In this document: piece after piece, positions 1 to 64,000 of the stretch
Numbering within the stretch: position 1 is the first letter of the stretch
Layout: each line of letters opens with the position of its first letter
Assembly: GCA_028283855.1 (NCBI GenBank)
Contig: JAPWJX010000003.1
Location: 868,001 to 932,000, forward strand
Source of the DNA: Verrucomicrobium sp.
GTDB taxonomy: Bacteria > Verrucomicrobiota > Verrucomicrobiia > Methylacidiphilales > GAS474
DNA length: 64,000 nucleotides
Direction: 5' to 3'
The notes under the pieces: model-generated
Databases searched by the model: none
The model's input: only the letters and a program-made list of their open reading frames with translations
What the model was told of the DNA's origin: nothing
Position numbers and translations under genes: made by a program

Positions 1-2
1 CC

Positions 3-3000
3 AACGTCACCGTCACCAACACGAAGGTGGGGGGCTCGGCGATCGGCATCACGTCCTACAACTTCGGCGGCGGTGGCAGCGACGTGGAAAACTTGGGCGC
101 CACGAATGCGCTGACCGTCGTGGCCAACGGCGGCGGGGCGACGGGCATTTCCAGCGTCAATTACAACGGCAGCAGCCTCGCGGGCGCGACGAACGGCCAG
201 GCCATCACGGTGAAGGACATCGGCGGCGGCAGCGCGATCGGCATGACAGGCTCGCCGCTGGTGAATCTGGCCGGGGGCAGCATCACGGTTTCCGCGACGA
301 ATGCGGGCAACGCCTACGGGCTCTATCTTAACGGCTGGAATGGGTCGTCGCTCCAGTCCAATTACGGAACGATCTCCGTCCAGGCCGCCGGAACGGGCGA
401 AAGCGCCGCGTTTTTCGGCTTTGGCCAGAGCGACATAAGCAACGGGCCGGTGGTCTCCCTGGTCAATCAAGGCACGCTCCTTTCCAGCAATACCGGCGGT
501 GCGGCATATGGCATCGAGGCCAACAAGGGCCTTAACAGCGCCTACTACACGGGGGCGAGCACGGTCACCAACGGGGGTTTCATTGGCACCGCCTCCAACG
601 CCATTGCGGGCGTCAACGCCACCGGCATTTACCTGGGAGTCAGCCAGGGCAGCGGCTATGTCCTCAACCAAACGACCGGCTCGATCATCGTCCAGGATCT
701 GGCGGGCAGCACCCAGGCGGCCTACGGCATCAACCTGCGGGCCCTCTCCATCGCGGGCATCCTGTGGGCCAGCAACGGGGGCTCGATCGTGGTGACCGGC
801 AGCGGGGCGGGCGCCTACGGCGTGGCGGCGGTGAACACGGGCTCCGCCGGGACAAACAGCGTGCAGGCCAGCAACAGCGGCACGATCGTGGTGAGCGACA
901 CCAACGGCGGCACGGCGGTGGGTCTCTACGCGGAGAACGAGGGCGGCGCGGGGGTCCGGGCGGCGAACTACGCCGGGGGCACGATCCAGTCGACCGGCTA
1001 CGGCATTGAGGTGGTGAACTTTACCGGGAACAATTCCCCGGTCGGCATCAATTACGGGACGATCACGATGTCCGGCGCCGGCACCGGCATTTATGCGACG
1101 AACGCCGCGGCGGGCATCAGCGCCTACGCGAGCAACGCGGGGACGATCACCGTGGTCGACGGCATGGGCCTCTATAGCGCCAGCTCGGGCAATCCGGCCT
1201 ACGCGCAGAACCTGGCCGGCGGCGTCATCAATGTCACCGGGACGGGCATTGGCGTGGCTGGGATCAACACTGGCGCCCACAGCGTCTTCCTGACCAACGC
1301 GGGGACGATCAACGCCGCCACGGGCGCCACCGGCATGGCCGTGCTCAACGGGACGACCGGCAACGCCAGCGTCGTCAACGCGGCGGGCGGCACGGTCAAC
1401 TTCACCACGAACGGTGTCGGCATCAAGATCGTCAACAGCACGAACGCCCCGCAGCTTCTGGTGGACAACGAAGGCTCCCTCCTGGCGGGGGCTTCCAACA
1501 ATGGCACCGGCGTGCTGGTGTCCAACACGACCAGCGGTTCCGCCGTGGCGGTGACCAACGGCGGCCTGATCCAGATTTCCGACGGGGTGGGCGTCGATGT
1601 CGCCTCCGCCGGCAGCGGCAGCGTCAGCAACGCGGCCTCGGGAACTATCTCCGTTACCGGCTCCGGCATCGGCGTCCGGGCCGTGGAGAGCGCCTCCGGG
1701 ACCTTGACGGTGACCAACCTGGGTCTGGTGGCCGGATCGGGTTCGGGCGCCATTGGCCTTTATGCCCGCAATGACGGTTCCGCCGGAGCCTCCCTGCTTA
1801 ACGGGGCGGGCGGCGTGGTGGCCGTCTCCGGCGGCGGCGTCGGCATGGAGGTGGCGAACACGAATGGCGTTGGTCCGCTTGCGGCGACCAACCTGGGGAC
1901 CGTGACGGTCAGCAACGCCGCGGGCACAGGCATCCTGGCCACCAACACGGTGGCGTCGGCTTCGACGGCGGTGACCAACGCCGGGACGATCAACGTCCTG
2001 GCCGGCGGTGTCGGCATCGGCGTGGCCAGCACGGGCCAGATCACCATTTTGAACACGGTCGACGGCGCGCTGAGCGTGACCAACGGCATCGGCATCCGCG
2101 CCTACGAGCTGGGCGATGCCTCCCTGGCCGTCAGCAACCTGGGCGCCATCACGGTGGCCGCCGCCGGGGGCGAGGCCATCGGCATCGACGCCGAAAGCTG
2201 GGGCCTGGGCGCAGTCAGCGTCCTGAGCACGAACATTACCGTCTCCTCCACCGGCATTGGCGGAGGCTCGGTCACGGCGGTGAAGATCGTCCAGCACAGC
2301 ACGAACAACGCCGTCCAGCTCGTCTTCACCAATAGCAGCACCGTCACCGGCACGGGCAGCGACCAGGTCGTCGGCATCGACGCGGAGGGGATGGGCACGG
2401 GCGGCGTCCAGGTGGTCAACGCGGCCGCCGGGGCCATCACGGTTTCCAGCACGGGCGGGACAGTCACCGGCATCAAGGCCTATGACGCCAGCGCGGCGGG
2501 CGCGGTGGCCGTGACCAACGACGGCGCGATCGGCGTCACGGCGACCGACGGCTCCGGCGCCGTCGCCATCGACGCGGAGAACGGCGGCTTGGGCACGATC
2601 AGCGTGGTCAACAACACCGACCTGACCGTCCGCAGCCTTTCCAGCGGCGGTGCGGTGGGCGGCGCCACGGGTATCCGCCTGGTTCAGCGTAACGCCGCCA
2701 ACGGGAATCTTCTCTCTTACACGAACGCCAACGTCATCACCCTGGTGGAGACCAACGCCGCCGCCAACGGCTACGGCGTCGTCGCCACGAATCAGGGCAC
2801 GGGCGGGGTCAGCCTGGCCAACACCGGCACGATCACCGGCACCAACGTGGTGACGGCGGACGCGGCGGGCGCCACGCTCTACGGCCTCTCCGCCACGAAC
2901 GCGGGCGGCTCCGGCGCGGTGGCGGTGAGCAACGGCGGCACGATCTCCCTGGCCGCCGTTGGCGCGGGGACGAGCAACTACGGCGCGGCCTCCGTGGCCA

Positions 3001-6000
3001 TCGACGCGGAAAACCGCGGCACCGGCGGGGTGAGCGTGACCAATTCCAGCGTCCTGGCCGTGCGGGGCGCGGGCGCGGGCGCGATCGGCATTCAGGCGGT
3101 GGAAACCGGCCTGACGGGCAACGTGGCCGTGACGAACAGCGGCACCATCCTGGCCTCCGACACGAACGGCGGCGCGGCCTACGGTATCTACGCCAAGAAC
3201 ACCGGCACGGGCGACATCGACATCCTCAACACCGGCCAGATCGGCCAGGCCGGGGCGGCGATCACCGGCAACGGCGGCGCGGGCATCTACGCCAGCGGCA
3301 ACGGCTCGATCACTCTGAATAACCAGGGGGCGATCGTCGTGGCCGCCGCGACGGGCTCCACCAACGCCGTCTACGGCGTCTCCCTGACCACCGCCGATAC
3401 GGCGGGCGGCGACATCGTCATCACGAACGGGGCCGCCGTCAACGTCACCGGCAGCGGCGCGGGCGCGGTCGGCATTCTGGCCCAAAACACGAACACGACG
3501 GGGACGGGCTCCATCTTTGTCACCAACTCCGGCGCGCTGACGGCCACCGATTCCAATGGCGGCTCGGCGGTGGCCCTGAGCATCACCAATATGGGCGACG
3601 GGGCGGTGACTCTCTCCAACAGCGGCACCATCACCACGGCTTCCACCGGCTCCGGGGCGGTCGGCATCGAGGTCTACGCCTACGGCGCCATTAACATCGT
3701 CAACACGGGGAACATCAATTCCAGCGGCGCGGGAGCCTACGGCATCTATGTGGCCAGCGCGGGCGCGGGCGACATCCAGACCACCTCCACCATCACGATC
3801 AACGGCCAGACCACCTACGGCATCTACGTGGCCAGCGTCGATCCTGTCCGGGTGACGAACACCGGCTCGATCGTCGCCTCCGACCCGGGCGAAAGCTCGG
3901 TCGGCATCAATTCGGAAACCACCGGCACGGGCGGCGTCTACCTGCTGAACACCAACACCGTCGACGCCATTGGCGGCGGGGGCGGGGCCATCGGCATCCG
4001 CGCCCTGGACAGCAACACCGGGGCGACGGCCCTGGTCGACGTGACCAACACGGCCGCCGTGAGCGCCCTGGATATCGACGGCGGCGCGACCATCGGCGTC
4101 TACATGGAGAACGCGGGTACGGGCGGCCTCCTCTTCGCCAACAGCGCGGCCATCACCGTCACCAGCGCGGGCGCGACCAACGCGGGCGGGGCCACGGGCA
4201 TCTACCTCCTGCAGTCCGCGACGAACAACGCCAACCAGATCGCCTTCACCAACGACAACACCGTCACCCTGGTGGAAACCAATGCCACTGCCGCCGCCTA
4301 CGGCATCCAGGCGATCAACAAGGGTACGGGCGGCGTCCTCCTGGTCAACAACGGCACCGTGCAGGGGACCAACACCTCCAGCGTGACGGCGACCAACGGG
4401 ACGCTCTACGGCCTTTCCGCCTATAATCAGGGCGGCACGGGCGGCGTGGCGGTGACGAATAACGGCACCATCGACCTGGTCAACGAGGCGACGGGGGCCA
4501 ACGGCTACGGCGCCTCCTATGGCATCCAGGCGCTCAACGGCGGCCTGGGCTACGTCAGCGCGGTCAACCTGGGCACGATTCACGTCCAGGGCCAGGGCGC
4601 GGCGGGCATCCTGGCCTACAATACCAACGCCAGCGCGACGGGCGTGGTGAGCGTCTTCAACGGGGGCACCATCACCGCGGAGGACCCGGGCGCCGTCTCC
4701 ATCGGCATCGACGCGGAGAACAGCGGCACGGGCGGCGTGGTCGTTATCTCCACCAACGCCATCGTCTCGATCGGCGGCGGCGGGGGCGGCATCGGCATCA
4801 AGGCGGTGGAGAGCGGCGCCGGAGGAAATATCGTGGTGACGAACGCCGCCTCCATCTCGGCGGGCGATCCGGACGGCGGCAGCGCCCTGGGCATCCTGGC
4901 CCAGCAGGCGGGTTCCGGCACGGTGGGCATTCTCAACACCGGCACTATTTCCGCCACCTCGGCAGGGGCCTCCGCCATCGGCATCCAGGCCGGCAGTGCG
5001 GGCGGCATGGTCTTCGCCGAGAACCAGGGAACGATCACGGCCGCCGATACCAACGGCGGCACGGCCCGGGGCATCGCCCTGACCGCCACGGGCGCGGACG
5101 GCGCCGTGGCCCTCAACGACCTGGGCGCCAGCATCTCCGTCAGCAACGGCCAGGCGGTCTCCGTCGTCTCCTCCAACGTCGGGGGCAGCGCGGTGGCGAC
5201 CAACTTCGGCACGATTTCCGGCGCGGGCACGAGCGACGGCTTGGCCCTAAGCGGCGCGGGCACCCTGTGGGCGACGAACGGCGGCACGATCACCGTGACG
5301 AACGGCGCGGGTGTCACGCTGAGCCACTCCTCGGCCACGGGCAACTCCCAGATTCTCAATGGCGGCGTGATTTCTTCCTCCGCCGCCGGCGCGGTCCTGG
5401 TCCAGGGCGTGAGCGCGCAGGGCGCGGGGGCGGGCAGTGTCCTGGTCGTCAACCAGGCGGGCGGCCGGATCGAGGTTGCCGGTTTGGGCGGAGGGGCCGA
5501 CGGCATCCTGGTCGGAGGCAGCGGCGCGGGCACGGTCGTGGCGACCAACCTGGGCGCGGTCACGGTCCTCGACACGAACGGCGGCGTCGCCTTCGGCATG
5601 CGCGCGGTTTCCTCCGGGGCGGGCCTGGGCAGCCTTTACAACGCGGCGACGCTGGCGGTCACCGGCTCCGGTTCCGGCACGGACGGGGCCGTCGGCCTGG
5701 GCGCCTTCGGCTCCGACAGCGGGGCGGTTGCGGCGACCAACGCGGGCGCCGTGACAGTCACCAACGCAGGCGCGGGCGAGGCGGCGGGCCTGGTGGCCCA
5801 AAGCACCGGCACGGGCCAGGCGCAGGCCGTCAACGCCCCGGCCGGCACCGTCACCGTCCTGGGCAACGGAGGCGGCGCGGCGGGCCTCCGCTCCTACGGC
5901 GGCCTGAGCGCGGCCCTTGTCAGCGTGACCAATGAGGGGCAGGTGGCGGTGGACGACTCCAGCGCGGCGGCGGTAACCCTTTACGGCGTCGACGCGGCCA

Positions 6001-7745
6001 CGCAATCCGCGGGCGGCATCGATGTCCTGAACACCGGGACCATCACGGTGGGCAGCGCCCTGAGCGCCGCCTCCACCGGCACGGTCTACGGCCTTGCCGC
6101 GCAGGCGGCGGGGACGGCCCCGATCAACCTGAGCAACCAGGGCGCCCTGAACGTCTACGGCCGGGGCGGCACCGCCTACGGCATGTATGCCTATTCGGGC
6201 GGCGGCGGCACCATCAGCCTGGTCAACACCGGCACGATCAACGTCGACGGAACCGGCACGCTCTACGGCATGTACGCCAGCTCTACCGGGGCGATCAGCA
6301 TCTACACCAGCGGCAACATCAGCGTGGCTTCCGGCGGCATCGCCATCGCGGCGGGCGGCTCGGTCGATTCCGCGATCACCGTCATCATCAGCGGCTCGCC
6401 GACGATCAACGGCATCATCAACGGCAACACCTCCGTGACGGCGGGCCAGGTCCCGACGTCCAGCTACCTGCAGCTCAATCTCACCGGCATCACCACGGAG
6501 CAGGCCGCCGTGGCCAACGCCTACCTGAAGGACCACCCGAACAGCGGCACCCTGGTCATCAACGGGGCCACCTATTCCTACGAGAACTTCACCGGAGCCG
6601 GGGTGAACACGAACGCCGCCGTGCCGGTGATCAATCCGCAGCTCCAGGACGTGGTGAAGACCATCAGCCGCACCGCCCTGACCGACCTGACCTTCCAGGG
6701 CATCACGCTGGCCAACCGCCTGGACATGGTCCGCATGGGGCTGGCCGGGGGCCGGATCGACTGGAGCGGGCTGAACCTGGTCGACGCCGACGACCCGCTC
6801 CTCTCCCAGGTGGCGGGCCAGCTCTACGCCTTCAACTCCACCATCCCGCAGGAGGCCACCCTGGCCGACGTGCCCGACTATGTGAACGAGATCGAGTTCG
6901 AGAAGCAGCAGCGGTGGGGCGTCTTCCTGACCGGCAACGCGATCCTGGCCAGCCAGAGCGGCAACGCCAGCCAGCCCGACGTCGACGCGACGACCCTCAA
7001 CTTCACCGCAGGCGTCGATTACCGCCTGACGAAGGAGTGGACGCTGGGTCTCTTCGGCTCCTACGGGCGGACCACCGCCAGCCTGGACAGCTACGGCAGC
7101 CGCCTGAGCGAGAACAGCTACCGCATGGGCCCCTACGGCAGCTACACCCATGGCGACTGGTACGTGAACGGCCGCGGCTACTACGGCTTCTCCAGCGCCA
7201 CCTCCCAGTCGGTCCTCCCCGGCACCGGCCTGGTGGCGAACGGCACTCCGGACGGAGACCAATACGGCGTCGCCTTCGACACCGGCTACAAGTTCCACGC
7301 GGGCAACTGGACTTACGGCCCGATCGGCGGGCTCCAATACACCCACATCAATATCAACGGCTACGACCAGACCGGCGCGGGCACGCTTAACCTGACGGTG
7401 GGCGACCAAAAGGTCGACTCTCTCATCGGCAGCCTGGGCGGCCGTGTCGCCTATGACATCAAGACGACGTGGCGGCGGATGATCCTGCGGCCGGAAATCG
7501 ACGTGACCTGGCAGCATGAGATCATGGACGACAACCAGGTGGTCGGCGTGGCCTTCGCCAACAATAGCTCCTCCTCCGTGGTGGTGAACACCGGCCAGCT
7601 CCAGCGGGATTCCGCCGTGGTCGGCGGCGGCCTGAGCGCGGTCTTCGACAACGGTTCCGTCCTCTTCCTGCGCTATGACGCCCAGGTCGGCGTGGACGAT
7701 TACCTGGCCCAAAGCATCACCGGCGGCCTCCGCATCACCTTCTGA
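3..7745 (+). CDS. Giant autotransporter (type V secretion) adhesin-like protein, 5' end missing
   Basis: The frame is open from the left edge, so the true start and signal peptide lie outside; a GTG at 27 is in frame but sits inside a repeat and is not the start. About 2,580 residues are visible. Nearly all are Gly/Ala/Thr/Asn-rich repeats built on 'VTNxGTI' and 'GxAxGI' cores, as expected of a parallel beta-helix passenger exposed at the cell surface. From about residue 2304 (base 6912) the composition changes to alternating aromatic beta-strands ending in ...GGLRITF. This roughly 277-residue C-terminus with a terminal Phe matches the autotransporter beta-barrel (PF03797 type) inserted in the outer membrane. 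A helical linker precedes it around 6640-6760. Ligand and role are unknown; adhesion or aggregation is only a family-based guess. The passenger has no obvious catalytic motif. Confidence 0.88.
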   Translation, partial: NVTVTNTKVGGSAIGITSYNFGGGGSDVENLGATNALTVVANGGGATGISSVNYNGSSLAGATNGQAITVKDIGGGSAIGMTGSPLVNLAGGSITVSATNAGNAYGLYLNGWNGSSLQSNYGTISVQAAGTGESAAFFGFGQSDISNGPVVSLVNQGTLLSSNTGGAAYGIEANKGLNSAYYTGASTVTNGGFIGTASNAIAGVNATGIYLGVSQGSGYVLNQTTGSIIVQDLAGSTQAAYGINLRALSIAGILWASNGGSIVVTGSGAGAYGVAAVNTGSAGTNSVQASNSGTIVVSDTNGGTAVGLYAENEGGAGVRAANYAGGTIQSTGYGIEVVNFTGNNSPVGINYGTITMSGAGTGIYATNAAAGISAYASNAGTITVVDGMGLYSASSGNPAYAQNLAGGVINVTGTGIGVAGINTGAHSVFLTNAGTINAATGATGMAVLNGTTGNASVVNAAGGTVNFTTNGVGIKIVNSTNAPQLLVDNEGSLLAGASNNGTGVLVSNTTSGSAVAVTNGGLIQISDGVGVDVASAGSGSVSNAASGTISVTGSGIGVRAVESASGTLTVTNLGLVAGSGSGAIGLYARNDGSAGASLLNGAGGVVAVSGGGVGMEVANTNGVGPLAATNLGTVTVSNAAGTGILATNTVASASTAVTNAGTINVLAGGVGIGVASTGQITILNTVDGALSVTNGIGIRAYELGDASLAVSNLGAITVAAAGGEAIGIDAESWGLGAVSVLSTNITVSSTGIGGGSVTAVKIVQHSTNNAVQLVFTNSSTVTGTGSDQVVGIDAEGMGTGGVQVVNAAAGAITVSSTGGTVTGIKAYDASAAGAVAVTNDGAIGVTATDGSGAVAIDAENGGLGTISVVNNTDLTVRSLSSGGAVGGATGIRLVQRNAANGNLLSYTNANVITLVETNAAANGYGVVATNQGTGGVSLANTGTITGTNVVTADAAGATLYGLSATNAGGSGAVAVSNGGTISLAAVGAGTSNYGAASVAIDAENRGTGGVSVTNSSVLAVRGAGAGAIGIQAVETGLTGNVAVTNSGTILASDTNGGAAYGIYAKNTGTGDIDILNTGQIGQAGAAITGNGGAGIYASGNGSITLNNQGAIVVAAATGSTNAVYGVSLTTADTAGGDIVITNGAAVNVTGSGAGAVGILAQNTNTTGTGSIFVTNSGALTATDSNGGSAVALSITNMGDGAVTLSNSGTITTASTGSGAVGIEVYAYGAINIVNTGNINSSGAGAYGIYVASAGAGDIQTTSTITINGQTTYGIYVASVDPVRVTNTGSIVASDPGESSVGINSETTGTGGVYLLNTNTVDAIGGGGGAIGIRALDSNTGATALVDVTNTAAVSALDIDGGATIGVYMENAGTGGLLFANSAAITVTSAGATNAGGATGIYLLQSATNNANQIAFTNDNTVTLVETNATAAAYGIQAINKGTGGVLLVNNGTVQGTNTSSVTATNGTLYGLSAYNQGGTGGVAVTNNGTIDLVNEATGANGYGASYGIQALNGGLGYVSAVNLGTIHVQGQGAAGILAYNTNASATGVVSVFNGGTITAEDPGAVSIGIDAENSGTGGVVVISTNAIVSIGGGGGGIGIKAVESGAGGNIVVTNAASISAGDPDGGSALGILAQQAGSGTVGILNTGTISATSAGASAIGIQAGSAGGMVFAENQGTITAADTNGGTARGIALTATGADGAVALNDLGASISVSNGQAVSVVSSNVGGSAVATNFGTISGAGTSDGLALSGAGTLWATNGGTITVTNGAGVTLSHSSATGNSQILNGGVISSSAAGAVLVQGVSAQGAGAGSVLVVNQAGGRIEVAGLGGGADGILVGGSGAGTVVATNLGAVTVLDTNGGVAFGMRAVSSGAGLGSLYNAATLAVTGSGSGTDGAVGLGAFGSDSGAVAATNAGAVTVTNAGAGEAAGLVAQSTGTGQAQAVNAPAGTVTVLGNGGGAAGLRSYGGLSAALVSVTNEGQVAVDDSSAAAVTLYGVDAATQSAGGIDVLNTGTITVGSALSAASTGTVYGLAAQAAGTAPINLSNQGALNVYGRGGTAYGMYAYSGGGGTISLVNTGTINVDGTGTLYGMYASSTGAISIYTSGNISVASGGIAIAAGGSVDSAITVIISGSPTINGIINGNTSVTAGQVPTSSYLQLNLTGITTEQAAVANAYLKDHPNSGTLVINGATYSYENFTGAGVNTNAAVPVINPQLQDVVKTISRTALTDLTFQGITLANRLDMVRMGLAGGRIDWSGLNLVDADDPLLSQVAGQLYAFNSTIPQEATLADVPDYVNEIEFEKQQRWGVFLTGNAILASQSGNASQPDVDATTLNFTAGVDYRLTKEWTLGLFGSYGRTTASLDSYGSRLSENSYRMGPYGSYTHGDWYVNGRGYYGFSSATSQSVLPGTGLVANGTPDGDQYGVAFDTGYKFHAGNWTYGPIGGLQYTHININGYDQTGAGTLNLTVGDQKVDSLIGSLGGRVAYDIKTTWRRMILRPEIDVTWQHEIMDDNQVVGVAFANNSSSSVVVNTGQLQRDSAVVGGGLSAVFDNGSVLFLRYDAQVGVDDYLAQSITGGLRITF

Positions 7746-7774
7746 CGTTTTTTTCTTAAGAAAACGGCGGGGCA

Positions 7775-7802
7775 TTGCCAAACGCCCCCCGGATCGTAGG
7801 AT
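7775..7802 (+). promoter_or_regulatory. Probable sigma-70-type promoter of the SRP RNA gene
   Basis: TTGCCA (7775-7780) and TAGGAT (7797-7802) are separated by 16 bases. This predicts transcription from about 7809-7811, which is where the SRP RNA stem begins. The same TAGGAT -10 hexamer occurs in front of tRNA-Lys. An AT-rich palindrome (7751-7764) between the autotransporter stop and this promoter is too weak to call a terminator. Confidence 0.55.
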
Positions 7803-7810
7803 GTCTTTTG

Positions 7811-7898
7811 CCAGGAGCGGCAAAGCGCTTGGCACGCTAACCCCGCCAGGTCCGAAAGGAAGCAACGGTACCGTGACCGACGTTGTTGCCGCTTCTGG
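7811..7898 (+). ncRNA. ffs: Bacterial small signal recognition particle RNA (4.5S type)
   Basis: The core GGTCCGAAAGGAAGCA (7849-7864) is the conserved apical SRP domain bound by Ffh, here with a GAAA tetraloop instead of E. coli GGAA. The ends pair: CCAGGAGCGGCAA at 7811-7823 is complementary to TTGCCGCTTCTGG at 7886-7898 with one G-U, which fixes a roughly 88-nt hairpin. A T-run (7901-7907) follows directly. The RNA guides membrane and secreted proteins to the translocon together with Ffh. Its position just before dnaX-ybaB-recR is a common bacterial arrangement. The exact ends are inferred from the pairing. Confidence 0.9.
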
Positions 7899-7914
7899 TC
7901 TCTTTTTCCCCGCC

Positions 7915-9525
7915 ATGCCTTCCTACCAAGTCTTTGCCCGCAAGTACCGCCCGCAGACCTTCGCGGAGGTGATCGGGCAGGAGCACATCACCCGCAGCCT
8001 GGCCAACGCCATCGCCCAGGGCCGCCTGGCCCAGGCCTATCTCCTGGTCGGCCCCCGGGGCACCGGAAAGACCTCCACCGCCCGCATCATCGCCAAGGCG
8101 CTCAACGTTCCCGGCGGCCCCAAGGTCGATTTCGACCCGAACGACGAAGTCTGCCGGGAGATCGCCGAGGGGCGCTCCCTGGACGTGCTGGAAATCGACG
8201 GCGCCTCCAACAACGGCGTCGAGCAGGTGCGCGATCTGCGGGACAACGTCCGCTTCGCCCCCGTGCGCGGGAACTTCAAGGTCTATATCATCGACGAAGT
8301 CCACATGCTCAGCCAGGCGGCCTTCAACGCCCTGCTGAAGACGCTGGAAGAGCCCCCGGCCCACGTGAAGTTCATCTTCGCCACCACGGAGGCGCACAAG
8401 GTCCCCGCCACCGTCCTCTCCCGCTGCCAGCGCTTCGACTTCCGCCGCATCCCGGACGCCGCCATCGCCGCCCACCTGGCCCATATCTGCCAAAAGGAAG
8501 GGGCCCAGGCGGAGGACGCCGCCCTCCAGGTTATTGCCCGCTATGCCGAAGGCGGCCTGCGCGACGCGGAGGTGGCCCTCGACCAGGTTATCGGCTTCTT
8601 CGGCCAGAACGTCACGGAGGCCGCCGTCCTGGAGATGTTCGGCCTCATCGGCCGGGGCCCGGTCATCGAGCTGGCCCGCGCCATCGCCGCCGGGGACGCG
8701 GGCCGCGTCCTGGAACAGGGCCGCGGCTTGGCCGCCGCCGGGAAGGACCTGGGCAAGCTGGCCGCCGACCTCCTCGGCTTCTTCCGCGATTTCGCCCTCT
8801 GGCAGGCCGCCCCGGCGACTGTCGAGGCCGACTTGACCCCCGCCGAGAAGGCCGCCTTCGCCGAGCTTTCCCAGGCCCTCACGCCGCGCGGCGTCCTGGC
8901 CCTCCTGGAGGAGCTGGCCTTCCTGGAAGGCCGCCTCCGCTACGCGGTGAGCAAGGAAGTCATCTTTGAGGTGGCGCTTCTCCAGCTCTCCCAGCTGCGG
9001 GAAAAGGTTTCCCTGGAAACCCTTCTGCACCAGCTGGCGGGGGAGGGGGCGCCGGCCGTTTCGGTTCCGGCTCCAGCTTCCACGGCGTCGGCCGCCCCGG
9101 CGGCTCCCGCTCCCGCCGCCAACGCGCCCCAAGCTTGGGCGAAGGCCGCCGCCCGTTTCGCCCAGGAGCGCCCGCTGGAAGCTTCCGCCATCCAGACGGC
9201 CCGCTTCGTCACTCTGCGGGGGGACGAGGTCGAAATCGCCCTGCCTTCCAACCTGAAGCATAAGATCGCCGCCTTTTGCGCTCCCCGGAACCTGCCGCTC
9301 CTGGAGGACACGTTGCGGCAGGAGATGGGCCGCCCGGTGAAACTCGTCTTTTTGGCCGGGGATCCGCCGACGGAGGCCGTTGCCGCTCCCGCCGCCGCGG
9401 CAGGCCCGGCCAAGGCCGCCGAACCCGCCGAACCGGCGAAGCTGACGGATAAGGAATTCCTCCACGACCCCCAGATCAAGAAGGCGCTGGAGCTCTTCCA
9501 GGCCCGCGTCGTCTCCGCCAAGTAA
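7915..9525 (+). CDS. dnaX: DNA polymerase III tau/gamma subunit
   Basis: Clamp-loader ATPase of the replicative polymerase, 536 residues. The ATG at 7915 gives the standard MPSYQVFARKYRP N-terminus. Walker A GPRGTGKT is at residues 46-53, Walker B VYIIDEVH at 123-130, sensor FATTEAHK near 155 and the Ser-Arg-Cys motif at 169-171. The zinc module usually found between the P-loop and the 'EIDGAS' segment (four cysteines in E. coli) is absent: a short GPKVDFDPND stretch with a single Cys (C80) replaces it. The C-terminal third has an Ala/Pro-rich linker (about 380-420) and a tau-like domain. The gene starts 16 bases after the SRP RNA, so it probably depends on read-through from that promoter. 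No A-rich slippery site for programmed frameshifting was seen. Confidence 0.95.
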   Translation: MPSYQVFARKYRPQTFAEVIGQEHITRSLANAIAQGRLAQAYLLVGPRGTGKTSTARIIAKALNVPGGPKVDFDPNDEVCREIAEGRSLDVLEIDGASNNGVEQVRDLRDNVRFAPVRGNFKVYIIDEVHMLSQAAFNALLKTLEEPPAHVKFIFATTEAHKVPATVLSRCQRFDFRRIPDAAIAAHLAHICQKEGAQAEDAALQVIARYAEGGLRDAEVALDQVIGFFGQNVTEAAVLEMFGLIGRGPVIELARAIAAGDAGRVLEQGRGLAAAGKDLGKLAADLLGFFRDFALWQAAPATVEADLTPAEKAAFAELSQALTPRGVLALLEELAFLEGRLRYAVSKEVIFEVALLQLSQLREKVSLETLLHQLAGEGAPAVSVPAPASTASAAPAAPAPAANAPQAWAKAAARFAQERPLEASAIQTARFVTLRGDEVEIALPSNLKHKIAAFCAPRNLPLLEDTLRQEMGRPVKLVFLAGDPPTEAVAAPAAAAGPAKAAEPAEPAKLTDKEFLHDPQIKKALELFQARVVSAK

Positions 9526-9535
9526 TTTCAAATCT

Positions 9536-9841
9536 ATGAATATCGCCAAACTGATGAAGCAGGCCCAGCAGATGCAGGCCCAGGCCCAGAAGATCCAGGC
9601 TGACCTGGCCGCCAAGGAATATCAGGGTACCAGCGGCGGCGGCGCGGTGAGCGCCACGGCCAGCGGCGACGGCCAGTTGCTCAAGCTCAAGATCGACCCG
9701 GCCATCCTGAAAGACGGCGACGCCGAGATCGTCGAGGACCTGGTCCTCTCCGCCGTCCGCGACGCGCTGGAGCAGGGCCGCAAGGACGCCGCGTCCGAGA
9801 TGGGCAAATTGACCGGCGGCCTGGGCTTGCCCGGGTTCTAA
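9536..9841 (+). CDS. ybaB: YbaB/EbfC family nucleoid-associated protein
   Basis: A 101-residue protein with the family pattern: an N-terminal MNIAKLMKQAQQMQ coiled coil rich in Gln/Ala, a central beta-sheet (GAVSATASGDGQLLKLKID) and a C-terminal helix ending in GLGLPGF. Members form dimeric DNA-binding 'tweezers' and are encoded between dnaX and recR in many bacteria, as here. It lies 10 bases after dnaX and 2 bases before the recR start, so the three genes are surely co-transcribed. Its exact role (nucleoid organisation or repair support) is not settled for the family. Confidence 0.93.
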   Translation: MNIAKLMKQAQQMQAQAQKIQADLAAKEYQGTSGGGAVSATASGDGQLLKLKIDPAILKDGDAEIVEDLVLSAVRDALEQGRKDAASEMGKLTGGLGLPGF

Positions 9842-9843
9842 TT

Positions 9844-10470
9844 TTGGCCGATTACCCGCCCACCTTCCAGGAGCTGGTCGGCGCGCTCCGGCAGCTTCCC
9901 TCCGTGGGGGCGCGCAGCGCGGAGCGGCTGGCCCTCTTCCTCCTGGGGGAAAAGCCCGCCGTCAGCCAGCGCCTGGCCCACGCCATCCAGGAGGCGGCGG
10001 AAAAGATCGTCCCCTGCGCCCGTTGCGGCTTTTATGCGGAGCGGGAAGAAGAGGGCGGCGAGGTCCTCTGCCCCATCTGCCTCGACCCCGCGCGGGACGC
10101 CTCCCTCTGGTGCCTCGTCGAGCGGGCGGACGACGTGGTGAAGTTCGAGAAGGCCGCCGGGCCCGGCGCGTTCCGGGGCCTCTATCACGTCCTGGGCGGG
10201 AAGCTCTCCCCGCTGGAGGGCATCGGGCCGGAGGAACTCCGCATCGCCCCCCTTCTTTCCCGCATCGAGGCCGCTCCGCCGAAGGAGATCATCCTGGCGC
10301 TGGGCACCGACGTGGAGGGGGAGACCACCGCCCTTTACCTGGCCCCGCTCCTCAAGGAACGCGGGGTCGGCGTGACGCGGCTGGCCATGGGGCTGCCCGC
10401 CGGGGGCGGCCTGGAATTCGCCGACAGCGTCACCCTGGGCTATGCCCTGGCGGGACGGCACGCGGTGTGA
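9844..10470 (+). CDS. recR: Recombination mediator RecR
   Basis: 208 residues starting at TTG, two bases after the ybaB stop. RecR with RecO loads RecA at gaps in the RecF pathway. Visible parts are an N-terminal helix-hairpin-helix (LRQLPSVGARSAERLA), a C4 zinc finger with C58-x2-C61 and C76-x2-C79, and a Toprim domain (ILALGTDVEGETTA) followed by the GGGLEFADSVTLGYAL tail. The loop between the two CxxC pairs is 14 residues and acidic (AEREEEGGEV), about six longer than in E. coli. The rare TTG start may mean translation is coupled to ybaB. Confidence 0.94.
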   Translation: MADYPPTFQELVGALRQLPSVGARSAERLALFLLGEKPAVSQRLAHAIQEAAEKIVPCARCGFYAEREEEGGEVLCPICLDPARDASLWCLVERADDVVKFEKAAGPGAFRGLYHVLGGKLSPLEGIGPEELRIAPLLSRIEAAPPKEIILALGTDVEGETTALYLAPLLKERGVGVTRLAMGLPAGGGLEFADSVTLGYALAGRHAV

Positions 10471-10483
10471 TAAGGTAGGACCT

Positions 10484-10699
10484 ATGGAAGAAACTCCTTC
10501 CGCTCCGTCCAAGCGTCTGTACAAGAGCCGCGACCGCAAGCTTTGCGGCGTCTGCGGCGGCCTGGCCGAATACTTCGACATGGACCCGACGGTCGTGCGC
10601 ATCCTGTGGGTCGTCGTGACCCTCTTCACCGTCTTTTCCGGCGCCGTCGCCTACGGCATCCTGGCGCTGGTGATGCCGGACCAGGACGAATTGAAGTAG
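10484..10699 (+). CDS. PspC-domain small membrane protein
   Basis: 71 residues from ATG 10484, preceded by an AAGGTAGGA ribosome site. After a short polar N-terminus comes the PspC signature KLCGVCGGLAEYFDMDPTVVRILW and one hydrophobic segment (LFTVFSGAVAYGILALVM). PspC-domain proteins sit in the inner membrane; in enterobacteria PspC takes part in the phage-shock response. No pspA or pspB is nearby, so that role is not implied. It lies 13 bases after recR and is followed at once by a strong terminator, making it the last gene of the ffs-dnaX-ybaB-recR unit. Confidence 0.85.
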   Translation: MEETPSAPSKRLYKSRDRKLCGVCGGLAEYFDMDPTVVRILWVVVTLFTVFSGAVAYGILALVMPDQDELK

Positions 10700-10701
10700 C
10701 G

Positions 10702-10734
10702 GCGGGAGGGAGTGGCCCTCCCGCGGCACTTTTT
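10702..10734 (+). terminator. Rho-independent terminator after the dnaX-recR-pspC unit
   Basis: GCGGGAGGG (10702-10710), a 5-base loop and CCCTCCCGC (10716-10724) form a perfect 9-bp GC stem, followed shortly by TTTTT (10730-10734). It ends the plus-strand operon and abuts the stop codon of the convergent leuA gene. Confidence 0.85.
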
Positions 10735-12411
10735 CTACGGCAGCGCCCGGTTCAGCGCGCTGACGATGGCCTTGATGGAGGCCTGCTCGATGCTGGTGGA
10801 GCGGCCCGCGCCGAAGAACTTCCGCGTCCCCACCTTCAGCTCGATGTAGGCGATCGCTTCCGCCTTGGCCCCCTGGCCGACGGCGTGCTCCGAGTAGTGG
10901 GTCAGCTCCACGGCGGGCAGCCCGGCCTGGGGCAGGGCGGCGATGAAGGCGGCGATGGGGCCGTTGCCCCGGGCGGCGACGCTCTTCTTCTGCCCGTCGA
11001 TCTCGACGACGGCCTCGCACCGGGTCTCGCCGGTGGCGCGGTCGGTCTCGGCGAAGAACTCGGCCAGCCGGTGGCGGCCCTGCGGCTGCGCCAGGTAGAC
11101 CTGGTGGAAGAGGTCGTGGATCTCCTGCGGGGTGATCTCCCGCTGGAGGCGGTCGGCGGTGTCGTTGGCGATGGGGCCGAATTCCCGGTGCATGAGCTTC
11201 GGCAGGGCCAGGCCGAACTCGGCCTCCAGCACGTAGGCCACGCCGCCCTTTCCGGACTGGCTGTTGATGCGGATGATCTCGGCGTATTCGCGGCCGATGT
11301 CCTTCGGGTCGAGGGTGAGGTAGGGGACGTCCCAGAAGCCCTGGAATTTCTGTTCCCGCTGGAGCTTCATCCCCTTGTTGATGGCGTCCTGGTGGGAGCC
11401 GGAGAAGGCGGTGAAGACCAGGTCGCCGCTGTAGGGATGGCGCGGCGGCACCTCCATGCGGGTGCAGCGCTCGTAGACCTCGCGGACTTCCGGCAGGTTG
11501 CCCAGGTCGAGGCGGGGATCGATCCCCTGCATGTAGAGGTTCAGCGCCACGGTGACGATGTCGAGGTTGCCGGTCCGCTCCCCGTTGCCGAAGAGGGTGC
11601 CCTCCACCCGCTGCGCCCCGGCCAGGAGGCCCAGCTCCGTGGCGGCGACGCCGGTGCCCCGGTCGTTGTGGGTGTGCAGGCTGATGATCGCGGCGGCGCG
11701 GTTGGCCGGCTTCATGTGGCGGATGAACCACTCGATCTGGTCGGCGTGGACGTTGGGCATCGCCACCTCCACCGTGTCGGGGAGGTTGAGGATCATCTTC
11801 TTCTCCGGTGTCGGCTGCCAGACGTCCATGACGGCCTCGCAGACCTCCAGGGCGAAGTCGACTTCCGTGGCGGAGAAGCTCTCCGGGGAATACTGGAAGG
11901 TGACGTCGGTCCCCGCCAGCTCGCCCAGCCGCTCCTTGACGAAGCGGGTCCCCTGCACGGCGATCTTCACGATGTCCGCCTTCTCCAGGCCGAAGACGAT
12001 TTTCCGCTGCGCGGGGGAGGTCGAGTTGTAGAGGTGGATGATCGCCTTCTTGGCTCCCTTGAGGGACTGGACGGTGCGGTCGATCAGGTCTTCCCGCGCC
12101 TGGGTGAGGACCTGGATGGAGACGTCGTCCGGGATGCGGTTCTCCTCGATCAGGCGGCGCATGAACTCGTATTCCGTCTGGGAGGCGGAGGGGAAGCCGA
12201 CCTCGATCTCCTTGAAGCCGATCTTCACCAGGGTCTCGAAGAGCTCCAGCTTCCGCGGCACGTCCATGGGGATGGCCAGGGCCTGGTTGCCGTCGCGCAG
12301 GTCGACGCTGCACCATTGCGGGGCCTTGGTGAGGGTGCGCGCGGGCCATTGCCGGTCCGGCAGGTCGATCGGCGGGAAGGGGCGGTATTTCTTGGAAGGG
12401 TCGGAGATCAT
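10735..12411 (-). CDS. leuA: 2-isopropylmalate synthase
   Basis: 558 residues, first enzyme of leucine synthesis: acetyl-CoA plus 2-oxoisovalerate give 2-isopropylmalate. The catalytic TIM barrel shows the metal-site motif SVDLRDGNQAL (R39-D40), the SLHTHNDRG metal-binding histidines around residue 240 and LFGNGERTGNLD. The last 130 residues form the LeuA dimer/regulatory domain (YIELKVGTRKFFGAGR, SALNRALP) that binds leucine. The N-terminus YRPFPPIDLPDRQWPARTL is typical of the longer actinobacterial-type LeuA rather than the E. coli form. The start is ATG, with 195 bases of non-coding DNA upstream. No other leu gene is in the window. Confidence 0.95.
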   Translation of the reverse strand: MISDPSKKYRPFPPIDLPDRQWPARTLTKAPQWCSVDLRDGNQALAIPMDVPRKLELFETLVKIGFKEIEVGFPSASQTEYEFMRRLIEENRIPDDVSIQVLTQAREDLIDRTVQSLKGAKKAIIHLYNSTSPAQRKIVFGLEKADIVKIAVQGTRFVKERLGELAGTDVTFQYSPESFSATEVDFALEVCEAVMDVWQPTPEKKMILNLPDTVEVAMPNVHADQIEWFIRHMKPANRAAAIISLHTHNDRGTGVAATELGLLAGAQRVEGTLFGNGERTGNLDIVTVALNLYMQGIDPRLDLGNLPEVREVYERCTRMEVPPRHPYSGDLVFTAFSGSHQDAINKGMKLQREQKFQGFWDVPYLTLDPKDIGREYAEIIRINSQSGKGGVAYVLEAEFGLALPKLMHREFGPIANDTADRLQREITPQEIHDLFHQVYLAQPQGRHRLAEFFAETDRATGETRCEAVVEIDGQKKSVAARGNGPIAAFIAALPQAGLPAVELTHYSEHAVGQGAKAEAIAYIELKVGTRKFFGAGRSTSIEQASIKAIVSALNRALP

Positions 12412-12606
12412 GGTGTTAAAGGGGGTGAAGGGTGGAAGAGACGGGGGAGCGATACCCGGTCGCTTCGAGGAAGGGAGATGCGGCGGCGGCCCTGAAAAGT
12501 GGATGCCCCGATTTACTCCCGAGCCTGAAGGCCGGGCCCGGTAAGTCGAAGGAGCCGCTGCATGAGGGGGGAAAGATGGGCCGCCCGAAAAAGGAAGTCA
12601 AGCTGG
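12412..12606 (-). promoter_or_regulatory. leuA upstream region with a possible promoter
   Basis: This is the longest non-coding gap in the window. On the minus strand TTGACT (12596-12601) and CATCTT (12573-12578) are 17 bases apart, which would give a leader of about 155 nt before leuA. No leucine-rich leader peptide and no T-box sequence (AGGGTGGNACCGCG) were found. A GC-rich CCGGGCCCGG element lies midway. Function is unproven. Confidence 0.3.
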
Positions 12607-13206
12607 CTACCGCACCCGGGGCAGGCCTCCGGCGGCCTCCGGCCCGGCATCGGCCGCGCGCTGGAAGGCCCGTTTTTCCAGGGCGCGCTGCTTTTCCGCC
12701 GGGGCCATCGCGGCACGGTAGGCTTCCTCGGAAAGTTCCCCGCCCAGGAAGGCGGTGGTGAGGCGGTAGATCTCCCGCCGCGCCGGGCTGGCGGAGGAGC
12801 GGGCGGGATCGGAGTTGTCGGCCAGGTCGCCCAGCTTGGCCAGGGCGGCGGCAGGGTGCCGGGAGAGTTTCACCGCGTAGTCGGCGTAGGATTCGCCGGG
12901 CGCGTGGGTCAGGAGAGTGACGACTTCCAGGACCTCCTCCGGCAGGCCGCGGCGGCGCAGGTAGGTCAGGTTGAAGCCCCGGTCGAGGCCGTGGTCCTCG
13001 GCGACGTCGTGGATCGCCGCGGCGCAGAGGGCCAGGTCGAGCGTCCGGTTGTCGACGCCCCGCTCCGCCGCCAGGCGGCGGATGTGGCTGCAGGCCCGCT
13101 CGTAGTGCTCCACGTAGGGTTTCCCCTGGTCGTCAAAGTCGCCCTTATGTGCCTGGGCGGCAATGCGATGGAGAGTCGGGGCCAGCTTGCCGTAAAGCGG
13201 GGTCAC
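12607..13206 (-). CDS. HD-domain hydrolase resembling small alarmone (ppGpp) hydrolases
   Basis: 199 residues from a GTG start. The metal-binding HD pattern of the SpoT/MESH1 family can be followed: His in AHKGDF, His in YVEHY, the HD pair in AAIHDVAEDHG, and the distal Asp in LAKLGDLADNSDP. In SpoT-like enzymes these residues bind Mn2+ and remove the 3'-pyrophosphate of (p)ppGpp. No synthetase, TGS or ACT domain is present, so it would be a stand-alone hydrolase. Substrate is inferred only from these motifs; another phosphorylated nucleotide is possible. It is transcribed divergently from nfeD, and leuA follows on the same strand. Confidence 0.72.
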   Translation of the reverse strand: MTPLYGKLAPTLHRIAAQAHKGDFDDQGKPYVEHYERACSHIRRLAAERGVDNRTLDLALCAAAIHDVAEDHGLDRGFNLTYLRRRGLPEEVLEVVTLLTHAPGESYADYAVKLSRHPAAALAKLGDLADNSDPARSSASPARREIYRLTTAFLGGELSEEAYRAAMAPAEKQRALEKRAFQRAADAGPEAAGGLPRVR

Positions 13207-13235
13207 GGGAACGACGGTAGGTCGGCGGGTCGCCC

Positions 13236-13264
13236 TTGTCTATCGGGGAAAGGAATCCTATATT
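13236..13264 (+). promoter_or_regulatory. Promoter of nfeD-floA, probably giving a leaderless message
   Basis: TTGTCT (13236-13241), a 17-base spacer and TATATT (13259-13264). The expected start point (about 13271) is only two bases before the nfeD ATG at 13273. AGGGA (13266-13270) is too close to the ATG to act as a normal ribosome-binding site. Confidence 0.55.
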
Positions 13265-13272
13265 TAGGGAAC

Positions 13273-14649
13273 ATGGGCCTGCGCGCGCTTTTCCTGGCGT
13301 TCTTTTCCCTCCTGGCGGTGGCGCAGGCCGCGCCGCCGGTCGTCTACGTCATCCCGGTGCGGGAGGAGATCGGGCCGACGACCGCCGCCCTGGTCCGCCG
13401 GGGAGTCCGGGAGGCCTCCGCCCGCCACGCCGCCGCCCTGGTCCTGGCGCTCGACACCTACGGCGGCCGCGCCGATGCGATGGAGGAGGTCATCCGCGCC
13501 GTGGAAAGCTTCCCTCAGCAGGAAAAGACCTACGCCTACGTCGACCCGAAGGCGGGCTCCGCCGGCGCCCTCATCGCCTCCTCCGCGCGGCACATCGTCA
13601 TGGCGCCCGGCGCCGTCATCGGCGCGGCGACGCCGATCCTGGCCACCGACTCGGGCGAGGTGAAGGCGCTGCCGGAGAGCTACGAGAAGAAGATGCTCTC
13701 CTTCATGGACGGCATGGGCCGGGCGACCGCCGCGCGCCACGGCCACAACCCCGACGTCTTCACCGCGATGATCGACCGGGGCGAGGGGCTGCGCGTGGGC
13801 GGGACGGAGATCCTGCCGAAGGGGAAGATCCTGACCCTCACCAACACGGAGGCGGAAAAGCGCTACGGCCAGCCGCCCCGGCCTCTCCTTTCCGAGGGGA
13901 CGGTGCCGAGCCTGGCCGCCGTCGCCGCCCTGGCGGGCGGGACGGAAGCGGAAATCGTGGAGCTGAAGCCGACCGGCTTCGAGCGGATCGCCCGCTTCCT
14001 CGTTTCCATCGCGCCGATCCTCCTCTCCGCGGGGATGATCCTGGCCTACCTGGAGTTCAAGGCCCCGGGGACGATGGTCTGCGGCATCCTTTCCGCGCTC
14101 TGCTTTCTCCTCTTTTTCTTCGGCCAATACGTCGCGGGCCTCAGCGGCTATGAGCCGGCGGCGTTCTTCCTCCTGGGAGCGGCGCTCGTCGGCGTGGAGC
14201 TGTTCCTCCTGCCGGGGCTGGTGGTGCCCGTCGCCACGGGGCTCCTCCTCATCCTGGCCGCCATCCTGACGGCGATGGCCGATCTGCCCCCCGCTTCCCA
14301 TTCCCTCCCCACCCTGGCGCAGCTCCGCCTCCCGCTCTGGAAGCTGACCGCCGCCCTGGCGCTCTCCGTCGGCGCCATCGCGCTCCTGGCCCGTTACCTG
14401 CCGCGCGCGGGCTTCACCCGCTCGCTGGAACGGGCCACGATCGTCGGCGCGCCGGTGCTGGACCGCCCGGCCGCCCACGTCGCCGTGGGCGAGGAAGGGG
14501 AGGCCGTGACCTTGCTCCGCCCGGCGGGCACCGCGCAGTTCGGCGGCCGCCGGATCGACGTCGTCTCCGACGGCGCCTTCGTCCCCGCCGGGGCGCGCGT
14601 CCGCGTCGCCCAGGTGGAAGGGATCCGCGTCATCGTCCGGCCCGTTTAA
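13273..14649 (+). CDS. nfeD: NfeD-type membrane serine protease (long form)
   Basis: 458 residues. A signal peptide (MGLRALFLAFFSLLAVAQA) is followed by a ClpP-class protease domain with LDTYGGRADAM and DPKAGSAGALIASSA, where the Ser of 'GSAG' is the expected nucleophile and a Lys in SYEKKML the partner. Four to five membrane helices follow (about residues 235-380), then a C-terminal NfeD OB-fold (VGEEGEAVTLLRPAGTAQFGG to the end). Long-form NfeD proteins are partners of SPFH/flotillin proteins, and floA follows 29 bases later, the same order as B. subtilis yqeZ-yqfA. It probably acts on membrane proteins in flotillin-rich domains; the substrate is unknown. Confidence 0.9.
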   Translation: MGLRALFLAFFSLLAVAQAAPPVVYVIPVREEIGPTTAALVRRGVREASARHAAALVLALDTYGGRADAMEEVIRAVESFPQQEKTYAYVDPKAGSAGALIASSARHIVMAPGAVIGAATPILATDSGEVKALPESYEKKMLSFMDGMGRATAARHGHNPDVFTAMIDRGEGLRVGGTEILPKGKILTLTNTEAEKRYGQPPRPLLSEGTVPSLAAVAALAGGTEAEIVELKPTGFERIARFLVSIAPILLSAGMILAYLEFKAPGTMVCGILSALCFLLFFFGQYVAGLSGYEPAAFFLLGAALVGVELFLLPGLVVPVATGLLLILAAILTAMADLPPASHSLPTLAQLRLPLWKLTAALALSVGAIALLARYLPRAGFTRSLERATIVGAPVLDRPAAHVAVGEEGEAVTLLRPAGTAQFGGRRIDVVSDGAFVPAGARVRVAQVEGIRVIVRPV

Positions 14650-14678
14650 CTTTTTAACCCCCCTAGAAAACACCCCTC

Positions 14679-15698
14679 ATGGATACCCTCACGTTCCTCC
14701 TTCTCATCGCGGCCATCGTCGCGGCGCTCGTCGTCGCCTTCGTCCTGGTCAATTTCCTGGGCATCTGGATCCGCGCCTGGATCTCCGGCGCCAGCGTCTC
14801 CTTCGGCAACCTGATCGGCATGCGGTTGCGGCGCATTTCGCCCTCCCTGGTGGTGAACCAGCGGATCACCGCCGTCCGCTCCGGCCTCGACATCAGCACC
14901 GCGCAGCTGGAGACCCACTACCTGGCCGGGGGAAACATCGAGGCGGTCGTCCGCGCCCTCATCGCCGCGACGAAGGCGGGCATCCCCCTCGACTTCAACC
15001 TGGCCTGCGCCATCGACCTGGCCACCGCCGGATCGGGCAAGAACGTCTTCGAGGCGGTCCGCACCAGCGTGAACCCGAAGGTGATCGACTGCCCCAACCC
15101 CGCCTCCGGCCTCGCCGCCATCGCGGGCGTGGCCAAGGACGGCATCGCCGTCAACGCCAAGGCGCGCGTCACCGTCCGCACGAACCTGGACCGCTTCGTC
15201 GGCGGCGCCACGGAGGAGACGATCATCGCCCGCGTGGGCGAGGGGATCGTGGCCACCATCGGCGCCTCCGAGTCCTACAAGGAGGTCCTGGAATATCCCG
15301 ACCGCATCTCCAAGACGGTGCTGGCCAAGGGCCTTGATTCCGGCACCGCCTTCGAGATCCTCTCCATCGACATCGCCGACCTGAGCGTGGGCGACAACAT
15401 CGGCGCGAAGCTCCAGGCGGAGCAGGCCGACGCCGACAAGCGCGTGGCCCAGGCCCGCGCCGAGGTGCGCCGCGCCGCCGCCGTGGCGCTGGAGCAGGAG
15501 AACCGGGCCAAGGTCCAGGAGATGCGCTCCAAGGTCGTGGAGGCGGAGGCCCAGGTCCCGCTGGCCATGGCGGAGGCCTTCCGCGCCGGCAACCTCGGCC
15601 TCATGGACTATTACCGGATGAAGAACCTCCAGGCCGACACGCAGATGCGCGCCAGCATCGCCGGGGAGGAAAAGCCCCAGGAGCCCGGAGCGGCGTAG
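14679..15698 (+). CDS. floA: Flotillin-like protein FloA
   Basis: 339 residues, close to the usual FloA length (about 330). An N-terminal hydrophobic hairpin anchor ([20 protein letters not shown]) precedes the SPFH-like core with the family block [21 protein letters not shown] and [11 protein letters not shown] coiled region rich in Ala/Glu/Gln ([20 protein letters not shown] onward) and the [19 protein letters not shown] tail complete it. FloA organises membrane microdomains and affects membrane fluidity and protein assembly. It forms an operon with nfeD upstream and, three bases downstream, a small membrane protein. Confidence 0.93.
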
Positions 15699-15701
15699 GC
15701 C

Positions 15702-16133
15702 ATGGGCGGCGCGCCATTGCGGGCTGATGTGGGGGGGCTGGGCGGCCTCCTCTTTCTGGTGGTGGCCATCGTGGTCCAGCTCCTGAACGGGCTGCGCCGG
15801 GGGAAGATCGCCACGCCGCCCCCGCCCCGTCCCGCCCCCGCGCGGCCGGTTCCTCCCGCCCCGTCCCGGGCGAGGGAGATTTGGGAGGAGGTCCGTTCCA
15901 GCGTCGCGGTGGTCCCGCCGCCCGTTTTCGTTCCTGCGCCCGCGCCGCCGCTTCCGGAGGGATGGGAGGAGGCCGCCCGCCGGATGGAAGCGGCGGAAGC
16001 CGTCACGGTCGATGCGCCCGCTCCGGCCCGCCTCCGCCTGCGGGTGGAGGGGCGGGAAGCCTGGCAGCGGGCTATCGTGCTGAGCGAGGTGCTTCAGCCG
16101 CCCCTGGCGCTCCGGCCCGATTGGAACCCTTAA
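15702..16133 (+). CDS. Small Pro-rich membrane protein downstream of floA, unknown function
   Basis: 143 residues, three bases after the floA stop. One hydrophobic segment near the N-terminus (GGLLFLVVAIVVQLL, about 14-28) is followed by a long Pro/Ala-rich linker and a short conserved-looking C-terminus (WQRAIVLSEVLQPPLALRP). The design is a membrane anchor, a disordered cytoplasmic spacer and a C-terminal peptide. It may be a third component of the NfeD-FloA system, judged only from position. Its last 62 bases overlap the 3' end of the convergent exosortase gene. I do not recognise a named family. Confidence 0.7.
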   Translation: MGGAPLRADVGGLGGLLFLVVAIVVQLLNGLRRGKIATPPPPRPAPARPVPPAPSRAREIWEEVRSSVAVVPPPVFVPAPAPPLPEGWEEAARRMEAAEAVTVDAPAPARLRLRVEGREAWQRAIVLSEVLQPPLALRPDWNP

Positions 16134-17043
16134 GGGCCAGCGCCTTGGCGCAGGCCGCCATGCCCGCCAGGGCGACGGCGAAGACGACGTAGCCCGCCAG
16201 CATGTGGAACCAGGTGGGCTGGTCGAGCGTCCCCACCGCGAAGGGCGCGCCCCACAGCAGGATGCCGAAGGCCAGGACCACGATGCGGGCCATGTTCCCC
16301 GCCACCGCCAGCGGGATGGCGGCCAGGAAGAGCGCCCACTTTTTCCACGTCCGGTCCAGGGCGTAATGCCCGTAGAGCGCCGCCAGCATGAGGAGGGCGA
16401 AGAGGGAGCGGATGCCGCTGCACGGGTCGGCCACGTCGACGGCGAAGCGTTCCCCCGCCGGATGCCCCGGCGCGGGCGCGGAAAGGATCGCCGTGCCCAG
16501 GCAGAGGTTGTCGACGCCCACGGCGGCCAGCACCAGGTGGGAGGCCTGGGCCATCGCCAGCCGCAGCGGGAAGGCCAGCAGGTTGTCCAAAAAGGGCATC
16601 GGCCACATGAAGAAGAGGAACGCCCAGGGGAAGGCCAGCGCGCGCATCCAGGCGACGCCCCCCAGCCAGAGGATCGCCCCGGCCAGCACCAGGTTCAGGG
16701 AAAAGAAGCCGACGTATTGGATGTCGGCCAGGTAGCCCAGAAGATAGGCCAGGAAACCCAGAAGGAGGACCGCCAGCCCCCAGCCGGAGCCGCGCCGGGG
16801 CAGCGCGGCCAGGACGGCCCGCTTCTGCCAGACCAGGAAGGCCGCCAGCGGGGCGACGAGCAGGCCGTGCTCGAAGTCGGGGAAGTGGGTCCACATGTAC
16901 CATGCGGCTTGTGCCAGGGGGACCAGGTGATTAAGGTGGCTGGTCGTGTACGGAAAGACGGCGAACAGCGCGGTCAGGACCAGGCCCAAGGCCGTCCATG
17001 CCGCCACCCGGAGTCCCGCCAGTGAGCGATCCCGCGCCGCCAT
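16072..17043 (-). CDS. Exosortase/archaeosortase family transpeptidase
   Basis: 323 residues with about eight membrane helices. The three exosortase catalytic residues are visible in order: Cys in DVADPCSGIRSLFAL, Arg in GNMARIVVLA and His in FHMLAGYVVFA. Such enzymes cleave PEP-CTERM-like sorting signals of surface proteins and usually work with exopolysaccharide loci. A separate EpsI protein is encoded close by on the other strand, the normal partner. No protein carrying a PEP-CTERM-like tail was recognised in the window, so substrates must be elsewhere. The start codon is only 11 bases from the divergent wecG-like gene. Its 3' end overlaps the preceding convergent gene by 62 bases. Confidence 0.9.
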   Translation of the reverse strand: MAARDRSLAGLRVAAWTALGLVLTALFAVFPYTTSHLNHLVPLAQAAWYMWTHFPDFEHGLLVAPLAAFLVWQKRAVLAALPRRGSGWGLAVLLLGFLAYLLGYLADIQYVGFFSLNLVLAGAILWLGGVAWMRALAFPWAFLFFMWPMPFLDNLLAFPLRLAMAQASHLVLAAVGVDNLCLGTAILSAPAPGHPAGERFAVDVADPCSGIRSLFALLMLAALYGHYALDRTWKKWALFLAAIPLAVAGNMARIVVLAFGILLWGAPFAVGTLDQPTWFHMLAGYVVFAVALAGMAACAKALALKGSNRAGAPGAAEAPRSAR

Positions 17044-17054
17044 CCCTTGATCCT

Positions 17055-17822
17055 ATGGCCTCCGCCGCCCGGGGCCAAGATATCCCTTTCCCCGCCTTTG
17101 CCTGCGGGCCGGTCGCCTTCCGGGACGTGACGGCGGCGGAGATCGTCGCCGAGGTTGCGCGGCCCGCCGGGCCCGCCCCGCGCCTTTTCACCGCGCTCAA
17201 CGCGCACGCCCTCTCCCTGGCGCTCCAGCAGCCCCGCTTCCGGGACCTGCTTAACCGGAGCCACCTTTGTTTTTGCGACGGTTTCGGCATCCTCCTCTTC
17301 TGCCGCCTCTGGGGCTTCGGCGCGCCCCGCCACCGGAACACCCCCACCGATTTCCTGCCCGCCCTCCTGGAGCGGCTGGCGGCGGAAAAGAAAACGGTCT
17401 TCCTCCTGGGCGACACGGAGGCGGTCGCCGCGGCCTACGCCCGCCAATTGGAAGCGCGCCATCCCGGCCTGGTCTGCGGCTGGCATTCCGGCTTCTTCCC
17501 GCGCGGCGGGGAGGAGGAAGCGGCCCTCCTTGCGCGGATCGCGGCGGCCCGGCCCCACGCCCTTCTCCTCGGCATGGGGATGCCCCGGCAGGAATATTGG
17601 GCGGAAGACCATCAGGCCGCCCTGTCCTGCGCCTCCGTCGTCATGATCGGGGCCAGCATGGCCTTCCACACCGGCTCCCGCCGCCGAGGTCCCCGGTGGG
17701 CCACCGGCCGGGGCTTGGAGGGGGTCTTCCGCCTGCTGCTGGAGCCCCGCGTCGTCTGGCATCGCTATTTGGTGGAGCTGCCCCGCCTTGCCTGGGCGCT
17801 GCGCCGGTACCGCAAAAAATGA
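17055..17822 (+). CDS. WecG/TagA/CpsF family glycosyltransferase
   Basis: 255 residues from ATG 17055; an in-frame ATG at 16998 would run into the exosortase gene. The GT26 pattern is present: TALNAHALSLALQQPRF, FCDGFGILLFCRLWG, the TPTDFLPALLERL helix, VFLLGDTEAVA and LLLGMGMPRQEYWA. Family members transfer an N-acetyl-aminosugar such as ManNAc or ManNAcA to an undecaprenyl-linked acceptor on the cytoplasmic face of the membrane, an early step of polysaccharide assembly. It overlaps the following epsI-like gene by four bases (ATGA). Which sugar is used cannot be told from sequence. Confidence 0.88.
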   Translation: MASAARGQDIPFPAFACGPVAFRDVTAAEIVAEVARPAGPAPRLFTALNAHALSLALQQPRFRDLLNRSHLCFCDGFGILLFCRLWGFGAPRHRNTPTDFLPALLERLAAEKKTVFLLGDTEAVAAAYARQLEARHPGLVCGWHSGFFPRGGEEEAALLARIAAARPHALLLGMGMPRQEYWAEDHQAALSCASVVMIGASMAFHTGSRRRGPRWATGRGLEGVFRLLLEPRVVWHRYLVELPRLAWALRRYRKK

Positions 17823-18502
17823 ACCAAGAGCCGATTCCCCTCTGGCGCATCGCCGCCGCCGCCCTCCTGGGCGCGGCGGCGCTGGCGCTTTGCCTTCTCG
17901 CTCCCGCCTCCCACGGGCAGACGGTCGCGGGCGTCGTCCTCGACCTGCCCTACCGCGTCGGCTCCTGGCTCGGCCTCGACCAGGCCATTTCGCCCTCCGA
18001 ACTCTCCATCCTGCCCGCCGACACCGGCTTCGCGCGGAAGGAATACCTCTCCGGCGCCGGGGACTCGATCGTCTGCTCCATCGTCCTGGCCGGCGCGGAG
18101 AAGCGGAGCATCCACCGGCCGGAAATCTGCCTGCCCGGCCAGGGCTGGACCGTGCGGGCCAGCCAGGTCGTCCCCGTGCCGCTCCGTTCCGGCCGGACGC
18201 TGCGCGTCATGTGCCTGACCATGACGCACCCCGCCGCCTTGTCCGACGGGCGGAAAATCGAAATCCCGGCCTATTACCTTTACTGGTTCGTGGGCGACGG
18301 CGTGACAACCCCGAGCCACTGGCGCCGCATCTGGCTGACCAGCTGGGACCGTATCCTTCACCACGTCAACCACCGCTGGGCCTATGTCTCCGTCTACTCC
18401 ACCATCCGTCCCGGCGGGAAGGACGCCGTGCAGACGCTGGAAATGCTCCGCCAATTCATCGCCGCCGCGGCGCCGGGCTTCCAGAAGTCAGAGCGGCAGT
18501 AG
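17819..18502 (+). CDS. EpsI family exosortase-associated protein
   Basis: 227 residues. An N-terminal hydrophobic signal or anchor (WRIAAAALLGAAALALCLLA) is followed by the EpsI domain, recognisable from the LPYRVGSWLG opening, SIHRPEICLPGQGWTV, PAYYLYWFVGDG and NHRWAYVSVYSTI. EpsI-domain proteins accompany exosortases, either fused to the C-terminus or, as here, encoded separately; they are probably periplasmic and their biochemical task is unproven. Translation is coupled to the WecG-like gene through an ATGA overlap. The last 15 bases overlap the convergent GT4-GT9 gene. Confidence 0.88.
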   Translation: MNQEPIPLWRIAAAALLGAAALALCLLAPASHGQTVAGVVLDLPYRVGSWLGLDQAISPSELSILPADTGFARKEYLSGAGDSIVCSIVLAGAEKRSIHRPEICLPGQGWTVRASQVVPVPLRSGRTLRVMCLTMTHPAALSDGRKIEIPAYYLYWFVGDGVTTPSHWRRIWLTSWDRILHHVNHRWAYVSVYSTIRPGGKDAVQTLEMLRQFIAAAAPGFQKSERQ

Positions 18503-20704
18503 CGAGTCGAGCGCCGCGACGACCGCCGCCGCGGGCGTGCGGCGAATGCAGCCGACGTGGCCCAGCGGGCACGGCTCCGCGCCGCAGGGGGCGCAGGGGA
18601 CCTCCGTCACCAGGTAGCGCTCTCCCGGCGCATAGGCTCCCATGAGCTGGCGGTGTTCCCGCCCGTGGCCCAGGACGACGCAGGGGACGCCCAGCGCGGC
18701 GGCGACGTGCCGCGCGCCGGTGTCGACGCCCGCCACCGCCCGGGCGGCCCCGATCAGGCGGAAGAGCCCGGGCAAATCGGTCTTGCCCGCGAGGTTGGCG
18801 ATTTCCGGGTGGGCGGCGCGCAGCGCCTCGGCGGCTTCCCGCTGCCCGGCCGAGCCGACGAGGGCGGCGGAAAGGCCCCGGGCCCGGAGGTGGTCAAAGA
18901 GCGCGCGCCAGCCTTCCTCCGTCCAGACCTTGCTGTGCTGGGCGAAGGGAACCAGCACCACGTCATAGCGTCGGGGCGGCGGCACCGGCGCGACGAGCTC
19001 CGGCCAGCGGAGGGGGCCGGCGGTGGTCCCCGCGAAGGCGGCGATGAGGTTCAAATGGTATTGGGCCACCCGCCCCCGGCCCTCCGGAAAATAGGCGTGG
19101 GTCAGGAGCGCCTGGGTCCCCTTGTCCGCGCCGCCGACGCGGCGCGGGATGCCGCAGAGGAAGGCGGCCAGGAGGGCGGGCAGGTCGGGCCGGGTGATGC
19201 GGTGGAAGATGGCGGTGTCATAGCCCCCGGCGCGGAAGAGCGCTGTCCAGGCGCGGACCTGGGAGAGGAAGGGGAGGCTTTCCTCCGGCGGCTCCAGGAC
19301 GGCGTCGAGCGCCGCGTGGAGGTCGAGGGAGTCGTGATAGCGCTGCTGGAGGGCCACCGTCACGTGGCAGCCGGGAAAGGCGTCGCGGAAGGCGAGGAGC
19401 GCGGGCACGCTCATGAGAAAGTCCCCGAGGTGGGCGCGGCTGACGAAGACGGCGCGCCGGGAAACGGGCGCGCTGTCCTTGCGCCTCCAGGCGCGCAGGA
19501 GGGCCTTCAGCGGGAAAAGAAGCAGCACTAGAACCGCCAGCGCGTAATGGATCGCCCACCCCAGGGGCAGCTGCCCGCGCCGGGGCAGGATCAGGCGGGG
19601 AAAAAGCAGGCGCCGCCAGCCGCGCCACGTCCGGCGCCAGGGGGTGGTTGGGGAAATGAGGTTGAGAAGGTGGCTTTCGAATTGGTGGCCGATCTCCTCC
19701 CATGTTCGCGTTTTCGCAAATGCCCGCCCGTGCTTCCCCATGTCCCGCAGGATTTCCGGATTTTTCCAGAGCGCTTCCATTCGGCGGGCCAAGTCCGCGG
19801 CGTTCCCCTTTTGAAAGGCTTGGCCAAATCCGTTTTGGACCGTGTAGGCCAGCTCGGGAATGTTGGAAACGAGGACCCCTTTGCCGCAGGCCGCCGCTTC
19901 TGTCATGGAAACGGGCTCGCCTTCAAAGCGCGAGGGGAGCACGACAAAGCGGCTTTCCGCGAGGAACCGAAACTTTGATTCCTCGTCCAGGTGCCCCACG
20001 TGCTTTACGTGGGGTAGGCCGGACAGCGCCGCCTGCAGGCGCTCCAGGCCGGGGCCCTGCCCGGCGATGCGCACGGGCAGTCCGGTGAGCGCCGCGGCCT
20101 TCAGGAGGAGGTCGAGGCCCTTTTGGTTGAAGTCGAGCCGCCCAAGGAAAGCGATGTAGTCGCCGGAAGTGGAGGGCAGGGTTAGGGCGGTGCTTTCGAC
20201 CCCTTGAGGGATGAGGGCGCCGCGATTTTTATGGCGGCGCAGAAGCGCCGTGCCGACGAAGATCCGGTGGCGGAAAAAGCGCGGGTATATCTTTTCGATC
20301 AGCCAGAGCGCCGGGCTTAAAAGAGGGTGGCGCCTCAGGAATGCCGTGCCGAAGTGGTTTTGGATTTGCAGGGCCGCGGGTGGCCGGGCCAAGAAAGAAA
20401 ACGTGGGCGCGTAAGGGGAAAAGTCCTCCACGATCACATCCGCATCGCTGGAGAATTCAGCCAGACGGCTCAGGACGACCAGCGCATAGCGCGCGGAGCG
20501 CAGGAGGGACGCTTTGCCGACGAAGGTCATGCGCAGGCCGAGTTCGGGCGGAAGCCCTTCGCAGCCGGGAAACCAGCCGGCTACCCAATGGACGGAGTGG
20601 CCGCGAGAGGTCAGGAATCGCGCCAGGCGCTGCATGCGCAGGGCGCCTCCTCCGCCTAGCCTGGGATTGGCTGGATGATCGGGCAGGAGCAGGAGGAGGC
20701 GCAT
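18488..20704 (-). CDS. Two-domain glycosyltransferase: GT4 fused through a membrane segment to GT9 (heptosyltransferase-like)
   Basis: 738 residues from ATG 20704; in-frame sequence further upstream has a non-coding character. Residues 1-350 are a GT4 enzyme: LPDHPANPRLGGGGALR start, FLGRLDFNQKGLDLLLKA, and the donor-binding loop LPSRFEGEPVSMTEAAACG (258-274). Residues 383-400 are strongly hydrophobic (ALAVLVLLLFPLK). From about 417 to the end is a complete GT9 domain: FVSRAHLGDFLMSVPAL, VPFAQHSKVWTEEGWRALFDHL, VAGVDTGARHVAAALGVPC and the C-terminal Cys cluster CAPCGAEPCPLGHVGC. Two successive sugar additions by one membrane-bound chain are plausible. It is co-transcribed with the polymerase-like gene 8 bases upstream. 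Donors and acceptors are unknown. Confidence 0.87.
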   Translation of the reverse strand: MRLLLLLPDHPANPRLGGGGALRMQRLARFLTSRGHSVHWVAGWFPGCEGLPPELGLRMTFVGKASLLRSARYALVVLSRLAEFSSDADVIVEDFSPYAPTFSFLARPPAALQIQNHFGTAFLRRHPLLSPALWLIEKIYPRFFRHRIFVGTALLRRHKNRGALIPQGVESTALTLPSTSGDYIAFLGRLDFNQKGLDLLLKAAALTGLPVRIAGQGPGLERLQAALSGLPHVKHVGHLDEESKFRFLAESRFVVLPSRFEGEPVSMTEAAACGKGVLVSNIPELAYTVQNGFGQAFQKGNAADLARRMEALWKNPEILRDMGKHGRAFAKTRTWEEIGHQFESHLLNLISPTTPWRRTWRGWRRLLFPRLILPRRGQLPLGWAIHYALAVLVLLLFPLKALLRAWRRKDSAPVSRRAVFVSRAHLGDFLMSVPALLAFRDAFPGCHVTVALQQRYHDSLDLHAALDAVLEPPEESLPFLSQVRAWTALFRAGGYDTAIFHRITRPDLPALLAAFLCGIPRRVGGADKGTQALLTHAYFPEGRGRVAQYHLNLIAAFAGTTAGPLRWPELVAPVPPPRRYDVVLVPFAQHSKVWTEEGWRALFDHLRARGLSAALVGSAGQREAAEALRAAHPEIANLAGKTDLPGLFRLIGAARAVAGVDTGARHVAAALGVPCVVLGHGREHRQLMGAYAPGERYLVTEVPCAPCGAEPCPLGHVGCIRRTPAAAVVAALDSLLPL

Positions 20705-20712
20705 GGGGGGGG

Positions 20713-22173
20713 TTAGCTCGAGGCCGTGCTTTGCTTCCTCTCCCGCGCCCGGTCCTGCAGGTAAAAAACAGCCACGGCGGCCACTGCCAATTCCGGAGAG
20801 GGAGGGTCGCCCTGGAAGTAGCAGATGAGGAACCATTGCAGCGGCAGGCAGAAGCCGAGGAAAGCGAGGGGACGTCCCAGGTCATCCCTCCACGCGATCG
20901 CGGACAAGCGCCAAAGCTGCACAAAGCACCAGCCGAAGAGGGTCAGCTCGCACAGTGCTCCAACCAGCCCCAGGACGCCCAAAGCGTTCCAGAGGCCCGA
21001 CTCGTAGTTGCCGGAATCGGCGGCGGCGTAGAGCATGCGATGCAGGCGCCAGGTGGAATCGGCCTCCTTGAAGACGGTCCAGTCGTAAGGGCGGGCCCCC
21101 TCGCCGAAGAGGAAGGAGCGGGGATCGTGAGTCCAGCGCTGATAGCCGATTTGCTGGAGTCCGAGGTGCCATTCGTCGCTGCTTTGGTTTTCCCGCTGGG
21201 CCCAGCTGGCGGCTTTCTTGACGATGAGCCCGGAGGCGGAGCGGCGGGCGCGCTCCGGAAGGGAGTCGATGATGTGGGGGTTGAGGTTGATCCAAAGGAG
21301 GCCCCCCGCAATGACGCAGCCGGCCAATCCGAGGAGGATCCAGCGCCGGGCATACAAGGCGGCAAAAAGAAAGGAGAGGAGCGCGCAAGCCATGACCACG
21401 CGGCCGCCGCCGACGACGACCGCGACTGTGCCTAAAAGAAGGAGCAAATTGTGCAGCGGCAAAAGAAGGGGGCGCCGTCGCTCCATGAGCAGGGCTAAGG
21501 AGAATTGCACCAGCCCCAGGCCGGACCAGCGCAGGTCGAAGCTGTCCCCTAAGCCTGCGGAACCGGCGAAGACGAAGTTGACGCCCGGCAGATAGAGGAT
21601 GGTGGGCCAGAAAAAGGCGGCCAAACCGAAAAAGACACGCAATGTGTAGGCGGCCTCCACGGCGTACAGGGTCCAGCGGAAGTGAGTCGTGTTGCCGAAG
21701 CGGTAGAAGAGCAGGACGAATAGGGGGCCCCAGGCGGCCTTGAAATAAGAGCGGGCGATGGAGCCTAGGGAGACAAGGTCGTGATGCGGGGAGCGGAGCA
21801 GGGACCAGCAGGCGTGCCCGCCCAAATAAAGGAGGAATCCCAGCAGAAGGAAGAAGGGGGCCCGGCGCCCATGAAAAAACGGGGCGCGGTTGAGGGCCAG
21901 GGCCGGAATGATGGCCGCGATTCCGGCGGCCAGGCCCGCCTCATAAGTGTTTACTTTGAACCCGAAGTAGAAGACCCCGCCAAAGCCGAGGCCGAAGAAA
22001 AGCGGCAGCCACCAAAACCGGTAGCCCAGGATCATCCAGAGCAGGCCGCCGGCGAAGAGGGAGAAGTAGAGGAATCCGGAAAGGCCGCTCTCTCCCACCG
22101 TGTCGGCAAAATAGATTGTCAGGGCCGCGCCGCAGGCATAAATAAGGCCCGTTATAAACCGGAAGGGGAGCAT
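20713..22173 (-). CDS. O-antigen polymerase/ligase-like membrane protein (Wzy/WaaL type)
   Basis: 486 residues. ATG 22173 is preferred over the GTG at 22200 because GAGGAG stands at the right distance before it. About eleven to twelve membrane helices are visible, with a large loop in the second half (WAQRENQSSDEWHLGLQQIG to SGNYESGLWNALG) between helices. This topology, with Arg pairs near the loop and the AVVVGGGRVVMACALL segment, is that of O-antigen polymerases and ligases, which join undecaprenyl-linked sugar units in the periplasm or transfer them to an acceptor. Sequence in this family is poorly conserved, so polymerase versus ligase cannot be decided. Neighbouring transferases and a flippase support the role. 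Confidence 0.72.
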   Translation of the reverse strand: MLPFRFITGLIYACGAALTIYFADTVGESGLSGFLYFSLFAGGLLWMILGYRFWWLPLFFGLGFGGVFYFGFKVNTYEAGLAAGIAAIIPALALNRAPFFHGRRAPFFLLLGFLLYLGGHACWSLLRSPHHDLVSLGSIARSYFKAAWGPLFVLLFYRFGNTTHFRWTLYAVEAAYTLRVFFGLAAFFWPTILYLPGVNFVFAGSAGLGDSFDLRWSGLGLVQFSLALLMERRRPLLLPLHNLLLLLGTVAVVVGGGRVVMACALLSFLFAALYARRWILLGLAGCVIAGGLLWINLNPHIIDSLPERARRSASGLIVKKAASWAQRENQSSDEWHLGLQQIGYQRWTHDPRSFLFGEGARPYDWTVFKEADSTWRLHRMLYAAADSGNYESGLWNALGVLGLVGALCELTLFGWCFVQLWRLSAIAWRDDLGRPLAFLGFCLPLQWFLICYFQGDPPSPELAVAAVAVFYLQDRARERKQSTASS

Positions 22174-22191
22174 CCTCTTCTCCTCGGCGGA

Positions 22192-23319
22192 GTGAGCCAC
22201 TTAATCAAGAAATCCTTTCAGCGTAAAGGCAACTATTGGCTGGCCGCCGCGTCGGAGGCGCTGGGGCCGGTTTTACGTGCCTGGGCTGAGACGCGTGCGG
22301 GAGCCCCCTCCGCGCCGGAGAGCTGGCGCAAGGGCCTGCTGCTGGGAGCCGGCCATATCGGCGACGTTCTCTACCGCACGGGTTCCCTGCCCGACTTGGC
22401 GCGGGCGTTTCCCCAATGCCGGTGGTTTTTTGCCGCGCCTTGGCCCGCTCGGGAGGTTTTGGGGGGCAACCCCTTCTTGGCCGGCGTGGTTCCCCTGCGG
22501 GATGAATTGTCCCGCCTGCCATGGCGGGAGCTGGTCGACTTAATCCGCGCGGAAGAGCCCGATGTGGTGATCGGCTATGACGGGGGGAGCTATTGGCGGC
22601 ATCTGTTGGCCGCTTGCGCGGCGGGCGTTCCGAACCGTGTCGGCTTTTCTCATAAGGGATTCTCCAGTCTTTTGACCCGCCCGATCCAAATGCGCTTCCC
22701 CACTCCCTACGCGTGGAGCTTTCGCGATCTGGTTTCCCAGCTGACGGACCGAGCGCTGGGGCATGACGGGCGGCCGCAAGTGTTTCCCGCCCCGGGCGAC
22801 GAGGAAGCCGCCGCGGCCCTTTTCCACCGGCTTGGATTGGAGGAAAAAACGCCGATCGTTGTTTGCTCCATGTTTTCTCGCAGGCCTTATGAGGCATATG
22901 CGGCGGAGCATTACCTGCAATCCCTGCGCCTGGCCCGGCATCGGCGGCGTTTTCACGCCGTTTTTGTCGGTGCGGCGGAGGAGCGGGAGGCGCTGTGCGA
23001 GGTGGTGAAGGGGTGCGGGGTGGAATACAGCGTGATAGCGGGGGAGCTGGGATTGCGGGCGCTCTATTGCTTTCTGCGGCGATGCTCCGCCGCTTTCACG
23101 ATGGATTCCGGTGTGCGCCATCTAGCCAATGCCGCTGCCATCCCGGTGATTTTCGCCCGCAGCCGCAACGTGCAGGAGGTCGAGGCTGGCCCCTATTGCC
23201 GCACGGAAGAGGATGTTGCGCCGCCTGGGGGAAGCATTCCCCGCAGGGCGTTGACGCCCGCCGTGCTTAGCTTTGACCATGCGCGGGCGGCGGAGCGGCT
23301 TGTCTCCGTCCTGGGGTAG
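22192..23319 (+). CDS. GT9 family glycosyltransferase (heptosyltransferase-like)
   Basis: About 375 residues from a GTG at 22192, with GGCGGA just in front; the start is uncertain because the divergent polymerase-like gene begins 19 bases away. GT9 landmarks are GLLLGAGHIGDVLYRTGSLP near the N-terminus, PDVVIGYDGG, GVPNRVGFSHKG, and the C-terminal FTMDSGVRHLANAAAIPVI, where ADP-heptose enzymes carry 'DSGPxHlA'. The usual Pro/Gly after DSG is Val here. It is the only plus-strand gene inside a run of minus-strand polysaccharide genes. It probably adds a heptose or similar sugar to a lipid-linked glycan in the cytoplasm. Confidence 0.8.
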   Translation: MSHLIKKSFQRKGNYWLAAASEALGPVLRAWAETRAGAPSAPESWRKGLLLGAGHIGDVLYRTGSLPDLARAFPQCRWFFAAPWPAREVLGGNPFLAGVVPLRDELSRLPWRELVDLIRAEEPDVVIGYDGGSYWRHLLAACAAGVPNRVGFSHKGFSSLLTRPIQMRFPTPYAWSFRDLVSQLTDRALGHDGRPQVFPAPGDEEAAAALFHRLGLEEKTPIVVCSMFSRRPYEAYAAEHYLQSLRLARHRRRFHAVFVGAAEEREALCEVVKGCGVEYSVIAGELGLRALYCFLRRCSAAFTMDSGVRHLANAAAIPVIFARSRNVQEVEAGPYCRTEEDVAPPGGSIPRRALTPAVLSFDHARAAERLVSVLG

Positions 23320-23329
23320 CGGCGAAAAA

Positions 23330-24673
23330 TCAGGGTTTAAGCAGGGCCGCGTTGGAAAAGAGGCAGGGAAAATAGCGGTGCGGGGCAAGGCCCATGATTC
23401 GCATGCCTTGGGCGACGATCCACCAGTTATTGAAGGCGGCTTGGACGGCCAATGGCCCCAGGATAAGCCCCCAAACGCCGAAGCGGGAGGCTAGCATGAA
23501 CGCGGCCCCGCAACTGATCGCGCCGGAGAGGAGCAGGGGAAGAAAGAAGGAGTTCCGATTGAGGCAGACGCCCAGGCTTTCAAACTGGGATTGGTGCAGA
23601 TAGAGCAGAAGATAAAGCGCCAGCGTCCCCAGGGGGGCGAGGGATAGGAGGGGTGTTTTAGCGTGAATGAGGGTAAGCAGGGGAGGGCCGGCCGCCGCGA
23701 GTGCCGTTGTGAACAAAATCATCGTGGCCAGGAGAAGCCGCAGCCTGGAGAAAAAGAGGCGGCGCAGGGCGGGCAGATCGGAGGCGTAAAGCGGGGCGTA
23801 AAGGGGTTGCTTGACCTCCATCCAAAGCCCGGCGGCCTGGGAGCCCAGGAGGAGGATTTGCATGGTCAATCCATAGGAGGCGATGGTCGACAGGGGGAGC
23901 GAGGCGGAGCCGGCCAGAACCAAGGCGTTCAATCCCAGGTAAATGCCGGTTAGGTTGAGGAAAACCCGCCAGGAGGCGCTCCAGAGGGAAAAAAAGATGC
24001 GGCCTTCAAAGCGGCCCGGCTGGGCGGCGGCTTTCCGGACGTCGGGCTGTTGCCGGGAAAGCAAGAGCAGCACGAGAAGGGAGGTGGCGGTCATCAAGGT
24101 GTTCCCCCCAGCCAGGGCATAGAGCCCCCAACCGTGCAAAAGCCCATACCATGTTACGATGATTTGAATCCCTTGGCCCGCGGCCAGCGCCAGCTGCACG
24201 GAGCGCACCGCATTGAGGCCGAAGAAGAGCGCGCGGCGGAAATTGAGCGCGACCGTGAAGGCAAAAACCGGGCAGAAGAGGCTCCAGGCAAGCAGAACGG
24301 TGCGGGAGTGGGCGAGCGGGACGGTTTTCCATGCCAGCCACGCGCCGCCCCCTAGCGAAAGGCTCAGGAAGCAGCCGGCGGCCATCCAGCGGTAGAAGAC
24401 CCGGGCGGTATGGATGAGATCGGCCGGAGTGTGGCCGAAGAAGCCCGGGGTGTCGGGGTGGGCGCTTTGAGTCAGGGCACGGCCAAAGATGGGGCCGAAT
24501 CCCAAGTCGAAAAGGATGGTGAGGGGAAGGATGTTGAGGAAGAGATACCAAATACCCAGGGTGGAGGGGGTCAATCGCACCAAAAGCGGAAGGACGATCA
24601 GCGCGTTGAGAGCCCGCAATCCCAGGGAGAGGGTTCCCCACGCCACCGCGGAGCGCAGAAGCTTTCTTAACAT
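23330..24673 (-). CDS. Polysaccharide flippase-like membrane protein (Wzx/MVF-type)
   Basis: 447 residues with about twelve membrane helices evenly spread, starting MLRKLLRSAVAWGTLSLGLRALNALIVLPLLVRL, the typical first helix of oligosaccharide flippases where a basic start precedes a long hydrophobic run. FDLGFGPIFGRALTQ between helices 2 and 3 fits the family 'DlGl...' motif. Wzx proteins turn undecaprenyl-linked repeat units from the cytoplasmic to the periplasmic face, upstream of a Wzy polymerase such as the one 1.2 kb away. It overlaps the preceding GT9 gene by 7 bases. The substrate cannot be predicted. Confidence 0.8.
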   Translation of the reverse strand: MLRKLLRSAVAWGTLSLGLRALNALIVLPLLVRLTPSTLGIWYLFLNILPLTILFDLGFGPIFGRALTQSAHPDTPGFFGHTPADLIHTARVFYRWMAAGCFLSLSLGGGAWLAWKTVPLAHSRTVLLAWSLFCPVFAFTVALNFRRALFFGLNAVRSVQLALAAGQGIQIIVTWYGLLHGWGLYALAGGNTLMTATSLLVLLLLSRQQPDVRKAAAQPGRFEGRIFFSLWSASWRVFLNLTGIYLGLNALVLAGSASLPLSTIASYGLTMQILLLGSQAAGLWMEVKQPLYAPLYASDLPALRRLFFSRLRLLLATMILFTTALAAAGPPLLTLIHAKTPLLSLAPLGTLALYLLLYLHQSQFESLGVCLNRNSFFLPLLLSGAISCGAAFMLASRFGVWGLILGPLAVQAAFNNWWIVAQGMRIMGLAPHRYFPCLFSNAALLKP

Positions 24674-25668
24674 GCGGCTCCCGGCGTGCGGCTTGCGGCG
24701 CGCAGGGCCGCCTCAAAGAAATCTCGCAGATCGATTTTCCCCGCAAAGCGGCAATGGCTTCCGGCGGGCACGGCTTGGCAGGCTCCGGATGGCGCTTCCA
24801 TGGAGAAGCCGTTCGGGCGGGGATTGCCCCAAACGCGGGGAGAAACATCGGGGCGGGAGCAAAAAGGAGTCAGGGTGGGGACGCCCAGGGAAGCCGCCAT
24901 GTGCAGGGGGCCGGTGCTGGGAGAAATGAAGAGGGCGAGGGTCGGCAAAAGCCGCGCCATTTCCTCCAGGCTGAGGGCGCCGACTTGATTGGAGAGGCGG
25001 GGGTGGGTCAGGAGTTTGGGATCCCACTCCGCCAGGAGGTTCTTCTCGGAATCTGTTCCGGTCAGGACGATGTCCCAATCGGTTTCGTCCAAGAACCATC
25101 GCGCCAATGTCTGATAATCCATGGGGCCAAAGTTGCAGGCGTTGCCGCCGGAGCCGGGGTGAAGGGCGATGCGGTGCGGCGTCTCGAGCGGGGGGCTTTG
25201 GGGATAGATTTCGCTCTCAAGGCCTTGGGGGGGGGCTCCTAGGAGGCGGGCGCAATCCAGGAGAATATCGGCATACGGGCGGGGGCGATCAAGGATGCCG
25301 GAGCGCAGGCAGTGGTGAAAGGTAAGCCGTCCCCAGACTCCGCCCCACATAGCCACGCGGCACGATACGCCGGAGAAGAGGGAGACCAAGGGCAGCTGCC
25401 AAGGCCGGGCATGGGGAAGAATCAGGACGTCGTAACGGCCGGAGCGGATCCACCGGGCCAGCCGCAGCCAATGCCGCTTCCAGTCTCCGGCAACGGCTTG
25501 CAGGCCGTGAAGCGCCGCCAAATGGGGGTTGCCGGAAAAAAGCGGAAGCCAGGCATCCGGGAGAACCAGCTCAACGGCATGGCCCGCTTTGGCCAGGGAG
25601 CGGATTAGGGGGGTGGTCAGGATGGCGTCCCCCAGGTGATCGGTCCGGAGGATGAGGATGCGGGACAT
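24667..25668 (-). CDS. GT9 family glycosyltransferase (heptosyltransferase-like)
   Basis: 333 residues from ATG 25668 (MSRILILRTDHLGDAILTTPLIRSL), the textbook GT9 N-terminus with the RxDxLGD motif. Further landmarks are DVLILPHARPWQLP, RIALHPGSGGNACNFG, DIVLTGTDSEKNL, and the nucleotide-sugar site FISPSTGPLHMAASLGVPT. These enzymes transfer heptose from ADP-heptose during LPS core or glycan assembly at the inner membrane. It heads a two-gene minus-strand unit with the flippase, the coding regions overlapping by 7 bases. Among the three GT9 domains of this locus it is the most canonical. The exact sugar is unknown. Confidence 0.88.
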   Translation of the reverse strand: MSRILILRTDHLGDAILTTPLIRSLAKAGHAVELVLPDAWLPLFSGNPHLAALHGLQAVAGDWKRHWLRLARWIRSGRYDVLILPHARPWQLPLVSLFSGVSCRVAMWGGVWGRLTFHHCLRSGILDRPRPYADILLDCARLLGAPPQGLESEIYPQSPPLETPHRIALHPGSGGNACNFGPMDYQTLARWFLDETDWDIVLTGTDSEKNLLAEWDPKLLTHPRLSNQVGALSLEEMARLLPTLALFISPSTGPLHMAASLGVPTLTPFCSRPDVSPRVWGNPRPNGFSMEAPSGACQAVPAGSHCRFAGKIDLRDFFEAALRAASRTPGAAC

Positions 25669-25741
25669 GGGGGGCGCGCTTTCCGGGAAGGGATCATGTC
25701 CGGCAGGTATGCGGCTGCCAAGCAAACTCCTTGTTTTGGAT

Positions 25742-25770
25742 TTGCTCCGGCGTCGGGAGGGGCATAGGAT
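25742..25770 (+). promoter_or_regulatory. Promoter of tRNA-Lys
   Basis: TTGCTC (25742-25747), a 17-base spacer and TAGGAT (25765-25770); the tRNA begins 16 bases later. The -10 hexamer is identical to that proposed for the SRP RNA gene. Confidence 0.55.
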
Positions 25771-25785
25771 TCCGCGCTGCAGATC

Positions 25786-25857
25786 GGGCGGATAGCTCAA
25801 CGGTAGAGCAGGTGCCTTTTAAGCACTTGGTTGTGGGTTCGAATCCCTCTCCGCCCA
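25786..25857 (+). tRNA. tRNA-Lys (anticodon TTT)
   Basis: The cloverleaf folds by eye: acceptor GGGCGGA/TCCGCCC, D-arm GCTC/GAGC, anticodon stem GGTGC/GCACT with loop CTTTTAA (anticodon 25818-25820), and T-loop TTCGAAT. The second pair of the T-stem is a T-T mismatch. CCA is not encoded. Confidence 0.95.
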
Positions 25858-25876
25858 CTCTTTTCCTTTTTTCTCC

Positions 25877-26737
25877 CTATTGCTCGTTGTCGAAGAGGCG
25901 GTGGAAGGCCGCGACGGGGAAGAGCTTTCCCGGGCACTCGGTGGGGCGGGGGTTGATTTCCCGGTGGGCTTTGAAGACGAGGGTGGGCGGCCCGCATTTT
26001 TCCCTTAGGTAGCTGGTCAGCTCGATGGCCGCCGCGATCTGTTTTTTGGTCGGCCGGTTGCGGTTGAAATCGCCGACGAAGCAGACGCCGATGGCGATCT
26101 CGTTCAGGGCGTCGCTGTGCAGGTGGCCTCCCTGGAGCTGTTTGAGCCAGCGGTTGCCGACCTCGATCTCCCCGTCGCCGGAGCCGTTCCCGTTGCCGAT
26201 GACGAAGTGGTAGGCCAGGCCGTTGGGCATCCCGCGCACGTTTTTGTGGAAGTAGTCGAAGATCTTGGCGTTGCCGTTGGGGGTGCCGCTGTGGTGGAAG
26301 ACGATGTAGCGCCAGCGTCCGCGCCGGACGGCGGCGGAGTCGATGAGCTGTTTGGTTTTTCCGGTGACGAAGAGGAGGTGGGGGGCCGAGGGGCTGTCCC
26401 GCATTTCCAAGGGGGGCGCAGGGGCGGCTGCCGCGACGGGGGGCGGCGCGGGGGTGGAGGAGGCCAGGGGGGGATAGACCTTGGGCGGCGGAAGGGGGGC
26501 GGCGGAGGCGTGGCGGCCGGGGATGACCAGGCGGGCGCCGACGCGGAGGCGGTTGGAGGAGAGGTGGTTGGCCTTGCGGAGGGTTTGGACGGGGACGCCG
26601 TAGCGTTTGGCGATGCTGTAGAGGGTTTCTCCCCGGTGGACGATGTGGACGGTTTGGCTCGCGGGCGAGGGGGCGTGCGCGGCCTGGAGGGGCGCGGTGT
26701 AGCACAGCAGCAGGATCAGCCAAAGGAATCGGCGCAC
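25877..26737 (-). CDS. Secreted LysM plus N-acetylmuramoyl-L-alanine amidase (Amidase_2/PGRP fold)
   Basis: 286 residues from GTG 26737, which gives a clean signal peptide (MRRFLWLILLLCYTAPLQAA); a TTG at 26761 is an alternative. A LysM repeat (VHIVHRGETLYSIAKRYGVP ... VGARLVIP) binds peptidoglycan. After a Pro/Ala linker comes the amidase domain: YIVFHHSGTPNGN supplies the first Zn histidine, YHFVIGNGNG and EIAIGVCFVGDFNRNRP follow, and KAHREINPRPTECPGKLFP supplies the second His and the Cys/Asp position. It would cut the bond between MurNAc and the stem peptide in the periplasm. It stands alone, convergent to the tRNA-Lys gene. Confidence 0.9.
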   Translation of the reverse strand: MRRFLWLILLLCYTAPLQAAHAPSPASQTVHIVHRGETLYSIAKRYGVPVQTLRKANHLSSNRLRVGARLVIPGRHASAAPLPPPKVYPPLASSTPAPPPVAAAAPAPPLEMRDSPSAPHLLFVTGKTKQLIDSAAVRRGRWRYIVFHHSGTPNGNAKIFDYFHKNVRGMPNGLAYHFVIGNGNGSGDGEIEVGNRWLKQLQGGHLHSDALNEIAIGVCFVGDFNRNRPTKKQIAAAIELTSYLREKCGPPTLVFKAHREINPRPTECPGKLFPVAAFHRLFDNEQ

Positions 26738-26805
26738 GGGAGGCTTATTCTCTTGGCACAAACGGGGGCGTTTGGCGATGCTTCACGGCCCCACCTGTTT
26801 TCTTC

Positions 26806-27645
26806 ATGAAAAAAGCTTCCGTTTCCTCTCTTACCGACCGCCAGGGCGAGCGTGACGACCGGAATATCCCCATCGACCAGGTGGGAATCAAGGGGCTGCG
26901 CCACCCGATCGAGGTGCGGGACCGGAAGTTTGCCGTGCAGCACACGGTGGGCACGTTTGCGATGACGGTCGACCTGCCGCGGGAGTTCAAGGGGACGCAC
27001 ATGAGCCGTTTTGTGGAGATTCTCCAGGCTCACGGGCGGCTGATCCATGTGGAGAGCATCGCCCCCATGCTGCGGGAGCTGCAGGCGCGGCTGCACGCGC
27101 AGGTGGCGCGGCTGAGCGTGGAGTTTCCCTATTTCGTGGAGAAGGAGGCGCCGGTGACGGGTTCCCTGGGGCAGGTCGATTACGGCGTCCGCTTTGACGC
27201 GACGGCTTCCGGGAAGAAGACCGATTTCCTCCTGACGGTGGTGGTGCCGGTCTCGACGCTCTGCCCCTGTTCCAAGGCGATCAGCGCGCGCGGGGCGCAC
27301 AATCAGCGGGGCTATGTGACGCTGACGATCCGCTTCGCCAAGCGGGTCTGGATCGAGGAGCTGATCGAGTTGGTGGAGGCTTCCGCCAGCGCGCCGCTTT
27401 ATTCGCTGTTGAAGCGGCCGGACGAGAAGTTCGTGACGGAGCAGGCGTATGACAACCCGGTTTTCGTCGAGGACCTAGTGCGGAACGTGGCGGTCCGCTG
27501 CAACCGGGACCCGCGCATCGCCTGGTACCGGGTGGAGGCGGAGAATATGGAGAGCATCCATAACCACGCCGCCTACGCCTGTGTGGAGAAGCGGGCGGGG
27601 AAGGCCCCCGTTTCTAAGAAGAAGGCGAGGAGCCGCCGCTCTTGA
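26806..27645 (+). CDS. folE2: GTP cyclohydrolase IB
   Basis: 279 residues. It converts GTP to 7,8-dihydroneopterin triphosphate, the first step of folate (and in many bacteria queuosine) synthesis, in place of the zinc-dependent FolE. Family blocks are DDRNIPIDQVGIKGLRHPI, GTHMSRFVEIL, VDYGVRFDA, the active-site PVSTLCPCSKAIS with its metal-binding Cys, GAHNQRGYVTLTIRF and the ENMESIHNHAAYA tail. The protein ends in a Lys/Arg-rich extension (KKKARSRRS). The 3' end overlaps the convergent methyltransferase gene by 32 bases. In several bacteria folE2 is induced under zinc shortage; no Zur site was seen next to this copy. Confidence 0.95.
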   Translation: MKKASVSSLTDRQGERDDRNIPIDQVGIKGLRHPIEVRDRKFAVQHTVGTFAMTVDLPREFKGTHMSRFVEILQAHGRLIHVESIAPMLRELQARLHAQVARLSVEFPYFVEKEAPVTGSLGQVDYGVRFDATASGKKTDFLLTVVVPVSTLCPCSKAISARGAHNQRGYVTLTIRFAKRVWIEELIELVEASASAPLYSLLKRPDEKFVTEQAYDNPVFVEDLVRNVAVRCNRDPRIAWYRVEAENMESIHNHAAYACVEKRAGKAPVSKKKARSRRS

Positions 27646-28372
27646 CCGCGCCGTAGGCGGCGAAGGCGGAGGTTTTGTGCAGGACTTCGACGCCGGAAAA
27701 CCCGGCGCGCCGTAGCAGGTCCAGCTGGTAGGTGAGGGGGCGGGGGGAGTCTTCCTGCTCGATGTAGGCGAAGACTTTTTCCCGGTAGGCGGGCCCGCCC
27801 AATCCTTCCAGATAGGCGCCGTAGCGCTCCCACATGAGGGCCTGGATGGCGGGGATTTCGTGGGAAACCATGTCGGTGATCCAGAGGGAGCCGCCCGGGG
27901 CCAGGAGCCGGTGGAGCCGGGCGAAGGCCGCCTCCCAGTCGGCGTCGTCCCGCAGGTGGTGGAGGACGGCGGCGGCCAGGATGACGTCGAAGCCTTCCTC
28001 GGGCAGGGCGGCGGCGCGCAGGTCGGCCTGGTGGGTGCGGACGCGGGCCACGGCGGGGCCGACGCGTTCTGCCGCGCGGGCCAGCATGGGGGCGCTGAGG
28101 TCCAGGAGATCGATTTCCATTTCCGCGGCCCGTTCCGGCGGCAGCAGGGAGAGGAGTTTTAGGGTGTTGTTTCCCGCGCCGCAGCCGATGTCCAGGACGC
28201 GCCGCGCGCGGGGCGTGGCGGCCAGGGCCGCGCGGGCGATCAGCTCCATGGCCAGGGGCGCGTCCGGGATGGCCTGCTGGCCGGTTTCCAGGTTGGAGAA
28301 GCGCTCGACGTCGGCGTCGAAGCGGGCGCGGATCTGCTCCACGCTCGATTTTTCGGACAAGGGGCGGGCCAT
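27614..28372 (-). CDS. Class I SAM-dependent methyltransferase
   Basis: 252 residues. Rossmann-fold motif I is VLDIGCGAGNNTLKLL, with the acidic motif II in IDLLDLSAPML, motif III region GFDVILAAAVLHHL and a post-motif LLAPGGSLWITDMV. The N-terminus (VEQIRARFDADVERFSNLETG) resembles small-molecule methyltransferases and the CmoA group, but the residues that would define a carboxy-SAM synthase were not recognised. The substrate is unknown. It lies 12 bases after rsfS on the same strand and is probably the last gene of a nadD-rsfS-methyltransferase operon. Confidence 0.82.
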   Translation of the reverse strand: MARPLSEKSSVEQIRARFDADVERFSNLETGQQAIPDAPLAMELIARAALAATPRARRVLDIGCGAGNNTLKLLSLLPPERAAEMEIDLLDLSAPMLARAAERVGPAVARVRTHQADLRAAALPEEGFDVILAAAVLHHLRDDADWEAAFARLHRLLAPGGSLWITDMVSHEIPAIQALMWERYGAYLEGLGGPAYREKVFAYIEQEDSPRPLTYQLDLLRRAGFSGVEVLHKTSAFAAYGAVKSGGSSPSS

Positions 28373-28384
28373 GGGCCCTTTAGC

Positions 28385-28735
28385 CTAGGCGATCCGGGGG
28401 GCGTCTCCCCAGAGCTTTTCCAGGCTGTAAAAGCCGCGGGTATTGGCGTGGAAGACGTGGACCATGACGTCGCCGTAGTCGACGACGACCCAGTGGCTGC
28501 GGGGGAAGCCGTCGACGGCGTTGGGGCGCAGGCCGTAGTCGTTCTTCAGCATCAGTTCCAGGCCGTTGCCGATGGCTTTGAGCTGGGGCTCCGACTCGGC
28601 GGAGCAGATGAGGAAGAAGTCGGCGACGCTGGAGACCTTGCGCAGGTCCAGGAGGACGGGGTCGAGGGCTTTTTTTTCCTCGGCGAAAGTGCGGCAGAGC
28701 TTGGCCAGTTTGAGGCCGGAAGGGGTGGCAGGCAT
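28385..28735 (-). CDS. rsfS: Ribosomal silencing factor
   Basis: 116 residues, the normal length. Family signature: KKALDPVLLDLRKVSSVADFFLICSAESEPQLKAI, NDYGLRPNAVDG, WVVVDYGDVMVHVFH and the FYSLEKLWGDA end. RsfS binds protein uL14 of the large ribosomal subunit and blocks joining with the small subunit during starvation. It follows nadD with an 8-base gap, the usual arrangement in bacteria. Confidence 0.95.
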   Translation of the reverse strand: MPATPSGLKLAKLCRTFAEEKKALDPVLLDLRKVSSVADFFLICSAESEPQLKAIGNGLELMLKNDYGLRPNAVDGFPRSHWVVVDYGDVMVHVFHANTRGFYSLEKLWGDAPRIA

Positions 28736-28743
28736 TTTGAGTC

Positions 28744-29328
28744 CTAACGATAGAGCCTGCGGCGGGCAATGTGGGCGGCGACGGCGGGCGGCACCAAGTG
28801 GTTGATGGGCAAATCTTTCTTCACGCGGGCGCGAATCTCTGTGGCCGATATATCGACCGCGCGGGGGCGAGGCAAGGAGATAACGCCGCGCCGCTTCCGC
28901 CGCAGCGGGTGCCCGGGCCGGGAGAAGACGAGGAAGGTGACCAGGCGGCGCAGCTCCTTGGCGCGATGCCAGGCATCCAGGAGGGGGAGCTGGTCGGCCC
29001 CGATGAGGAGGAAAAGCTCGGCGCGCGGCAGGGCGTCGCGGAAGAGTTCCACGGTGTCGATGGTGTAGGACGGCCCCTTGCGGTCGATCTCCGCGCGGGA
29101 GATCCAGAAGTGGGGGTGGTCTTCCAGCGCCTTTTCCAGGAGGGTGAGGCGCTGGGCGGCGGTGGCTTCCGTGGCGCTCTTCTTGTGGGGGGACTGGGCG
29201 CAGGGAATCCAGACGACGGCGTCCAGGGAGGCCTGTTCCAGGGCGTCCTGGGCCTGGATCAGATGGCCTTGGTGGACGGGATCGAAGCTGCCTCCATAGA
29301 GGCCCAGGCGAAATCGGCGGACGGACAT
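28744..29328 (-). CDS. nadD: Nicotinate-nucleotide adenylyltransferase
   Basis: 194 residues. The nucleotidyltransferase opening LGLYGGSFDPVHQGHLIQAQDAL contains the first catalytic histidine pair; SPHKKSATEATAAQRL, GPSYTIDTVELF, LIGADQLPLLDAW and the second active-site motif DISATEIRARVKKDLP follow. The enzyme forms deamido-NAD from nicotinate mononucleotide and ATP. It heads the nadD-rsfS-methyltransferase operon. Confidence 0.95.
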   Translation of the reverse strand: MSVRRFRLGLYGGSFDPVHQGHLIQAQDALEQASLDAVVWIPCAQSPHKKSATEATAAQRLTLLEKALEDHPHFWISRAEIDRKGPSYTIDTVELFRDALPRAELFLLIGADQLPLLDAWHRAKELRRLVTFLVFSRPGHPLRRKRRGVISLPRPRAVDISATEIRARVKKDLPINHLVPPAVAAHIARRRLYR

Positions 29329-29369
29329 GGGGCCTCTTCTACCACGATATGAAAAAAATCGGAAACGCC

Positions 29370-29398
29370 TTGTTCTCCGCGCGGGAATCTTCTACGGT
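29370..29398 (+). promoter_or_regulatory. Promoter of tRNA-Pro(GGG)
   Basis: TTGTTC (29370-29375), a 17-base spacer and TACGGT (29393-29398), 15 bases before the tRNA. Confidence 0.45.
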
Positions 29399-29413
29399 CG
29401 CCTCTCCTAAAAA

Positions 29414-29487
<74 letters not shown>

Positions 29488-29497
29488 TTTTCCTTTT

Positions 29498-30739
29498 TTA
29501 GCCGACCTTTCGGGCGACGGTGCCCGGCGGGTGGGCGTACCAACCGGGGTCGGCGTAGCTTTCCAGGTTTTCCCGCACCTTGAGCAGGGTGAACATCCCT
29601 CCCATCTGGATGGGGCCGAAGGGCCCTTCCCCCGCCATCATCGGCAGGGTGTTGGCGGGGCCGGGCATGCCCATCTCGGCCATTTCGGCCATGCCGTCCT
29701 TTCCCATCGGCATGTAGCCCGGCAGGAGCCGCTGGAGGTTCCGGACCGCCCCCTGGTCGACGCCGATGAGGTTCGGCAGGTCGTGCCGCATGGCGTTCAT
29801 GGTGTGGTGGGCCTTGTGGCAGTGGAAGGCCCAGTCGCCGGGATTGTCGGCGGTGAACTCGACGGTGCGCGTGGTGCCGACGGGGACGCTGACGGAGGTC
29901 TCCGGCCAGCGGGCGCCGGGCGGGATGGGTCCGGCGTCCGTGGCCGTCACCCAATAGTTGTGGCCGTGGATGTGGAGGGGGTGGCTGTCCATGCTCAGGT
30001 TGGCCAGGCGGATGCGGACGCGCTGGCCCTTGCGCACGACCATCGGCGCGGTGCCGGGATAGGCGCGGCTGTTGAGGGTGAAGAGGTTGAAGTCGGTCAT
30101 CACGTTCGGGTTGGGCGTGAAGGTGCCGGGCTCCACGGCCCATTCCATGAGGAAGAAGGCGAAGTCGCGGTCAGCCGGAGGCTCGGGAGAAGCCTGCGGG
30201 TGGACGATGAAGAAGCCCATCATGCCCAGGGCCATCTGGACCATCTCGTCCGAGTGGGGGTGGTACATGAAGGTGCCGTGCTGCCGCAGGGTGAACTCGT
30301 AGGCGTAGGTCTCCCCCGGCGCGATGTGGGGCTGGGTGAGTCCGCCGACGCCGTCCATGCCGTTGGGGACCAGGAGGCCGTGCCAATGGATCGTCGTCGG
30401 CTCCGGCAGGCGGTTGGTGACCAGGATGCGGACGCGGTCGCCCTCCACCGCCTCCAGGGTGGGGCCGGGAGTCCGGCCGTTGTAGCCCCAGCAGTGGGCC
30501 TTCATGCCGGGGGCGAACTCGTGCTCGACCGGCTCGGCGGTCAGGCGGAAGACTTTCACGCCGTCTTCCCAGGTCCAGGGGAGGGAGGTGCCGTTGAGGG
30601 TCTCGACCGGCACGTGGGGCGCGGGTTCCCCGGCCAGCGCGGCGGCGCGGGCGGGGGGCGTCCTTCCCATCCAGGCCAGGGCGCCCGCCGCGCCGGAAAG
30701 GGCGGCGGCGGACAGGAGGTCGCGGCGGGTCATTTTCAT
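29498..30739 (-). CDS. Tat-exported multicopper oxidase (CopA/laccase-like)
   Basis: 413 residues. A twin-arginine signal (MTRRDLLSAAALSG) sends the folded protein to the periplasm. Copper-ligand motifs are present in order: HWHG (118-121), HPH (160-162), HPLHIHGHNY and HCHKAHHTMNAM. The last block has Cys between histidines as in a type 1 copper site. The C-terminal part is Met-rich (MPMGKDGMAEMAEMGMPG), as in copper-handling oxidases. It likely oxidises Cu(I) or phenolic substrates as a detoxification step. It is the last gene of the metal operon and overlaps the efflux lipoprotein gene by four bases. Length is shorter than CopA of Pseudomonas, which has an extra Met-rich region. Confidence 0.9.
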   Translation of the reverse strand: MKMTRRDLLSAAALSGAAGALAWMGRTPPARAAALAGEPAPHVPVETLNGTSLPWTWEDGVKVFRLTAEPVEHEFAPGMKAHCWGYNGRTPGPTLEAVEGDRVRILVTNRLPEPTTIHWHGLLVPNGMDGVGGLTQPHIAPGETYAYEFTLRQHGTFMYHPHSDEMVQMALGMMGFFIVHPQASPEPPADRDFAFFLMEWAVEPGTFTPNPNVMTDFNLFTLNSRAYPGTAPMVVRKGQRVRIRLANLSMDSHPLHIHGHNYWVTATDAGPIPPGARWPETSVSVPVGTTRTVEFTADNPGDWAFHCHKAHHTMNAMRHDLPNLIGVDQGAVRNLQRLLPGYMPMGKDGMAEMAEMGMPGPANTLPMMAGEGPFGPIQMGGMFTLLKVRENLESYADPGWYAHPPGTVARKVG

Positions 30740-32115
30740 GAGCGGGCTTTCGGGGTGGGGTTCAGGCCGCCGCCCACGGCGGCTTGGAGCCGGGCGCGCT
30801 CGATCCAGTAGTCCCGCTCCAGCTCCAGGGCGCGGCGCTCCGTCTCCGCTTCGGCCCGCCGGGCTTCCAGGAGGTCGTAGGGGCTCTTCAGCATGTAGTT
30901 GTACTGGGCCTGGGAGAGGCGGAGGATTTTTTCCCGCTGGGGCAGGAGGGTGCGGCGGTAGGTTTCGGCCAGCCGCCGCTTGGCCCGCATCGCCGTCCAG
31001 GCCTCCCGTACGGCGGAGGCGGCGTCGACGCGGAGGCGCTCGCGCCGGTCTTCCGCCTGGCGCAGGAGCGCCTCCAGCCGCGCCACGGAGGCCTGGCCCT
31101 GGTCGAAGAGGGGGAGCTGGAGTTCCAGGGTCGGGCCGGTGACGCGGGAGCCGTCCGGGTTGCGCTCCGAGTCGACGCCGACGTTGACGCCCGCGGGCAA
31201 GAGGGCGGTCCCTTTCTTGAGGGAGAGGGCCTTTTCCAGGAGGGCGACGCGGAGGCCTGCCGCTTCCAGGTCGAGCCGCTCGCGCAGGGCCCGCGCTTCC
31301 AGCGCCGTCACGGGAGGATCGGTGGGGGGCAAGGGCGGCAGGGTTTCGGCCATCGTCCAGCCGGTGCGCTCCGGCTCCAGGCCCATGAGGCGGTTGAGGG
31401 CTTCCCGGTCCCGCGCGGCGTCGATCTCCGCCTCGGCCGTCTCGGCGGCGGCCTGCTGGCCGGCGGCGGCGCGCAGGGCGGCGTCCAGCTCGCTGAGCGT
31501 CCCGGCCTTTTCCTGCGCGGCGGCCAGGTCGCCCGCGGCTTCCAGCGTTTCGGCGGCCAGGCGGACGCGCCGGAGCTGCTGGAGGCGGGCCTGGTAGCGG
31601 GCGCTGGCGGCCCGGACGTCGGCGGCGAGCTGGAGGGCCTCGTGGCCGACGCGGGCCTTGGTCTCCGCCAATTCCAGGGACGCCATGCGCTTCTGCAGGG
31701 GCTTCATGAGGAGGTCGAGGAAGTCCTGCGTAACGGCCAGCTCGATATCTCCCGCCAGGGGGGGACGGTCGGGGAAGCGGGCGCTGGCGAAGAAGACGGG
31801 ATTTCTGAGGAGGCCCGCCTGGACGAGGTCGGCCTGGGAGACGCCGATCTCCTCGAAAGCGGCGCGCAGCCCCGGATTGTGCAGGAGGGCGACTTCCACC
31901 GCCGCGTCGGCGGTCAGGGGGCCCGCCAGGAGGCGGGAGAAGGCGGCGTCGGCCCGGCGGTCGTCCGGGCCGCCCTGCTCCCAGGCGATGGGCCGGTCCA
32001 GGCGGGCGGAAACGTCGGCCTCCACCGCGCGGCGGGCGGGAGCGGGATCGACGGAGGCGCAGCCGGCCAGAAGGAAGGCCAGCGCCGCCCCCGCAAGGAG
32101 GGGCATCGCGCGCAT
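30736..32115 (-). CDS. Outer-membrane efflux lipoprotein (TolC/CusC family)
   Basis: 459 residues. A lipoprotein signal with lipobox LLAGC precedes two long alpha-helical repeats typical of outer membrane factors (VEVALLHNPGLRAAFEEIGVSQADLVQAGLLRNP; second copy near EARALRERLDLEAAG). The trimer forms an outer-membrane channel. No pump or adaptor gene lies beside it: neighbours are the Cys-rich protein and the multicopper oxidase. Similar lone TolC-like proteins occur in copper-resistance clusters. It may work with a distant RND pump or have a separate periplasmic copper function. It overlaps the oxidase gene by four bases. Confidence 0.85.
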   Translation of the reverse strand: MRAMPLLAGAALAFLLAGCASVDPAPARRAVEADVSARLDRPIAWEQGGPDDRRADAAFSRLLAGPLTADAAVEVALLHNPGLRAAFEEIGVSQADLVQAGLLRNPVFFASARFPDRPPLAGDIELAVTQDFLDLLMKPLQKRMASLELAETKARVGHEALQLAADVRAASARYQARLQQLRRVRLAAETLEAAGDLAAAQEKAGTLSELDAALRAAAGQQAAAETAEAEIDAARDREALNRLMGLEPERTGWTMAETLPPLPPTDPPVTALEARALRERLDLEAAGLRVALLEKALSLKKGTALLPAGVNVGVDSERNPDGSRVTGPTLELQLPLFDQGQASVARLEALLRQAEDRRERLRVDAASAVREAWTAMRAKRRLAETYRRTLLPQREKILRLSQAQYNYMLKSPYDLLEARRAEAETERRALELERDYWIERARLQAAVGGGLNPTPKARS

Positions 32116-32134
32116 GGCGGCGGGAGTGCCGGAG

Positions 32135-32566
32135 TTAGTGGGCGCCGGGGCAGCAGCCGTTGTCCCGGACGCAGCAGGCGGCGGCGGAGACGCAGCACGG
32201 GGCGCGCCCGCCGATGGCCCACGGCGTGGGATGGGGCGTCGCGGCGGCGGCCTGGGCGGCGGCTTCCCGGTCGATCTTTTCCAGCGCGGGCTTCGGGTCG
32301 GCCTTGAACTGGGAGACGCAGCCCTTGCAGCAGAAGCGGACCAGGCGGGCGGTCTCTTTTCCCTTGGCGTCGGTCGTCTTGTAGAGGTAGTCGACGGGTG
32401 TGCCCATCTGCCCGCCGAGCTTTTCCCCGGAAATGGGGCAGGTGGTCAGGGGGTAGGTTTTCTTGAGCGCGTCGATCTGTTCCTGGTCGGTCGGCGCGGC
32501 ATGGGCGGCGGCGAGGGTGAGGAAGGCGCAGAGGCTGCACCAGGCGAGGGTTTTGAGGCGGGTCAT
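32135..32566 (-). CDS. Secreted cysteine-rich metal-binding protein, TRASH-like core with a CC-x5-CC-x5-CC tail
   Basis: 143 residues with a signal peptide (MTRLKTLAWCSLCAFLTLAAAHA). The core TTCPISGEKLGG (C43) and VRFCCKGCVSQFKADP (C79, C80, C83) resembles the TRASH/YHS-type pattern used by copper-binding proteins. After an Ala-rich helix comes a tail with C124-C125, C131-C132, C138-C139 and a terminal His, a strictly periodic CC-x5-CC-x5-CC arrangement. This suggests binding of a soft metal such as Cu(I) in the periplasm. It sits between a TonB-dependent receptor and the efflux lipoprotein in one operon. I know no named family with this tail; the function is inferred. Confidence 0.78.
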   Translation of the reverse strand: MTRLKTLAWCSLCAFLTLAAAHAAPTDQEQIDALKKTYPLTTCPISGEKLGGQMGTPVDYLYKTTDAKGKETARLVRFCCKGCVSQFKADPKPALEKIDREAAAQAAAATPHPTPWAIGGRAPCCVSAAACCVRDNGCCPGAH

Positions 32567-32639
32567 CGTTTTGGGCGGGCGGGGGGTTGCGCCCGTCCAT
32601 GAGGGTAAACGAAATCCCCTCCCCGCGCCCCTCTTCTTT

Positions 32640-34814
32640 TTAGAAAGAGTAGGTGACCCCGGCGTAGAAGGTGCGCCGCGCGCCGTATTCGGCGTTGAAG
32701 ACGCCCACGCCGCTGTCTCCCCGCAGGTAGTAGACCTGGTCGAAGAGGTTCACGATGTCGAAGCGGGCCTTGAGGTTCTTGCAGCCCAGGAAGCCGAAGG
32801 TCTGGGTGAAGCCGATGTTGACGTTGTCGTAGGCGGGGATGCTGTCCCCGTTGGGGATGGTGGAGCCGTCCGCGTAGACGCGGTCGGCGCGCAGGCCGCT
32901 GCCGCAGACGATCTCGACGTAGGGGCGCGTTTCGTTGATGAGGTAGGAGGCGCCGACGGAGCCGGTGAAGGTCTGGTTGTGGTCCAGGTAGATGGAGTTG
33001 GCGTTGATGTAGTTGTAGTCGTCCGCGCTGAAGAGGAGGGATTGGGCGGAGTTGACCCCGGTGCCGCGCGCCTGTTCCACCGCCAGGTTGGCGAAGGCGG
33101 AGAAGCCCTTCTGCTCGTAGGTCTGGCTCAGTTCCACGCCGGTGATTTCCGCGCGGCGGTAGTTGAACTGGGTGAGGATGGGGGCGGCGCCGAACTGGCC
33201 GTCGTCCAGCTGGTTCTGGGCGATCTTGTAGTAGGCGTCGAGGCCGACCTGGTATTCCTTCGTGAAGCGGTGGGTGACGCCGATGTCGAAGTAGTGGTCC
33301 CGCTCCGCCTTGACGGGGTCGTTCGGCAGGCCGTCGGTGGCGGCGTTGTCCGTCCCGGCGAAGAGGGCGGAGGCGGACGGCGGGGCGTTTTCCAGGGAGG
33401 GCGGGGTGAAGTAGCTGGCGTAGCCGGCGTGGAAGGCGGTGTCCGTGTCCAGCTGGTAGGTGCCGTTTATGCGGGGGCTGATCTGGTTCTGGTGGATTTC
33501 CCCGTTTTGGTAGAGGTCGAAGCGGCCGCCGTAGTTGAGGGTCAGCTCCTTGGTGATGCGCCATTCGTCCTGCAGGTAGAAGCCGTACATGTAGGCCGCC
33601 TCGTAGTCGCCCGCGGGGACGCCGAAGGCGCCGCCGGTGGCCGCCCCGGAGCCGTCGACGGGGAAGACGTAGGTGGTGCTGCTCTGCTGCGCTCCCTGGG
33701 CGTCGAGCATCAGGCCGCTGCGCAGGGTGTGGTCGTCCGCCACCTGCCAGCTGCCGTCGAACTGGAGGCCCTGGGACATGAGGCTGCGGTCCTGGCTGCC
33801 GGAGACGCCGTTGACGTAGAGGTTCCCGGTGGTGTCCGGGCGGTAGAAGATGTTGCTGTAGCGGTTGAAGAGGGCCAGCTGGTAGTCAAAGTCCCCGTCC
33901 GTTTTCTGGTAGGCGACGACTTCGTAGTTGTTCTGCTCGTCCTGGGTGTTCTGCAGGCGGGAGGAGTCGACGAAGGCGGGGAGCCCGGGGAAGGGGTTTC
34001 CCGCGCCGTCGGTCGCCGCGGCCTGCCCGGCGGCGCTGGGGATCTGGTAGTGGTTGTAGGATTCCCCGGCCAGGAAGCTGAGGCGGCTGGTCGAGTCGAT
34101 GAGGTAGGAGGCGTAGAGGAAGCCGCGGTATTGGTCGGTGTCGTCGTGGGGGTTGCTGGTGCCGTTGGAGGGGTTTTCGATGCCCATGGTGTTCTGCAGG
34201 TAGCTGCCGGAGACGTAGTAGTCCCATTTTCCCTGCGTGCCGCCGTATTCGAAGCTGGGGCGGGTTGTTTCATGGCTGCCGCCGTACATTTCCACGTCGC
34301 CGCCGGGGTCGAAGGCGCCGCTCTTCGTGTGGATGTCGATGATGCCGGTGGTGCGGAAGCCGTATTGGGCGGGGAGGGAGCCGGTGATGAGGTCGACGCG
34401 GTCGGCGAAGCGGGTGTCGAACTCCGAGCCGAAGCCGGTGATTCCCTCCGGGATGAGGACGTCGTTGATTCGGTATTGGACGTTGCCGTGCTCGTCGCGG
34501 ACGTGGAGCCCGCCGTCGGAGGAGGTGTCCTGCGTCACGCCGGGGAAGCGCAGGAGGAGCTGGTTTAGGGAGACGTTGTCCCCGCGGGACTGGTTCTGGA
34601 TCTGGTCCTGGGTGACGGTGTAGACCGTGGCCCCGGTGTTGGGGACGATCCGCTGCCGGGCCTCGTCCAGCGTGCCGACGACGGTGACCGTCTCCAGCTG
34701 CGGCGCGTTCGTGGGGCTTCCGGCCGCGGCGGCGTCGGCCGGGGCCGCTTCCTGCGCGGCGCGCAGGGCGGGGACCAGGAGGAGGAGGGTGAGAATCGCG
34801 CAAATCGCTTGCAT
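32640..34814 (-). CDS. TonB-dependent outer-membrane receptor heading the metal operon
   Basis: 724 residues from ATG 34814 (a GTG directly before it is also possible). A signal peptide is followed by a TonB box-like ETVTVVG, a plug domain (NQLLLRFPGVTQDTSSDGG, VQYRINDVLIPEG, DRVDLITGSLPAQYG) and a beta-barrel ending in AGVTYSF. Such receptors import scarce metals, metal chelates or other ligands with energy from TonB/ExbBD, a set of which is encoded at 60-61.6 kb. The neighbours (Cys-rich protein, efflux lipoprotein, multicopper oxidase, CnrYXH-like regulators) point to a metal ligand such as copper, nickel or cobalt. The protein itself has no His-rich loops that would settle it. Confidence 0.88.
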   Translation of the reverse strand: MQAICAILTLLLLVPALRAAQEAAPADAAAAGSPTNAPQLETVTVVGTLDEARQRIVPNTGATVYTVTQDQIQNQSRGDNVSLNQLLLRFPGVTQDTSSDGGLHVRDEHGNVQYRINDVLIPEGITGFGSEFDTRFADRVDLITGSLPAQYGFRTTGIIDIHTKSGAFDPGGDVEMYGGSHETTRPSFEYGGTQGKWDYYVSGSYLQNTMGIENPSNGTSNPHDDTDQYRGFLYASYLIDSTSRLSFLAGESYNHYQIPSAAGQAAATDGAGNPFPGLPAFVDSSRLQNTQDEQNNYEVVAYQKTDGDFDYQLALFNRYSNIFYRPDTTGNLYVNGVSGSQDRSLMSQGLQFDGSWQVADDHTLRSGLMLDAQGAQQSSTTYVFPVDGSGAATGGAFGVPAGDYEAAYMYGFYLQDEWRITKELTLNYGGRFDLYQNGEIHQNQISPRINGTYQLDTDTAFHAGYASYFTPPSLENAPPSASALFAGTDNAATDGLPNDPVKAERDHYFDIGVTHRFTKEYQVGLDAYYKIAQNQLDDGQFGAAPILTQFNYRRAEITGVELSQTYEQKGFSAFANLAVEQARGTGVNSAQSLLFSADDYNYINANSIYLDHNQTFTGSVGASYLINETRPYVEIVCGSGLRADRVYADGSTIPNGDSIPAYDNVNIGFTQTFGFLGCKNLKARFDIVNLFDQVYYLRGDSGVGVFNAEYGARRTFYAGVTYSF

Positions 34815-34840
34815 CACGCAGGGTTGGCCACATACAACTT

Positions 34841-34870
34841 ATTTGCAAACAAATATGCAAATGATTTGCG
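34841..34870. promoter_or_regulatory. AT-rich palindromes between the receptor and the sigma-factor operon (candidate Fur-family site)
   Basis: GCAAATGATTTGC (34857-34869) is a perfect 6-1-6 inverted repeat. It overlaps a second perfect repeat, ATTTGCA-N8-TGCAAAT (34841-34862). Both stand out in an otherwise GC-rich sequence and lie where the receptor's promoter must be. The 6/7-1-6/7 form is that of Fur/Zur-type operators; which regulator binds is unknown. Confidence 0.45.
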
Positions 34871-34937
34871 GATTTGTGTGAAAATGAAATGAGGGCTGGG
34901 CTCTTTCTATTCCGTTTATTCCTTTAGAATGCCCTTC

Positions 34938-35210
34938 ATGGATCCTGCACAACTCGATTCCCTCCTGCGGGAGCTGGCGGAAGAATCCGCGCCCGTTCCG
35001 GCCTCTCTTTCCCCCGCCGTCTGGCGGGCCATCCGGCTCCGGCGGGGGGAGGAGGGATGGCTTTCTCTCCTGCGTCCCCGCTTGGCGGCGCTGGCGCTCC
35101 TGGGCGCGGCGGCGTTGGGCGTTCTCACCGCTCTGCCCGTTTCCGGGCCGGACGAGGCGCTGCGGGTTTTTCGGGGGGACGTTTCCGGCTGGATGGGAGG
35201 GGTGCGATGA
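34938..35210 (+). CDS. CnrY-like membrane anti-sigma factor
   Basis: 90 residues from ATG 34938; an ATG at 34929 is in frame and neither has a clear ribosome site. The N-terminal part (MDPAQLDSLLRELAEESAPV...LSPAVWRAIRLRRG) is a short helical cytoplasmic stretch suited to hold a sigma factor, followed by one membrane helix (LAALALLGAAALGVLTALPV) and a short periplasmic tail. Length and topology match CnrY of Cupriavidus (95 residues). It overlaps the CnrX-like gene by four bases. Sequence identity to CnrY is low by eye, so the call depends on position, topology and neighbours. Confidence 0.72.
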   Translation: MDPAQLDSLLRELAEESAPVPASLSPAVWRAIRLRRGEEGWLSLLRPRLAALALLGAAALGVLTALPVSGPDEALRVFRGDVSGWMGGVR

Positions 35211-35647
35211 ATGGGAAGGTTTTCGGGCGCATCGCCCTGCTGCTGGTTTTGGTGGCCCTGGTGGCGGCGGGCAGCGCGTGGCTGACCGGGCGCTGCCAGA
35301 GGGAGGCGGCTTCTGATTCCCACGCCGCCCTGCACCGGCGGCTTCACGTGACCCCGGAGCAGGAGAGGCGGCTGGAGCCGGTGGAGTCCCGCTTTGCCGT
35401 CCAACGGGAAAGCGGCGCGGCGGCCATCGCGGCGGCCAACCGGGAACTGGCCCGCGCGCTGTTGGAGGACCGGGGGGATTCCCCGCGCGTCCGCGCGGCG
35501 GTGGGGAAGATCCACGCCGCCATGGGCGACCTGCAACAGGCGACCTTGGACCACCTCTTCGCCATGAAGGGGGTGCTGACGCCGGAGCAGTATGACGCGC
35601 TGCTCCGGCTGACGGCCTCCGGCCTTTCTTCCTGTTGCGCCCCGTGA
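35207..35647 (+). CDS. CnrX-like periplasmic heavy-metal sensor
   Basis: 146 residues: one N-terminal membrane anchor (IALLLVLVALVAAGSAWL), then a helical periplasmic domain of the Metal_resist/CnrX type. Candidate metal ligands are H39-x3-H43, E60, and H116-x3-M120. Cupriavidus CnrX binds Ni/Co through H42, H46, E63, H119 and M123, so all five are kept with the same spacing, shifted by three. A C-terminal Cys-Cys pair (SSCCAP) is extra. In the known system metal binding to CnrX changes CnrY and frees CnrH. The gene is coupled to both neighbours by four-base overlaps. Ni/Co specificity is an inference; related proteins sense other metals. Confidence 0.82.
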   Translation: MNGKVFGRIALLLVLVALVAAGSAWLTGRCQREAASDSHAALHRRLHVTPEQERRLEPVESRFAVQRESGAAAIAAANRELARALLEDRGDSPRVRAAVGKIHAAMGDLQQATLDHLFAMKGVLTPEQYDALLRLTASGLSSCCAP

Positions 35648-36171
35648 GCGGCGATCCGGACCTGCCCCTGGTCCAGGCCCTCCAGGCGGGCCGGGACGAG
35701 GCGCTCGACCTCCTCATGGAGCGGCACCAGGAGGCGGTCTTCCGCTTCATCCGCCGCTCCGTTTGGAACGAGGCCGACGCGCGGGAGCTGGCGCAGGAAA
35801 CCTTTGTCCGGGCCTACTTCCACATCGGCCGCTTCCGGCCGCGCGCGCCGTTTCTTTCCTGGCTCTTCCGCATCGCGGCGAACCTGTGCCGGGACCGCGC
35901 CCGCAGCAAGGCCTACCGCCAGGCGCGGCGGACCGAAGCCCTGCCGGAAGGCCGGGAGGTGCCCGCCCGCATGGAGGAGGAAAAGCCGGAGCTGGAAGCC
36001 CTCCGCGCGGCGATCGCCGCCCTGCCCGCCGGGCTGCGGGAGCCGCTGGTCCTCACCGCTCTGGAGGGGCTTTCCCAGGAGGAGGCGGGCCGCCGCCTGG
36101 GCCTGAGCGCGCGGGCGGTGGAGAACCGGGCGCGCCGGGCCCGCGCGCGGCTGCTGCGGAGGCTGGGCTGA
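35644..36171 (+). CDS. ECF sigma factor, CnrH-like
   Basis: 175 residues from GTG 35644, overlapping the sensor stop; a TTG at 35635 is an alternative. Region 2 (VWNEADARELAQETFVRAYFHIGRF, FLSWLFRIAANLCRD) and region 4 (IAALPAGLREPLVLTALEGLSQEEAG, ARAVENRARRARARLLRRLG) are both complete, with a charged linker between. It directs RNA polymerase to a small metal-response regulon when released from the membrane anti-sigma factor. The likely targets are its own operon and the divergent receptor operon. CnrH is the best comparison because of the Y-X-H gene order. Confidence 0.88.
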   Translation: MSGDPDLPLVQALQAGRDEALDLLMERHQEAVFRFIRRSVWNEADARELAQETFVRAYFHIGRFRPRAPFLSWLFRIAANLCRDRARSKAYRQARRTEALPEGREVPARMEEEKPELEALRAAIAALPAGLREPLVLTALEGLSQEEAGRRLGLSARAVENRARRARARLLRRLG

Positions 36172-36212
36172 TTTTGCTTGGCCCGTCCGCCCGCCGGAGC
36201 AAGGGTGGAAGG

Positions 36213-36695
36213 ATGACTCCCCTGGGCCGCCGCTTTCTGGTGCTGGGCATCGTCGCCGCCCTGATCGGGACCGGCGTGTGGGGGATGCCCCGGCTGGTGG
36301 AGCGGATGGGGCACGTCCGCTACCGGGAGATGGGCGGGGAGGTGGCCCGGATCCGCGCCGCCCTGGCGGAGGGGCGCGTGCCCTATCCGGCCCGCAGCGG
36401 CCTTCAGACGACGCAGGCGTACCTGGAGCTGCTCATCCGCGCGGGCGTCCTGGCGCCGGGGGACCGGCTCTTCTTCAAGAACTGGCTGGTGGCCAACCTC
36501 GACCCCTCCGATCCTCCGGGCACGGTCTTCCTGGCCACCAAGAGCTGGTACGCCTACACGGCGCTGGGGAAGAAGGACGCGCGGGGCTTCGCCTTCGTCT
36601 GGCTGGACGGGGCGGAGTTGCGCTCCTACGAGCCGCCCGCGCCGGGGCGCGCGCCGCTGCCGCCGCGCAGGCCGGAGCTGCTGCCCTTCGACTAG
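36213..36695 (+). CDS. Membrane-anchored protein of unknown function, pseudopilin-like layout
   Basis: 160 residues from ATG 36213, preceded by GGAAGG. One N-terminal hydrophobic segment (FLVLGIVAALIGTGVWG) is followed by a helix (GEVARIRAALAEG) and a soluble domain with FFKNWLVANLDPSDPPGTVFLATKSWYAYTALG. The layout (short basic start, one membrane helix, extended helix, small globular domain) resembles type II secretion pseudopilins. The GFxxxE prepilin cleavage motif is missing, so it is not called one. It follows the sigma-factor gene by 41 bases and may be co-transcribed. Function is unknown. Confidence 0.68.
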   Translation: MTPLGRRFLVLGIVAALIGTGVWGMPRLVERMGHVRYREMGGEVARIRAALAEGRVPYPARSGLQTTQAYLELLIRAGVLAPGDRLFFKNWLVANLDPSDPPGTVFLATKSWYAYTALGKKDARGFAFVWLDGAELRSYEPPAPGRAPLPPRRPELLPFD

Positions 36696-36701
36696 CCGGT
36701 T

Positions 36702-37541
36702 CTAGCGCTTGGCGTCCCGCTTGATCAGTTCCAGCCGGGCGCGCTCCAGCACCAGCCGCTCTTCCCGCGTCAGGCTTTGGATGCCGTGCCGGGAAATCTT
36801 TTCCAAGATCGGGTCGATCGACTGGTGGCGGCGGTCTTCCAGGAGCTTTTGTTCCGCCTGCTTTTTTTGCTGCGCGGCGAAGGCGCGGCGGTCGCGGCGC
36901 AGGCGGAACCATTCCAGGATTTCGCTGACGAAGGGGACCTTGATGGCGAAGGCCGCCGCGCCGACGCCCGCGGAGAGGGCGGCCAGGTCGACCCAGCGGT
37001 GGTCGGCCACGTCGATGAGGGCGATGAGGGAGAAGGTGATGAGGGCGACCCACTTTGCCGCCAGGCCGAAGAAGACGGGCCCGTTCGGGAAAAGCAGGGC
37101 GTAGGAGATGAAGAGGGCGAAGTGGACGTTGTAGGAGCCCGCGTAGTAGATCGGCTGACGCAGCGCCAGGGAGGCGCCCAGGAGGAGCAGAGCAGGGAAG
37201 AAGACCAGGCCCCCGTAGAGGAAGGCGAAGGCGCGGCGGCCCACCGCCCGCTCCACCTCCCGGCCGAACCAGAAGAGCATCAGCATCTCGATGGCGAAGC
37301 CAAGGCTCAGGGGGTTGATGAAGGGGTAGGTGAGGGTTTGCCAGACCTGGCCGCGGCCCAGGACGGCGGGGGTGGAGAGGGGCAGGTAGGTGACGAGCCA
37401 TCCTTCCGTGTGGGCGCTGCGGCAGAGGGCCAGCGCCACCCACATGGCGACGTAAAGAAAGAGGAGGGATTCCGTGACGCGGACGGGATGTCCCTGTACC
37501 CGGAAGAGCGGGTCGTCGTCGGAAGGAGCCCAGACCGCCAT
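36702..37541 (-). CDS. Rhomboid-like membrane protein, catalytic serine apparently missing
   Basis: 279 residues from ATG 37541. About six membrane helices are present with rhomboid landmarks: GQVWQTLTYPFINP, MLFWFGREVERAVGRRAFAFLYG and ISYALLFPNGP. In active rhomboids the segment before the last of these reads GxSG; here the matching stretch is YYAGSYNVHF, where alignment puts Tyr at the Ser position. It is therefore probably a pseudoprotease. A long charged cytoplasmic tail follows (FRLRRDRRAFAAQQKKQAEQ ... LTREERLVLERARLEL). It is convergent with the preceding unknown gene and separated by 6 bases. Role unknown. Confidence 0.75.
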   Translation of the reverse strand: MAVWAPSDDDPLFRVQGHPVRVTESLLFLYVAMWVALALCRSAHTEGWLVTYLPLSTPAVLGRGQVWQTLTYPFINPLSLGFAIEMLMLFWFGREVERAVGRRAFAFLYGGLVFFPALLLLGASLALRQPIYYAGSYNVHFALFISYALLFPNGPVFFGLAAKWVALITFSLIALIDVADHRWVDLAALSAGVGAAAFAIKVPFVSEILEWFRLRRDRRAFAAQQKKQAEQKLLEDRRHQSIDPILEKISRHGIQSLTREERLVLERARLELIKRDAKR

Positions 37542-37625
37542 GGGAAAAGGATGGCCCAAAAGGGGGTGGCCGTAAATCCCGAAAGGAATTGCGCCGGGGG
37601 CCGTTCCTGGGAAAGTGGGGGGCCT

Positions 37626-38144
37626 ATGCCGTCCTATTCCACCTGGGCCGCCCTCACCCCCGAGGAGGCGCACGCTATTTTCCTCTGCGTCCAGGAGACG
37701 CAAAAGAAGCTCTACCGCAGCGCCATCGACACCTTTTCCAAGCCCCTGGGCCTCCGCCCGAACCTCCTGCTGGAGATGCCGAAGACGGAGCGCCACGCCG
37801 CCTTCGGCCGGATCCTGGCCCATCCCCAGATGGAGGAGGTGGGCTTCAACTTCCTGTGCCACTGGCTGGTGGAGGGCAACGCGCCGCTGCTCGTCGCCTG
37901 GCTCGACGCCCTGGGCATCGCGCACGACGGCAAGGGGATGGTGGAGGATTTCCCGCCGGAGCCTTCGACCGAGGCGCTGAAGAAGGCCGCCGACGCGGTG
38001 CTGGCCCAGTTCGAGCCCCGGCTCGTCGCCATCTATCTGCGGACGTTCAACGACATCGACGGCGTCCAGTGGGACGGCCTGGAGAAGCTGGTCGAGACCG
38101 ATCCCCGCCTCAAATTAGAGGCGCCGACGCCGGCGGCGGGATAA
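37626..38144 (+). CDS. Hypothetical soluble protein
   Basis: 172 residues from ATG 37626. No signal peptide or membrane segment; mostly helical by composition (LTPEEAHAIFLCVQETQKKLYRSAID, HAAFGRILAHPQMEEVGFNFLCHWLV, FPPEPSTEALKKAADAVLAQF). I do not recognise a family. Codon composition matches the neighbours. The gene is divergent from the rhomboid-like gene with 84 bases between, and its last 35 bases overlap the convergent phytoene-desaturase gene. Confidence 0.65.
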   Translation: MPSYSTWAALTPEEAHAIFLCVQETQKKLYRSAIDTFSKPLGLRPNLLLEMPKTERHAAFGRILAHPQMEEVGFNFLCHWLVEGNAPLLVAWLDALGIAHDGKGMVEDFPPEPSTEALKKAADAVLAQFEPRLVAIYLRTFNDIDGVQWDGLEKLVETDPRLKLEAPTPAAG

Positions 38145-39594
38145 CGCGGTCCAGCAGCTTGGCGCTGGAGAGGACCCCCGGCACGCCCGCGCCGGGGTGG
38201 GTCCCCGCGCCCGCGAAGTAGAGGCCGGGCACTTCCCGGCTGACGTTCTGCGGCCGGAACCAGGCGCTTTGCGTCAATACCGGCTCGAACTGGAAGGCGG
38301 AGCCCAGGTAGGCGTCCCAATCCTTTTCAAAGTCGAGCGGCGTGACGATCCGCCGCGTCACCACGTGGCGGCGCAGGTCCGGGCAGAGCGTTTCCAGGGA
38401 GGCCAGGATCGCCTCCGCGTAGGGCTCCGCCTTTTCCCGCCAGTCGACGTTGCCGCCCAGGTGGGGGACGGGGGAGAGGACGTAGAAGGCCTCGTGCCCC
38501 GGCGGGGCCAGGGAGGGGTCGGTCCGCGTCGGCGCGTGGAGGTAGAGGGAAAAGTCGTCGGCCAGGATCTTCTTTTCGAAGATGTCTTCCAATAGCTCCC
38601 GGTAGCGCCGGGTCAGCACGATGGTGTGGTGGGCCAGGTCCGGGTAGGTCCGGTCGGTGCCGAAGTAGAGGACGAAGAGGCCCATGGAGTAGCGCATCTT
38701 TTCCAGCTTCCGGTTGGTCCAGCGGCGGCGGGAGACGGCGGGAAGGAGCTTGCGGTAGGTGTTCGCCACGTCGGCGTTGGAGACGACGATTTCCGCGGGG
38801 AGCCGCTCCCCGCCCGCCAGGCGGACGCCCGCGGCGCGGCCGTTTTCCACCAGGATCTCCTCCACGCGCGCGCCCAGCCGCAGGACGCCGCCCATTTCCT
38901 CGAAGAGCCGGACCAGCTCCGCCACCAGCGCGCCGGTTCCGCCCATGACGAAGTGGACGCCCCACTTCCGTTCCAGGAAATGGATCATCGCGTAGATGGA
39001 GGTGACGCGGAAGGGGTTCCCGCCGACCAGGAGGGGATGGAAGCTGAAGACCTGCCGCAGGTAGGGATGCCGGATGTGCCGGGCGACGAGGGCGTGGACC
39101 GTCTCGAAGGAGCGGAGGCGCACCAGGTCGGGGGCGACGCGCGCCATGTCGCCGAAGGTGGTGAAGGGCTGGTCGGCCAGGTCGACGAAGGCGCGCCGGA
39201 AGATCGCCTCCGCCCGGCGGACGAAGGCGCGGTAGCCCGCCACGTCGCGCGGCTCGAAGCGGGCGATCTCCGCCTCGATCCGGGCCGGGTCCCCGGAGTA
39301 GTCGAAGTGGCGGCCGTCGGGAAAGACGATCCGGTAGAACGGGTCGCAGGGGACGATGGACAGGCGGTCGGCTATTTTCTTCCCGGCCAGGGCGAAGAGC
39401 TCGTCGACCAGGAAGGGGGCGGTGAGGATCGTGGGCCCGGCGTCGAAGGTGAAGCCGTCCTGCCGGTAGACGGCGGCGCGGCCGCCCGGCTGGTCCCGCA
39501 TTTCCAGGAGGGTGACGCGGTAGCCCCGCGCCTGGAGCCGGATGGCGGCGGCCAGCCCGCCGAAGCCCGACCCGATCACGACCGCCCGGCTCAT
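38110..39594 (-). CDS. crtI: Phytoene desaturase (CrtI) family FAD oxidoreductase
   Basis: 494 residues. The N-terminal FAD-binding motif VVIGSGFGGLAAAIRLQARGY and the following LEMRDQPGGRAAVYRQDGFTFDAGPTIL are the hallmark of CrtI carotenoid desaturases. GGTGALVAELVRLFEEMGG, EIVVSNADVANTY and the C-terminal GLYFAGAGTHPGAGVPGVLSSAKL complete the pattern. CrtI-type enzymes introduce double bonds into phytoene or diapophytoene at the membrane; relatives act as carotenoid oxygenases or isomerases. No phytoene synthase is in the window. Unusually it is translationally coupled (ATGA overlap) to cheB upstream and is the last gene of a cheR-cheB-crtI unit. Confidence 0.9.
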   Translation of the reverse strand: MSRAVVIGSGFGGLAAAIRLQARGYRVTLLEMRDQPGGRAAVYRQDGFTFDAGPTILTAPFLVDELFALAGKKIADRLSIVPCDPFYRIVFPDGRHFDYSGDPARIEAEIARFEPRDVAGYRAFVRRAEAIFRRAFVDLADQPFTTFGDMARVAPDLVRLRSFETVHALVARHIRHPYLRQVFSFHPLLVGGNPFRVTSIYAMIHFLERKWGVHFVMGGTGALVAELVRLFEEMGGVLRLGARVEEILVENGRAAGVRLAGGERLPAEIVVSNADVANTYRKLLPAVSRRRWTNRKLEKMRYSMGLFVLYFGTDRTYPDLAHHTIVLTRRYRELLEDIFEKKILADDFSLYLHAPTRTDPSLAPPGHEAFYVLSPVPHLGGNVDWREKAEPYAEAILASLETLCPDLRRHVVTRRIVTPLDFEKDWDAYLGSAFQFEPVLTQSAWFRPQNVSREVPGLYFAGAGTHPGAGVPGVLSSAKLLDRVIPPPASAPLI

Positions 39595-40643
39595 GAAAGC
39601 GGGGAGGAGCGGTGGACGGCCTCGAAGAGGCGGGCGGGGAAGGCGTCGAGGGAGACGGCCTCCTCCGCCGCGCCGAGGTCGAGGGCCGCCTTCGGCATGC
39701 CGAAGACGACGCAGGAGGCCTCGTCCTGGGCGAAGGTGCGGGCGCCCGCCTTCCGCAGGGCCAGGAGGCCGTCCGCCCCGTCCCGGCCCATGCCGGTGAG
39801 GAGCGCCGCCACGGCGTGGGGCGCGGCGCCGCAGGCGGCGGCGGAGTGGAAGAGGACGTCGACGGCGGGGCGCTGGTACCAGACCGGATCGGCCTGGGTC
39901 AGGCGGACGCGGTGGCGCTCCTCTTCCCGGCGCAGTTCCATGTGCCAGCCGCCGGGGGCCAGAAGGGCCACGCCGGGCTCGACCCAGTCCCCGTCGGCCG
40001 CCTCGCGGACGTCGAGGTCGCAGAGGCCGTTGAGCCGCTCGGCGAAGGAGCGGCTGAAGCCGCCCGGGATGTGCTGGACGACGCAGAGGCCCGGCATCCG
40101 GCGGGGCAGCCGGGTGAGGATCTCCCGCAGCGCCTCCGTGCCGCCGGTGGAGGCGCCCAGGAGGACGACCTGCCGCGGGTCGAAGGCCGCCGGTTCCGCC
40201 GCCGGGGCGGCGATGCGGGGGCGGTCGGGGTGGGGCAGGAGGTTTTCGACGTGGACGAGGGCGGCGTCCCGGACGGCGCGGGCCAGCTGGGGGGCCATCT
40301 CCGCCAGGGCGGCGGGATCGCCCGGCTTGCCCAGGGCGTCGACCGCGCCGAGCTGGAGGGCCTGGAGGGCGTGCTGGGAGCCCCCCTTCGTGAAGGAGCT
40401 TAGGACGACGACCGGCATCGGCTGGTGTTCCATGAGCGCCTTGAGGAAGGTGAGGCCGTCCATCTTCGGCATTTCCAGGTCGAGGGTGAGGACGTCGGGC
40501 CGCAGGGAGACGATCTTTTCCCGCGCCTCGTAGGCGTCGGCGGCGGCGCCTACGACCTCGATCTCCGGGTCCTTTTCCAGCACCTCCGCCACCATGCGGC
40601 GGGTCAGGGCGGAGTCGTCGACGACCAGGACGCGGACTTTCAC
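39591..40643 (-). CDS. cheB: Chemotaxis response regulator protein-glutamate methylesterase
   Basis: 350 residues. A receiver domain (VRVLVVDDSALTRRMVAEVL; phosphoacceptor D55 in LTLDLEMPKMDG; switch residues VVVLSSFT and the GKPGD region) is joined by a linker to the CheB methylesterase domain. The catalytic Ser lies in LLGASTGGTEAL, His in VVQHIPGGF and Asp in LLTGMGRDGADGL. It removes methyl groups from receptor glutamates during adaptation. It starts 3 bases after the cheR stop. No CheA, CheW or receptor gene is nearby, so the pair may serve a distant signalling array or a non-flagellar Che-like pathway. Confidence 0.94.
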   Translation of the reverse strand: MKVRVLVVDDSALTRRMVAEVLEKDPEIEVVGAAADAYEAREKIVSLRPDVLTLDLEMPKMDGLTFLKALMEHQPMPVVVLSSFTKGGSQHALQALQLGAVDALGKPGDPAALAEMAPQLARAVRDAALVHVENLLPHPDRPRIAAPAAEPAAFDPRQVVLLGASTGGTEALREILTRLPRRMPGLCVVQHIPGGFSRSFAERLNGLCDLDVREAADGDWVEPGVALLAPGGWHMELRREEERHRVRLTQADPVWYQRPAVDVLFHSAAACGAAPHAVAALLTGMGRDGADGLLALRKAGARTFAQDEASCVVFGMPKAALDLGAAEEAVSLDAFPARLFEAVHRSSPLS

Positions 40644-40646
40644 TTC

Positions 40647-41483
40647 TTAGGCCTTCCGGTAGATGGCGGGCCGGACGGGCCGCAGGTTGTGCCGGACGCC
40701 GGCCAGGCTTTCCGAGTGGCCGATGAAGAGGTAGCCGCCCGGCATGAGGAGGTCGGAGAGCTTTTCCAGGAGCTGCTGCTGCGTGGCCTGGTCGAAGTAG
40801 ATCATCACGTTCCGGCACCAGATGAGGGGCAGGCCGCCGGGGAAGGGAGGCGGGCCCTGCAGGAGGTTTAGGTGCTGGAAGAGGACGTGGCGGCGGACAG
40901 ATTCCTTCACGCGGAATTGCCCCTCCCGGCTGCCGATTCCTTTTTGAAAATAGGCGGGGAGCCAATCCGGCTGGACTTCCCGCAGGCGGTCGGCGGGGTA
41001 GATGCCCTGAAGGGCCTGGCCGAGGATGCGGGTGGAGATGTCGGTCGCCTCCACCTGCCAGCTCCATTGGGGGTGGCTGCGGAAGAAGAGGTCGAGGAAG
41101 ATGGCGATGGAGTAGGGCTCCTCCCCGGAGGCGCAGCCCGCGCTCCAGGTGCGGAAGACGGGAGGCAGGCCCTCCCGCGCGGCGTTTTGGACGTAGGCGG
41201 GGAGGATCGTCTCCCGCAGGAACTCGAAGTGCTTCAGCTCCCGGAAGAAGAAGGTGTGGTTGGTGGAGATGGCGTCGACCAGGTGGGTCAGCTCCTGCGC
41301 GCCCTGGGGGGAGGTGAGGAAGGCGCAGTAGGAGGCGTAATCGGGCAGGCCGGTGGCCTTTAGCCGCTTGCCCAGGCGGGCGGCGACCAACTCGCGGCGC
41401 TTCTCTCCCAGGTCGATCCGGCTGTATTCATAGACCAGCCGTCGGACGGTTTCGTATTCCTGGTCGGTAAGCTGGAAGGACAC
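40647..41483 (-). CDS. cheR: Chemotaxis protein methyltransferase
   Basis: 278 residues. The N-terminal CheR helical domain (LTDQEYETVRRLVYEYSRIDLGEKRRELVAARLGKRL) contains the basic receptor-binding helix. The SAM-binding domain shows TWSAGCASGEEPYSIA, VEATDISTRILGQAL, and the NLLQGPPPF / IWCRNVMIYFDQATQQQLL blocks. It methylates receptor glutamates using SAM and is the partner of the cheB gene downstream. The family region between TNHTFFFRELKHFEFL matches the normal 'TT..FFRe' segment. The start is the first gene position of the cheR-cheB-crtI unit. Confidence 0.94.
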   Translation of the reverse strand: MSFQLTDQEYETVRRLVYEYSRIDLGEKRRELVAARLGKRLKATGLPDYASYCAFLTSPQGAQELTHLVDAISTNHTFFFRELKHFEFLRETILPAYVQNAAREGLPPVFRTWSAGCASGEEPYSIAIFLDLFFRSHPQWSWQVEATDISTRILGQALQGIYPADRLREVQPDWLPAYFQKGIGSREGQFRVKESVRRHVLFQHLNLLQGPPPFPGGLPLIWCRNVMIYFDQATQQQLLEKLSDLLMPGGYLFIGHSESLAGVRHNLRPVRPAIYRKA

Positions 41484-41515
41484 CCGGCCATTTTAGGGCC
41501 ATCTCCCCGCAGGCA

Positions 41516-43012
41516 TCAAGGCTTGGCCGGTTCCTTCGGCAAGGTGGAGACCTCCTGCCGGGAGGGGAGCTGCCCGGCGTCCCAGCCGCCGCCCAGGGCC
41601 TGGATGAGGAGGACGCTGGTGTTCATCCGCCGGTTGCGGATGGTGATGGCGTTCTGCTGGTTGGTCAGGGCGACGTTCTGCGCGACGATGACGTCCAGGT
41701 AGCTCTGGGTGCCCGCCTTGTAGGCGTTGGTGGCGATCTGGAGGGACTTGTTGGCCGCCTCGACGGCCTTCATCTCCGCCGTTTCCTCCGCCTCCAGGAA
41801 GCGGAGGCCGACCAGGTCGTCCTCCACCTGCTGGAAGGCGGTGAGGACGGTCTGGCGGTAGGTGGCCACGGAGGCGTCATAGGCGGCGCGGGCCTGGACG
41901 ACCTGGGCGTGGTTTAGCCCCGCGTTGTAGAGGGGCTGAAGGAGGGAGGGACCGACCGACCAGACCAAGCTGGGCCAGGTGAAGAGTTTTTCCGCGTAGG
42001 AGCTTTGCGGGCCGACGCTGCCGTTGAGGTTGATCTGCGGGTAGTAGCCGGCGGTGGCCACGCCGATGGCGGCGTTGGCGGAGGCCACGGACCGTTCCTG
42101 CGCGGCGATGTCCGGGCGGCGCTCCAGGAGCGCGGCGGGGACGCCCGGCGGCAGGGCGGGAGGCTTGCCGGCCAACAGGGCGGCGGGCAGGGCGAATTGC
42201 GCGGGCGGCACGCCGACGAGGATGGCGATGGCGTGCTCGTACTGCGCCCGGGCCAGCTGCGTGTCCAGCAGGGTGACGCGGGCCTGCTCCAGCTGGGCCT
42301 TGGCCTGGGCGACGGATTGGGCGGAGTCGACGCCGCTCTTGTAGAGGTTTTCCGTCAGAACGAGGTATTTTTCGTAGGAGGAGATGGTGTCCTGCAGGAG
42401 AGCGATCTGGGAATCGCTCCCGTGGAGGCTGAACCAGTCCTGCGCCAGTTCCGCCTGGTAGGAGAGGCGGGCGTTTTCCAGGAGGGCGGCGGCGTTCTGG
42501 GCGTTGGCCACGCCTTCTTCCGCCTGGCGGCGGACCTGGCCCCAGACGTCGACGACGTAGGTGAGCTGGACCGGGAGGTTGTAGACGGTGTTGGAGGGGG
42601 CGGAGTTGTCCGCGGCGCCCTTGCCGATGGTGGTGGAGCCGCGCGAGTTCGTCAGGCTGGGGCCGAAGTTGACCGTCGGGTAGAGGGCGCTGTTCGCCAC
42701 GCGGACGGCGGCGCGGGCCTGCCGGTATTGGGCCTCCGCCGCGGCGATGTTCTGGTTGTTGAGGGTGACCTTTTCCTCCAGGGCGTTCAGCTCGGAATCG
42801 CCGTAGATTTCCCACCATTTTCCGCGCGGCTGGGCGTCGCGGGGGGCGGCGGGTTTCCAGGGGATCTCTCCGGCCTGTCCCTGGGGGGGAACTTCCTTAT
42901 ACCCCTCCGGCAGCGGCGCGCCGGGTGGCAGGGGATCCGGGCGGCGGTAGTCCGGCCCCACCATGCAGCCCGCCAGGAGGAGGGCGCTTAGGAAAAGAAG
43001 GCGCGCCTTCAT
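41516..43012 (-). CDS. RND efflux outer-membrane lipoprotein (NodT/OprM family)
   Basis: 498 residues from ATG 43012. Lipobox LLLAGC followed by MVGPDYRRPDPLPPG is the classic NodT-family N-terminus. Two helical repeats (WWEIYGDSELNALEEKVTLNNQNI; second around LLERRPDIAAQERSVASANAAIGVA) and LTYVVDVWGQVRRQAEEG and SVGPSLLQPLYNAG follow. It forms the outer-membrane exit duct for the pump complex encoded directly upstream and overlaps that gene by four bases. It is unrelated in detail to the other efflux lipoprotein at 30.7-32.1 kb, which lacks a pump. Confidence 0.92.
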   Translation of the reverse strand: MKARLLFLSALLLAGCMVGPDYRRPDPLPPGAPLPEGYKEVPPQGQAGEIPWKPAAPRDAQPRGKWWEIYGDSELNALEEKVTLNNQNIAAAEAQYRQARAAVRVANSALYPTVNFGPSLTNSRGSTTIGKGAADNSAPSNTVYNLPVQLTYVVDVWGQVRRQAEEGVANAQNAAALLENARLSYQAELAQDWFSLHGSDSQIALLQDTISSYEKYLVLTENLYKSGVDSAQSVAQAKAQLEQARVTLLDTQLARAQYEHAIAILVGVPPAQFALPAALLAGKPPALPPGVPAALLERRPDIAAQERSVASANAAIGVATAGYYPQINLNGSVGPQSSYAEKLFTWPSLVWSVGPSLLQPLYNAGLNHAQVVQARAAYDASVATYRQTVLTAFQQVEDDLVGLRFLEAEETAEMKAVEAANKSLQIATNAYKAGTQSYLDVIVAQNVALTNQQNAITIRNRRMNTSVLLIQALGGGWDAGQLPSRQEVSTLPKEPAKP

Positions 43013-46000
43013 GCCGCGGCCTCCGCGGGTTTCAGGGAGAGGCCCAGGCGCCGCCGCCAGCTCAGCCGCAGCCGGTCGAGCGCCAGATAGACGACGGGGG
43101 TGGTGTACAGGGTCAAAAGCTGGCTCAGGGCCAGGCCGCCGATGATGGCGATGCCCAGGGGCCGCCGCAGCTCGGAACCGATGCCCGCCGCGCAGGCCAG
43201 GGGGACGGCGCCGAGCATGGCGGCCATCGTCGTCATCAGGATGGGGCGGAAGCGGAGGTGGCAGGCTTCCTCGATCGCCTCCCGCGGGGAGCGGCCGTGG
43301 TCGCGCTCCGCCGTGATGGCGAAGTCGATCATGAGGATGGCGTTCTTCTTCACGATGCCGATGAGGAGGATGACGCCGATGATGGCGATGAGGCTCAGCT
43401 CGGTATGCGTCACCCAGAGGGCCAGGCAAGCGCCGACGCCGGCGGAGGGCAGGGTGGAGAGGATGGTGAGGGGATGGAAGGTGTTTTCGTAGAGCATGCC
43501 CAGGACGATGTAGATGACCCCCAGGGAGGCGAGGATGAGGATCGGCTCGTCCTTCAGGGAGCTTTGGAAGGCCTGGGCCGTCCCGGCGAAGCCCGCGCGG
43601 ATGGTGGCGGGGAAGCCGATCTTCGCCTTGGCATTTTCCAGGACCTTCACGGCGTCGCCCAGGGACTTCCCCCGCGTGACGCCGAAGGAAAGGGTGACGG
43701 AGGGGAAGGGCCCCTGGTGCCGGATGGCCAGAGGGGCGACGCTTGTCTCATAGCGGGCGAAGGAGGAAAGGGGCACCATCTGGCCGCCGGGAGAGCGGAC
43801 GTAGAGGTCGCGCAGCGTTTCCGGCTCCCCGGCGTATTGCGGGGCCACTTCCATCACCACGTGGTATTGGTTGTTGTCCGCGTACATGGTGGAGACCAGG
43901 GCCTGGCCGTAGGCGCCGTAGAGGGTGTTGTCGATTTGCTTGGCCGTGATGCCCAGGCGGGCGGCGGTGTCCCGGTCGAAGGTGAGGTAGGTCTGCCGGC
44001 CGCCGATCTGCTGGTCGCTGTTCGGGTCGGTCAGGACGGGGGACTGCTTGAGTTCGGCCAGCAGTTTCGGGGCCCAGGCGGTCACTTCGCCGACCTCGTC
44101 GCTCACCAGGGTGTATTGGTAGAGGGAGTTTCCCCCGCGTCCCCCCACGCGGATGTCCTGTTGCGGCTGGAGGTAGAGGGAGGCTCCGGAGATGGTCTGC
44201 AGCTTGGGGCGCAGGCGGTCGATGACTTCCTCCGCCGAGGGCCGCTCGCTGCGCGGCTTGAGCGTGATGAAGATGTTGGCGCTGTTCCCCGCGCCGCCCC
44301 CGGTGAATCCCGCCACGGAGGCGACGGCCGGGTCGGCGCTGACGATTTCGATGAGCTGCCGCAGGTATCCGCTGCATGACGCGGAAGGAGGTCCCCTGGT
44401 CGGCGACGACCGAGCCGGAGAGCCGCCCGATGTCCTGCTCCGGGAAGAAGCCCTTTGGCAGGTGGCCGAAGAGGTAGAAGTTCAGCGCGATGGTGGCGGC
44501 CAGGGAAAGGAGGGTCAGGCCCGGGTGCCGCAGGACGGCGGCCAGGGAGCGGCGGTAGGCGTCGGCCACGCGGGTGAAGGCCCTTTCCGACCCGTGGTAG
44601 AAGCGCCCCCGCTTCTCCTCCTCCGGGCGGCGGAGGAGGCGGGAGCACATCATCGGCGTGGTGGTCAGGGAGACCAGGAGGGAGATGAGGACGGCGACGG
44701 AGAGGGTGACGGCGAATTCCCGGAACATCCGCCCCACCAGCCCGCCCATGAGCAGGAGCGGGATGAAGACGGCGACGAGGGAAAGGCTCATGGAAAGGAC
44801 GGTGAAGCCGATTTCCTTGGCCCCTTTCCGGGCGGCTTCCAGAGGGGAGAGGCCTTCTTCCATGTGCCGGGTCACGTTTTCCAGGACCACGATGGCGTCG
44901 TCCACCACGAAGCCGGTGGAGATGGTCAGGGCCATGAGGGAGATGTTGTTCAGGCTGAAGCCCAGGATTTTCATCACGCCGAAGGTGGCGACGAGGGAGA
45001 CCGGCACCGCGACCCCCGGGATCAGGGTGGAGCGCCAGTCCCGCAGGAAGACGAAGACGACGAGGATGACCAGCAGGATGGAGAGGAGGAGCGTCACCTC
45101 CACGTCGTGCACGGAGGCGCGGATGGTCGTCGTCTGGTCCATGAGGACGTCGAAGCGGATGCCCTGCGGGATGGAGGCCTTCAGCTGGGGGATGACGGCG
45201 CGGATGCGGTCGACCGTCTCGATGATGTTGGCGTTCGGCTCCCGGGAGACGATGAGGAGGATGGAGGGCTTCCCGTTGGCGAAGCCCGCGTTGCGGACGT
45301 TTTCCACCGAGTCGACAACCTCCGCCACGTCTCCCACGCGGACGGGGGCGCCGTTGGTGTAGGCCAGGATCAGCCGGGCGTAGTCCTCCGCCTGGAAGAT
45401 CTGGTCGTTGGCCTCTATGGCCATGTTGAGGTTCCCGTTCTCGAAGGCGCCCTTGGGGATGTTCGCGTTGGCGGAGGCCAGGGTGGAGCGCGCCTGGTCC
45501 AGGCCGATGCCGTATTTGTAGAGGGCGGCGGGATTCAGCTCGATGCGGACGGCGGGCAGGGAGCTGCCGCCCACCGTCACCTGGCCCACGCCCTCCAGCT
45601 GGGAGATTTTCTGCGCCAGGACGGTGGAGGCCAGGTCGTAGAGGCGGCCCTTCGTGTAGGTGTCGGAGGTGAGGGCCAGGACCATGATCGGCGCGTCGGC
45701 CGGGTTGACCTTCCGGTAGCTGGGGTTGTTCGGGAGGTTGGTGGGGAGCTGGGCGCGGGCGGCGTTGATCGCCGCCATGACGTCCCGCGCGGCGGCGTCG
45801 ATGTTCCGGTCCAGGTCGAACTGGAGGGTGACGCGGGAGGAGCCCAGGGAGCTGTCCGAGGTCATCTCCGTCACCCCCGCGATGCGGCCGAAGGTGCGCT
45901 CCAACGGCGCAGCGACGGAGGAGGCCATGATCTCCGGGCTGGCGCCGGGAAGGCCGGCGTTCACGCTGATGGTGGGGAAGTCGACCTGGGGCATCGGCGC

Positions 46001-46102
46001 CACCGGCAAGGTGGCGAAGGCGACGGCCCCCGCCAGCGTGGCGGCGACGGTCAGGAGGACGGTGCCGATCGGCCGCCGCAGGAACGGCTCGGAGATGTTC
46101 AT
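43009..46102 (-). pseudogene. RND multidrug efflux pump (MdtC/MuxC-like) disrupted by a one-base frameshift
   Basis: Start ATG 46102. The first frame encodes the normal pump N-terminus ([20 protein letters not shown]) through GTSFRVMQR; then the frame breaks at about 44368. Removing one base (a T on the plus strand, A on the coding strand) restores [19 protein letters not shown] and continues into the second frame, [19 protein letters not shown], to the end at 43009. Total length 3,094 is 3x1031+1, so one extra base explains all. The corrected protein would be 1,030 residues, full length. As read, the product would stop after about 784 residues with roughly 205 aberrant ones. It is either a recent mutation or a sequence error. 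The gene overlaps its neighbours by four bases on both sides. Confidence 0.87.
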
Positions 46103-49100
46103 GCCGCGCCCCCCTTCCGGCGGCGGGCCAGGCGGTCGAACCAGAGGTAGATGACCGGGGTGGTGTAGAGGGTCAGGACTTGGCTGACGAGGAGGCCGCC
46201 GATGATGGTGATGCCCAGGGGGCGGCGCAGCTCGGAGCCCATGCCGCCGCCCAGGGCCAGCGGCAGCGCGCCGAAGAGGGCGGCCAGGGTGGTCATCATG
46301 ATGGGGCGGAAGCGCAGGAGGCAGCCCTGGTAGATGGCTTCCTCCGGGGATTTCCCCTCCTTGCGCTGCGCGTCGAGGGCGAAGTCGACCATCATGATGG
46401 CGTTCTTCTTCACGATGCCGATGAGGAGGATGATGCCGATCAAGGCGACCAGGCCCAGCGGCGTGCGGAAGAGGAGGAGGGCCAGGATCGCGCCGACGCC
46501 CGCGGAGGGGAGGGTGGAGAGGATGGTGATGGGGTGGATGTAGCTTTCGTAGAGGACGCCCAGGACGATGTAGACGGTGATGAGCGCGGCCAGGATGAGG
46601 AGGGGCTCGTTCTTGAGGGAGTTTTGGAAGGCCTGCGCGGTGCCCTGGAAGGCGGCGTCGATGCTGCCGGGCATGCGGATCTCCTTCTCCGCTTTCTTGA
46701 TGGCCTCCACCGCCTCGCCCAGGGCGGCGCCGGGGGCCAGGTTGAAGGAAAGGGTGACGACGGGGAATTGCCCCTGGTGGTTGACGGTGAGCGGACCGGA
46801 GAGGACGTCCCAGCGGGCGAAGGCTCCCAGCGGGATGCCCAGGGAGGCGGGGGCCTGGTTGGCCAGGGAGGGCGCGGTGGCGGAGGAGAGGTTGGCGGTG
46901 GGGTTGGTGGAGGAGGCGCCGGTCTGCTGCGCCGCCTGGCCGGTGGAGGAGGAGCTGGAGGAATTGATGTAAATTTGGTTGAGGGCGGCGGGGTCGCGGC
47001 GAAACTCGGGCTTCACCTCCATGACCACGTAGTATTGGTTGAGCTGGGTGAACATGGTGGAGACGAGCCGTTGGCCGAAGGCGTCGTAGAGGGTGTTGTC
47101 CAGCGTGGTGGCGCTCACCCCCAGGCGGGAGGCGGTGTCGCGGTCGAACTGGATGGAGGCGCGCAGCCCGTCGGTCAGCTGGTCGCTGGCCACGTCGCGC
47201 AGTTCCGGGCATTGGCGGAGGCGGGCCAGGAGCTTGGGGGCCCAGACGTTCAGCTCCTTTTGATCGGGGTCTTCCAGGGTGTATTGGTAGGCGGTGCGGC
47301 TGACCCGGTCGTCGACGGTCAGGTCCTGCACGGGCTGCATGTAGAGGGAGATGCCGGGCACGCGGGCGGCCTTTTCCTGCAGGCGGGCGATCACGTCCGC
47401 GGCGGAGGCGTCCCGCTGGTCCAGGGGCTTGAGGTTGATCTGGAAGCGCCCGCTGTTGAGGGTCAGGTTGAGGCCGTCGATGCCAATGAAGGAGGAGAGG
47501 CTCTCCACGGCGGGGTCCTGCAGGATGACGTCGGCCAGGGCCTTTTGGCGCTCCGTCATGGCGGGGAAGGAGACGGACTGGGGCGCCTCCGAGATGCCCT
47601 GGATGACGCCGGTGTCCTGGAGGGGGAAGAAGCTCTTCGGCGCGACGGCGTAGAGGGCGACGGTGAGGACCAGGGTGGCCAGGGCGACGAGGAGGGTGAG
47701 GGGCTGGCGGGCCAGCACCCATTGCAGCGTCCGTCCGTAGGCGGCGATGACCCGCTCGAAGGCCTGCTCCGACCAATGGTAGAAGCGGCTCTGCTTTTCC
47801 TCCGGCACGCGGCGCAGGAGCCGGGCGCACATCATCGGCGTGAGGGTGAGGGAGACGACGGCGGAGACGAGGATGGTGACGGAAAGGGTGATGGCGAATT
47901 CCCGGAAGAGGCGGCCGACGATGTCCCCCATGAAGAGGAGGGGGATGAGGACGGCGATGAGGGAGACGGTCAGGGAGACGATGGTGAAGCCGATCTGCGC
48001 CGAGCCCTTCAGCGCCGCCTGGAAGGGGGACTCCCCCTCTTCGATGTAGCGGGAGATGTTCTCGATCATGACGATGGCGTCGTCCACCACGAAGCCGGTG
48101 GAGATGGTCAGGGCCATGAGGGAGAGGTTGTTGAGGGAGAAGCCGCAGAGGTACATGACTCCGAAGGTGCCGACGAGGGAGAGGGGCACCGCCACGCTGG
48201 GGATGATCGTGGCGGCCACGCTGCGCAGGAAGAGGAAGATGACGAGGACGACGAGGGTGATGGTGAGGAAGAGCTCGAACTCGACGTCGTGGACGGAGGC
48301 GCGGATGGTCGTCGTGCGGTCGATGAGGACCTGCAGGTTGACGGAGGCGGGGAGGGTCTGGCGCAGCTTGGGCAGGAGCTGCTTGATCCGGTCGACGACG
48401 GCGATGACGTTGGCCCCCGGCTGGCGCTGGATGTTGACGATGACCGCCGGGGTGCGGTCCATCCAGGCGGCCTGCCGCACGTCCTGCGCGCCCATCTTCA
48501 CCTCCGCCACGTCGGAGAGGCGGACGGGGGCGCTGTTCCGGTAGGCGATGACCAGGTCGGCGTAGCTCTGGGCGTCCAGGAGCTGGTCGTTGGCGCCGAT
48601 CTGGTAGGTCTGGGAGGGGCCGTCGAAGCTGCCCTTGGCCGCGTTCACGTTGGCCGCGGAGATGGCGTTGCGGACGTCTTCCAGGTTCAGGCGGTAGAAG
48701 GCCAGCTGGGTGGGGTTGAGCTGGACGCGGACGGCGGGTTTCTGCCCGCCGCTGAGCGTCACCAGGCCCACGCCGGAGATCTGGGAGATCTTTTGCGCGA
48801 GGCGGGTGTCGACCAGATCCTCCACCTTGGAGAGCGGCAGCACGTCGGAGGTGAGGGCCAGGGTGAGGATCGGCGCGTCGGCGGGGTTGCTCTTGCTGTA
48901 GATGGGCGGGTTGGGAAGGTTGGCGGGGAGGTAGGTGCCGGCGCTGTTGATCGACTGCTGGATCTGCTGCTCAGCCACGTCGACGTTCAGGTTCAGGTTG
49001 AACTGGAGGGTGATGACGGAGCTGCCGAAGGAGCTGATGGAGGTCATCTGCTGGAGCCCGGGCACCTGGCCGAATTGCCGCTCCAGCGGCGCGGTGACGG

Positions 49101-49284
49101 AGGAGGCCATCACTTCCGGGCTGGCGCCGGGATAGAACGTGAGGACCTGGATGGTGGGGTAGTCGACCTGCGGGAGGGCGGAGACCGGCAGCTGGGTGAA
49201 GCCGAGGCCGCCGGCCAGGAGCACCGCCACCATCAGCAGGGTGGTGGCCACCGGCCGCTCGATGAAGAAGCGGGAGGGGTTCAC
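46099..49284 (-). CDS. RND multidrug efflux pump subunit (MdtB/MuxB-like)
   Basis: 1,061 residues, a full-length HAE1-type inner-membrane pump. It shows [20 protein letters not shown], the [22 protein letters not shown] porter segment, and the proton-relay helix [23 protein letters not shown] with the paired aspartates. AFEERVI-like loops and a second set of helices ([28 protein letters not shown]) follow. It exports drugs or other amphiphiles by proton antiport with the adaptor upstream and lipoprotein downstream. Two different pump genes in tandem is the MdtABC/MuxABC plan, where the two subunits form a mixed trimer. A Ser/Thr/Ala-rich insertion (roughly 46835-46965) in the second periplasmic part is absent from the sister pump. 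Confidence 0.93.
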
Positions 49285-50519
49285 TTCAGCTGCAGGTTGA
49301 CCTTGCCGCCGTCCTTGAGCTGGTCCACGCCCTCTGTCACCACGGTGTCGCCGGGGGAGAGGCCGTCGAGGACCTCGACGTTCTCGCCCTCCGTCACGCC
49401 CGTCTTGACCGGGCGGAGGGTGACGGTGCCGTCCGGCTGCGCCAGGTAGACGAAGAGACCCTGCGGCCCGCGCTGCACGGCGGCCGTGGGGGCCAGGGTG
49501 GCGCCCGCATGCTGCTCCACCAGGAGGCGGGCGTTGACGAACTGGTTGGGGAAGAGGGCGTTGTCCTCGTTGGGAAAGAGCGCGCGCAGCTTGAGCGTGC
49601 CGGTGGTGGTGTCGATCTGGTTGTCGATGGAGAGGAGGGAGCCCTGGGCCAGCTTCCGCCGCATCTCCCGGTCGAAGGCGTCGACGACCAGCTTCTCATG
49701 CGCGTTGAAGCGGCGCAGGATGGGCGGCAGCACGTCCTCCGCCAGGGGGAAGATGACGGTGATCGGCTGCACCTGGGTGATGACCAAAAGACCGCTGGTG
49801 TCGCTGGAGTGGACCATGTTGCCCGGATCGACGAGGCGCAGGCCGACGCGGCCGGTGATCGGCGCGATGATGTGGCAGTAGGTGAGGTTGAGCTGCGCCG
49901 TTTCGACGGCGGCCTCGTCGCTGGCGATGGTGGCCACGTCCTGGGCCACGGTGGCCTGCTGGGTGGCCAGCGTCTGCTGGGGAATCGAGTCCTGCGCCCA
50001 CAGGGTCTTGTACCGCTCCAGGTCGACTTTGGCGTTGGCCAAGAGGGCCTTGTCCCGCTCCAGCTGCCCCTTGGCCTGGTCCAGAGCGGCCTGGTAGGGG
50101 CGGGTGTCGATCTCCGCCAGGGGATCGCCTTCCTTCACGGACTGACCCTCCGTGTAGAAGATCTTCATCAGCTGCCCGTCGACGCGGCTCCGCACGGTGA
50201 CGGTGTAGAGGGGCGTCACCGCGCCGAGGCCGTTCTGGTAGACGTGAACGTCCCCCTTCGTCACCTTCATGCCGACGACGGAGGGAGTCTCCGCGCTCAT
50301 TTTGTGGCGGCGGCGTTTGGCGGGGGCGTCGGAGCCGTGCAGAAAATACCAGGCCGCCCCGCCTCCCAAAAGGAGGAGCAGGACGATCCAGATCCATCCC
50401 CGCCGCTTGGGCGGCGGCGGAGCGGGGAGGGCTTGCGGGGGTGGCGGCGGATTATTCAAGGGGGTGAAGTACTTGGAAGACGCCGAAGGGCCTTTCTTGT
50501 TACACGGAAAATGACGCAA
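49281..50519 (-). CDS. RND efflux periplasmic adaptor (MdtA/MuxA-like)
   Basis: Up to 412 residues from a TTG at 50519; a TTG at 50459 (giving [20 protein letters not shown]) is possible. A Pro-rich cytoplasmic tail and one membrane anchor ([19 protein letters not shown]) replace the usual signal peptide. The HlyD/RND adaptor domains follow: [36 protein letters not shown] (lipoyl half), a coiled-coil hairpin, [16 protein letters not shown] (second lipoyl half), beta-barrel and membrane-proximal parts. It links pump and outer-membrane channel. It is first in a four-gene operon in which every junction overlaps by ATGA. Confidence 0.9.
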
Positions 50520-50604
50520 ATCCCGTTAAAAATTGGCCGGGAACGCGCCCCCTTTTTGCTTGCCCGGGGAGGGGCCCCCCTTTAGCACTTAAGGTTCTCC
50601 GAAT

Positions 50605-50676
50605 GCCAGGGTAGCTCAGCGGTAGAGCAGGGGACTCATAAGCCCTTGGTCGCGGGTTCGATTCCCGCCTCTGGCA
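50605..50676 (+). tRNA. tRNA-Met (anticodon CAT)
   Basis: Acceptor GCCAGGG/CTCTGGC, D-arm GCTC/GAGC, anticodon loop CTCATAA (anticodon 50637-50639), T-arm GCGGG-TTCGATT-CCCGC. The anticodon stem GGGGA/GCCCT has an A-G mismatch next to the loop. It lacks the initiator acceptor features, so it is elongator Met, or less likely the lysidine-modified Ile tRNA. CCA is not encoded. kup starts 12 bases downstream. Confidence 0.92.
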
Positions 50677-50688
50677 CACCTCTTTCCC

Positions 50689-52557
50689 ATGTCCTCCCAT
50701 CCCCACCGGACCTTCCGTCTGTGGCCCCTGCTGGTCGGGGCCCTCGGCGTCGTCTACGGCGACATCGGCACCAGCCCCCTCTATACCATGAAGGAGTGCC
50801 TGGCCCATGCGGGCGGGGAGAGCCGGATCGAGGCCGCGTTGGGATGCGCCTCCCTCATCTTCTGGGCGCTTTTCCTGATCGTGAACGTCAAATACATCGC
50901 CTTCATCACCCGGGCGGACAATCACGGGGAGGGCGGCATCTTTGCCCTCCTGGCCCTGCGGCCGAAGCCTCCGGAGCATGTGAAGACCCTTTCCCTGACC
51001 GTCCTGGTCATCCTGGCCGGGGCGGCCCTCCTCTACGGAGACGGCATGATCACCCCGGCTATCTCCGTCTTGAGCGCGGCGGAGGGGCTGAAGGACGTGC
51101 GTCCGGGCTTCGAGCACCTGACGGTGCCGATCGCCGTGATCATCCTGGCCACCCTCTTTTGGGCGCAGCGGCATGGGACGGGGCGGATCGGCGGCTACTT
51201 CGGGCCGATCATGGTCGTCTGGTTCGGTGTCCTGGCGGTGACGGGCCTGGTCCAGATCGTCCGCCACCCCATCGTCCTCACCGCCCTCAATCCGCTCAAA
51301 GGGTTGGCCCTCCTGGCCCATCACCCCGTGGCCGGGCTCCTCGGCGCCGTCGTCCTCTCGGTAACCGGCGCGGAAGCCCTCTATGCCGACATGGGCCACT
51401 TCGGCCGCCGCGCCATCGCCTCCGGCTGGCATTGGGTCGTCTTTCCCGGGCTGGCGCTGAACTACTTCGGCCAGGCGGCCTGGGTCGTCGGCCACCCGGA
51501 CTCGGGCGCCAACCCCTTCTTCGCCCTCGTCCCGGCGGGACACTGGAAGCTGCTCCTGGTCCTCCTTTCCATCGCCGCCACGATCATCGCCAGCCAGGCC
51601 CTCATCTCCGGCACCTACTCCCTGACGAAGCAGGCCGTCCAGCTCGGCTACTTCCCGCGCCTGGGCGTCATCCACACCAGCGCGGAGCAGGAGGGGCAGA
51701 TCTTCATGCCCATGCTCAACTTCCTTATGGGCGTCGGCTGCATCCTCATCGTCATCGGCTTCGGCTCCAGCGACGCCCTGGCGGCGGCCTACGGCATCGC
51801 CGTGACCGGCACCATGGTGGCGACGACGGTGGCCTTTTACCGCGTCGTCCGTTTCCGTTGGGAATGGGCGCGTTGGAAGGCCCTCTCCCTCTGCGGCTTC
51901 TTCGCCGCCGTCGACCTTCTTTTCTTTGCCTCCAACCTGCCGAAGCTGACGGAAGGCGGCTGGCTCCCTCTCATCCTGGGCGGCTTCGTCTTCCTCATCA
52001 TGATCACCTGGAAGCGCGGGCGGCAGGAGATCGTCGGCCAGATCCTGCGCCAGGGAGCGGACATTGAGGACATCGTCCAGGACGTGCAGGAGAGCAACCT
52101 GGTGCGCGTGCCCGGCACCGCCGTCTTCATGTCCGCGCTGGGGAAAGGGACGCCCATCGCCCTCCTCCACCATCTCAAGGCCAACCGCTGCCTGCACAAG
52201 ACCGTCATCCTCCTGACCATCCAGACAGAGGGGGTGCCCCGCGTCACGGGCGACTTCCTCCGCACGGAAGACCTGGGCGGCGGCATCTGGCGCGCCGTCG
52301 CCTCCTACGGTTACATGGAATCGCCGCAGGCCCCGGCGCTCATCCAAGCCCTCATCGGGCGGGGGATCCCGATCAACCCGCAGGCGACCACCTACTACTT
52401 CAACCGGGAAACCGTGCTGGTGAGCGGCAAGACGAAGATGCATCCCTGGCAGAAGGAGCTCTACCGGATCCTCTCCCAAAACGCCCGGCCCGCGCGGGAC
52501 TACTTCGGCATCCCAGCCAACCAAATCATCGAAATGGGCCTGCCCATTCAGATTTAG
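50689..52557 (+). CDS. kup: KUP-type potassium uptake transporter
   Basis: 622 residues with twelve membrane helices in the first 430 and a cytoplasmic C-terminal domain. The family motif GVVYGDIGTSPLYTMKECL is near the N-terminus, with NVKYIAFITRADNHGEGGIFALLAL, LYGDGMITPAISVLSAAEGL, SVTGAEALYADMGHFG and LNYFGQAAWV following. KUP proteins carry K+ with H+ across the inner membrane. The short C-terminal part (VPGTAVFMSALGKGTPIALLHHL, YYFNRETVL) matches bacterial members. No ribosome-binding site precedes the ATG; the gene begins 12 bases after a tRNA and is followed 40 bases later by another tRNA. Confidence 0.95.
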   Translation: MSSHPHRTFRLWPLLVGALGVVYGDIGTSPLYTMKECLAHAGGESRIEAALGCASLIFWALFLIVNVKYIAFITRADNHGEGGIFALLALRPKPPEHVKTLSLTVLVILAGAALLYGDGMITPAISVLSAAEGLKDVRPGFEHLTVPIAVIILATLFWAQRHGTGRIGGYFGPIMVVWFGVLAVTGLVQIVRHPIVLTALNPLKGLALLAHHPVAGLLGAVVLSVTGAEALYADMGHFGRRAIASGWHWVVFPGLALNYFGQAAWVVGHPDSGANPFFALVPAGHWKLLLVLLSIAATIIASQALISGTYSLTKQAVQLGYFPRLGVIHTSAEQEGQIFMPMLNFLMGVGCILIVIGFGSSDALAAAYGIAVTGTMVATTVAFYRVVRFRWEWARWKALSLCGFFAAVDLLFFASNLPKLTEGGWLPLILGGFVFLIMITWKRGRQEIVGQILRQGADIEDIVQDVQESNLVRVPGTAVFMSALGKGTPIALLHHLKANRCLHKTVILLTIQTEGVPRVTGDFLRTEDLGGGIWRAVASYGYMESPQAPALIQALIGRGIPINPQATTYYFNRETVLVSGKTKMHPWQKELYRILSQNARPARDYFGIPANQIIEMGLPIQI

Positions 52558-52597
52558 TTGCGTCCGGTCCGCACTTCGGGCACTCTGACCCCTCCTT

Positions 52598-52671
52598 CGG
52601 GTTGTAGCGCAGCCTGGTAGCGCGCTTGGTTCGGGACCAAGAGGTCCAGGGTTCAAATCCCTGCAGCCCGA
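52598..52671 (+). tRNA. tRNA-Pro (anticodon CGG)
   Basis: Acceptor CGGGTTG/CAGCCCG, D-stem GCGC/GCGC, anticodon stem CTTGG/CCAAG with loop TTCGGGA (anticodon 52632-52634), T-arm CAGGG-TTCAAAT-CCCTG. All stems are paired. CCA is not encoded. It complements the GGG isoacceptor at 29414-29487. Confidence 0.95.
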
Positions 52672-52684
52672 TTTTCCTTTTTCA

Positions 52685-52706
52685 CAGGGGGAAGTCGCCC
52701 CTTTTT
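52685..52706 (+). terminator. Rho-independent terminator after tRNA-Pro(CGG)
   Basis: AGGGG (52686-52690) and CCCCT (52698-52702) form a short stem around a 7-base loop, continued by a T-run to 52706. It closes the tRNA-Met/kup/tRNA-Pro stretch on the plus strand. Confidence 0.65.
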
Positions 52707-52719
52707 CAGGCCTTCCGGC

Positions 52720-54930
52720 CTATAGGCTGGCCACCGGCGTAATTTGGACGGTCTTCTCTACGCCATCCCGGAGAAGGACAAAGGCCGCGGGCTGGCCGAT
52801 CGGCAGCTTGTGGATCATGTCGGTGAACTCCTGCCAGGCTTTTACGTTTAGAAGGGGCTGGTCGTTGACCCGAGTGAGGATGTCTTGGGGAAGAACGCCT
52901 GCGGTGATCGCCGGACCGCCGGGCGTAACCATATCGACCTGCCATCCTTGGGCGGTCGGGCTGCAATGGAGCCCGACCATGGCCTGCGGCCCGGCCGGCT
53001 TGGCCTGGGCGAAGCGCTCCGGGCCGCCGGGGGTGAAGAAATAGTCTGTAAGCTGGGCGATCGGGCGCTGGCCCGCATCGGAGGCCCATACGCTCCATTC
53101 GTATTTTCTATTCGGCAGCACGTCGACCGGAAAGGCGTATTCCGGAGCCGCGTTCGCGCTGATGTGGTGGAACAGATGCTCGGAGTGGCCGGGCTCGACC
53201 GCAAAGGCGCTGACGTCGTAGCGAACGGCGCCGGGAACCGCTTCCCACTTCAGGACGGGCCGCGTTTCGGACACGACAGTTGAAGGGGCGGGATTCAGCG
53301 GGATGATTTTTCTGTCGAACTGGCCCTTCCAAGGCAGCCCGTTCGGAGTCGTCGTCGCGGCGCCTTTTCCGTCGATGAAGAGCTGGTTTACGATGACGTC
53401 CAGATATGGGGAGTTCTTGTCGGGAAGCAGCTCAAACCAGTAGCTGCCGGGGGCCAGGTCGGCGGTGAGGGTGTAGGGATTCGCGTCCGGAACGGAAAGG
53501 GTCGCGACGGCTTTCCCGCCGGGAATTATCACCCTGGCGGTGACGGGGAAAACCGGCTGTTGGGTGGCGACTGCGCCGGAATAAGAGAAGGCGAAGGTGC
53601 CGGGGGTTTTCCCTGGAGGCAGAAACTGGACCGATGTTTTGTGTTCCTCGCGCACGACGCGGTCCGCCGGGAAGTGGACGGGGCGAGGCGGCAGTGGTGG
53701 AGGAAGGGTTTTGCCCGCAAGGAGGTCTTCAAGGTCGCTTTCAAAGCGGGGCTCCGTGGCGGCGCGGGAGTTGCTGTAGATGGCCCGGATCACTCCTTCG
53801 CGGTCGATCAGGAAAACCTGGGACTGCGGGATCGCCAGGTAGCTTTTGGTGACGGCTTGATTGGCGTCGATCAGGAAGGGGACGGAAAACCCGTTGTCCT
53901 CGAGAAAGGGGCGGATCTTGTCGGCCTCGAACCAGCCGTTGACGGCGTAAAAGACGACGCCTTTGTCCTGCAGCGCGCCCGCTTTTTCGTAGATGTAGGG
54001 AAGCGCCTTGTGGAAGATGGGATGGCGGATGGGCCCGAAGTCGAGGACGACGACCCGGCCTTTCAGCGAGGCGAGGGAAACGGCGTTGCCGTCCAGGTCT
54101 TTCAGCGCGAAGGCCGGAGCGGGCTGGTTTAGCAGGTCGGGGGGCGGCTCGGTTTCCGTGCCGGGAAAGAGGGCGCCCTCGACCGCGTCGGCGGGCCGGT
54201 GAATCGCGAAGGTTTCGGGAGGAGGGAGATCGGTTTCCCAGCCGGAGAACGTATCGGTGGAAACGCTGGTGTGGGGCGTGGACGCTCCTTTCTGCGGGGT
54301 CGAAGAGGTCTGCGCCGCCTTGAGAAGGAGGGGTTTTTCCCCTGCGGCGATCCAGAGGTCCTGCGTAAAAAAGTCGTGGACGGCGCGCAGGTGGTGTGCC
54401 GGCTGCCCGGCCACCGTTTCATCGCCGATGTATGTCCACCCGGGGCGATGCGGGGATTCATGGGCGATATCGGCGCCGGTTAGGAGAGGAAGGTAGTTGG
54501 GAAAGGTGCTGATGACGGCCGCGGTGTCGTGATCTGTCACGAGGGGGGAGAGCTTCGGCGGCGCGGGATGGGAGGTGTACTCGTGGTTGAAGGCCCTGTA
54601 GGTGGCGACGGTTTTGCCGTCGCTGATGAAAAAGTTGCCTTGGGCGGCGCCGTTTGCGCCGATTAGGGCAATTTTGTTGGGGCGGGCCATCGCGCAAAAG
54701 AACCCCCTGTCCCGGTCGACGGCCATGATCCCGAGCGTGGGATCGGGGCTTTGCGTATTCTGGGCCGATTCGACGTGAACCTGGAATCCTTCCAGCTTCC
54801 CGTAGAACGCGGAGCAGGCGGCGAGGATTTCCTCCGCGCTCGGCGGAGGGGCGGCGGCGGCCGGGAGGGCCGTTCCGCTCAGTAAGATTAGAAAGAGGAC
54901 TGCGGACTTAAGCGACGTTTTGGTTTTCAT
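52720..54930 (-). CDS. Secreted multidomain protein: DUF2092-like, cysteine-free thioredoxin fold, beta-sandwich, PDZ
   Basis: 736 residues with a signal peptide (LKSAVLFLILLSGTALPAAAA). Residues 30-250 resemble the DUF2092/LolA-like beta-sheet domain (GFFCAMARPNKIALIGANG, WTYIGDETVAGQPAHHLRAV). Residues 269-405 are a TlpA/redoxin fold (APAFALKDLDGNAVSLASLKGRVVVLDFG, PFLIDANQAVTKSYLAIPQSQVFLIDREG). The redox CxxC site is replaced by FGPIRHP (298-304), so it cannot act as a dithiol oxidoreductase. A beta-sandwich or fibronectin-like region (RPVLKWEAVPGAVRYDVSAFAVEPG) is followed by a PDZ domain (650-736; VDMVTPGGPAITAGVLPQDILTRVNDQPL). It acts outside the cytoplasm, probably as a binding or scaffold protein. 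It is monocistronic. Confidence 0.78.
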   Translation of the reverse strand: MKTKTSLKSAVLFLILLSGTALPAAAAPPPSAEEILAACSAFYGKLEGFQVHVESAQNTQSPDPTLGIMAVDRDRGFFCAMARPNKIALIGANGAAQGNFFISDGKTVATYRAFNHEYTSHPAPPKLSPLVTDHDTAAVISTFPNYLPLLTGADIAHESPHRPGWTYIGDETVAGQPAHHLRAVHDFFTQDLWIAAGEKPLLLKAAQTSSTPQKGASTPHTSVSTDTFSGWETDLPPPETFAIHRPADAVEGALFPGTETEPPPDLLNQPAPAFALKDLDGNAVSLASLKGRVVVLDFGPIRHPIFHKALPYIYEKAGALQDKGVVFYAVNGWFEADKIRPFLEDNGFSVPFLIDANQAVTKSYLAIPQSQVFLIDREGVIRAIYSNSRAATEPRFESDLEDLLAGKTLPPPLPPRPVHFPADRVVREEHKTSVQFLPPGKTPGTFAFSYSGAVATQQPVFPVTARVIIPGGKAVATLSVPDANPYTLTADLAPGSYWFELLPDKNSPYLDVIVNQLFIDGKGAATTTPNGLPWKGQFDRKIIPLNPAPSTVVSETRPVLKWEAVPGAVRYDVSAFAVEPGHSEHLFHHISANAAPEYAFPVDVLPNRKYEWSVWASDAGQRPIAQLTDYFFTPGGPERFAQAKPAGPQAMVGLHCSPTAQGWQVDMVTPGGPAITAGVLPQDILTRVNDQPLLNVKAWQEFTDMIHKLPIGQPAAFVLLRDGVEKTVQITPVASL

Positions 54931-54995
54931 TACCTGAAGTGGTCCCTTCCCGGGCCATTAAGGCAGAAAACCTTGGAAACTCCAGCATCCGCTGG

Positions 54996-55742
54996 TCAGT
55001 GGGCGACGAGGTTCTCGTGATACCCGGCGGAGTCTTTTTTCCAATAGGCGGCGATGCGCGCCGAAGCCGGCGGAAGGCCCCTCTCCTCCAGGAAGAGGTG
55101 CCGCGCCGCGAGCATGGCGGAGGCCTCGCCCGCGCACCAGACGAAGCCCTCCCCCGGGAGGGAGGCGGGAATGGAGCGCAGCGTGGAGAGGAACTCCTCC
55201 GTTGAAAAAGTCCATTGGACGATCTGTCCGGCCTTGGGAGCGAAGGCGCGCTGGTCGCGGGGATCGTCCAGCTGCACGACCGCGTAGGTCAGGACGCCCG
55301 GGGGCAGCTCCTCCAGGCGCCGGCTGATGGCGGGCAGGGCGCTGCAATCCCCGGCCAGTACGTGCCACTCGTAATCGGCGGGAATGATGAGGGAGCCTTT
55401 GGGGCCCGCGATGACGGCGGCCTGGCCGGGCTGCGCCTGGCGCGCCCATGACGAGGAGAGGCCGCCCCCGTGCAGGCCGAATTCCAGGGTCAGCTCCCGC
55501 GAGGCCGGATCGAAGCGGCGCGGCGTGTAATCGCGGCGGACGGTCTGGCCGGAGGCGTCCTGGAACATGAATTTCACGTGGTCGTCGAAGGAGGGGGAGG
55601 CGAAGCCGGAAAGGGATTCGCCGGTGAAGGTGACGGCGCGGAAGCGGGGGCTGACGGCCTCGACCCGGGCGACCTGGACTTCCCGGGCGACAATGTCGTG
55701 GGCGACGCGGCGGGGCTGGCGGGCGGGAGAATTTCCTTTCAT
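54996..55742 (-). CDS. Siderophore-interacting protein (SIP/ViuB-type ferric-siderophore reductase)
   Basis: 248 residues from ATG 55742; an ATG at 55754 would add four residues. The FAD-binding domain has SPSFDDHVKFMF and the RRDYTPRRFD flavin motif, and the C-terminal SIP domain has HVLAGDCSALPAISRRLEELP and FVWCAGEASAMLAARHLFLEE. Such proteins reduce Fe(III)-siderophores in the cytoplasm with NAD(P)H and release iron. It is divergent from a MarR regulator with only about 31 bases between preferred starts. The TonB system and receptor at 57.7-61.6 kb would deliver its substrate. Confidence 0.9.
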   Translation of the reverse strand: MKGNSPARQPRRVAHDIVAREVQVARVEAVSPRFRAVTFTGESLSGFASPSFDDHVKFMFQDASGQTVRRDYTPRRFDPASRELTLEFGLHGGGLSSSWARQAQPGQAAVIAGPKGSLIIPADYEWHVLAGDCSALPAISRRLEELPPGVLTYAVVQLDDPRDQRAFAPKAGQIVQWTFSTEEFLSTLRSIPASLPGEGFVWCAGEASAMLAARHLFLEERGLPPASARIAAYWKKDSAGYHENLVAH

Positions 55743-55765
55743 TGGGGAGGGCATAATGTTGACAA

Positions 55766-55780
55766 TATCCACTATGGATA
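55766..55780. promoter_or_regulatory. Candidate MarR operator between the SIP and MarR genes
   Basis: TATCCA-CTA-TGGATA is a perfect 6-bp inverted repeat whose centre includes the preferred MarR start codon (ATG 55774). It is flanked by near-identical direct repeats TAATGTTGACAAT (55754) and TAATGTTGATAAT (55785). The AT-rich block is unusual in this sequence and spans both gene starts, as expected for an autoregulated divergent pair. Confidence 0.55.
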
Positions 55781-56256
55781 GCATTAATGTTGATAATGTC
55801 AAAGAAACTGCCGGCGCCGAGGCGGTGGAGGTCTTTGAATTGATCCACTCCCTGATGCATCTTTTCCGCGCCGAGCAGTACCGCGCCCTGCGCGGCGGGC
55901 CGCACGACCTGAGCCATATGGAGGGCAAGGTGCTGGGTTTCTTTGCCGAAAGGCCCGGAGCCATGCTGCGGGACGCCGTCCTCTGGTCCGGGCGGGATAA
56001 GGGGCAGCTGGCCCGCATCATCCGCACCCTGAAGGGGCAGGGGCTCCTGGCGGAGCAGGCCGATCCGAGCGACCGCCGCAGCGTGCGCCTGCGGGCGACG
56101 CCGGAGGGGCGGGCCATCCATCTTTCCCTGCGGCGCAGGCTGAAGCGGCTTTCCGAGGCGGCCGTCTCGGGCCTGGGCGCGAAGGAGCGCCGGGAGGTCG
56201 CGCGCCTCCTTGGAAAAATCAAGGGCGGCCTTTTGGAGCTCGGCGCAGCCGCATGA
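55774..56256 (+). CDS. MarR family transcriptional regulator
   Basis: 160 residues from ATG 55774 (ATG 55756 is an in-frame alternative, one base from the possible SIP start). Winged-helix features: LMHLFRAEQYRALRGGPHDLSHMEGKVLGFFAERPGAML, the recognition helix region SGRDKGQLARIIRTLKGQGLL and the wing EQADPSDRRSVRLRATPEG, the usual MarR 'DxRxxxxxLT' motif. It probably represses the divergent SIP gene and its own operon, released by a small ligand. The next gene (SDR enzyme) overlaps it by four bases. Confidence 0.9.
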   Translation: MDSINVDNVKETAGAEAVEVFELIHSLMHLFRAEQYRALRGGPHDLSHMEGKVLGFFAERPGAMLRDAVLWSGRDKGQLARIIRTLKGQGLLAEQADPSDRRSVRLRATPEGRAIHLSLRRRLKRLSEAAVSGLGAKERREVARLLGKIKGGLLELGAAA

Positions 56257-57146
56257 AAACCGTGTTCGTCACCGGCATCTCCGGCTACATCGGGGGCACC
56301 GTCGCGATCAAGCTGCGGGAGGCGGGACACCGGGTCCTGGGGCTGGTGCGGAAGGAGGAGGACGAAACCCGGCTGCGCGCCGCGGGCATGATCCCGGTGC
56401 GGGGGGATCTCCAGGCCGCGGAGGCGATCGGCGGGGCCATCGGGCAGTCCGATGCGGTGGTCCACACGGCGGACTCCGACGCTCCGGCCGTCACCGAAAT
56501 GTTTCTTTCCTTTCTAAGGGGAACCGGGAAGGCCTTCATCCACACGTCCGGCTCCGCCATCGTGGCCAATTGGGCCGACCGGCGGGCGGGGGAGTTCGTC
56601 TTCACGGAGGATTACCCTTTTGAAAGCCGGTCCCCGTTCGAGAATCGCGCGGCCATCCATGCGGCCATCCTCCGTGCGGCGGTGGACGGCGTGCGGAGCG
56701 TTGTCATGGTTCCCGGCATGGTCTACGGGACCGGCCTTTTTATCGCCAAGGAGAGCAAGCAGATTCCCTTTCTGATCCGGTCGGCCCGCAAGATGGGGAA
56801 GGCTTCCTATATCGGGGACGGCGCCCATCGCTGGAGCCATGTCCACGTGGAGGACTTGGCGGACCTGTATCTCGCCGCGCTGCGGGAGGCCAAGCCCGGG
56901 TCCGTTTTCTTCGCGGAAAACGGGAGTTCCTCCTTCTTGGAAATCGCCCGGGCGATCCACCGGGAGCTGGGCCTGGCGGGCGCGCCCGCCTCGCTCACGC
57001 CGGCCGAGGCGAAGGCCGAATGGGGGGAGCTCATGGCGACGGTGGCCCTGGGATCGGACTGCCGCATCAGCGCGGACAAGGCGCGCCTCTTCCTTGGCTG
57101 GAAGCCCCATCGCGGCCCGCTGGAAAACCACCTCGCGCTCTCTTGA
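56253..57146 (+). CDS. NAD(P)-dependent epimerase/dehydratase-like SDR protein
   Basis: 297 residues. The Rossmann motif VFVTGISGYIGGTVAIKLREAGHRV gives an extended-SDR N-terminus; DAVVHTADSDAP and FIHTSGSAIVANW follow. VPGMVYGTGLFIAKESKQIPFLIRSARKMGKASYIGDGAHRWSHVHVEDLADLY resembles the family's substrate-binding region. The YxxxK catalytic pair is not clear: the corresponding stretch reads SPFENRAAIHAAIL, so the reaction is uncertain. Related proteins often sit beside MarR/TetR regulators. It overlaps the MarR gene by ATGA and probably shares its message. Confidence 0.82.
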   Translation: MKTVFVTGISGYIGGTVAIKLREAGHRVLGLVRKEEDETRLRAAGMIPVRGDLQAAEAIGGAIGQSDAVVHTADSDAPAVTEMFLSFLRGTGKAFIHTSGSAIVANWADRRAGEFVFTEDYPFESRSPFENRAAIHAAILRAAVDGVRSVVMVPGMVYGTGLFIAKESKQIPFLIRSARKMGKASYIGDGAHRWSHVHVEDLADLYLAALREAKPGSVFFAENGSSSFLEIARAIHRELGLAGAPASLTPAEAKAEWGELMATVALGSDCRISADKARLFLGWKPHRGPLENHLALS

Positions 57147-57157
57147 GGGGGATCAAA

Positions 57158-57592
57158 GTGCTTGCCCTTTTTTCGGGAAGGGGGGAATACTCCCGCGCCG
57201 TGCTGCGCCGTTTCGGATTCACTTTCGCCTTCCTCGCGCTTTTCGTGCTGGCGGGCGGCCATTGGGCCGTCCTTCAGTCGGTCGCGTGGGCGCGCATGGT
57301 GGTCGAATACTCGCATGAAGGCGGCCTGGAGCGCGGCGTGGCCCAGACTTTTGACGGCGCGCACCTCTGCCCCCTCTGCATGAAAGTGCAGCAGGCGAAG
57401 AAGGCGGAGGAGAAAGCCCCCGCCGACTTCGCCGACGCCAAGAAGAAGGCCGACTCCTTTCCCCTGAGCCTGGACGGGGTTTCCCCCGCCGTGCCGGGAA
57501 CGGCGTTCGCCTGGCCGCGTGGCGCGGCCGTTGCGGCGGCGGTCCGGGCGAACCGGCCTCCGGTTCCGCCTCCTTTATCCCTTTTCTCCTAA
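57158..57592 (+). CDS. Small membrane-anchored protein with an HxCPLC motif, unknown function
   Basis: 144 residues from GTG 57158, preceded by an AGGGGG ribosome site 8 bases upstream. A membrane segment or uncleaved signal (FGFTFAFLALFVLAGGHWAVLQ) is followed by ARMVVEYSHEGG, TFDGAHLCPLCMKVQQAKK (C71-x2-C74), a Lys-rich helix and a Pro-rich end. The motif looks like a site for a soft metal. It precedes a TonB-dependent receptor gene in the same direction (116 bases), which suggests a part in metal or chelate uptake. I recognise the pattern only loosely from unnamed proteins near receptor genes. Confidence 0.7.
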   Translation: MLALFSGRGEYSRAVLRRFGFTFAFLALFVLAGGHWAVLQSVAWARMVVEYSHEGGLERGVAQTFDGAHLCPLCMKVQQAKKAEEKAPADFADAKKKADSFPLSLDGVSPAVPGTAFAWPRGAAVAAAVRANRPPVPPPLSLFS

Positions 57593-57708
57593 GCGGCGCG
57601 TTTTCGCGCGCCCGCCGATCCCCCTAAGCCGGAGCCCGCCTTGAGGCGGCGTTTCGGAATATTCCCCCCAACCCGGACCGCGCCTTGCAGTGGCGCGGGG
57701 AGAAAGAA

Positions 57709-60045
57709 ATGAATTGGAACCGATTTTGCAGAGCCCTGGGAGCGTCGCTCCTGCTGGGCGCCTGCGTGATGAGCGCGCGGGGCGCCGATGCCCCGGAGCC
57801 CGCGCAGACGGAAACGAACGCGGGCACGACCCTTTCCGAGGTGACCGTCAACGCGAGCGCCCCGGCCGATCCGGGCGTCCCGCCCGTGAAGGAAAGGTAC
57901 GACCTGCCCCAGACGACCGCCAGCATCGCCAGCGACGTCATGGAGGAGCGGATCAACGTCGTCGACACGGAGGACGCGGTCAAATACATGCCCAGCCTCT
58001 TCGTGCGGAAGCGCAACTTCGGCGACACGCAGCCGACGCTGGCCACCCGCACCTGGGGGGTCAACTCGAGCGCCCGCAGCCTGGTCTACGGGGACGACGT
58101 GCTGCTCTCCGCCCTGGTGGCGAACAACAACACCATGGGCGCGCCCCGGTGGGGAATGGTCTCCCCGGACCAGATCGAGCGCGTCGACTTTCTCTACGGC
58201 CCCTTCGCGGCGCAGTATCCGGGCAATTCGATGGGCGGCGTCCTCCTCATCACCACGAAGATGCCGGATAAGCCGACCCTGGACATGAGCCAGACGGAGG
58301 CCTTCCAGGACTTCAGCCTCTACGGGACGAAGGGAACCTACCAGACCGACCAGAGCAACGTCGTCTTCGGCGACAAGAACGGCCCGGTCTCCTGGCTCGT
58401 CTCGGAGAATTTCCAGAACAGCTACAGCCAGCCGCTCACCTTCATCACCTCCGCGACGATTCCGGCGGGGACGACGGGCGCCTACGCCGCCCAGAACAAG
58501 CTGGGCGCCGCCGCCAATGTCCTGGGCGCGGGAGGCCTGCTCCACACCCAGATGAACGACATCAGCGGCAAGGCGCAGTGGGACGTCTCCCCGGAGGTGA
58601 AGGCGACCTACCAGATCGACTTTTGGAACAACGACGCCCAGTCGACCGCGCAGAGCTACCTGCACACCGCCGCCGGAACGCCCACCTTCGGCGGGGCCAG
58701 CGGGTTTGCCGGGAGCAACTACACGCTGGACCAGAGCCACCTGGCCAACTCGATCTCCCTCAAGACCGACACGAAGGACACGTTCGACTGGGAGGTCGTG
58801 GCCTCCAACTACTACTACCTGGAGGACATCCAGCGGAATCCCTTCGGCGTGACGGGCGGAAGCTTCACCCCCTACGGCACCATCACCCGCATGGACGGCA
58901 CGGAGTGGAGCAACGGGGATGTGAAGGGGATCTACCGCCCCGACTTCTTCGACGGGACGCACGAGGTGAGCTTCGGCGTCCACGCCGACCAATACAGCCT
59001 GGACAACCCCGTCTACGGCACGTCTTCCTGGAACACCGGCTCGGATTCCGGCAACGCCCTCTACACCTCCAGCGAGGGCTCCACCATGACCCAGGCCCTT
59101 TGGGCCCAGGACGCCTGGAGTTTCGCGCCGAAGCTGAAGCTGACCTACGGCGGCCGCCTGGAATTCTGGGAGGCCTCCAACGGGTACAACTTCTCCAGCC
59201 GGCAGAACACGCTGGGCGTGGTCACCAGCTCCACGGCGCAGAACCAGCCGGGCATCGAGGACGTCCGCTTCTCCCCGAAAGTCTCCCTGGACTGGACGCC
59301 GTCGGACGAGTGGGAGCTGACCAGTTCCTTTGGCCAGGGCTACCGCTTTCCCACGGTGACGGAGCTCTACCAGATCGTCTCCACCGGCACGACCTTTGCG
59401 ACGCCTAATCCAAACCTGAAGCCGGAGAACGTGCTGAGCGAGGAAGTCTCCCTGCAGCGCAAGTTCAAGGACGGGAGCGTCCGCCTCTCCTTCTTCAACG
59501 AGAACGTCTTCGACGCGCTCATTTCCCAGACCGGGTATCTTCCCGGCGCGGGCCAGACGCCCTACACCTACACCTCCAACGTCGATTCGATCCGCAACAC
59601 CGGTGTGGAGCTGGCGGTGCAGAAGGACAACGTGGTGAAGGGGGTCGACGTCTTCGGAAGCGTCACCTACGTCGACTCAGAGATCCTCAGTGATCCCTCT
59701 TTCGCCAGCTCGACGGGTACCACCGCCGCGGGCAAGCGCGTCCCCTACGTCCCCGATTGGCGGGCCACGGTGGGCGTCACCTACCATCCGGTGAAGCGGC
59801 TGGCCCTCACCTCCGCCCTGCGGTACAGCGGCAGGCAGTACTCGACCCTGGACAACACGGACAACACGGAAAACGTCTTCGGCGCCTTCGACAGCTTCTT
59901 CGTCGTCGACGTGCGGGCGGAGTACAAGATCACCGACCAGCTTTCCGCCGCGTTCGGGATCGACAACCTGAACAATGACAAATACTACCTCTACCATCCC
60001 TTCCCGCAGCGGACCTACTCCGCCCAGGTGAAGCTCGCCTTCTAA
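57709..60045 (+). CDS. TonB-dependent outer-membrane receptor (siderophore/metal uptake)
   Basis: 778 residues from ATG 57709 with GGGGAG upstream. Signal peptide (ALGASLLLGACVMSARG), TonB box-like LSEVTVNA, plug domain (TASIASDVMEERINVVDTEDAVKYMPSLFVRKR, RSLVYGDDVLLS, IERVDFLYGPFAAQYPGNSMGG) and a beta-barrel ending AQVKLAF. The barrel has FSPKVSLDWTPSDEWELTSSFGQGYRFPTVTELYQ and PNLKPENVLSEE, typical of siderophore-class receptors. It is followed within 22 bases by exbB, exbD and tonB, which must energise it. The nearby SIP reductase argues for a ferric chelate as substrate. Identity of the chelate is unknown. Confidence 0.92.
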   Translation: MNWNRFCRALGASLLLGACVMSARGADAPEPAQTETNAGTTLSEVTVNASAPADPGVPPVKERYDLPQTTASIASDVMEERINVVDTEDAVKYMPSLFVRKRNFGDTQPTLATRTWGVNSSARSLVYGDDVLLSALVANNNTMGAPRWGMVSPDQIERVDFLYGPFAAQYPGNSMGGVLLITTKMPDKPTLDMSQTEAFQDFSLYGTKGTYQTDQSNVVFGDKNGPVSWLVSENFQNSYSQPLTFITSATIPAGTTGAYAAQNKLGAAANVLGAGGLLHTQMNDISGKAQWDVSPEVKATYQIDFWNNDAQSTAQSYLHTAAGTPTFGGASGFAGSNYTLDQSHLANSISLKTDTKDTFDWEVVASNYYYLEDIQRNPFGVTGGSFTPYGTITRMDGTEWSNGDVKGIYRPDFFDGTHEVSFGVHADQYSLDNPVYGTSSWNTGSDSGNALYTSSEGSTMTQALWAQDAWSFAPKLKLTYGGRLEFWEASNGYNFSSRQNTLGVVTSSTAQNQPGIEDVRFSPKVSLDWTPSDEWELTSSFGQGYRFPTVTELYQIVSTGTTFATPNPNLKPENVLSEEVSLQRKFKDGSVRLSFFNENVFDALISQTGYLPGAGQTPYTYTSNVDSIRNTGVELAVQKDNVVKGVDVFGSVTYVDSEILSDPSFASSTGTTAAGKRVPYVPDWRATVGVTYHPVKRLALTSALRYSGRQYSTLDNTDNTENVFGAFDSFFVVDVRAEYKITDQLSAAFGIDNLNNDKYYLYHPFPQRTYSAQVKLAF

Positions 60046-60066
60046 AAACCCCCAGAAACAAAACCG

Positions 60067-60672
60067 ATGATCGACCTCTTCCTCAAAGGCGGCCCCATGA
60101 TGTGGCCGCTCCTTCTCACTTCTCTCATCACCGTCGCTGTGGTGGCCGACCGGCTCCTCTTCATCTGGCAGGAAAGGCGCAGGCGCCGTCCGCAGGACGT
60201 CGAGGCCTTCTTCCGCGCCGTGGAGCGCAACCAGCCGGGGGAGGCGCAGGAGGGCGGCGCGGCCAGCGGCGACTTCGTCGCCCGCGTCCTGGCCTACGGG
60301 CTCCGGCACCGCGGTGAGTCGCTCGCCGGCGCCCTTCTGCGCGCGGCCAACGGGGAGCTGCAGCGTTTCAACCGGGGCCTTTCCACCCTGGACACGGTCA
60401 TCACGCTGGCGCCGCTCCTCGGCCTTCTGGGCACGGTCACCGGGATGATCCACGCCTTCGCCCTTCTGGGGAACCAGGAGCTGAGCGCCCCGGCGGCGAT
60501 CACCGGGGGCATCGCCCAGGCGCTCATCGCCACCGCCTTCGGCCTGGGCATCGCCATCCTGGCCTTGATCCCGTTCAATTATTTGAATGCGCGCCAGGAG
60601 GAGGCCCGCCACGAGCTGCAGGACGCCGCCACGCAGCTGGAGCTGCTGCTGGGGCGGCAGGGAAAGGAGTAG
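60067..60672 (+). CDS. exbB: ExbB/TolQ-family proton channel protein
   Basis: 201 residues, three membrane helices. An N-terminal helix (MMWPLLLTSLITVAVVADRLLFIWQERR), a cytoplasmic stretch, then the MotA/TolQ/ExbB domain with LSTLDTVITLAPLLGLLGTVTGMIHAF and ITGGIAQALIATAFGLGIAILALIPFNYL. It forms the proton channel that drives TonB. First of exbB-exbD-tonB, 21 bases after the receptor gene. Confidence 0.93.
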   Translation: MIDLFLKGGPMMWPLLLTSLITVAVVADRLLFIWQERRRRRPQDVEAFFRAVERNQPGEAQEGGAASGDFVARVLAYGLRHRGESLAGALLRAANGELQRFNRGLSTLDTVITLAPLLGLLGTVTGMIHAFALLGNQELSAPAAITGGIAQALIATAFGLGIAILALIPFNYLNARQEEARHELQDAATQLELLLGRQGKE

Positions 60673-60675
60673 CCC

Positions 60676-61089
60676 ATGCACCTGCCCCCCCTGCGCTCCC
60701 AGCGCCGCGCGCGCATCGAGATCATCCCCCTCATCGACATCATCTTCTTCCTGCTGGCCACCTTCATGATGGTCTCCCTGTCCATGGTGAAGAATGAGGG
60801 GCTGCCGGTCCGCCTTCCCGGCGCGGCCACCGCCGTGCCGCAGGAGCGGGACGACTCGGTCACTCTCTCCATCACGAAGGAGGGGGCCTGCGCCTGGAAC
60901 CGCCGGCTCGTGACGCCGGAGGAGCTGGCCGCCAACCTGGCCCGGATGAAGGCGGAGCACCCGGACGGGCGCATTTTCCTGCACGGGGACGCCGCCGCGC
61001 CGTTCGGCGCCGTCGTCTCCGTCCTGGACCGCGCGCGCCAGGCGGGGCTCTCGAAAATCGCCATCGAAACGGAGAAGCCCCGGCCATGA
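60676..61089 (+). CDS. exbD: ExbD-type biopolymer transport protein
   Basis: 137 residues. A basic N-terminus precedes one membrane helix, IEIIPLIDIIFFLLATFMM, with the proton-accepting Asp of 'PLID'. The periplasmic domain has VTLSITKEGACAWNRRLVTPEEL and GRIFLHGDAAAPFGAVVSVLDRARQAG. It pairs with ExbB to energise TonB. The start is three bases after the exbB stop, and the end overlaps tonB by four bases. Confidence 0.93.
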   Translation: MHLPPLRSQRRARIEIIPLIDIIFFLLATFMMVSLSMVKNEGLPVRLPGAATAVPQERDDSVTLSITKEGACAWNRRLVTPEELAANLARMKAEHPDGRIFLHGDAAAPFGAVVSVLDRARQAGLSKIAIETEKPRP

Positions 61090-61622
61090 CCGACGCCTTT
61101 CTCCGCCGCGCGGGCTGGGGGGTTTCCCTGGCCGCGCACCTCCTTCTCTTCTGCGGGGCGGGCCTGTGGATGGTGCGGCATCCCGTTTACAGCGTGCGGT
61201 CGGCGCCGACCTCCGCGGAGGTCGACCTGGTGGCCGCCCCGGAACCGGTCCCGCCGCCGACGCCGGAAAATGAAATGCCTTCCGCCGAGCGGCCCGCCCC
61301 TCCGCCGCCCCGGATGAAGGAGGCGGCCCGGGCCTCGCGCGGCGTCCGCCAGGCCGCCCCGGATTACGCCTCCAATCCTCCCCCCGTCTACCCGGAGGCG
61401 GCGCGGCGCGCCCGCCAGCAGGGGACCGTCTTGTTGACCGTGTGGGTTGACGAGAAGGGCGGCGTGAAGGAGGCCGCCGTCTGCTGTTCCTCCGGCTTCC
61501 CGCTCCTGGACGGCGCGGCGCTGAAGGCCGTCCGTGCCTGGAAATTCCAGCCCGCCGTCCTTGGCGGGCTGGCCGTTTCCGACCGCGTCAACGTTCCCGT
61601 CCGCTTCGTGCTGCGGGGGTGA
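61086..61622 (+). CDS. tonB: TonB energy-transducing protein
   Basis: 178 residues. One N-terminal membrane helix (WGVSLAAHLLLFCGAGLWMV, with the conserved SxxxH pattern), a Pro-rich spacer crossing the periplasm, and a C-terminal TonB domain (NPPPVYPEAARRARQQGTVLLTVWVDEKG ... AALKAVRAWKFQPA). It transmits energy from ExbBD to the receptors at 57.7 kb and possibly 32.6 kb. The C-terminal domain contains an unusual Cys-Cys pair (AAVCCSSGF). Translation is coupled to exbD by ATGA. Confidence 0.93.
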   Translation: MTDAFLRRAGWGVSLAAHLLLFCGAGLWMVRHPVYSVRSAPTSAEVDLVAAPEPVPPPTPENEMPSAERPAPPPPRMKEAARASRGVRQAAPDYASNPPPVYPEAARRARQQGTVLLTVWVDEKGGVKEAAVCCSSGFPLLDGAALKAVRAWKFQPAVLGGLAVSDRVNVPVRFVLRG

Positions 61623-61635
61623 GCCCCTTTTTCCT

Positions 61636-62331
61636 ATGAACTCCCGCCTTGTCCGCCGCCTCCACCGCTGGGTCGGCCTTGTTTTCAGCCTGATCGTCTT
61701 CACTTCCGCGGGCAGCGGAATCCTGCACACCGTGATGACCTGGACCCAGCCGCCGCCGCCCAAGGCGGGCCCGGCCGGACCGCCGCTCGACCTGGGGCAG
61801 GTGAAAGTCGGCATCGCGCAGGCGGAGGCGGCGCTGCCGCGCGACGGGAAGGTTCTTTCCGGGGCCAACCTGCGGATGATCGGCGGCCAGCCCTGGTACG
61901 TCTTCTACCGCCGCGGGGAGGCCGCCGGTTTTTACGTCAGCGCCGTCACGGGAAAGGCGGAGCCGGGGGAGGATGAAATCTTTGCCCGCGAGATCGCCCG
62001 CCGCTTCCTGAATCGGGAGGGGTTGCGGAAGAGCGATTACCTGACGGCCTTTAACGGGGAGTATCTCAATATCTTCCGCATCCTGCCGGTCTACCGGTTT
62101 GACGCGGACGACGCGCGGCACACCCGCGTCTACGTCTCGACGACCACGGAGAGCGTCACCCGGGCGACGGACGATGCAAAGCAGTTCGAGGCGTCGGTCT
62201 TCAGCAATTTCCACAAGCTGATGTTCCTGCCGAACAAGATGGCGCGGGACGTCACCCTCGTCGTGCTGATGGGCGGCCTCCTTGCGGTGGCCTCCCTGGG
62301 CATCGCCCTCTTCTTTCTGACTCGCCGCTAG
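61636..62331 (+). CDS. PepSY-type inner-membrane protein linked to the TonB operon
   Basis: 231 residues from ATG 61636. Helix 1 ([23 protein letters not shown]) carries the HxxxG... pattern of PepSY-associated membrane proteins, some of which bind heme as iron reductases. A periplasmic domain ([45 protein letters not shown]) looks like PepSY, and a second helix ends the protein ([24 protein letters not shown]). Iron-regulated PepSY reductases have more helices, so this is a shortened relative. The operon position after tonB suggests a role in periplasmic iron or chelate handling. It overlaps the convergent kinase gene by four bases. Confidence 0.78.
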
Positions 62332-64000
62332 ACCGGCATCCCCTCGGGGCGGGAAAGGGCGGCGTGGGCCCGCCGGAGCGTCTCGGCCAGGATGTCCTGG
62401 CGCAGGGGCTTGGTCAGGTATTCGTCGAAACCCTGCTGCAGGCACCGCTCCCGTTCGGCGGGAAGGACGGCGGCGGTGAGGGCGGAAATGTAGGCGCGGC
62501 GCTCGCCGCCCGCCTCTTCCTCCCCCTGGCGGATTTGCAGCGCGGCTTCCAAGCCGTCCTGCTCCGGCATGTGGAGATCCATCAGGATGCAGTCGGCCGC
62601 TTCCTCCCGGTGGAGCGCCACGGCCTCCCGCCCGTTGCGGGCGACGCGGAAGCCGTAGCCGAGCTTGCGCAGGAGGAGGCTGATGACCTTCACGTTGATG
62701 GCGTCGTCCTCCGCCACCAGGATGTTGAGGGGGTGCTGTTCCGCCAGCGGGCCCTCCAGCGGGCGCGGGGAAGGGGCGTCGCTTTCGGCGGGCGCTTCCT
62801 CGAACGGAAGGGTGCAGCGGAAGAGGGAGCCATGGCCGGGGCTGCTTTCGACTTCCAGCGTGCCGCCCATGAGGCGGGCCAGCCGTTCGGAGATGGCCAG
62901 CCCCAGGCCGGTGCCTCCGTAGCGGCGGGAGATGCTGGAATCGGCCTGCACGAAGGGCTCGAAGATGCGGCGGAGCTTTTCCGGGGAGATGCCGATGCCG
63001 GTGTCCCGCACGTAGAAGATGAGGCGCGGGGGCGCCCCTTCCTGGGCGCAGGCGCGCTTGAGGCCCAGGGTGACGGAGCCCTTTTCGGTGAATTTGAGGG
63101 AGTTGCCGCTGAGGTTGACCAGGATTTGCCGCAGCCGTCCGCTGTCTCCCAAGACGCGCGCGGGGAGGCCGGGCTCAATCTCCAGCTGCAGGTGGACGTC
63201 GGGATTGCGGTGGGTGGAGGAAAGAAGGGTGCGGACTCCCTCCAGCAGCTCGAAGGGGGAGAAGACGTTGCGGTCAATCTCCATGCGGCCGGACTCGATG
63301 CGGCTGTAGTCGAGCACGTCGTCCAGGATGCGCAGGAGGGCCTGGCCGCATTGTTGGATTGTCTGGACGTATTCCCGTTCTTCCGTTTCCAGGGGCTTTT
63401 CCGCCAGCTGGTCGGCGAAGCCGAGGATGCCGTTCATGGGGGTGCGGATCTCGTGGCTCATGACGGCCAGGAAGTCGCTCTTGGCCCGTTCGGCGGCCAA
63501 GGCCTGGCGCATGAGCTCCTGTTCCTGGGCGCGGGCGCGGCGGCTTTCCGTGATGTCCTGAAGGGTGCCGGTGACGCGGCGCAGGCGGCCTTCGTGGAAC
63601 TCGGCCTCGCCCACGGTGCGGACCCAGATGCGGCGCTTGGCGGCGGTGACCATCTCCAGGTCCAGCTGGTAGGGCTTTCCCTGGATGGCGCAGGCGTCGA
63701 AGGCGGCGCGGAGCGTTTCCCGGTGCTCCGGCGCGTAGAAATCGAGGGCTTCCTCCAGCTTCGGCTCGTAGTTTTCCGGCACTTCATGGATCTGGCAGAG
63801 CTGGCGGCTCCACTTGACCTTCTGCTCGGGAAATTCGACGGACCAGGCGCCGATCTTGGAGATCGATTCCGCCATCTGCAGGAGGTGGCGGCTGTGCCGC
63901 AGGTTTTCCTCGGCCTGCCGGCGCTCGGTGATGTCGACGAAGCCGATGAGGAGGTTGTCCGCGTCCAGGCGCCCGGCGGTGACGCTGAGCCAGCGGGGCT
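62328..64000 (-). CDS. Hybrid sensor histidine kinase, 5' end outside the window
   Basis: The frame is open to the right edge; an ATG at 63875 is internal because PAS-linker sequence ([18 protein letters not shown]) continues before it. Domains in order: the end of one PAS/PAC, a second PAS-PAC ([18 protein letters not shown] ... [16 protein letters not shown]), HisKA with the phosphoacceptor in [15 protein letters not shown], and HATPase with [25 protein letters not shown] and [15 protein letters not shown]-terminal receiver has its Asp in [13 protein letters not shown] and ends in [14 protein letters not shown]. No output domain is visible, so phosphate is probably passed on. The input signal is unknown. 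Confidence 0.92.

Follow-up and report, generated by a model that had tools for sequence, protein, structure and literature searches.

Two metal circuits, one for copper stress and one probably for zinc uptake, appear to share a locus in a verrucomicrobial genome

RESULTS

Organization of the locus

Genes of the import type and genes of the detoxification type lie side by side at one locus in a 64,000-nucleotide stretch of verrucomicrobial DNA (here called the window), which raises the question of whether they work as one system. The original prediction suggested that they might: a metal or metal chelate would be taken up under shortage and oxidized or buffered in the periplasm. The seven genes lie where that prediction placed them, and their open reading frames and families agree. 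Four minus-strand genes stand back to back with three plus-strand regulator genes, forming divergent groups with the receptor gene nearest to the regulators, and the family assignments confirm that the mixture of gene types is real. The features are as follows.

29498 to 30739, minus strand: two-domain multicopper oxidase with a TAT-type N terminus, 413 aa, assigned to copper detoxification (PF07732, 1.1e-41; PF07731, 1.4e-30)
30736 to 32115, minus strand: TolC-family outer-membrane efflux lipoprotein, 459 aa (PF02321, 3.7e-25; lipobox LAGC by eye)
32135 to 32566, minus strand: exported protein of 143 aa, rich in Cys and of a metal-binding type (TRASH/YHS-like; weak Pfam signals; YHS, E 0.056)
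32606 to 32634, minus strand: AGAGGG-N17-CGTTTA, resembling an ECF promoter and preceding the Cys-rich/TolC/oxidase operon, with CGTTTA at 32606 to 32611 (motif search)
32640 to 34817, minus strand: TonB-dependent receptor, 725 aa, starting with GTG or possibly with the ATG at 34814 (PF00593, 2.6e-24; PF07715, 5.1e-05)
34799 to 34813, no strand: third palindrome copy, weak, with 3 mismatches, overlapping the receptor gene start; could be chance
34833 to 34847, no strand: Fur-family-type 7-1-7 palindrome, 2 mismatches
34856 to 34870, no strand: Fur-family-type 7-1-7 palindrome TGCAAATgATTTGCG, 1 mismatch
34890 to 34918, plus strand: TGAGGG-N17-CGTTTA, resembling an ECF promoter and preceding the regulator genes (motif search)
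34938 to 35210, plus strand: CnrY-type small anti-sigma candidate, 90 to 93 aa (ATG at 34938 or 34929), with one apparent membrane segment by eye
35207 to 35647, plus strand: CnrX-type periplasmic metal sensor (Metal_resist), 146 aa (PF13801, 2.4e-13; CnrX structure 3zg1, E 1.9e-13)
35644 (start approximate) to 36171, plus strand: CnrH-type ECF sigma factor, 175 aa (PF04542 and PF08281; CnrH 4cxf, E 3.6e-20)

The gap between the receptor gene and the Cys-rich gene (32567 to 32639; 73 nt) was likewise as predicted; searching it revealed no terminator-like site. The TolC-type and oxidase genes overlap by 4 nt. No sigma-70 promoters were found in 29300 to 36800, and a search for long repeats in 29300 to 36200 returned only imperfect GC-rich matches.

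A copper-type cassette paired with a sigma factor module

By reading, the oxidase translation contains the copper-ligand motifs HWHG, YHPH, HPLHIHG, and HCHKAHHTM. Having two cupredoxin domains and an adjacent TolC gene, it is of the two-domain "copper oxidase" type; its scores for the three-domain CopA/PcoA and CueO families were below the cutoffs (TIGR01480, 179.3 versus 478.95; NF008205, 108.9 versus 525). A TolC homologue adjoined the oxidase in all five other loci found by tblastn in this genome and its relatives. On contig C8 of the same genome, a second cassette comprises Y, X, and sigma genes, a copper-type P-ATPase (TIGR01511, 587.8 bits; cutoff, 397), and Cys-rich, DUF2231, TolC, and oxidase genes, with no receptor. 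Its oxidase is 70% and its TolC 48% identical to the window proteins, and similar cassettes lacking the receptor occur in relatives G002 and G076. The Cys-rich protein has the conserved motifs TCP..G..L and CC..C, and its C8 paralogue matches TRASH weakly (E 0.0016). Of 387 genomes from the phylum, 104 have a member of this family; sigma and sensor homologues accompanied it in 11 of the 20 loci opened, divergent from the Cys-rich gene in all 11. Judged from these comparisons of sequence, the genes for the Cys-rich protein, TolC-type lipoprotein, and oxidase are best read as an operon for copper detoxification that is coupled to a CnrYXH-type module.

Alignment to CnrX structure 3zg1 identified a CnrX-like sensor with the CnrX ligand set: the residues that we take to be the CnrX metal ligands (H42, H46, E63, H119, and M123) are matched by H39, H43, E60, H116, and M120. 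The best match of the sigma factor among 22 solved sequences was CnrH. The anti-sigma candidate (90 aa) matched no family in profile searches; its position fits, it is conserved with its paralogues, and it is 43% identical to its counterpart on C8. No gene for a nickel/cobalt RND pump (CnrCBA) was found between 28.7 and 37.9 kb. The genes that the sensor seems to govern suggest copper as its signal. The ligand set itself is that of a nickel/cobalt sensor, which speaks against assuming copper.

ECF-promoter-like motifs lie on either side of the receptor gene. The motif WGAGGG-N16/17-CGTTT precedes both halves of the copper cassette, one copy lying inside the 73-nt gap, and all five of its genome-wide matches fall at the two copper loci, versus two matches for a reversed-pattern control. 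The same motif was found upstream of the Cys-rich genes of C8, G002, and G076. Sites outside the derivation set were C8:24750, a second G002 site in L052, the site before the G076 Cys-rich gene, and one 20 bp upstream of the TolC match in G032. A shortened motif, GAGGG-N16/17-CGTTT, at 32546 to 32571 (plus strand) spans the Cys-rich gene start on the opposite strand and was not counted as a promoter.

A candidate Fur-family operator before the receptor gene

The palindrome TGCAAATnATTTGCA is of a type that Fur-family repressors bind and is a candidate operator. Two good copies and a weak one lie in the 34818 to 34937 intergenic region and the receptor gene start; with up to 3 mismatches allowed, the window holds 3 matches against 0.59 expected, a number reached in none of 100 shuffles. 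Across this genome and its relatives, six of eight promoters carried it with at most 1 mismatch (0.01 expected), or five of seven without the window. Judged by its length, L111 in the promoter scan is the same contig as G051:C16 and is therefore not independent. A wider scan took 32 verrucomicrobial and 23 other receptor loci out of 80, the remainder being dropped. At up to 2 mismatches, the palindrome was missing from 30 of the 32 and from all 23 promoters, so it is confined to the closest clade.

Sites with up to 2 mismatches numbered 71 in nine genomes (summed counts), versus 13 for the control. Ten sites besides those at receptor genes and the C5 operon (see below) were picked by hand and opened, with gene context assigned by reading. 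One was a znuABC promoter, the other nine did not directly precede any clear metal gene, and a recognizable iron gene directly followed none of the ten. In G032, where the receptor search matched nothing, a 2-mismatch copy lies 46 bp upstream of znuA in a znuABC operon, and in G015 the palindrome lies within the receptor/znuA intergenic region; an operator shared with znuABC, as a Zur-controlled zinc receptor would have, was thus found in these two relatives. The znuABC/COG0523 promoter of the window's own genome had no palindrome at up to 3 mismatches, and a pattern search of the literature for the palindrome returned generic iron papers only. One FUR-family gene was found in the genome, at G000:C3:671160 to 671522, and the PerR, Fur, and Zur models scored it about equally (43.4, 42.6, and 40.6 bits).

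The palindrome also precedes, at C5:189691 to 189728, a metallophore-like operon on contig C5 of the same genome. Like a siderophore pathway, this operon includes an SbnA-like enzyme. The product of this operon is perhaps the receptor ligand. Its decarboxylase and SbnA-like pair recurs in two Streptomyces megaplasmids, where the other tested genes were absent. The C5 operon was rejected as a conserved partner in relatives, as only paralogue-level matches were obtained in 59 other genomes.

Family and neighbors of the receptor

The AlphaFold model of the receptor (mean pLDDT, 82.4) has a generic receptor fold, and a fold search with it returned generic TonB-receptor neighbors and no ligand hint. 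For the siderophore receptor model TIGR01783, the score was 58.5 bits against a cutoff of 223.5. A solved-structure profile search matched CirA, PirA, PhuR, PfeA, and YncD/PqqU-type entries. None of the 13 matches at E 0.001 or better was named as ZnuD, OprC, or a copper or zinc receptor; structures of the ZnuD/OprC type are in the PDB. A separate receptor gene, accompanied by ExbB-ExbD-TonB and a siderophore-interacting protein, lies at 54996 to 62331 and has no palindrome.

By tblastn, a ZnuA homologue lay near the receptor in four of nine relative loci (G015, G045, G048, and G003:C15), the last of which also has a FUR-family gene. Receptor homologues stand beside a Zur-type regulator, ZigA, and znuABC in Paraburkholderia and beside a metal-binding protein and a repressor in Methylocystis. 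The family was widened to 80 named loci by an alignment-query search, a single-protein query of genome contigs having matched nothing. Only 7 of the 80 had a ZnuA match within reach, 3 of these at 26 to 28% identity, and most had none of the tested neighbors. The G002 receptor adjoins an iron-exporter-like (MbfA-like) protein (NF045676, 445.6 bits, just under the cutoff of 450). Based on the shared palindrome, the separation from the oxidase (described below), and the znuABC, Zur, and ZigA neighbors seen in some loci, the receptor probably serves zinc uptake.

The palindrome could instead be a Fur box in an iron (siderophore) regulon, in which case the receptor would import a ferric chelate and the copper genes would be unrelated neighbors. 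We regard this as unlikely. The sole FUR-family protein found is not classed as Zur, the MbfA-like neighbor and the SbnA-like enzyme of the C5 operon point toward iron, and in G028 one of the unexplained palindromes has, at a distance of about 2.3 kb, a gene that reads as Dps-like. The nearest solved receptor structures are also mostly iron or heme receptors, but structural likeness does not reveal the ligand. Against iron, too, stand the znuABC-linked palindromes of G032 and G015, the lack of recognizable iron genes after the ten further sites, and the siderophore-type receptor locus of the window, from which the palindrome is absent.

Relationship between the receptor and the copper genes

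Even if the receptor is a zinc receptor, it might be wired to the copper genes. Zinc shortage would open the receptor promoter, and read-through would raise the copper defense, because a broad-range metallophore, if produced by the C5 operon, would also carry copper into the cell. Gene order, strand, and the 73-nt gap with no terminator-like site fit this arrangement, as does the sigma-type promoter that the Cys-rich operon retains, which would give that operon two inputs. It has been seen in one genome, however, and seems rather improbable.

The single system of the original prediction, in which the receptor imports a metal or chelate that the oxidase and Cys-rich protein then process in the periplasm, fared worse. 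In its favor are the common strand and the same uninterrupted gap, and one case comparable in kind: among seven plasmid copper-oxidase loci opened, that of Burkholderia stagnalis has a TonB-dependent receptor after copD, although this receptor is of another family (24% identity over 195 aa to the window receptor; E 0.04). Elsewhere, the two sets of genes were apart. By tblastn, no oxidase, TolC, Cys-rich, or CnrX homologue was found in any of the 9 relative receptor loci and no window-type receptor in the 5 other oxidase loci; the same was true of the 80 named receptor loci and the 20 Cys-rich loci opened, respectively. Absence of such co-occurrence was what the original prediction had itself named as contrary evidence. 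The receptor and copper sets also carry different promoter or operator motifs, each recurring separately, and we consider a single system very unlikely. What survives of the prediction is that the set is metal related and that it plausibly receives two opposing regulatory inputs, the ECF sigma factor and sensor answering to excess and the Fur-family-type operator to shortage.

The receptor could also import copper, as OprC does, and be placed beside the copper defense to balance import and detoxification. This reading is suggested by location only and is least probable, since no solved-structure match at the above threshold bore a copper or zinc name and, where a metal neighbor was seen, receptor homologues sat with zinc rather than copper genes.

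A model with two circuits

We think it likely that two independent metal circuits share the locus: a copper-stress cassette and a receptor that is probably for zinc and Zur controlled. In the first circuit, the membrane-anchored CnrX-like sensor and the CnrY-like anti-sigma protein would hold the ECF sigma factor until periplasmic copper binds the sensor. The freed sigma factor would transcribe its own operon and also, starting at the other promoter within the 73-nt gap, the genes for the Cys-rich, TolC-type, and oxidase proteins, whose products would bind and oxidize copper and help to remove it. In the second, the receptor alone would be under a Fur-family repressor, probably Zur, acting on the TGCAAATnATTTGCA palindromes; when zinc is scarce, the repressor would lift off, and the receptor would probably import zinc or a zinc chelate. 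The comparisons show what the genes are, that each motif recurs, and that the two gene sets are linked separately in related genomes; from these we infer the metals, the binding events, and the import ligand.

The receptor gene and its operator would thus sit between the copper cassette's two sigma promoters, which point away from each other, and we infer that the gene was inserted there. The argument for insertion is purely comparative, since the only candidate scars around the gene were matches of 7 to 9 nt, rejected as evidence, and its composition is host-like.

DISCUSSION

For a CnrYXH-type module associated with copper genes in a verrucomicrobial genome, the locus offers an ECF promoter motif that can be tested and a small sigma regulon, together with a candidate Zur box, a candidate zinc receptor, and a metallophore-like operon. 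To our knowledge, zinc uptake has been little studied in this bacterial group. If the receptor is cotranscribed with the copper defense, the locus would join a starvation circuit to a toxicity circuit in a compact form.

On the zinc side, Zur boxes of the 7-1-7 form and metallophores under Zur control have been described (PMC6103462, PMC7029138, and PMC4176598). Zur regulons that include TonB-dependent receptors (Caulobacter ZnuK/L/M, ZnuD, and the pseudopaline system) likewise place a shortage-type operator before the receptor, and the operator seen here also occurs at znuABC in relatives and at a metallophore-like operon. The palindrome is not the same in sequence as the Caulobacter sites given in PMC4176598, and the window receptor falls outside the named zinc-receptor families.

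On the copper side, TolC-copper oxidase operons on plasmids of Burkholderia, Caballeronia, Massilia, Rhizobium, Microvirga, and Ideonella have TolC directly before an oxidase 61 to 64% identical to ours in all seven loci opened. Their neighbors include a copper-binding protein, CopC, CopD, and DUF411, with a two-component regulator in three of the seven, whereas the window has the Cys-rich protein and an ECF sigma module instead. SigAb-AabA-AabB of Acinetobacter is a copper-responsive ECF sigma system with a CnrY-like anti-sigma factor, as described in the available part of PMC12153292; its direct targets differ, and that part of the text mentions no CnrX-type sensor. The module of the window resembles CnrYXH of Cupriavidus metallidurans, a nickel/cobalt ECF sigma module, in its order of anti-sigma, sensor, and sigma genes. 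In cnr, promoters have been described ahead of Y and ahead of the resistance genes (PMC9045368), and promoter-like motifs likewise precede the Y-type gene and the resistance genes of the window, where the module seems to control copper-type genes rather than a CnrCBA pump.

Layout of the locus and its regulator genes

The window lies at G000:C3:868001-932000 of our genome (2.56 Mb, nine contigs). The original prediction of seven genes, with their strands and borders, was confirmed by open reading frames and family matches.

Genes of the locus
Minus strand, in this order: two-domain multicopper oxidase, TolC-type lipoprotein, Cys-rich protein, 73-nt gap, TonB-dependent receptor
Plus strand, divergent from the minus-strand genes: 90-93 aa protein (Y), CnrX-like sensor, ECF sigma factor

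The best solved structures were CnrX for the sensor and CnrH for the sigma factor. All five metal ligands of CnrX are present in the window sensor (H39, H43, E60, H116, and M120), and the same five were retained, by reading, in the paralogue on contig C8 and in one homologue of the relative G002. Extra C-terminal cysteines were seen in the window Cys-rich protein (32135-32566; CCVSAAACCVRDNGCC) and sensor (35207-35647; SSCCAP); the C8:27.4-kb and C8:23.4-kb copies of these proteins are without them.

The copper cassette without the receptor

The next oxidase copy in our genome, 70% identical, is on C8. Its neighbours there are homologues of TolC (48%) and of the Cys-rich protein, a DUF2231 protein, a P-ATPase of the copper type (587.8 bits against TIGR01511; cut-off, 397), and a separate set of Y-X-sigma genes. 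No receptor is present in this cassette. Of the 59 relatives searched, four (G002, G015, G032, and G028) carry an oxidase homologue of at least 60%, and the neighbours at C8 and these four loci were scored by tblastn (E 1e-6). A TolC homologue adjoined the oxidase in 5/5 loci; Cys-rich, CnrX, and P-ATPase homologues were detected at two (C8 and G002) and a window-type receptor at none. Among plasmids, 4,192 records matched the oxidase, and TolC was directly upstream of it in all seven loci opened. One of the seven, from Burkholderia stagnalis, carries a TonB-dependent receptor after copD; at 24% over 195 aa and E 0.04 to the window receptor, it belongs to a different family. Contig C8 (L096, L050; 44.6 kb) is dense in metal genes, including two RND pumps, a copper ATPase, two sigma/sensor/anti-sigma modules with differing sensor types, and, by reading, one MerR-like and one ArsR-like regulator.

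Across the phylum, 104 of 387 genomes contain a member of the Cys-rich family. The cassette proteins served as tblastn queries (E 1e-5) against 20 of the best loci from outside our genome and G002. Sigma and sensor homologues were found at 11/20, on the opposite strand to the Cys-rich gene in all 11. RND pumps were detected at 13 loci, the oxidase at 4, and TolC at 2; P-ATPase matches occurred at 14, several being short metal-binding-domain matches only. None of the 20 had a window-type receptor. In the relative G076, the sigma-sensor genes diverge from Cys-rich, DUF2231, TolC, and oxidase genes, with a small gene between; the seven-gene locus of the window is laid out in the same divergent way, the receptor gene being the middle gene.

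An ECF-promoter-like motif flanking the receptor gene

The motif WGAGGG-N16/17-CGTTT emerged when the regions upstream of two genes, Cys-rich and Y, were compared between the window, C8, and G002. It matched five times in our genome, always at the two copper loci, versus two matches for the reversed control; four of the five sites had contributed to its derivation. Independent of the derivation, the motif stands at C8:24750, at the second site in G002, 20 bp ahead of the TolC match in G032, and ahead of the Cys-rich gene of G076. A shortened motif matched three times in the window versus 0.52 expected, the third match being off promoter position.

Motif copies in the window
32606-32634, minus strand: within the 73-nt gap that follows the receptor gene
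34890-34918, plus strand: before Y

These copies flank the receptor gene and its operator, 2.26 kb apart; elsewhere, the divergent spacing is 26 bp (G002) or 90 bp (C8). We read this locus as a copper cassette with a receptor gene now inside its divergent promoter region. No insertion scar was found around this gene, and its base composition is host-like (GC3 0.945); therefore, we infer the insertion from comparison.

The receptor regulon

Palindromes (TGCAAATnATTTGCA) occupy the region upstream of the receptor gene. In our genome, they cluster only there and at C5:189691-189728 (up to two mismatches, R-ended form), with three single sites elsewhere. With at most one mismatch, the palindrome was present in six of eight promoters tested (own receptor, C5, G002, G015, and G051 twice; negative, G045 and G003:C5), versus 0.01 expected from shuffles. 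Nine genomes held nine such sites: five before receptor genes, one before the C5 operon, and three unexplained (G028 twice and G051:C84). No metal gene could be recognised immediately next to the one-mismatch sites G051:C84:2506 and G028:C183:45101; the G028 site has a Dps-like gene at a distance of about 2.3 kb. In G032, where the search of relatives found no receptor homologue, a 2-mismatch palindrome precedes znuA of a znuABC operon by 46 bp.

Operon behind two palindromes
Contig C5, ~189.6-198.5 kb (L049 7640-15001 plus L064 1-5533): a 91-aa small ORF, two ABC exporters, two enzymes (one diaminopimelate-decarboxylase-like, the other SbnA-like with a rhodanese domain), two methyltransferase-like proteins, and one protein of unknown family

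By its contents, this looks like a metallophore operon. Its decarboxylase-like and SbnA-like pair recurs in two Streptomyces megaplasmids (34-39% identity), and no orthologue was found in the 59 relatives searched.

Receptor homologues of at least 40% identity occur at nine loci in relatives. By tblastn, none of the nine had the oxidase, TolC, Cys-rich, or CnrX, and four had a ZnuA homologue (G015, G045, G048, and G003:C15); at G003:C15, the receptor is fragmented and a FUR-family gene is also present. The same four cassette proteins were absent from 80 named receptor loci, many of which end early at contig ends; neighbours there included ZnuA (7), ZnuB (4), ExbB (19), TonB (13), and DUF2946 (10). 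Eighteen plasmid records carry receptor homologues, and six were opened. The receptor adjoins a Fur-family regulator, ZigA, and znuABC in Paraburkholderia, a metal-binding protein and a repressor in Methylocystis, and NikR and a repressor in Polymorphobacter; the remaining three had no such neighbours. The Zur model scored best for the Paraburkholderia and Methylocystis regulators, yet below its cut-off. We firmly conclude that the receptor belongs to a regulon separate from the copper genes.

The metal of this regulon is probably zinc. We hold this moderately, since our FUR-family protein fits no FUR subtype, our own znuABC promoter is without the palindrome, the G002 receptor neighbours an MbfA-like protein (iron exporter family), and only 7/80 wider-family loci have a ZnuA match, three of them weak. 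No terminator-like site was found in the 73-nt gap, which leaves room for the most novel, though unlikely, reading: zinc shortage would feed copper defence through read-through from the receptor gene.

Elsewhere in the window, the genes at 54996-62331 form a cluster for iron- or heme-type uptake that lacks the palindrome. They code for a siderophore-interacting flavoprotein, a regulator of the MarR type, another TonB-dependent receptor (57769-60045; heme/transferrin-type models score best), ExbB, ExbD, TonB, and a PepSY protein. The open frame at 3-7745 (2580 aa) is repetitive and passenger-like, and extends past the window edge.

Comparison with known systems

The titles and abstracts of the papers listed in our searches do not describe this combination; as evidence of its absence from the literature, this is weak. 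Previous work describes CnrYXH modules, TolC-copper oxidase operons, and Zur-controlled receptors, each as a known kind (PMC9045368, PMC12153292, PMC6103462, PMC7029138, PMC4176598, PMC10563805); their arrangement here is probably a new variation.

Follow-up and report, generated by a model that had tools for sequence, protein, structure and literature searches.

In the literature we searched, CnrYXH is described as the nickel/cobalt system of Cupriavidus, in which metal bound to CnrX makes CnrY release CnrH (PMC7689651, PMC4598750). A copper response is known for CorE of Myxococcus xanthus (ECF44/ECF238), an ECF sigma factor acting on copper oxidase and ATPase genes, which itself binds copper via a Cys-rich C-terminal extension (PMC10141476). 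Sphingomonad plasmids carry three-gene units annotated as "hypothetical - periplasmic heavy metal sensor - RNA polymerase sigma factor". We examined by computation such a unit, hereafter the trio (Y, X and H), in a stretch of 64,000 nucleotides from a Verrucomicrobium sp. (the window): how it is laid out, what its proteins resemble in sequence and predicted fold, how far its ligands are conserved, and which promoter code it uses and where in the genome this code occurs. Compared with CnrYXH of C. metallidurans, the window trio has the same gene order, overlaps, X fold and five ligands, and its H is closest to CnrH; in contrast, its Y is not detectably similar to CnrY, cnrCBA is missing, the TGAGGG motif of its promoter is absent from the cnr locus, and its predicted output is a multicopper oxidase (MCO) block plus a second copper locus. 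It shares gene order, ligands, copper setting and promoter type with the sphingomonad plasmid trios, which differ in their -10 element (CGTAWT) and in being flanked by copCD and copAB instead of a set of genes for a YHS-like protein, an outer-membrane protein (OEP) and an MCO. The architecture is an ordinary CnrYXH-type one; the copper setting is unexpected and consistent, and the promoter code is clear.

The three genes are coupled in the order Y-X-H and all three frames are intact (Table 1). They overlap by four bases, as the original prediction had it, with ATGA (35207-35210) at the Y/X junction and GTGA (35644-35647) at the X/H junction. Hydropathy gave a single strongly hydrophobic stretch in Y and likewise in X, so that the earlier description of Y as a 90-residue single-helix protein stands as to the helix, but not as to the length, the start being probably ATG 34929 (93 aa). 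This ATG lies 16 nt past the start of the -10 element, and ATG is found exactly 13 nt past that point in about half of the motif-bearing relatives; we favour 34929 because Y so often starts 13 nt from the -10 element, as in a near-leaderless transcript. To judge from this spacing, the Y transcript is probably nearly leaderless. On the same strand, 41 nt 3' of the sigma gene, a 160-aa protein whose family is unknown is encoded at 36213-36695 and is possibly co-transcribed.

Table 1. Features of the window trio and its neighbourhood (positions in the window).
Feature	Position	Strand	Remarks
Multicopper oxidase, TAT-type, probable target	29498..30739	-	Pfam Cu-oxidase domains; conserved at copper trio loci
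TolC-type outer-membrane protein (OEP), probable target	30736..32115	-	Pfam OEP; conserved at copper trio loci
YHS-like Cys-rich exported protein, probable target	32135..32566	-	weak YHS match
Predicted sigma-dependent promoter of the YHS-OEP-MCO block	AGAGGG 32634-32629, 17 nt, CGTTTA 32611-32606	-	PWM 12.4
TonB-dependent receptor	32640..34814	-	neighbour, divergent from trio; probably not a sigma target
Predicted sigma-dependent promoter of the trio	TGAGGG 34890-34895, 17 nt, CGTTTA 34913-34918	+	PWM 21.9
Y, CnrY-like anti-sigma (predicted)	34929..35210 (ATG 34929, 93 aa) or from 34938 (90 aa)	+	one predicted transmembrane helix
X, CnrX-like membrane-anchored periplasmic metal sensor (predicted)	35207..35647	+	146 aa; H39, H43, E60, H116, M120
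H, CnrH-like ECF sigma factor	35644..36171	+	175 aa, GTG start

X is homologous to CnrX (phmmer against 3zg1: E = 1.9e-13, X residues 17-136 aligned; 34% identity to Cupriavidus CnrX), and Pfam assigns it to Metal_resist (E = 2.4e-13). In the phmmer alignment H39, H43, E60, H116 and M120 of X fall on H42, H46, E63, H119 and M123 of CnrX. An AlphaFold2 model of X, built from a four-sequence alignment (mean pLDDT = 82.7), found only CnrX or NccX as its best PDB matches (to CnrX: VIA-align Z = 11.7, next family 9.6; rmsd 2.4-2.5 A; TM 0.82 of target). Because model residues 38-143 are superposed on CnrX 41-146, the five residues coincide in the model with the CnrX site and would meet in one place, so alignment and modelled register both bear out the five-ligand match to CnrX that had been read from the sequence. 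X is accordingly modelled as a CnrX-type helical hairpin, membrane-anchored and predicted to be periplasmic. Five ligands of this kind can be filled by copper, since CnrX has been crystallised with it (3epv, by its title).

The window X also ends in Cys-Cys, for which a possible shift of the metal choice had been suggested; this was not supported, the tail being absent from the nearest relatives, namely the paralogous X of the same genome and the relative in the same-genus genome G001. Just one other homologue has it (SCCP tail), and that homologue, L039, has lost all five ligands, so the tail may be of significance in single lineages and is not a general feature. The L039 homologue (6920-7387), which lies at a copper locus, has K, F, C, T and A in place of the five ligands; with Cys at the E60 position and the Cys-Cys tail, it possibly has a different metal site.

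H has sigma70 r2 and r4 domains, is 39% identical to Cupriavidus CnrH, and has CnrH as its best PDB match (4cxf_A, E = 4e-20), with SigE chains close behind (about 1e-19). In contrast to CorE, it stops after region 4, with one Cys among its 175 residues, hence no Cys-rich C-terminal extension; a separate membrane sensor is present instead. Y occupies the same position as in other trios and is recognised by a profile of trio Y proteins, a profile that includes the window Y itself. A search of Y against the PDB gave no match, and direct homology to CnrY was sought and could not be demonstrated, the alignment to CnrY being nonsignificant (hhalign E = 0.065, probability 0.8%; 22% identity). We infer the anti-sigma action of Y from its place in the trio.

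Relatives of X (E <= 1e-5) occur in 25 of 388 genomes of the phylum and in 73 records of a plasmid collection, mostly from sphingomonads. Of the 39 homologues aligned, 29 retain the five ligands, 3 have a partial set and 7 lack the set; the ligand set is therefore a family trait and not a coincidence of the window. The trio and its ligand set are frequent in both Verrucomicrobiota and sphingomonads, and most of the loci concerned are copper loci. In a tree of joined X and H sequences the window trio clusters with those of L046, L008 and L039, all copper loci (SH-aLRT 95), and the nearest trios, with X 57-58% identical to the window X, sit in copper clusters. In marker searches 18 of the 29 loci with all five ligands, that of the window among them, had copper genes nearby (Cu-ATPase, multicopper oxidase, CopB, CopC/D). 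The other 11 had no recognised copper marker; pumps of the heavy-metal RND or cadmium type occur at several of them, and a TonB receptor in one clade. This clade is a single genus (f4 g35; L052, L053, L055, L056), in which a conserved TonB receptor, not related to the one in the window, is encoded 3' of the full-ligand trios on their strand, with no copper genes and no TGAGGG promoter there; in L054 the receptor is present as a fragment only. In sphingomonad plasmids the trio is placed between copCD and copAB.

A second trio, with X 57% identical to the window X, is found on contig C8 of the same genome. It faces a Cu-ATPase gene and then a YHS-OEP-oxidase set, and the window trio faces the TonB gene and then the same set. 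The C8 locus (L008:98-8797, on a 44-kb contig) is a metal-resistance cluster in which a MerR regulator, a CadA-like ATPase and a CzcCBA-like pump adjoin the trio. L008 also encodes, before Y and under the same sigma-type promoter, a small exported protein with an HTDGHxH-type end (L008:10176-10625); a protein of this type likewise precedes Y in L046, past the site at 8873, and a possibly related one lies 3' of the L038:11511 site. No metal RND pump was found beside the trio in the window, and cnrCBA directly adjoins the trio only in Cupriavidus loci. Homology, fold and marker searches thus agree with the original prediction of a CnrYXH-type sensor/anti-sigma/sigma unit far from Cupriavidus and without cnrCBA.

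Upstream of Y we found the motif TGAGGG-N16/17-CGTTWA. Of 31 trio upstream regions 20 have it, where shuffled sequences gave 0.1 on average, a count flattering by itself since the motif was derived from these same regions. The -35/-10 spacing was always 16 or 17, though it was not fixed in advance and 12 to 19 was searched. A PWM built from the trio-upstream sites was used to scan other genes, and gave sites outside the training set at the C8 copper locus and the G001 locus, in the two arms of each. Among the genes preceded by predicted sites are those for Cu-ATPase, CopA, CopC, CusB-like, YHS and OEP proteins; scores of 21 or more had zero occurrences in 3.84 Mb of shuffled window. In sphingomonad plasmids the sites face copC as well as the trio, with further sites before copA. 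Another sigma-type promoter, at L060:7911, lies ahead of the gene for a 307-aa protein with a very high content of Met and Gly and some His, which may bind copper in the periplasm. The form GAGGG-N16/17-CGTTWA, loosened after the site at 32634 had been seen, was searched by pattern in the 2.56-Mb genome and occurs there exactly five times, twice in the window and three times at the C8 copper locus; these sites stand before each trio operon, the Cu-ATPase gene and both YHS-OEP-oxidase blocks. In four other trio-bearing genomes all exact matches to the strict form (13/13) lie within about 20 kb of trio loci, and six trio-less genomes have 0 to 2 scattered strict-form matches each. We discarded two genome matches to the strict pattern, of which one fell where ribosomal RNA is apparently encoded and the other within a gene. 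In G001, of the same genus, variation in the -10 part of the sites leaves the strict pattern without a match. A scan of the Cupriavidus cnr locus returned no good site of the TGAGGG-N16/17-CGTTWA type; promoter specificity has therefore diverged from that of CnrH.

The oxidase block was earlier proposed to be wired to the trio, and that proposal can be extended, a predicted sigma-type promoter (32634-32606) preceding the YHS-OEP-MCO genes. The site lies between the TonB stop and the YHS start (chance about 6e-4 for that gap), and its placement corresponds to that of the YHS-preceding site in the C8 locus. It scores below the others (12.4), and support for the trio promoter is stronger. Within the genome such sites are found at the two trio loci only, the YHS-OEP-oxidase block among them, which makes this block a likely target of the trio sigma factor on promoter evidence. 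The oxidase is CopA-like by NCBIfam, with a score below the cut-off. YHS homologues occur at copper trio loci L008, L046, L048, L038 and L039. A Cys-rich tail (CCVSAAACCVRDNGCC) extends the YHS-like protein of the window and is absent from its homologues at the other copper loci.

We propose that the trio signals across the envelope as a CnrYXH-type unit belonging to a copper-linked branch, working as follows, and put the probability of this at roughly two in three. Without metal, Y in the inner membrane would hold H. Metal, most likely copper, would fill the five-ligand site of periplasmic X, upon which the XY complex would change shape and H be released, a release mechanism proposed by analogy with CnrYXH. 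Free H would direct RNA polymerase to TGAGGG-N16/17-CGTTWA promoters, namely the trio's own, giving positive feedback, that of the adjoining YHS-OEP-multicopper oxidase block, and those of the Cu-ATPase, the YHS-OEP-oxidase block and the trio at the second copper locus. The trio thus probably senses metal outside the inner membrane and then turns on copper-detoxification genes; genomic context suggests copper as the signal, and the two trios may cross-talk.

A fairly unlikely alternative is that several periplasmic divalent metals (Cu, Ni, Co, Zn, Cd) are sensed, with a general metal-stress output. CnrX has been crystallised with Ni, Co, Zn and Cu (PDB titles), some related trios stand beside Czc/Cad-type genes, and the paralogous trio has the CadA-like ATPase and CzcCBA-like pump as neighbours; the predicted promoters in the genome, however, precede only copper-type genes and trios. 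It is more doubtful that the trio is a nickel/cobalt sensor like CnrX, placed beside copper genes by chance or for cross-protection. The first-shell ligands of X equal those of CnrX and copper selectivity is not visible in the sequence, but no Ni/Co pump adjoins the trio, and copper genes are where its nearest relatives, and the promoters predicted for them, are located. Nickel induces the CopA, CopB and CopC genes of Sphingobium sp. ba1 (PMC5557971), a finding that would speak for nickel; no linkage of those genes to a trio is shown, and we rejected it as support, the gene order differing from that of trio loci. It seems improbable that the trio in the window merely duplicates the paralogous copper locus and is decaying, without a signal of its own: a second trio does exist, the window Y is shorter and has a diverged tail, and the recognition helix of the window sigma factor departs from consensus, yet the three frames are intact, none of the five ligands is lost and the two promoters agree with the code.

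The receptor gene divergent from the trio would fit FecIRA-like cell-surface signalling, with the TonB receptor feeding the sigma factor, but this is very improbable, since a domain search gave the receptor only Plug and barrel domains and no N-terminal signalling domain, gave no FecR match for Y or X, and homologous receptors are unlinked to trios. A full scan found no sigma-type promoter upstream of the window TonB gene, and its homologues stand away from any trio in two related genomes, G001 (64%, 1.6 Mb from the trio) and G399. Upstream of the window gene, TGCAAAT/ATTTGCA-type inverted repeats (7-1-7 spacing) lie at 34833-34870, and similar repeats precede the homologues in G001 and G399; they are likely the operator of another regulator. 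One Fur homologue exists, and a third genomic repeat site does not adjoin any recognisable metal gene. Most likely some other protein controls the receptor gene, which would be a neighbour rather than part of the trio system; the wiring of trio to receptor in the original prediction was not confirmed.

For the family as a whole, we give about even odds to a large CnrX-type branch having switched from Ni/Co to copper across Verrucomicrobiota and sphingomonads, with its five first-shell ligands unchanged and a promoter code of its own, and having been coupled in one verrucomicrobial genus to a TonB receptor instead. If the branch answers to copper, it would be a further control of bacterial copper resistance, beside CueR, CusRS/CopRS and CorE, and it would offer a direct test of a metal switch without change of first-shell ligands. 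The promoter code makes regulons readable from sequence alone.
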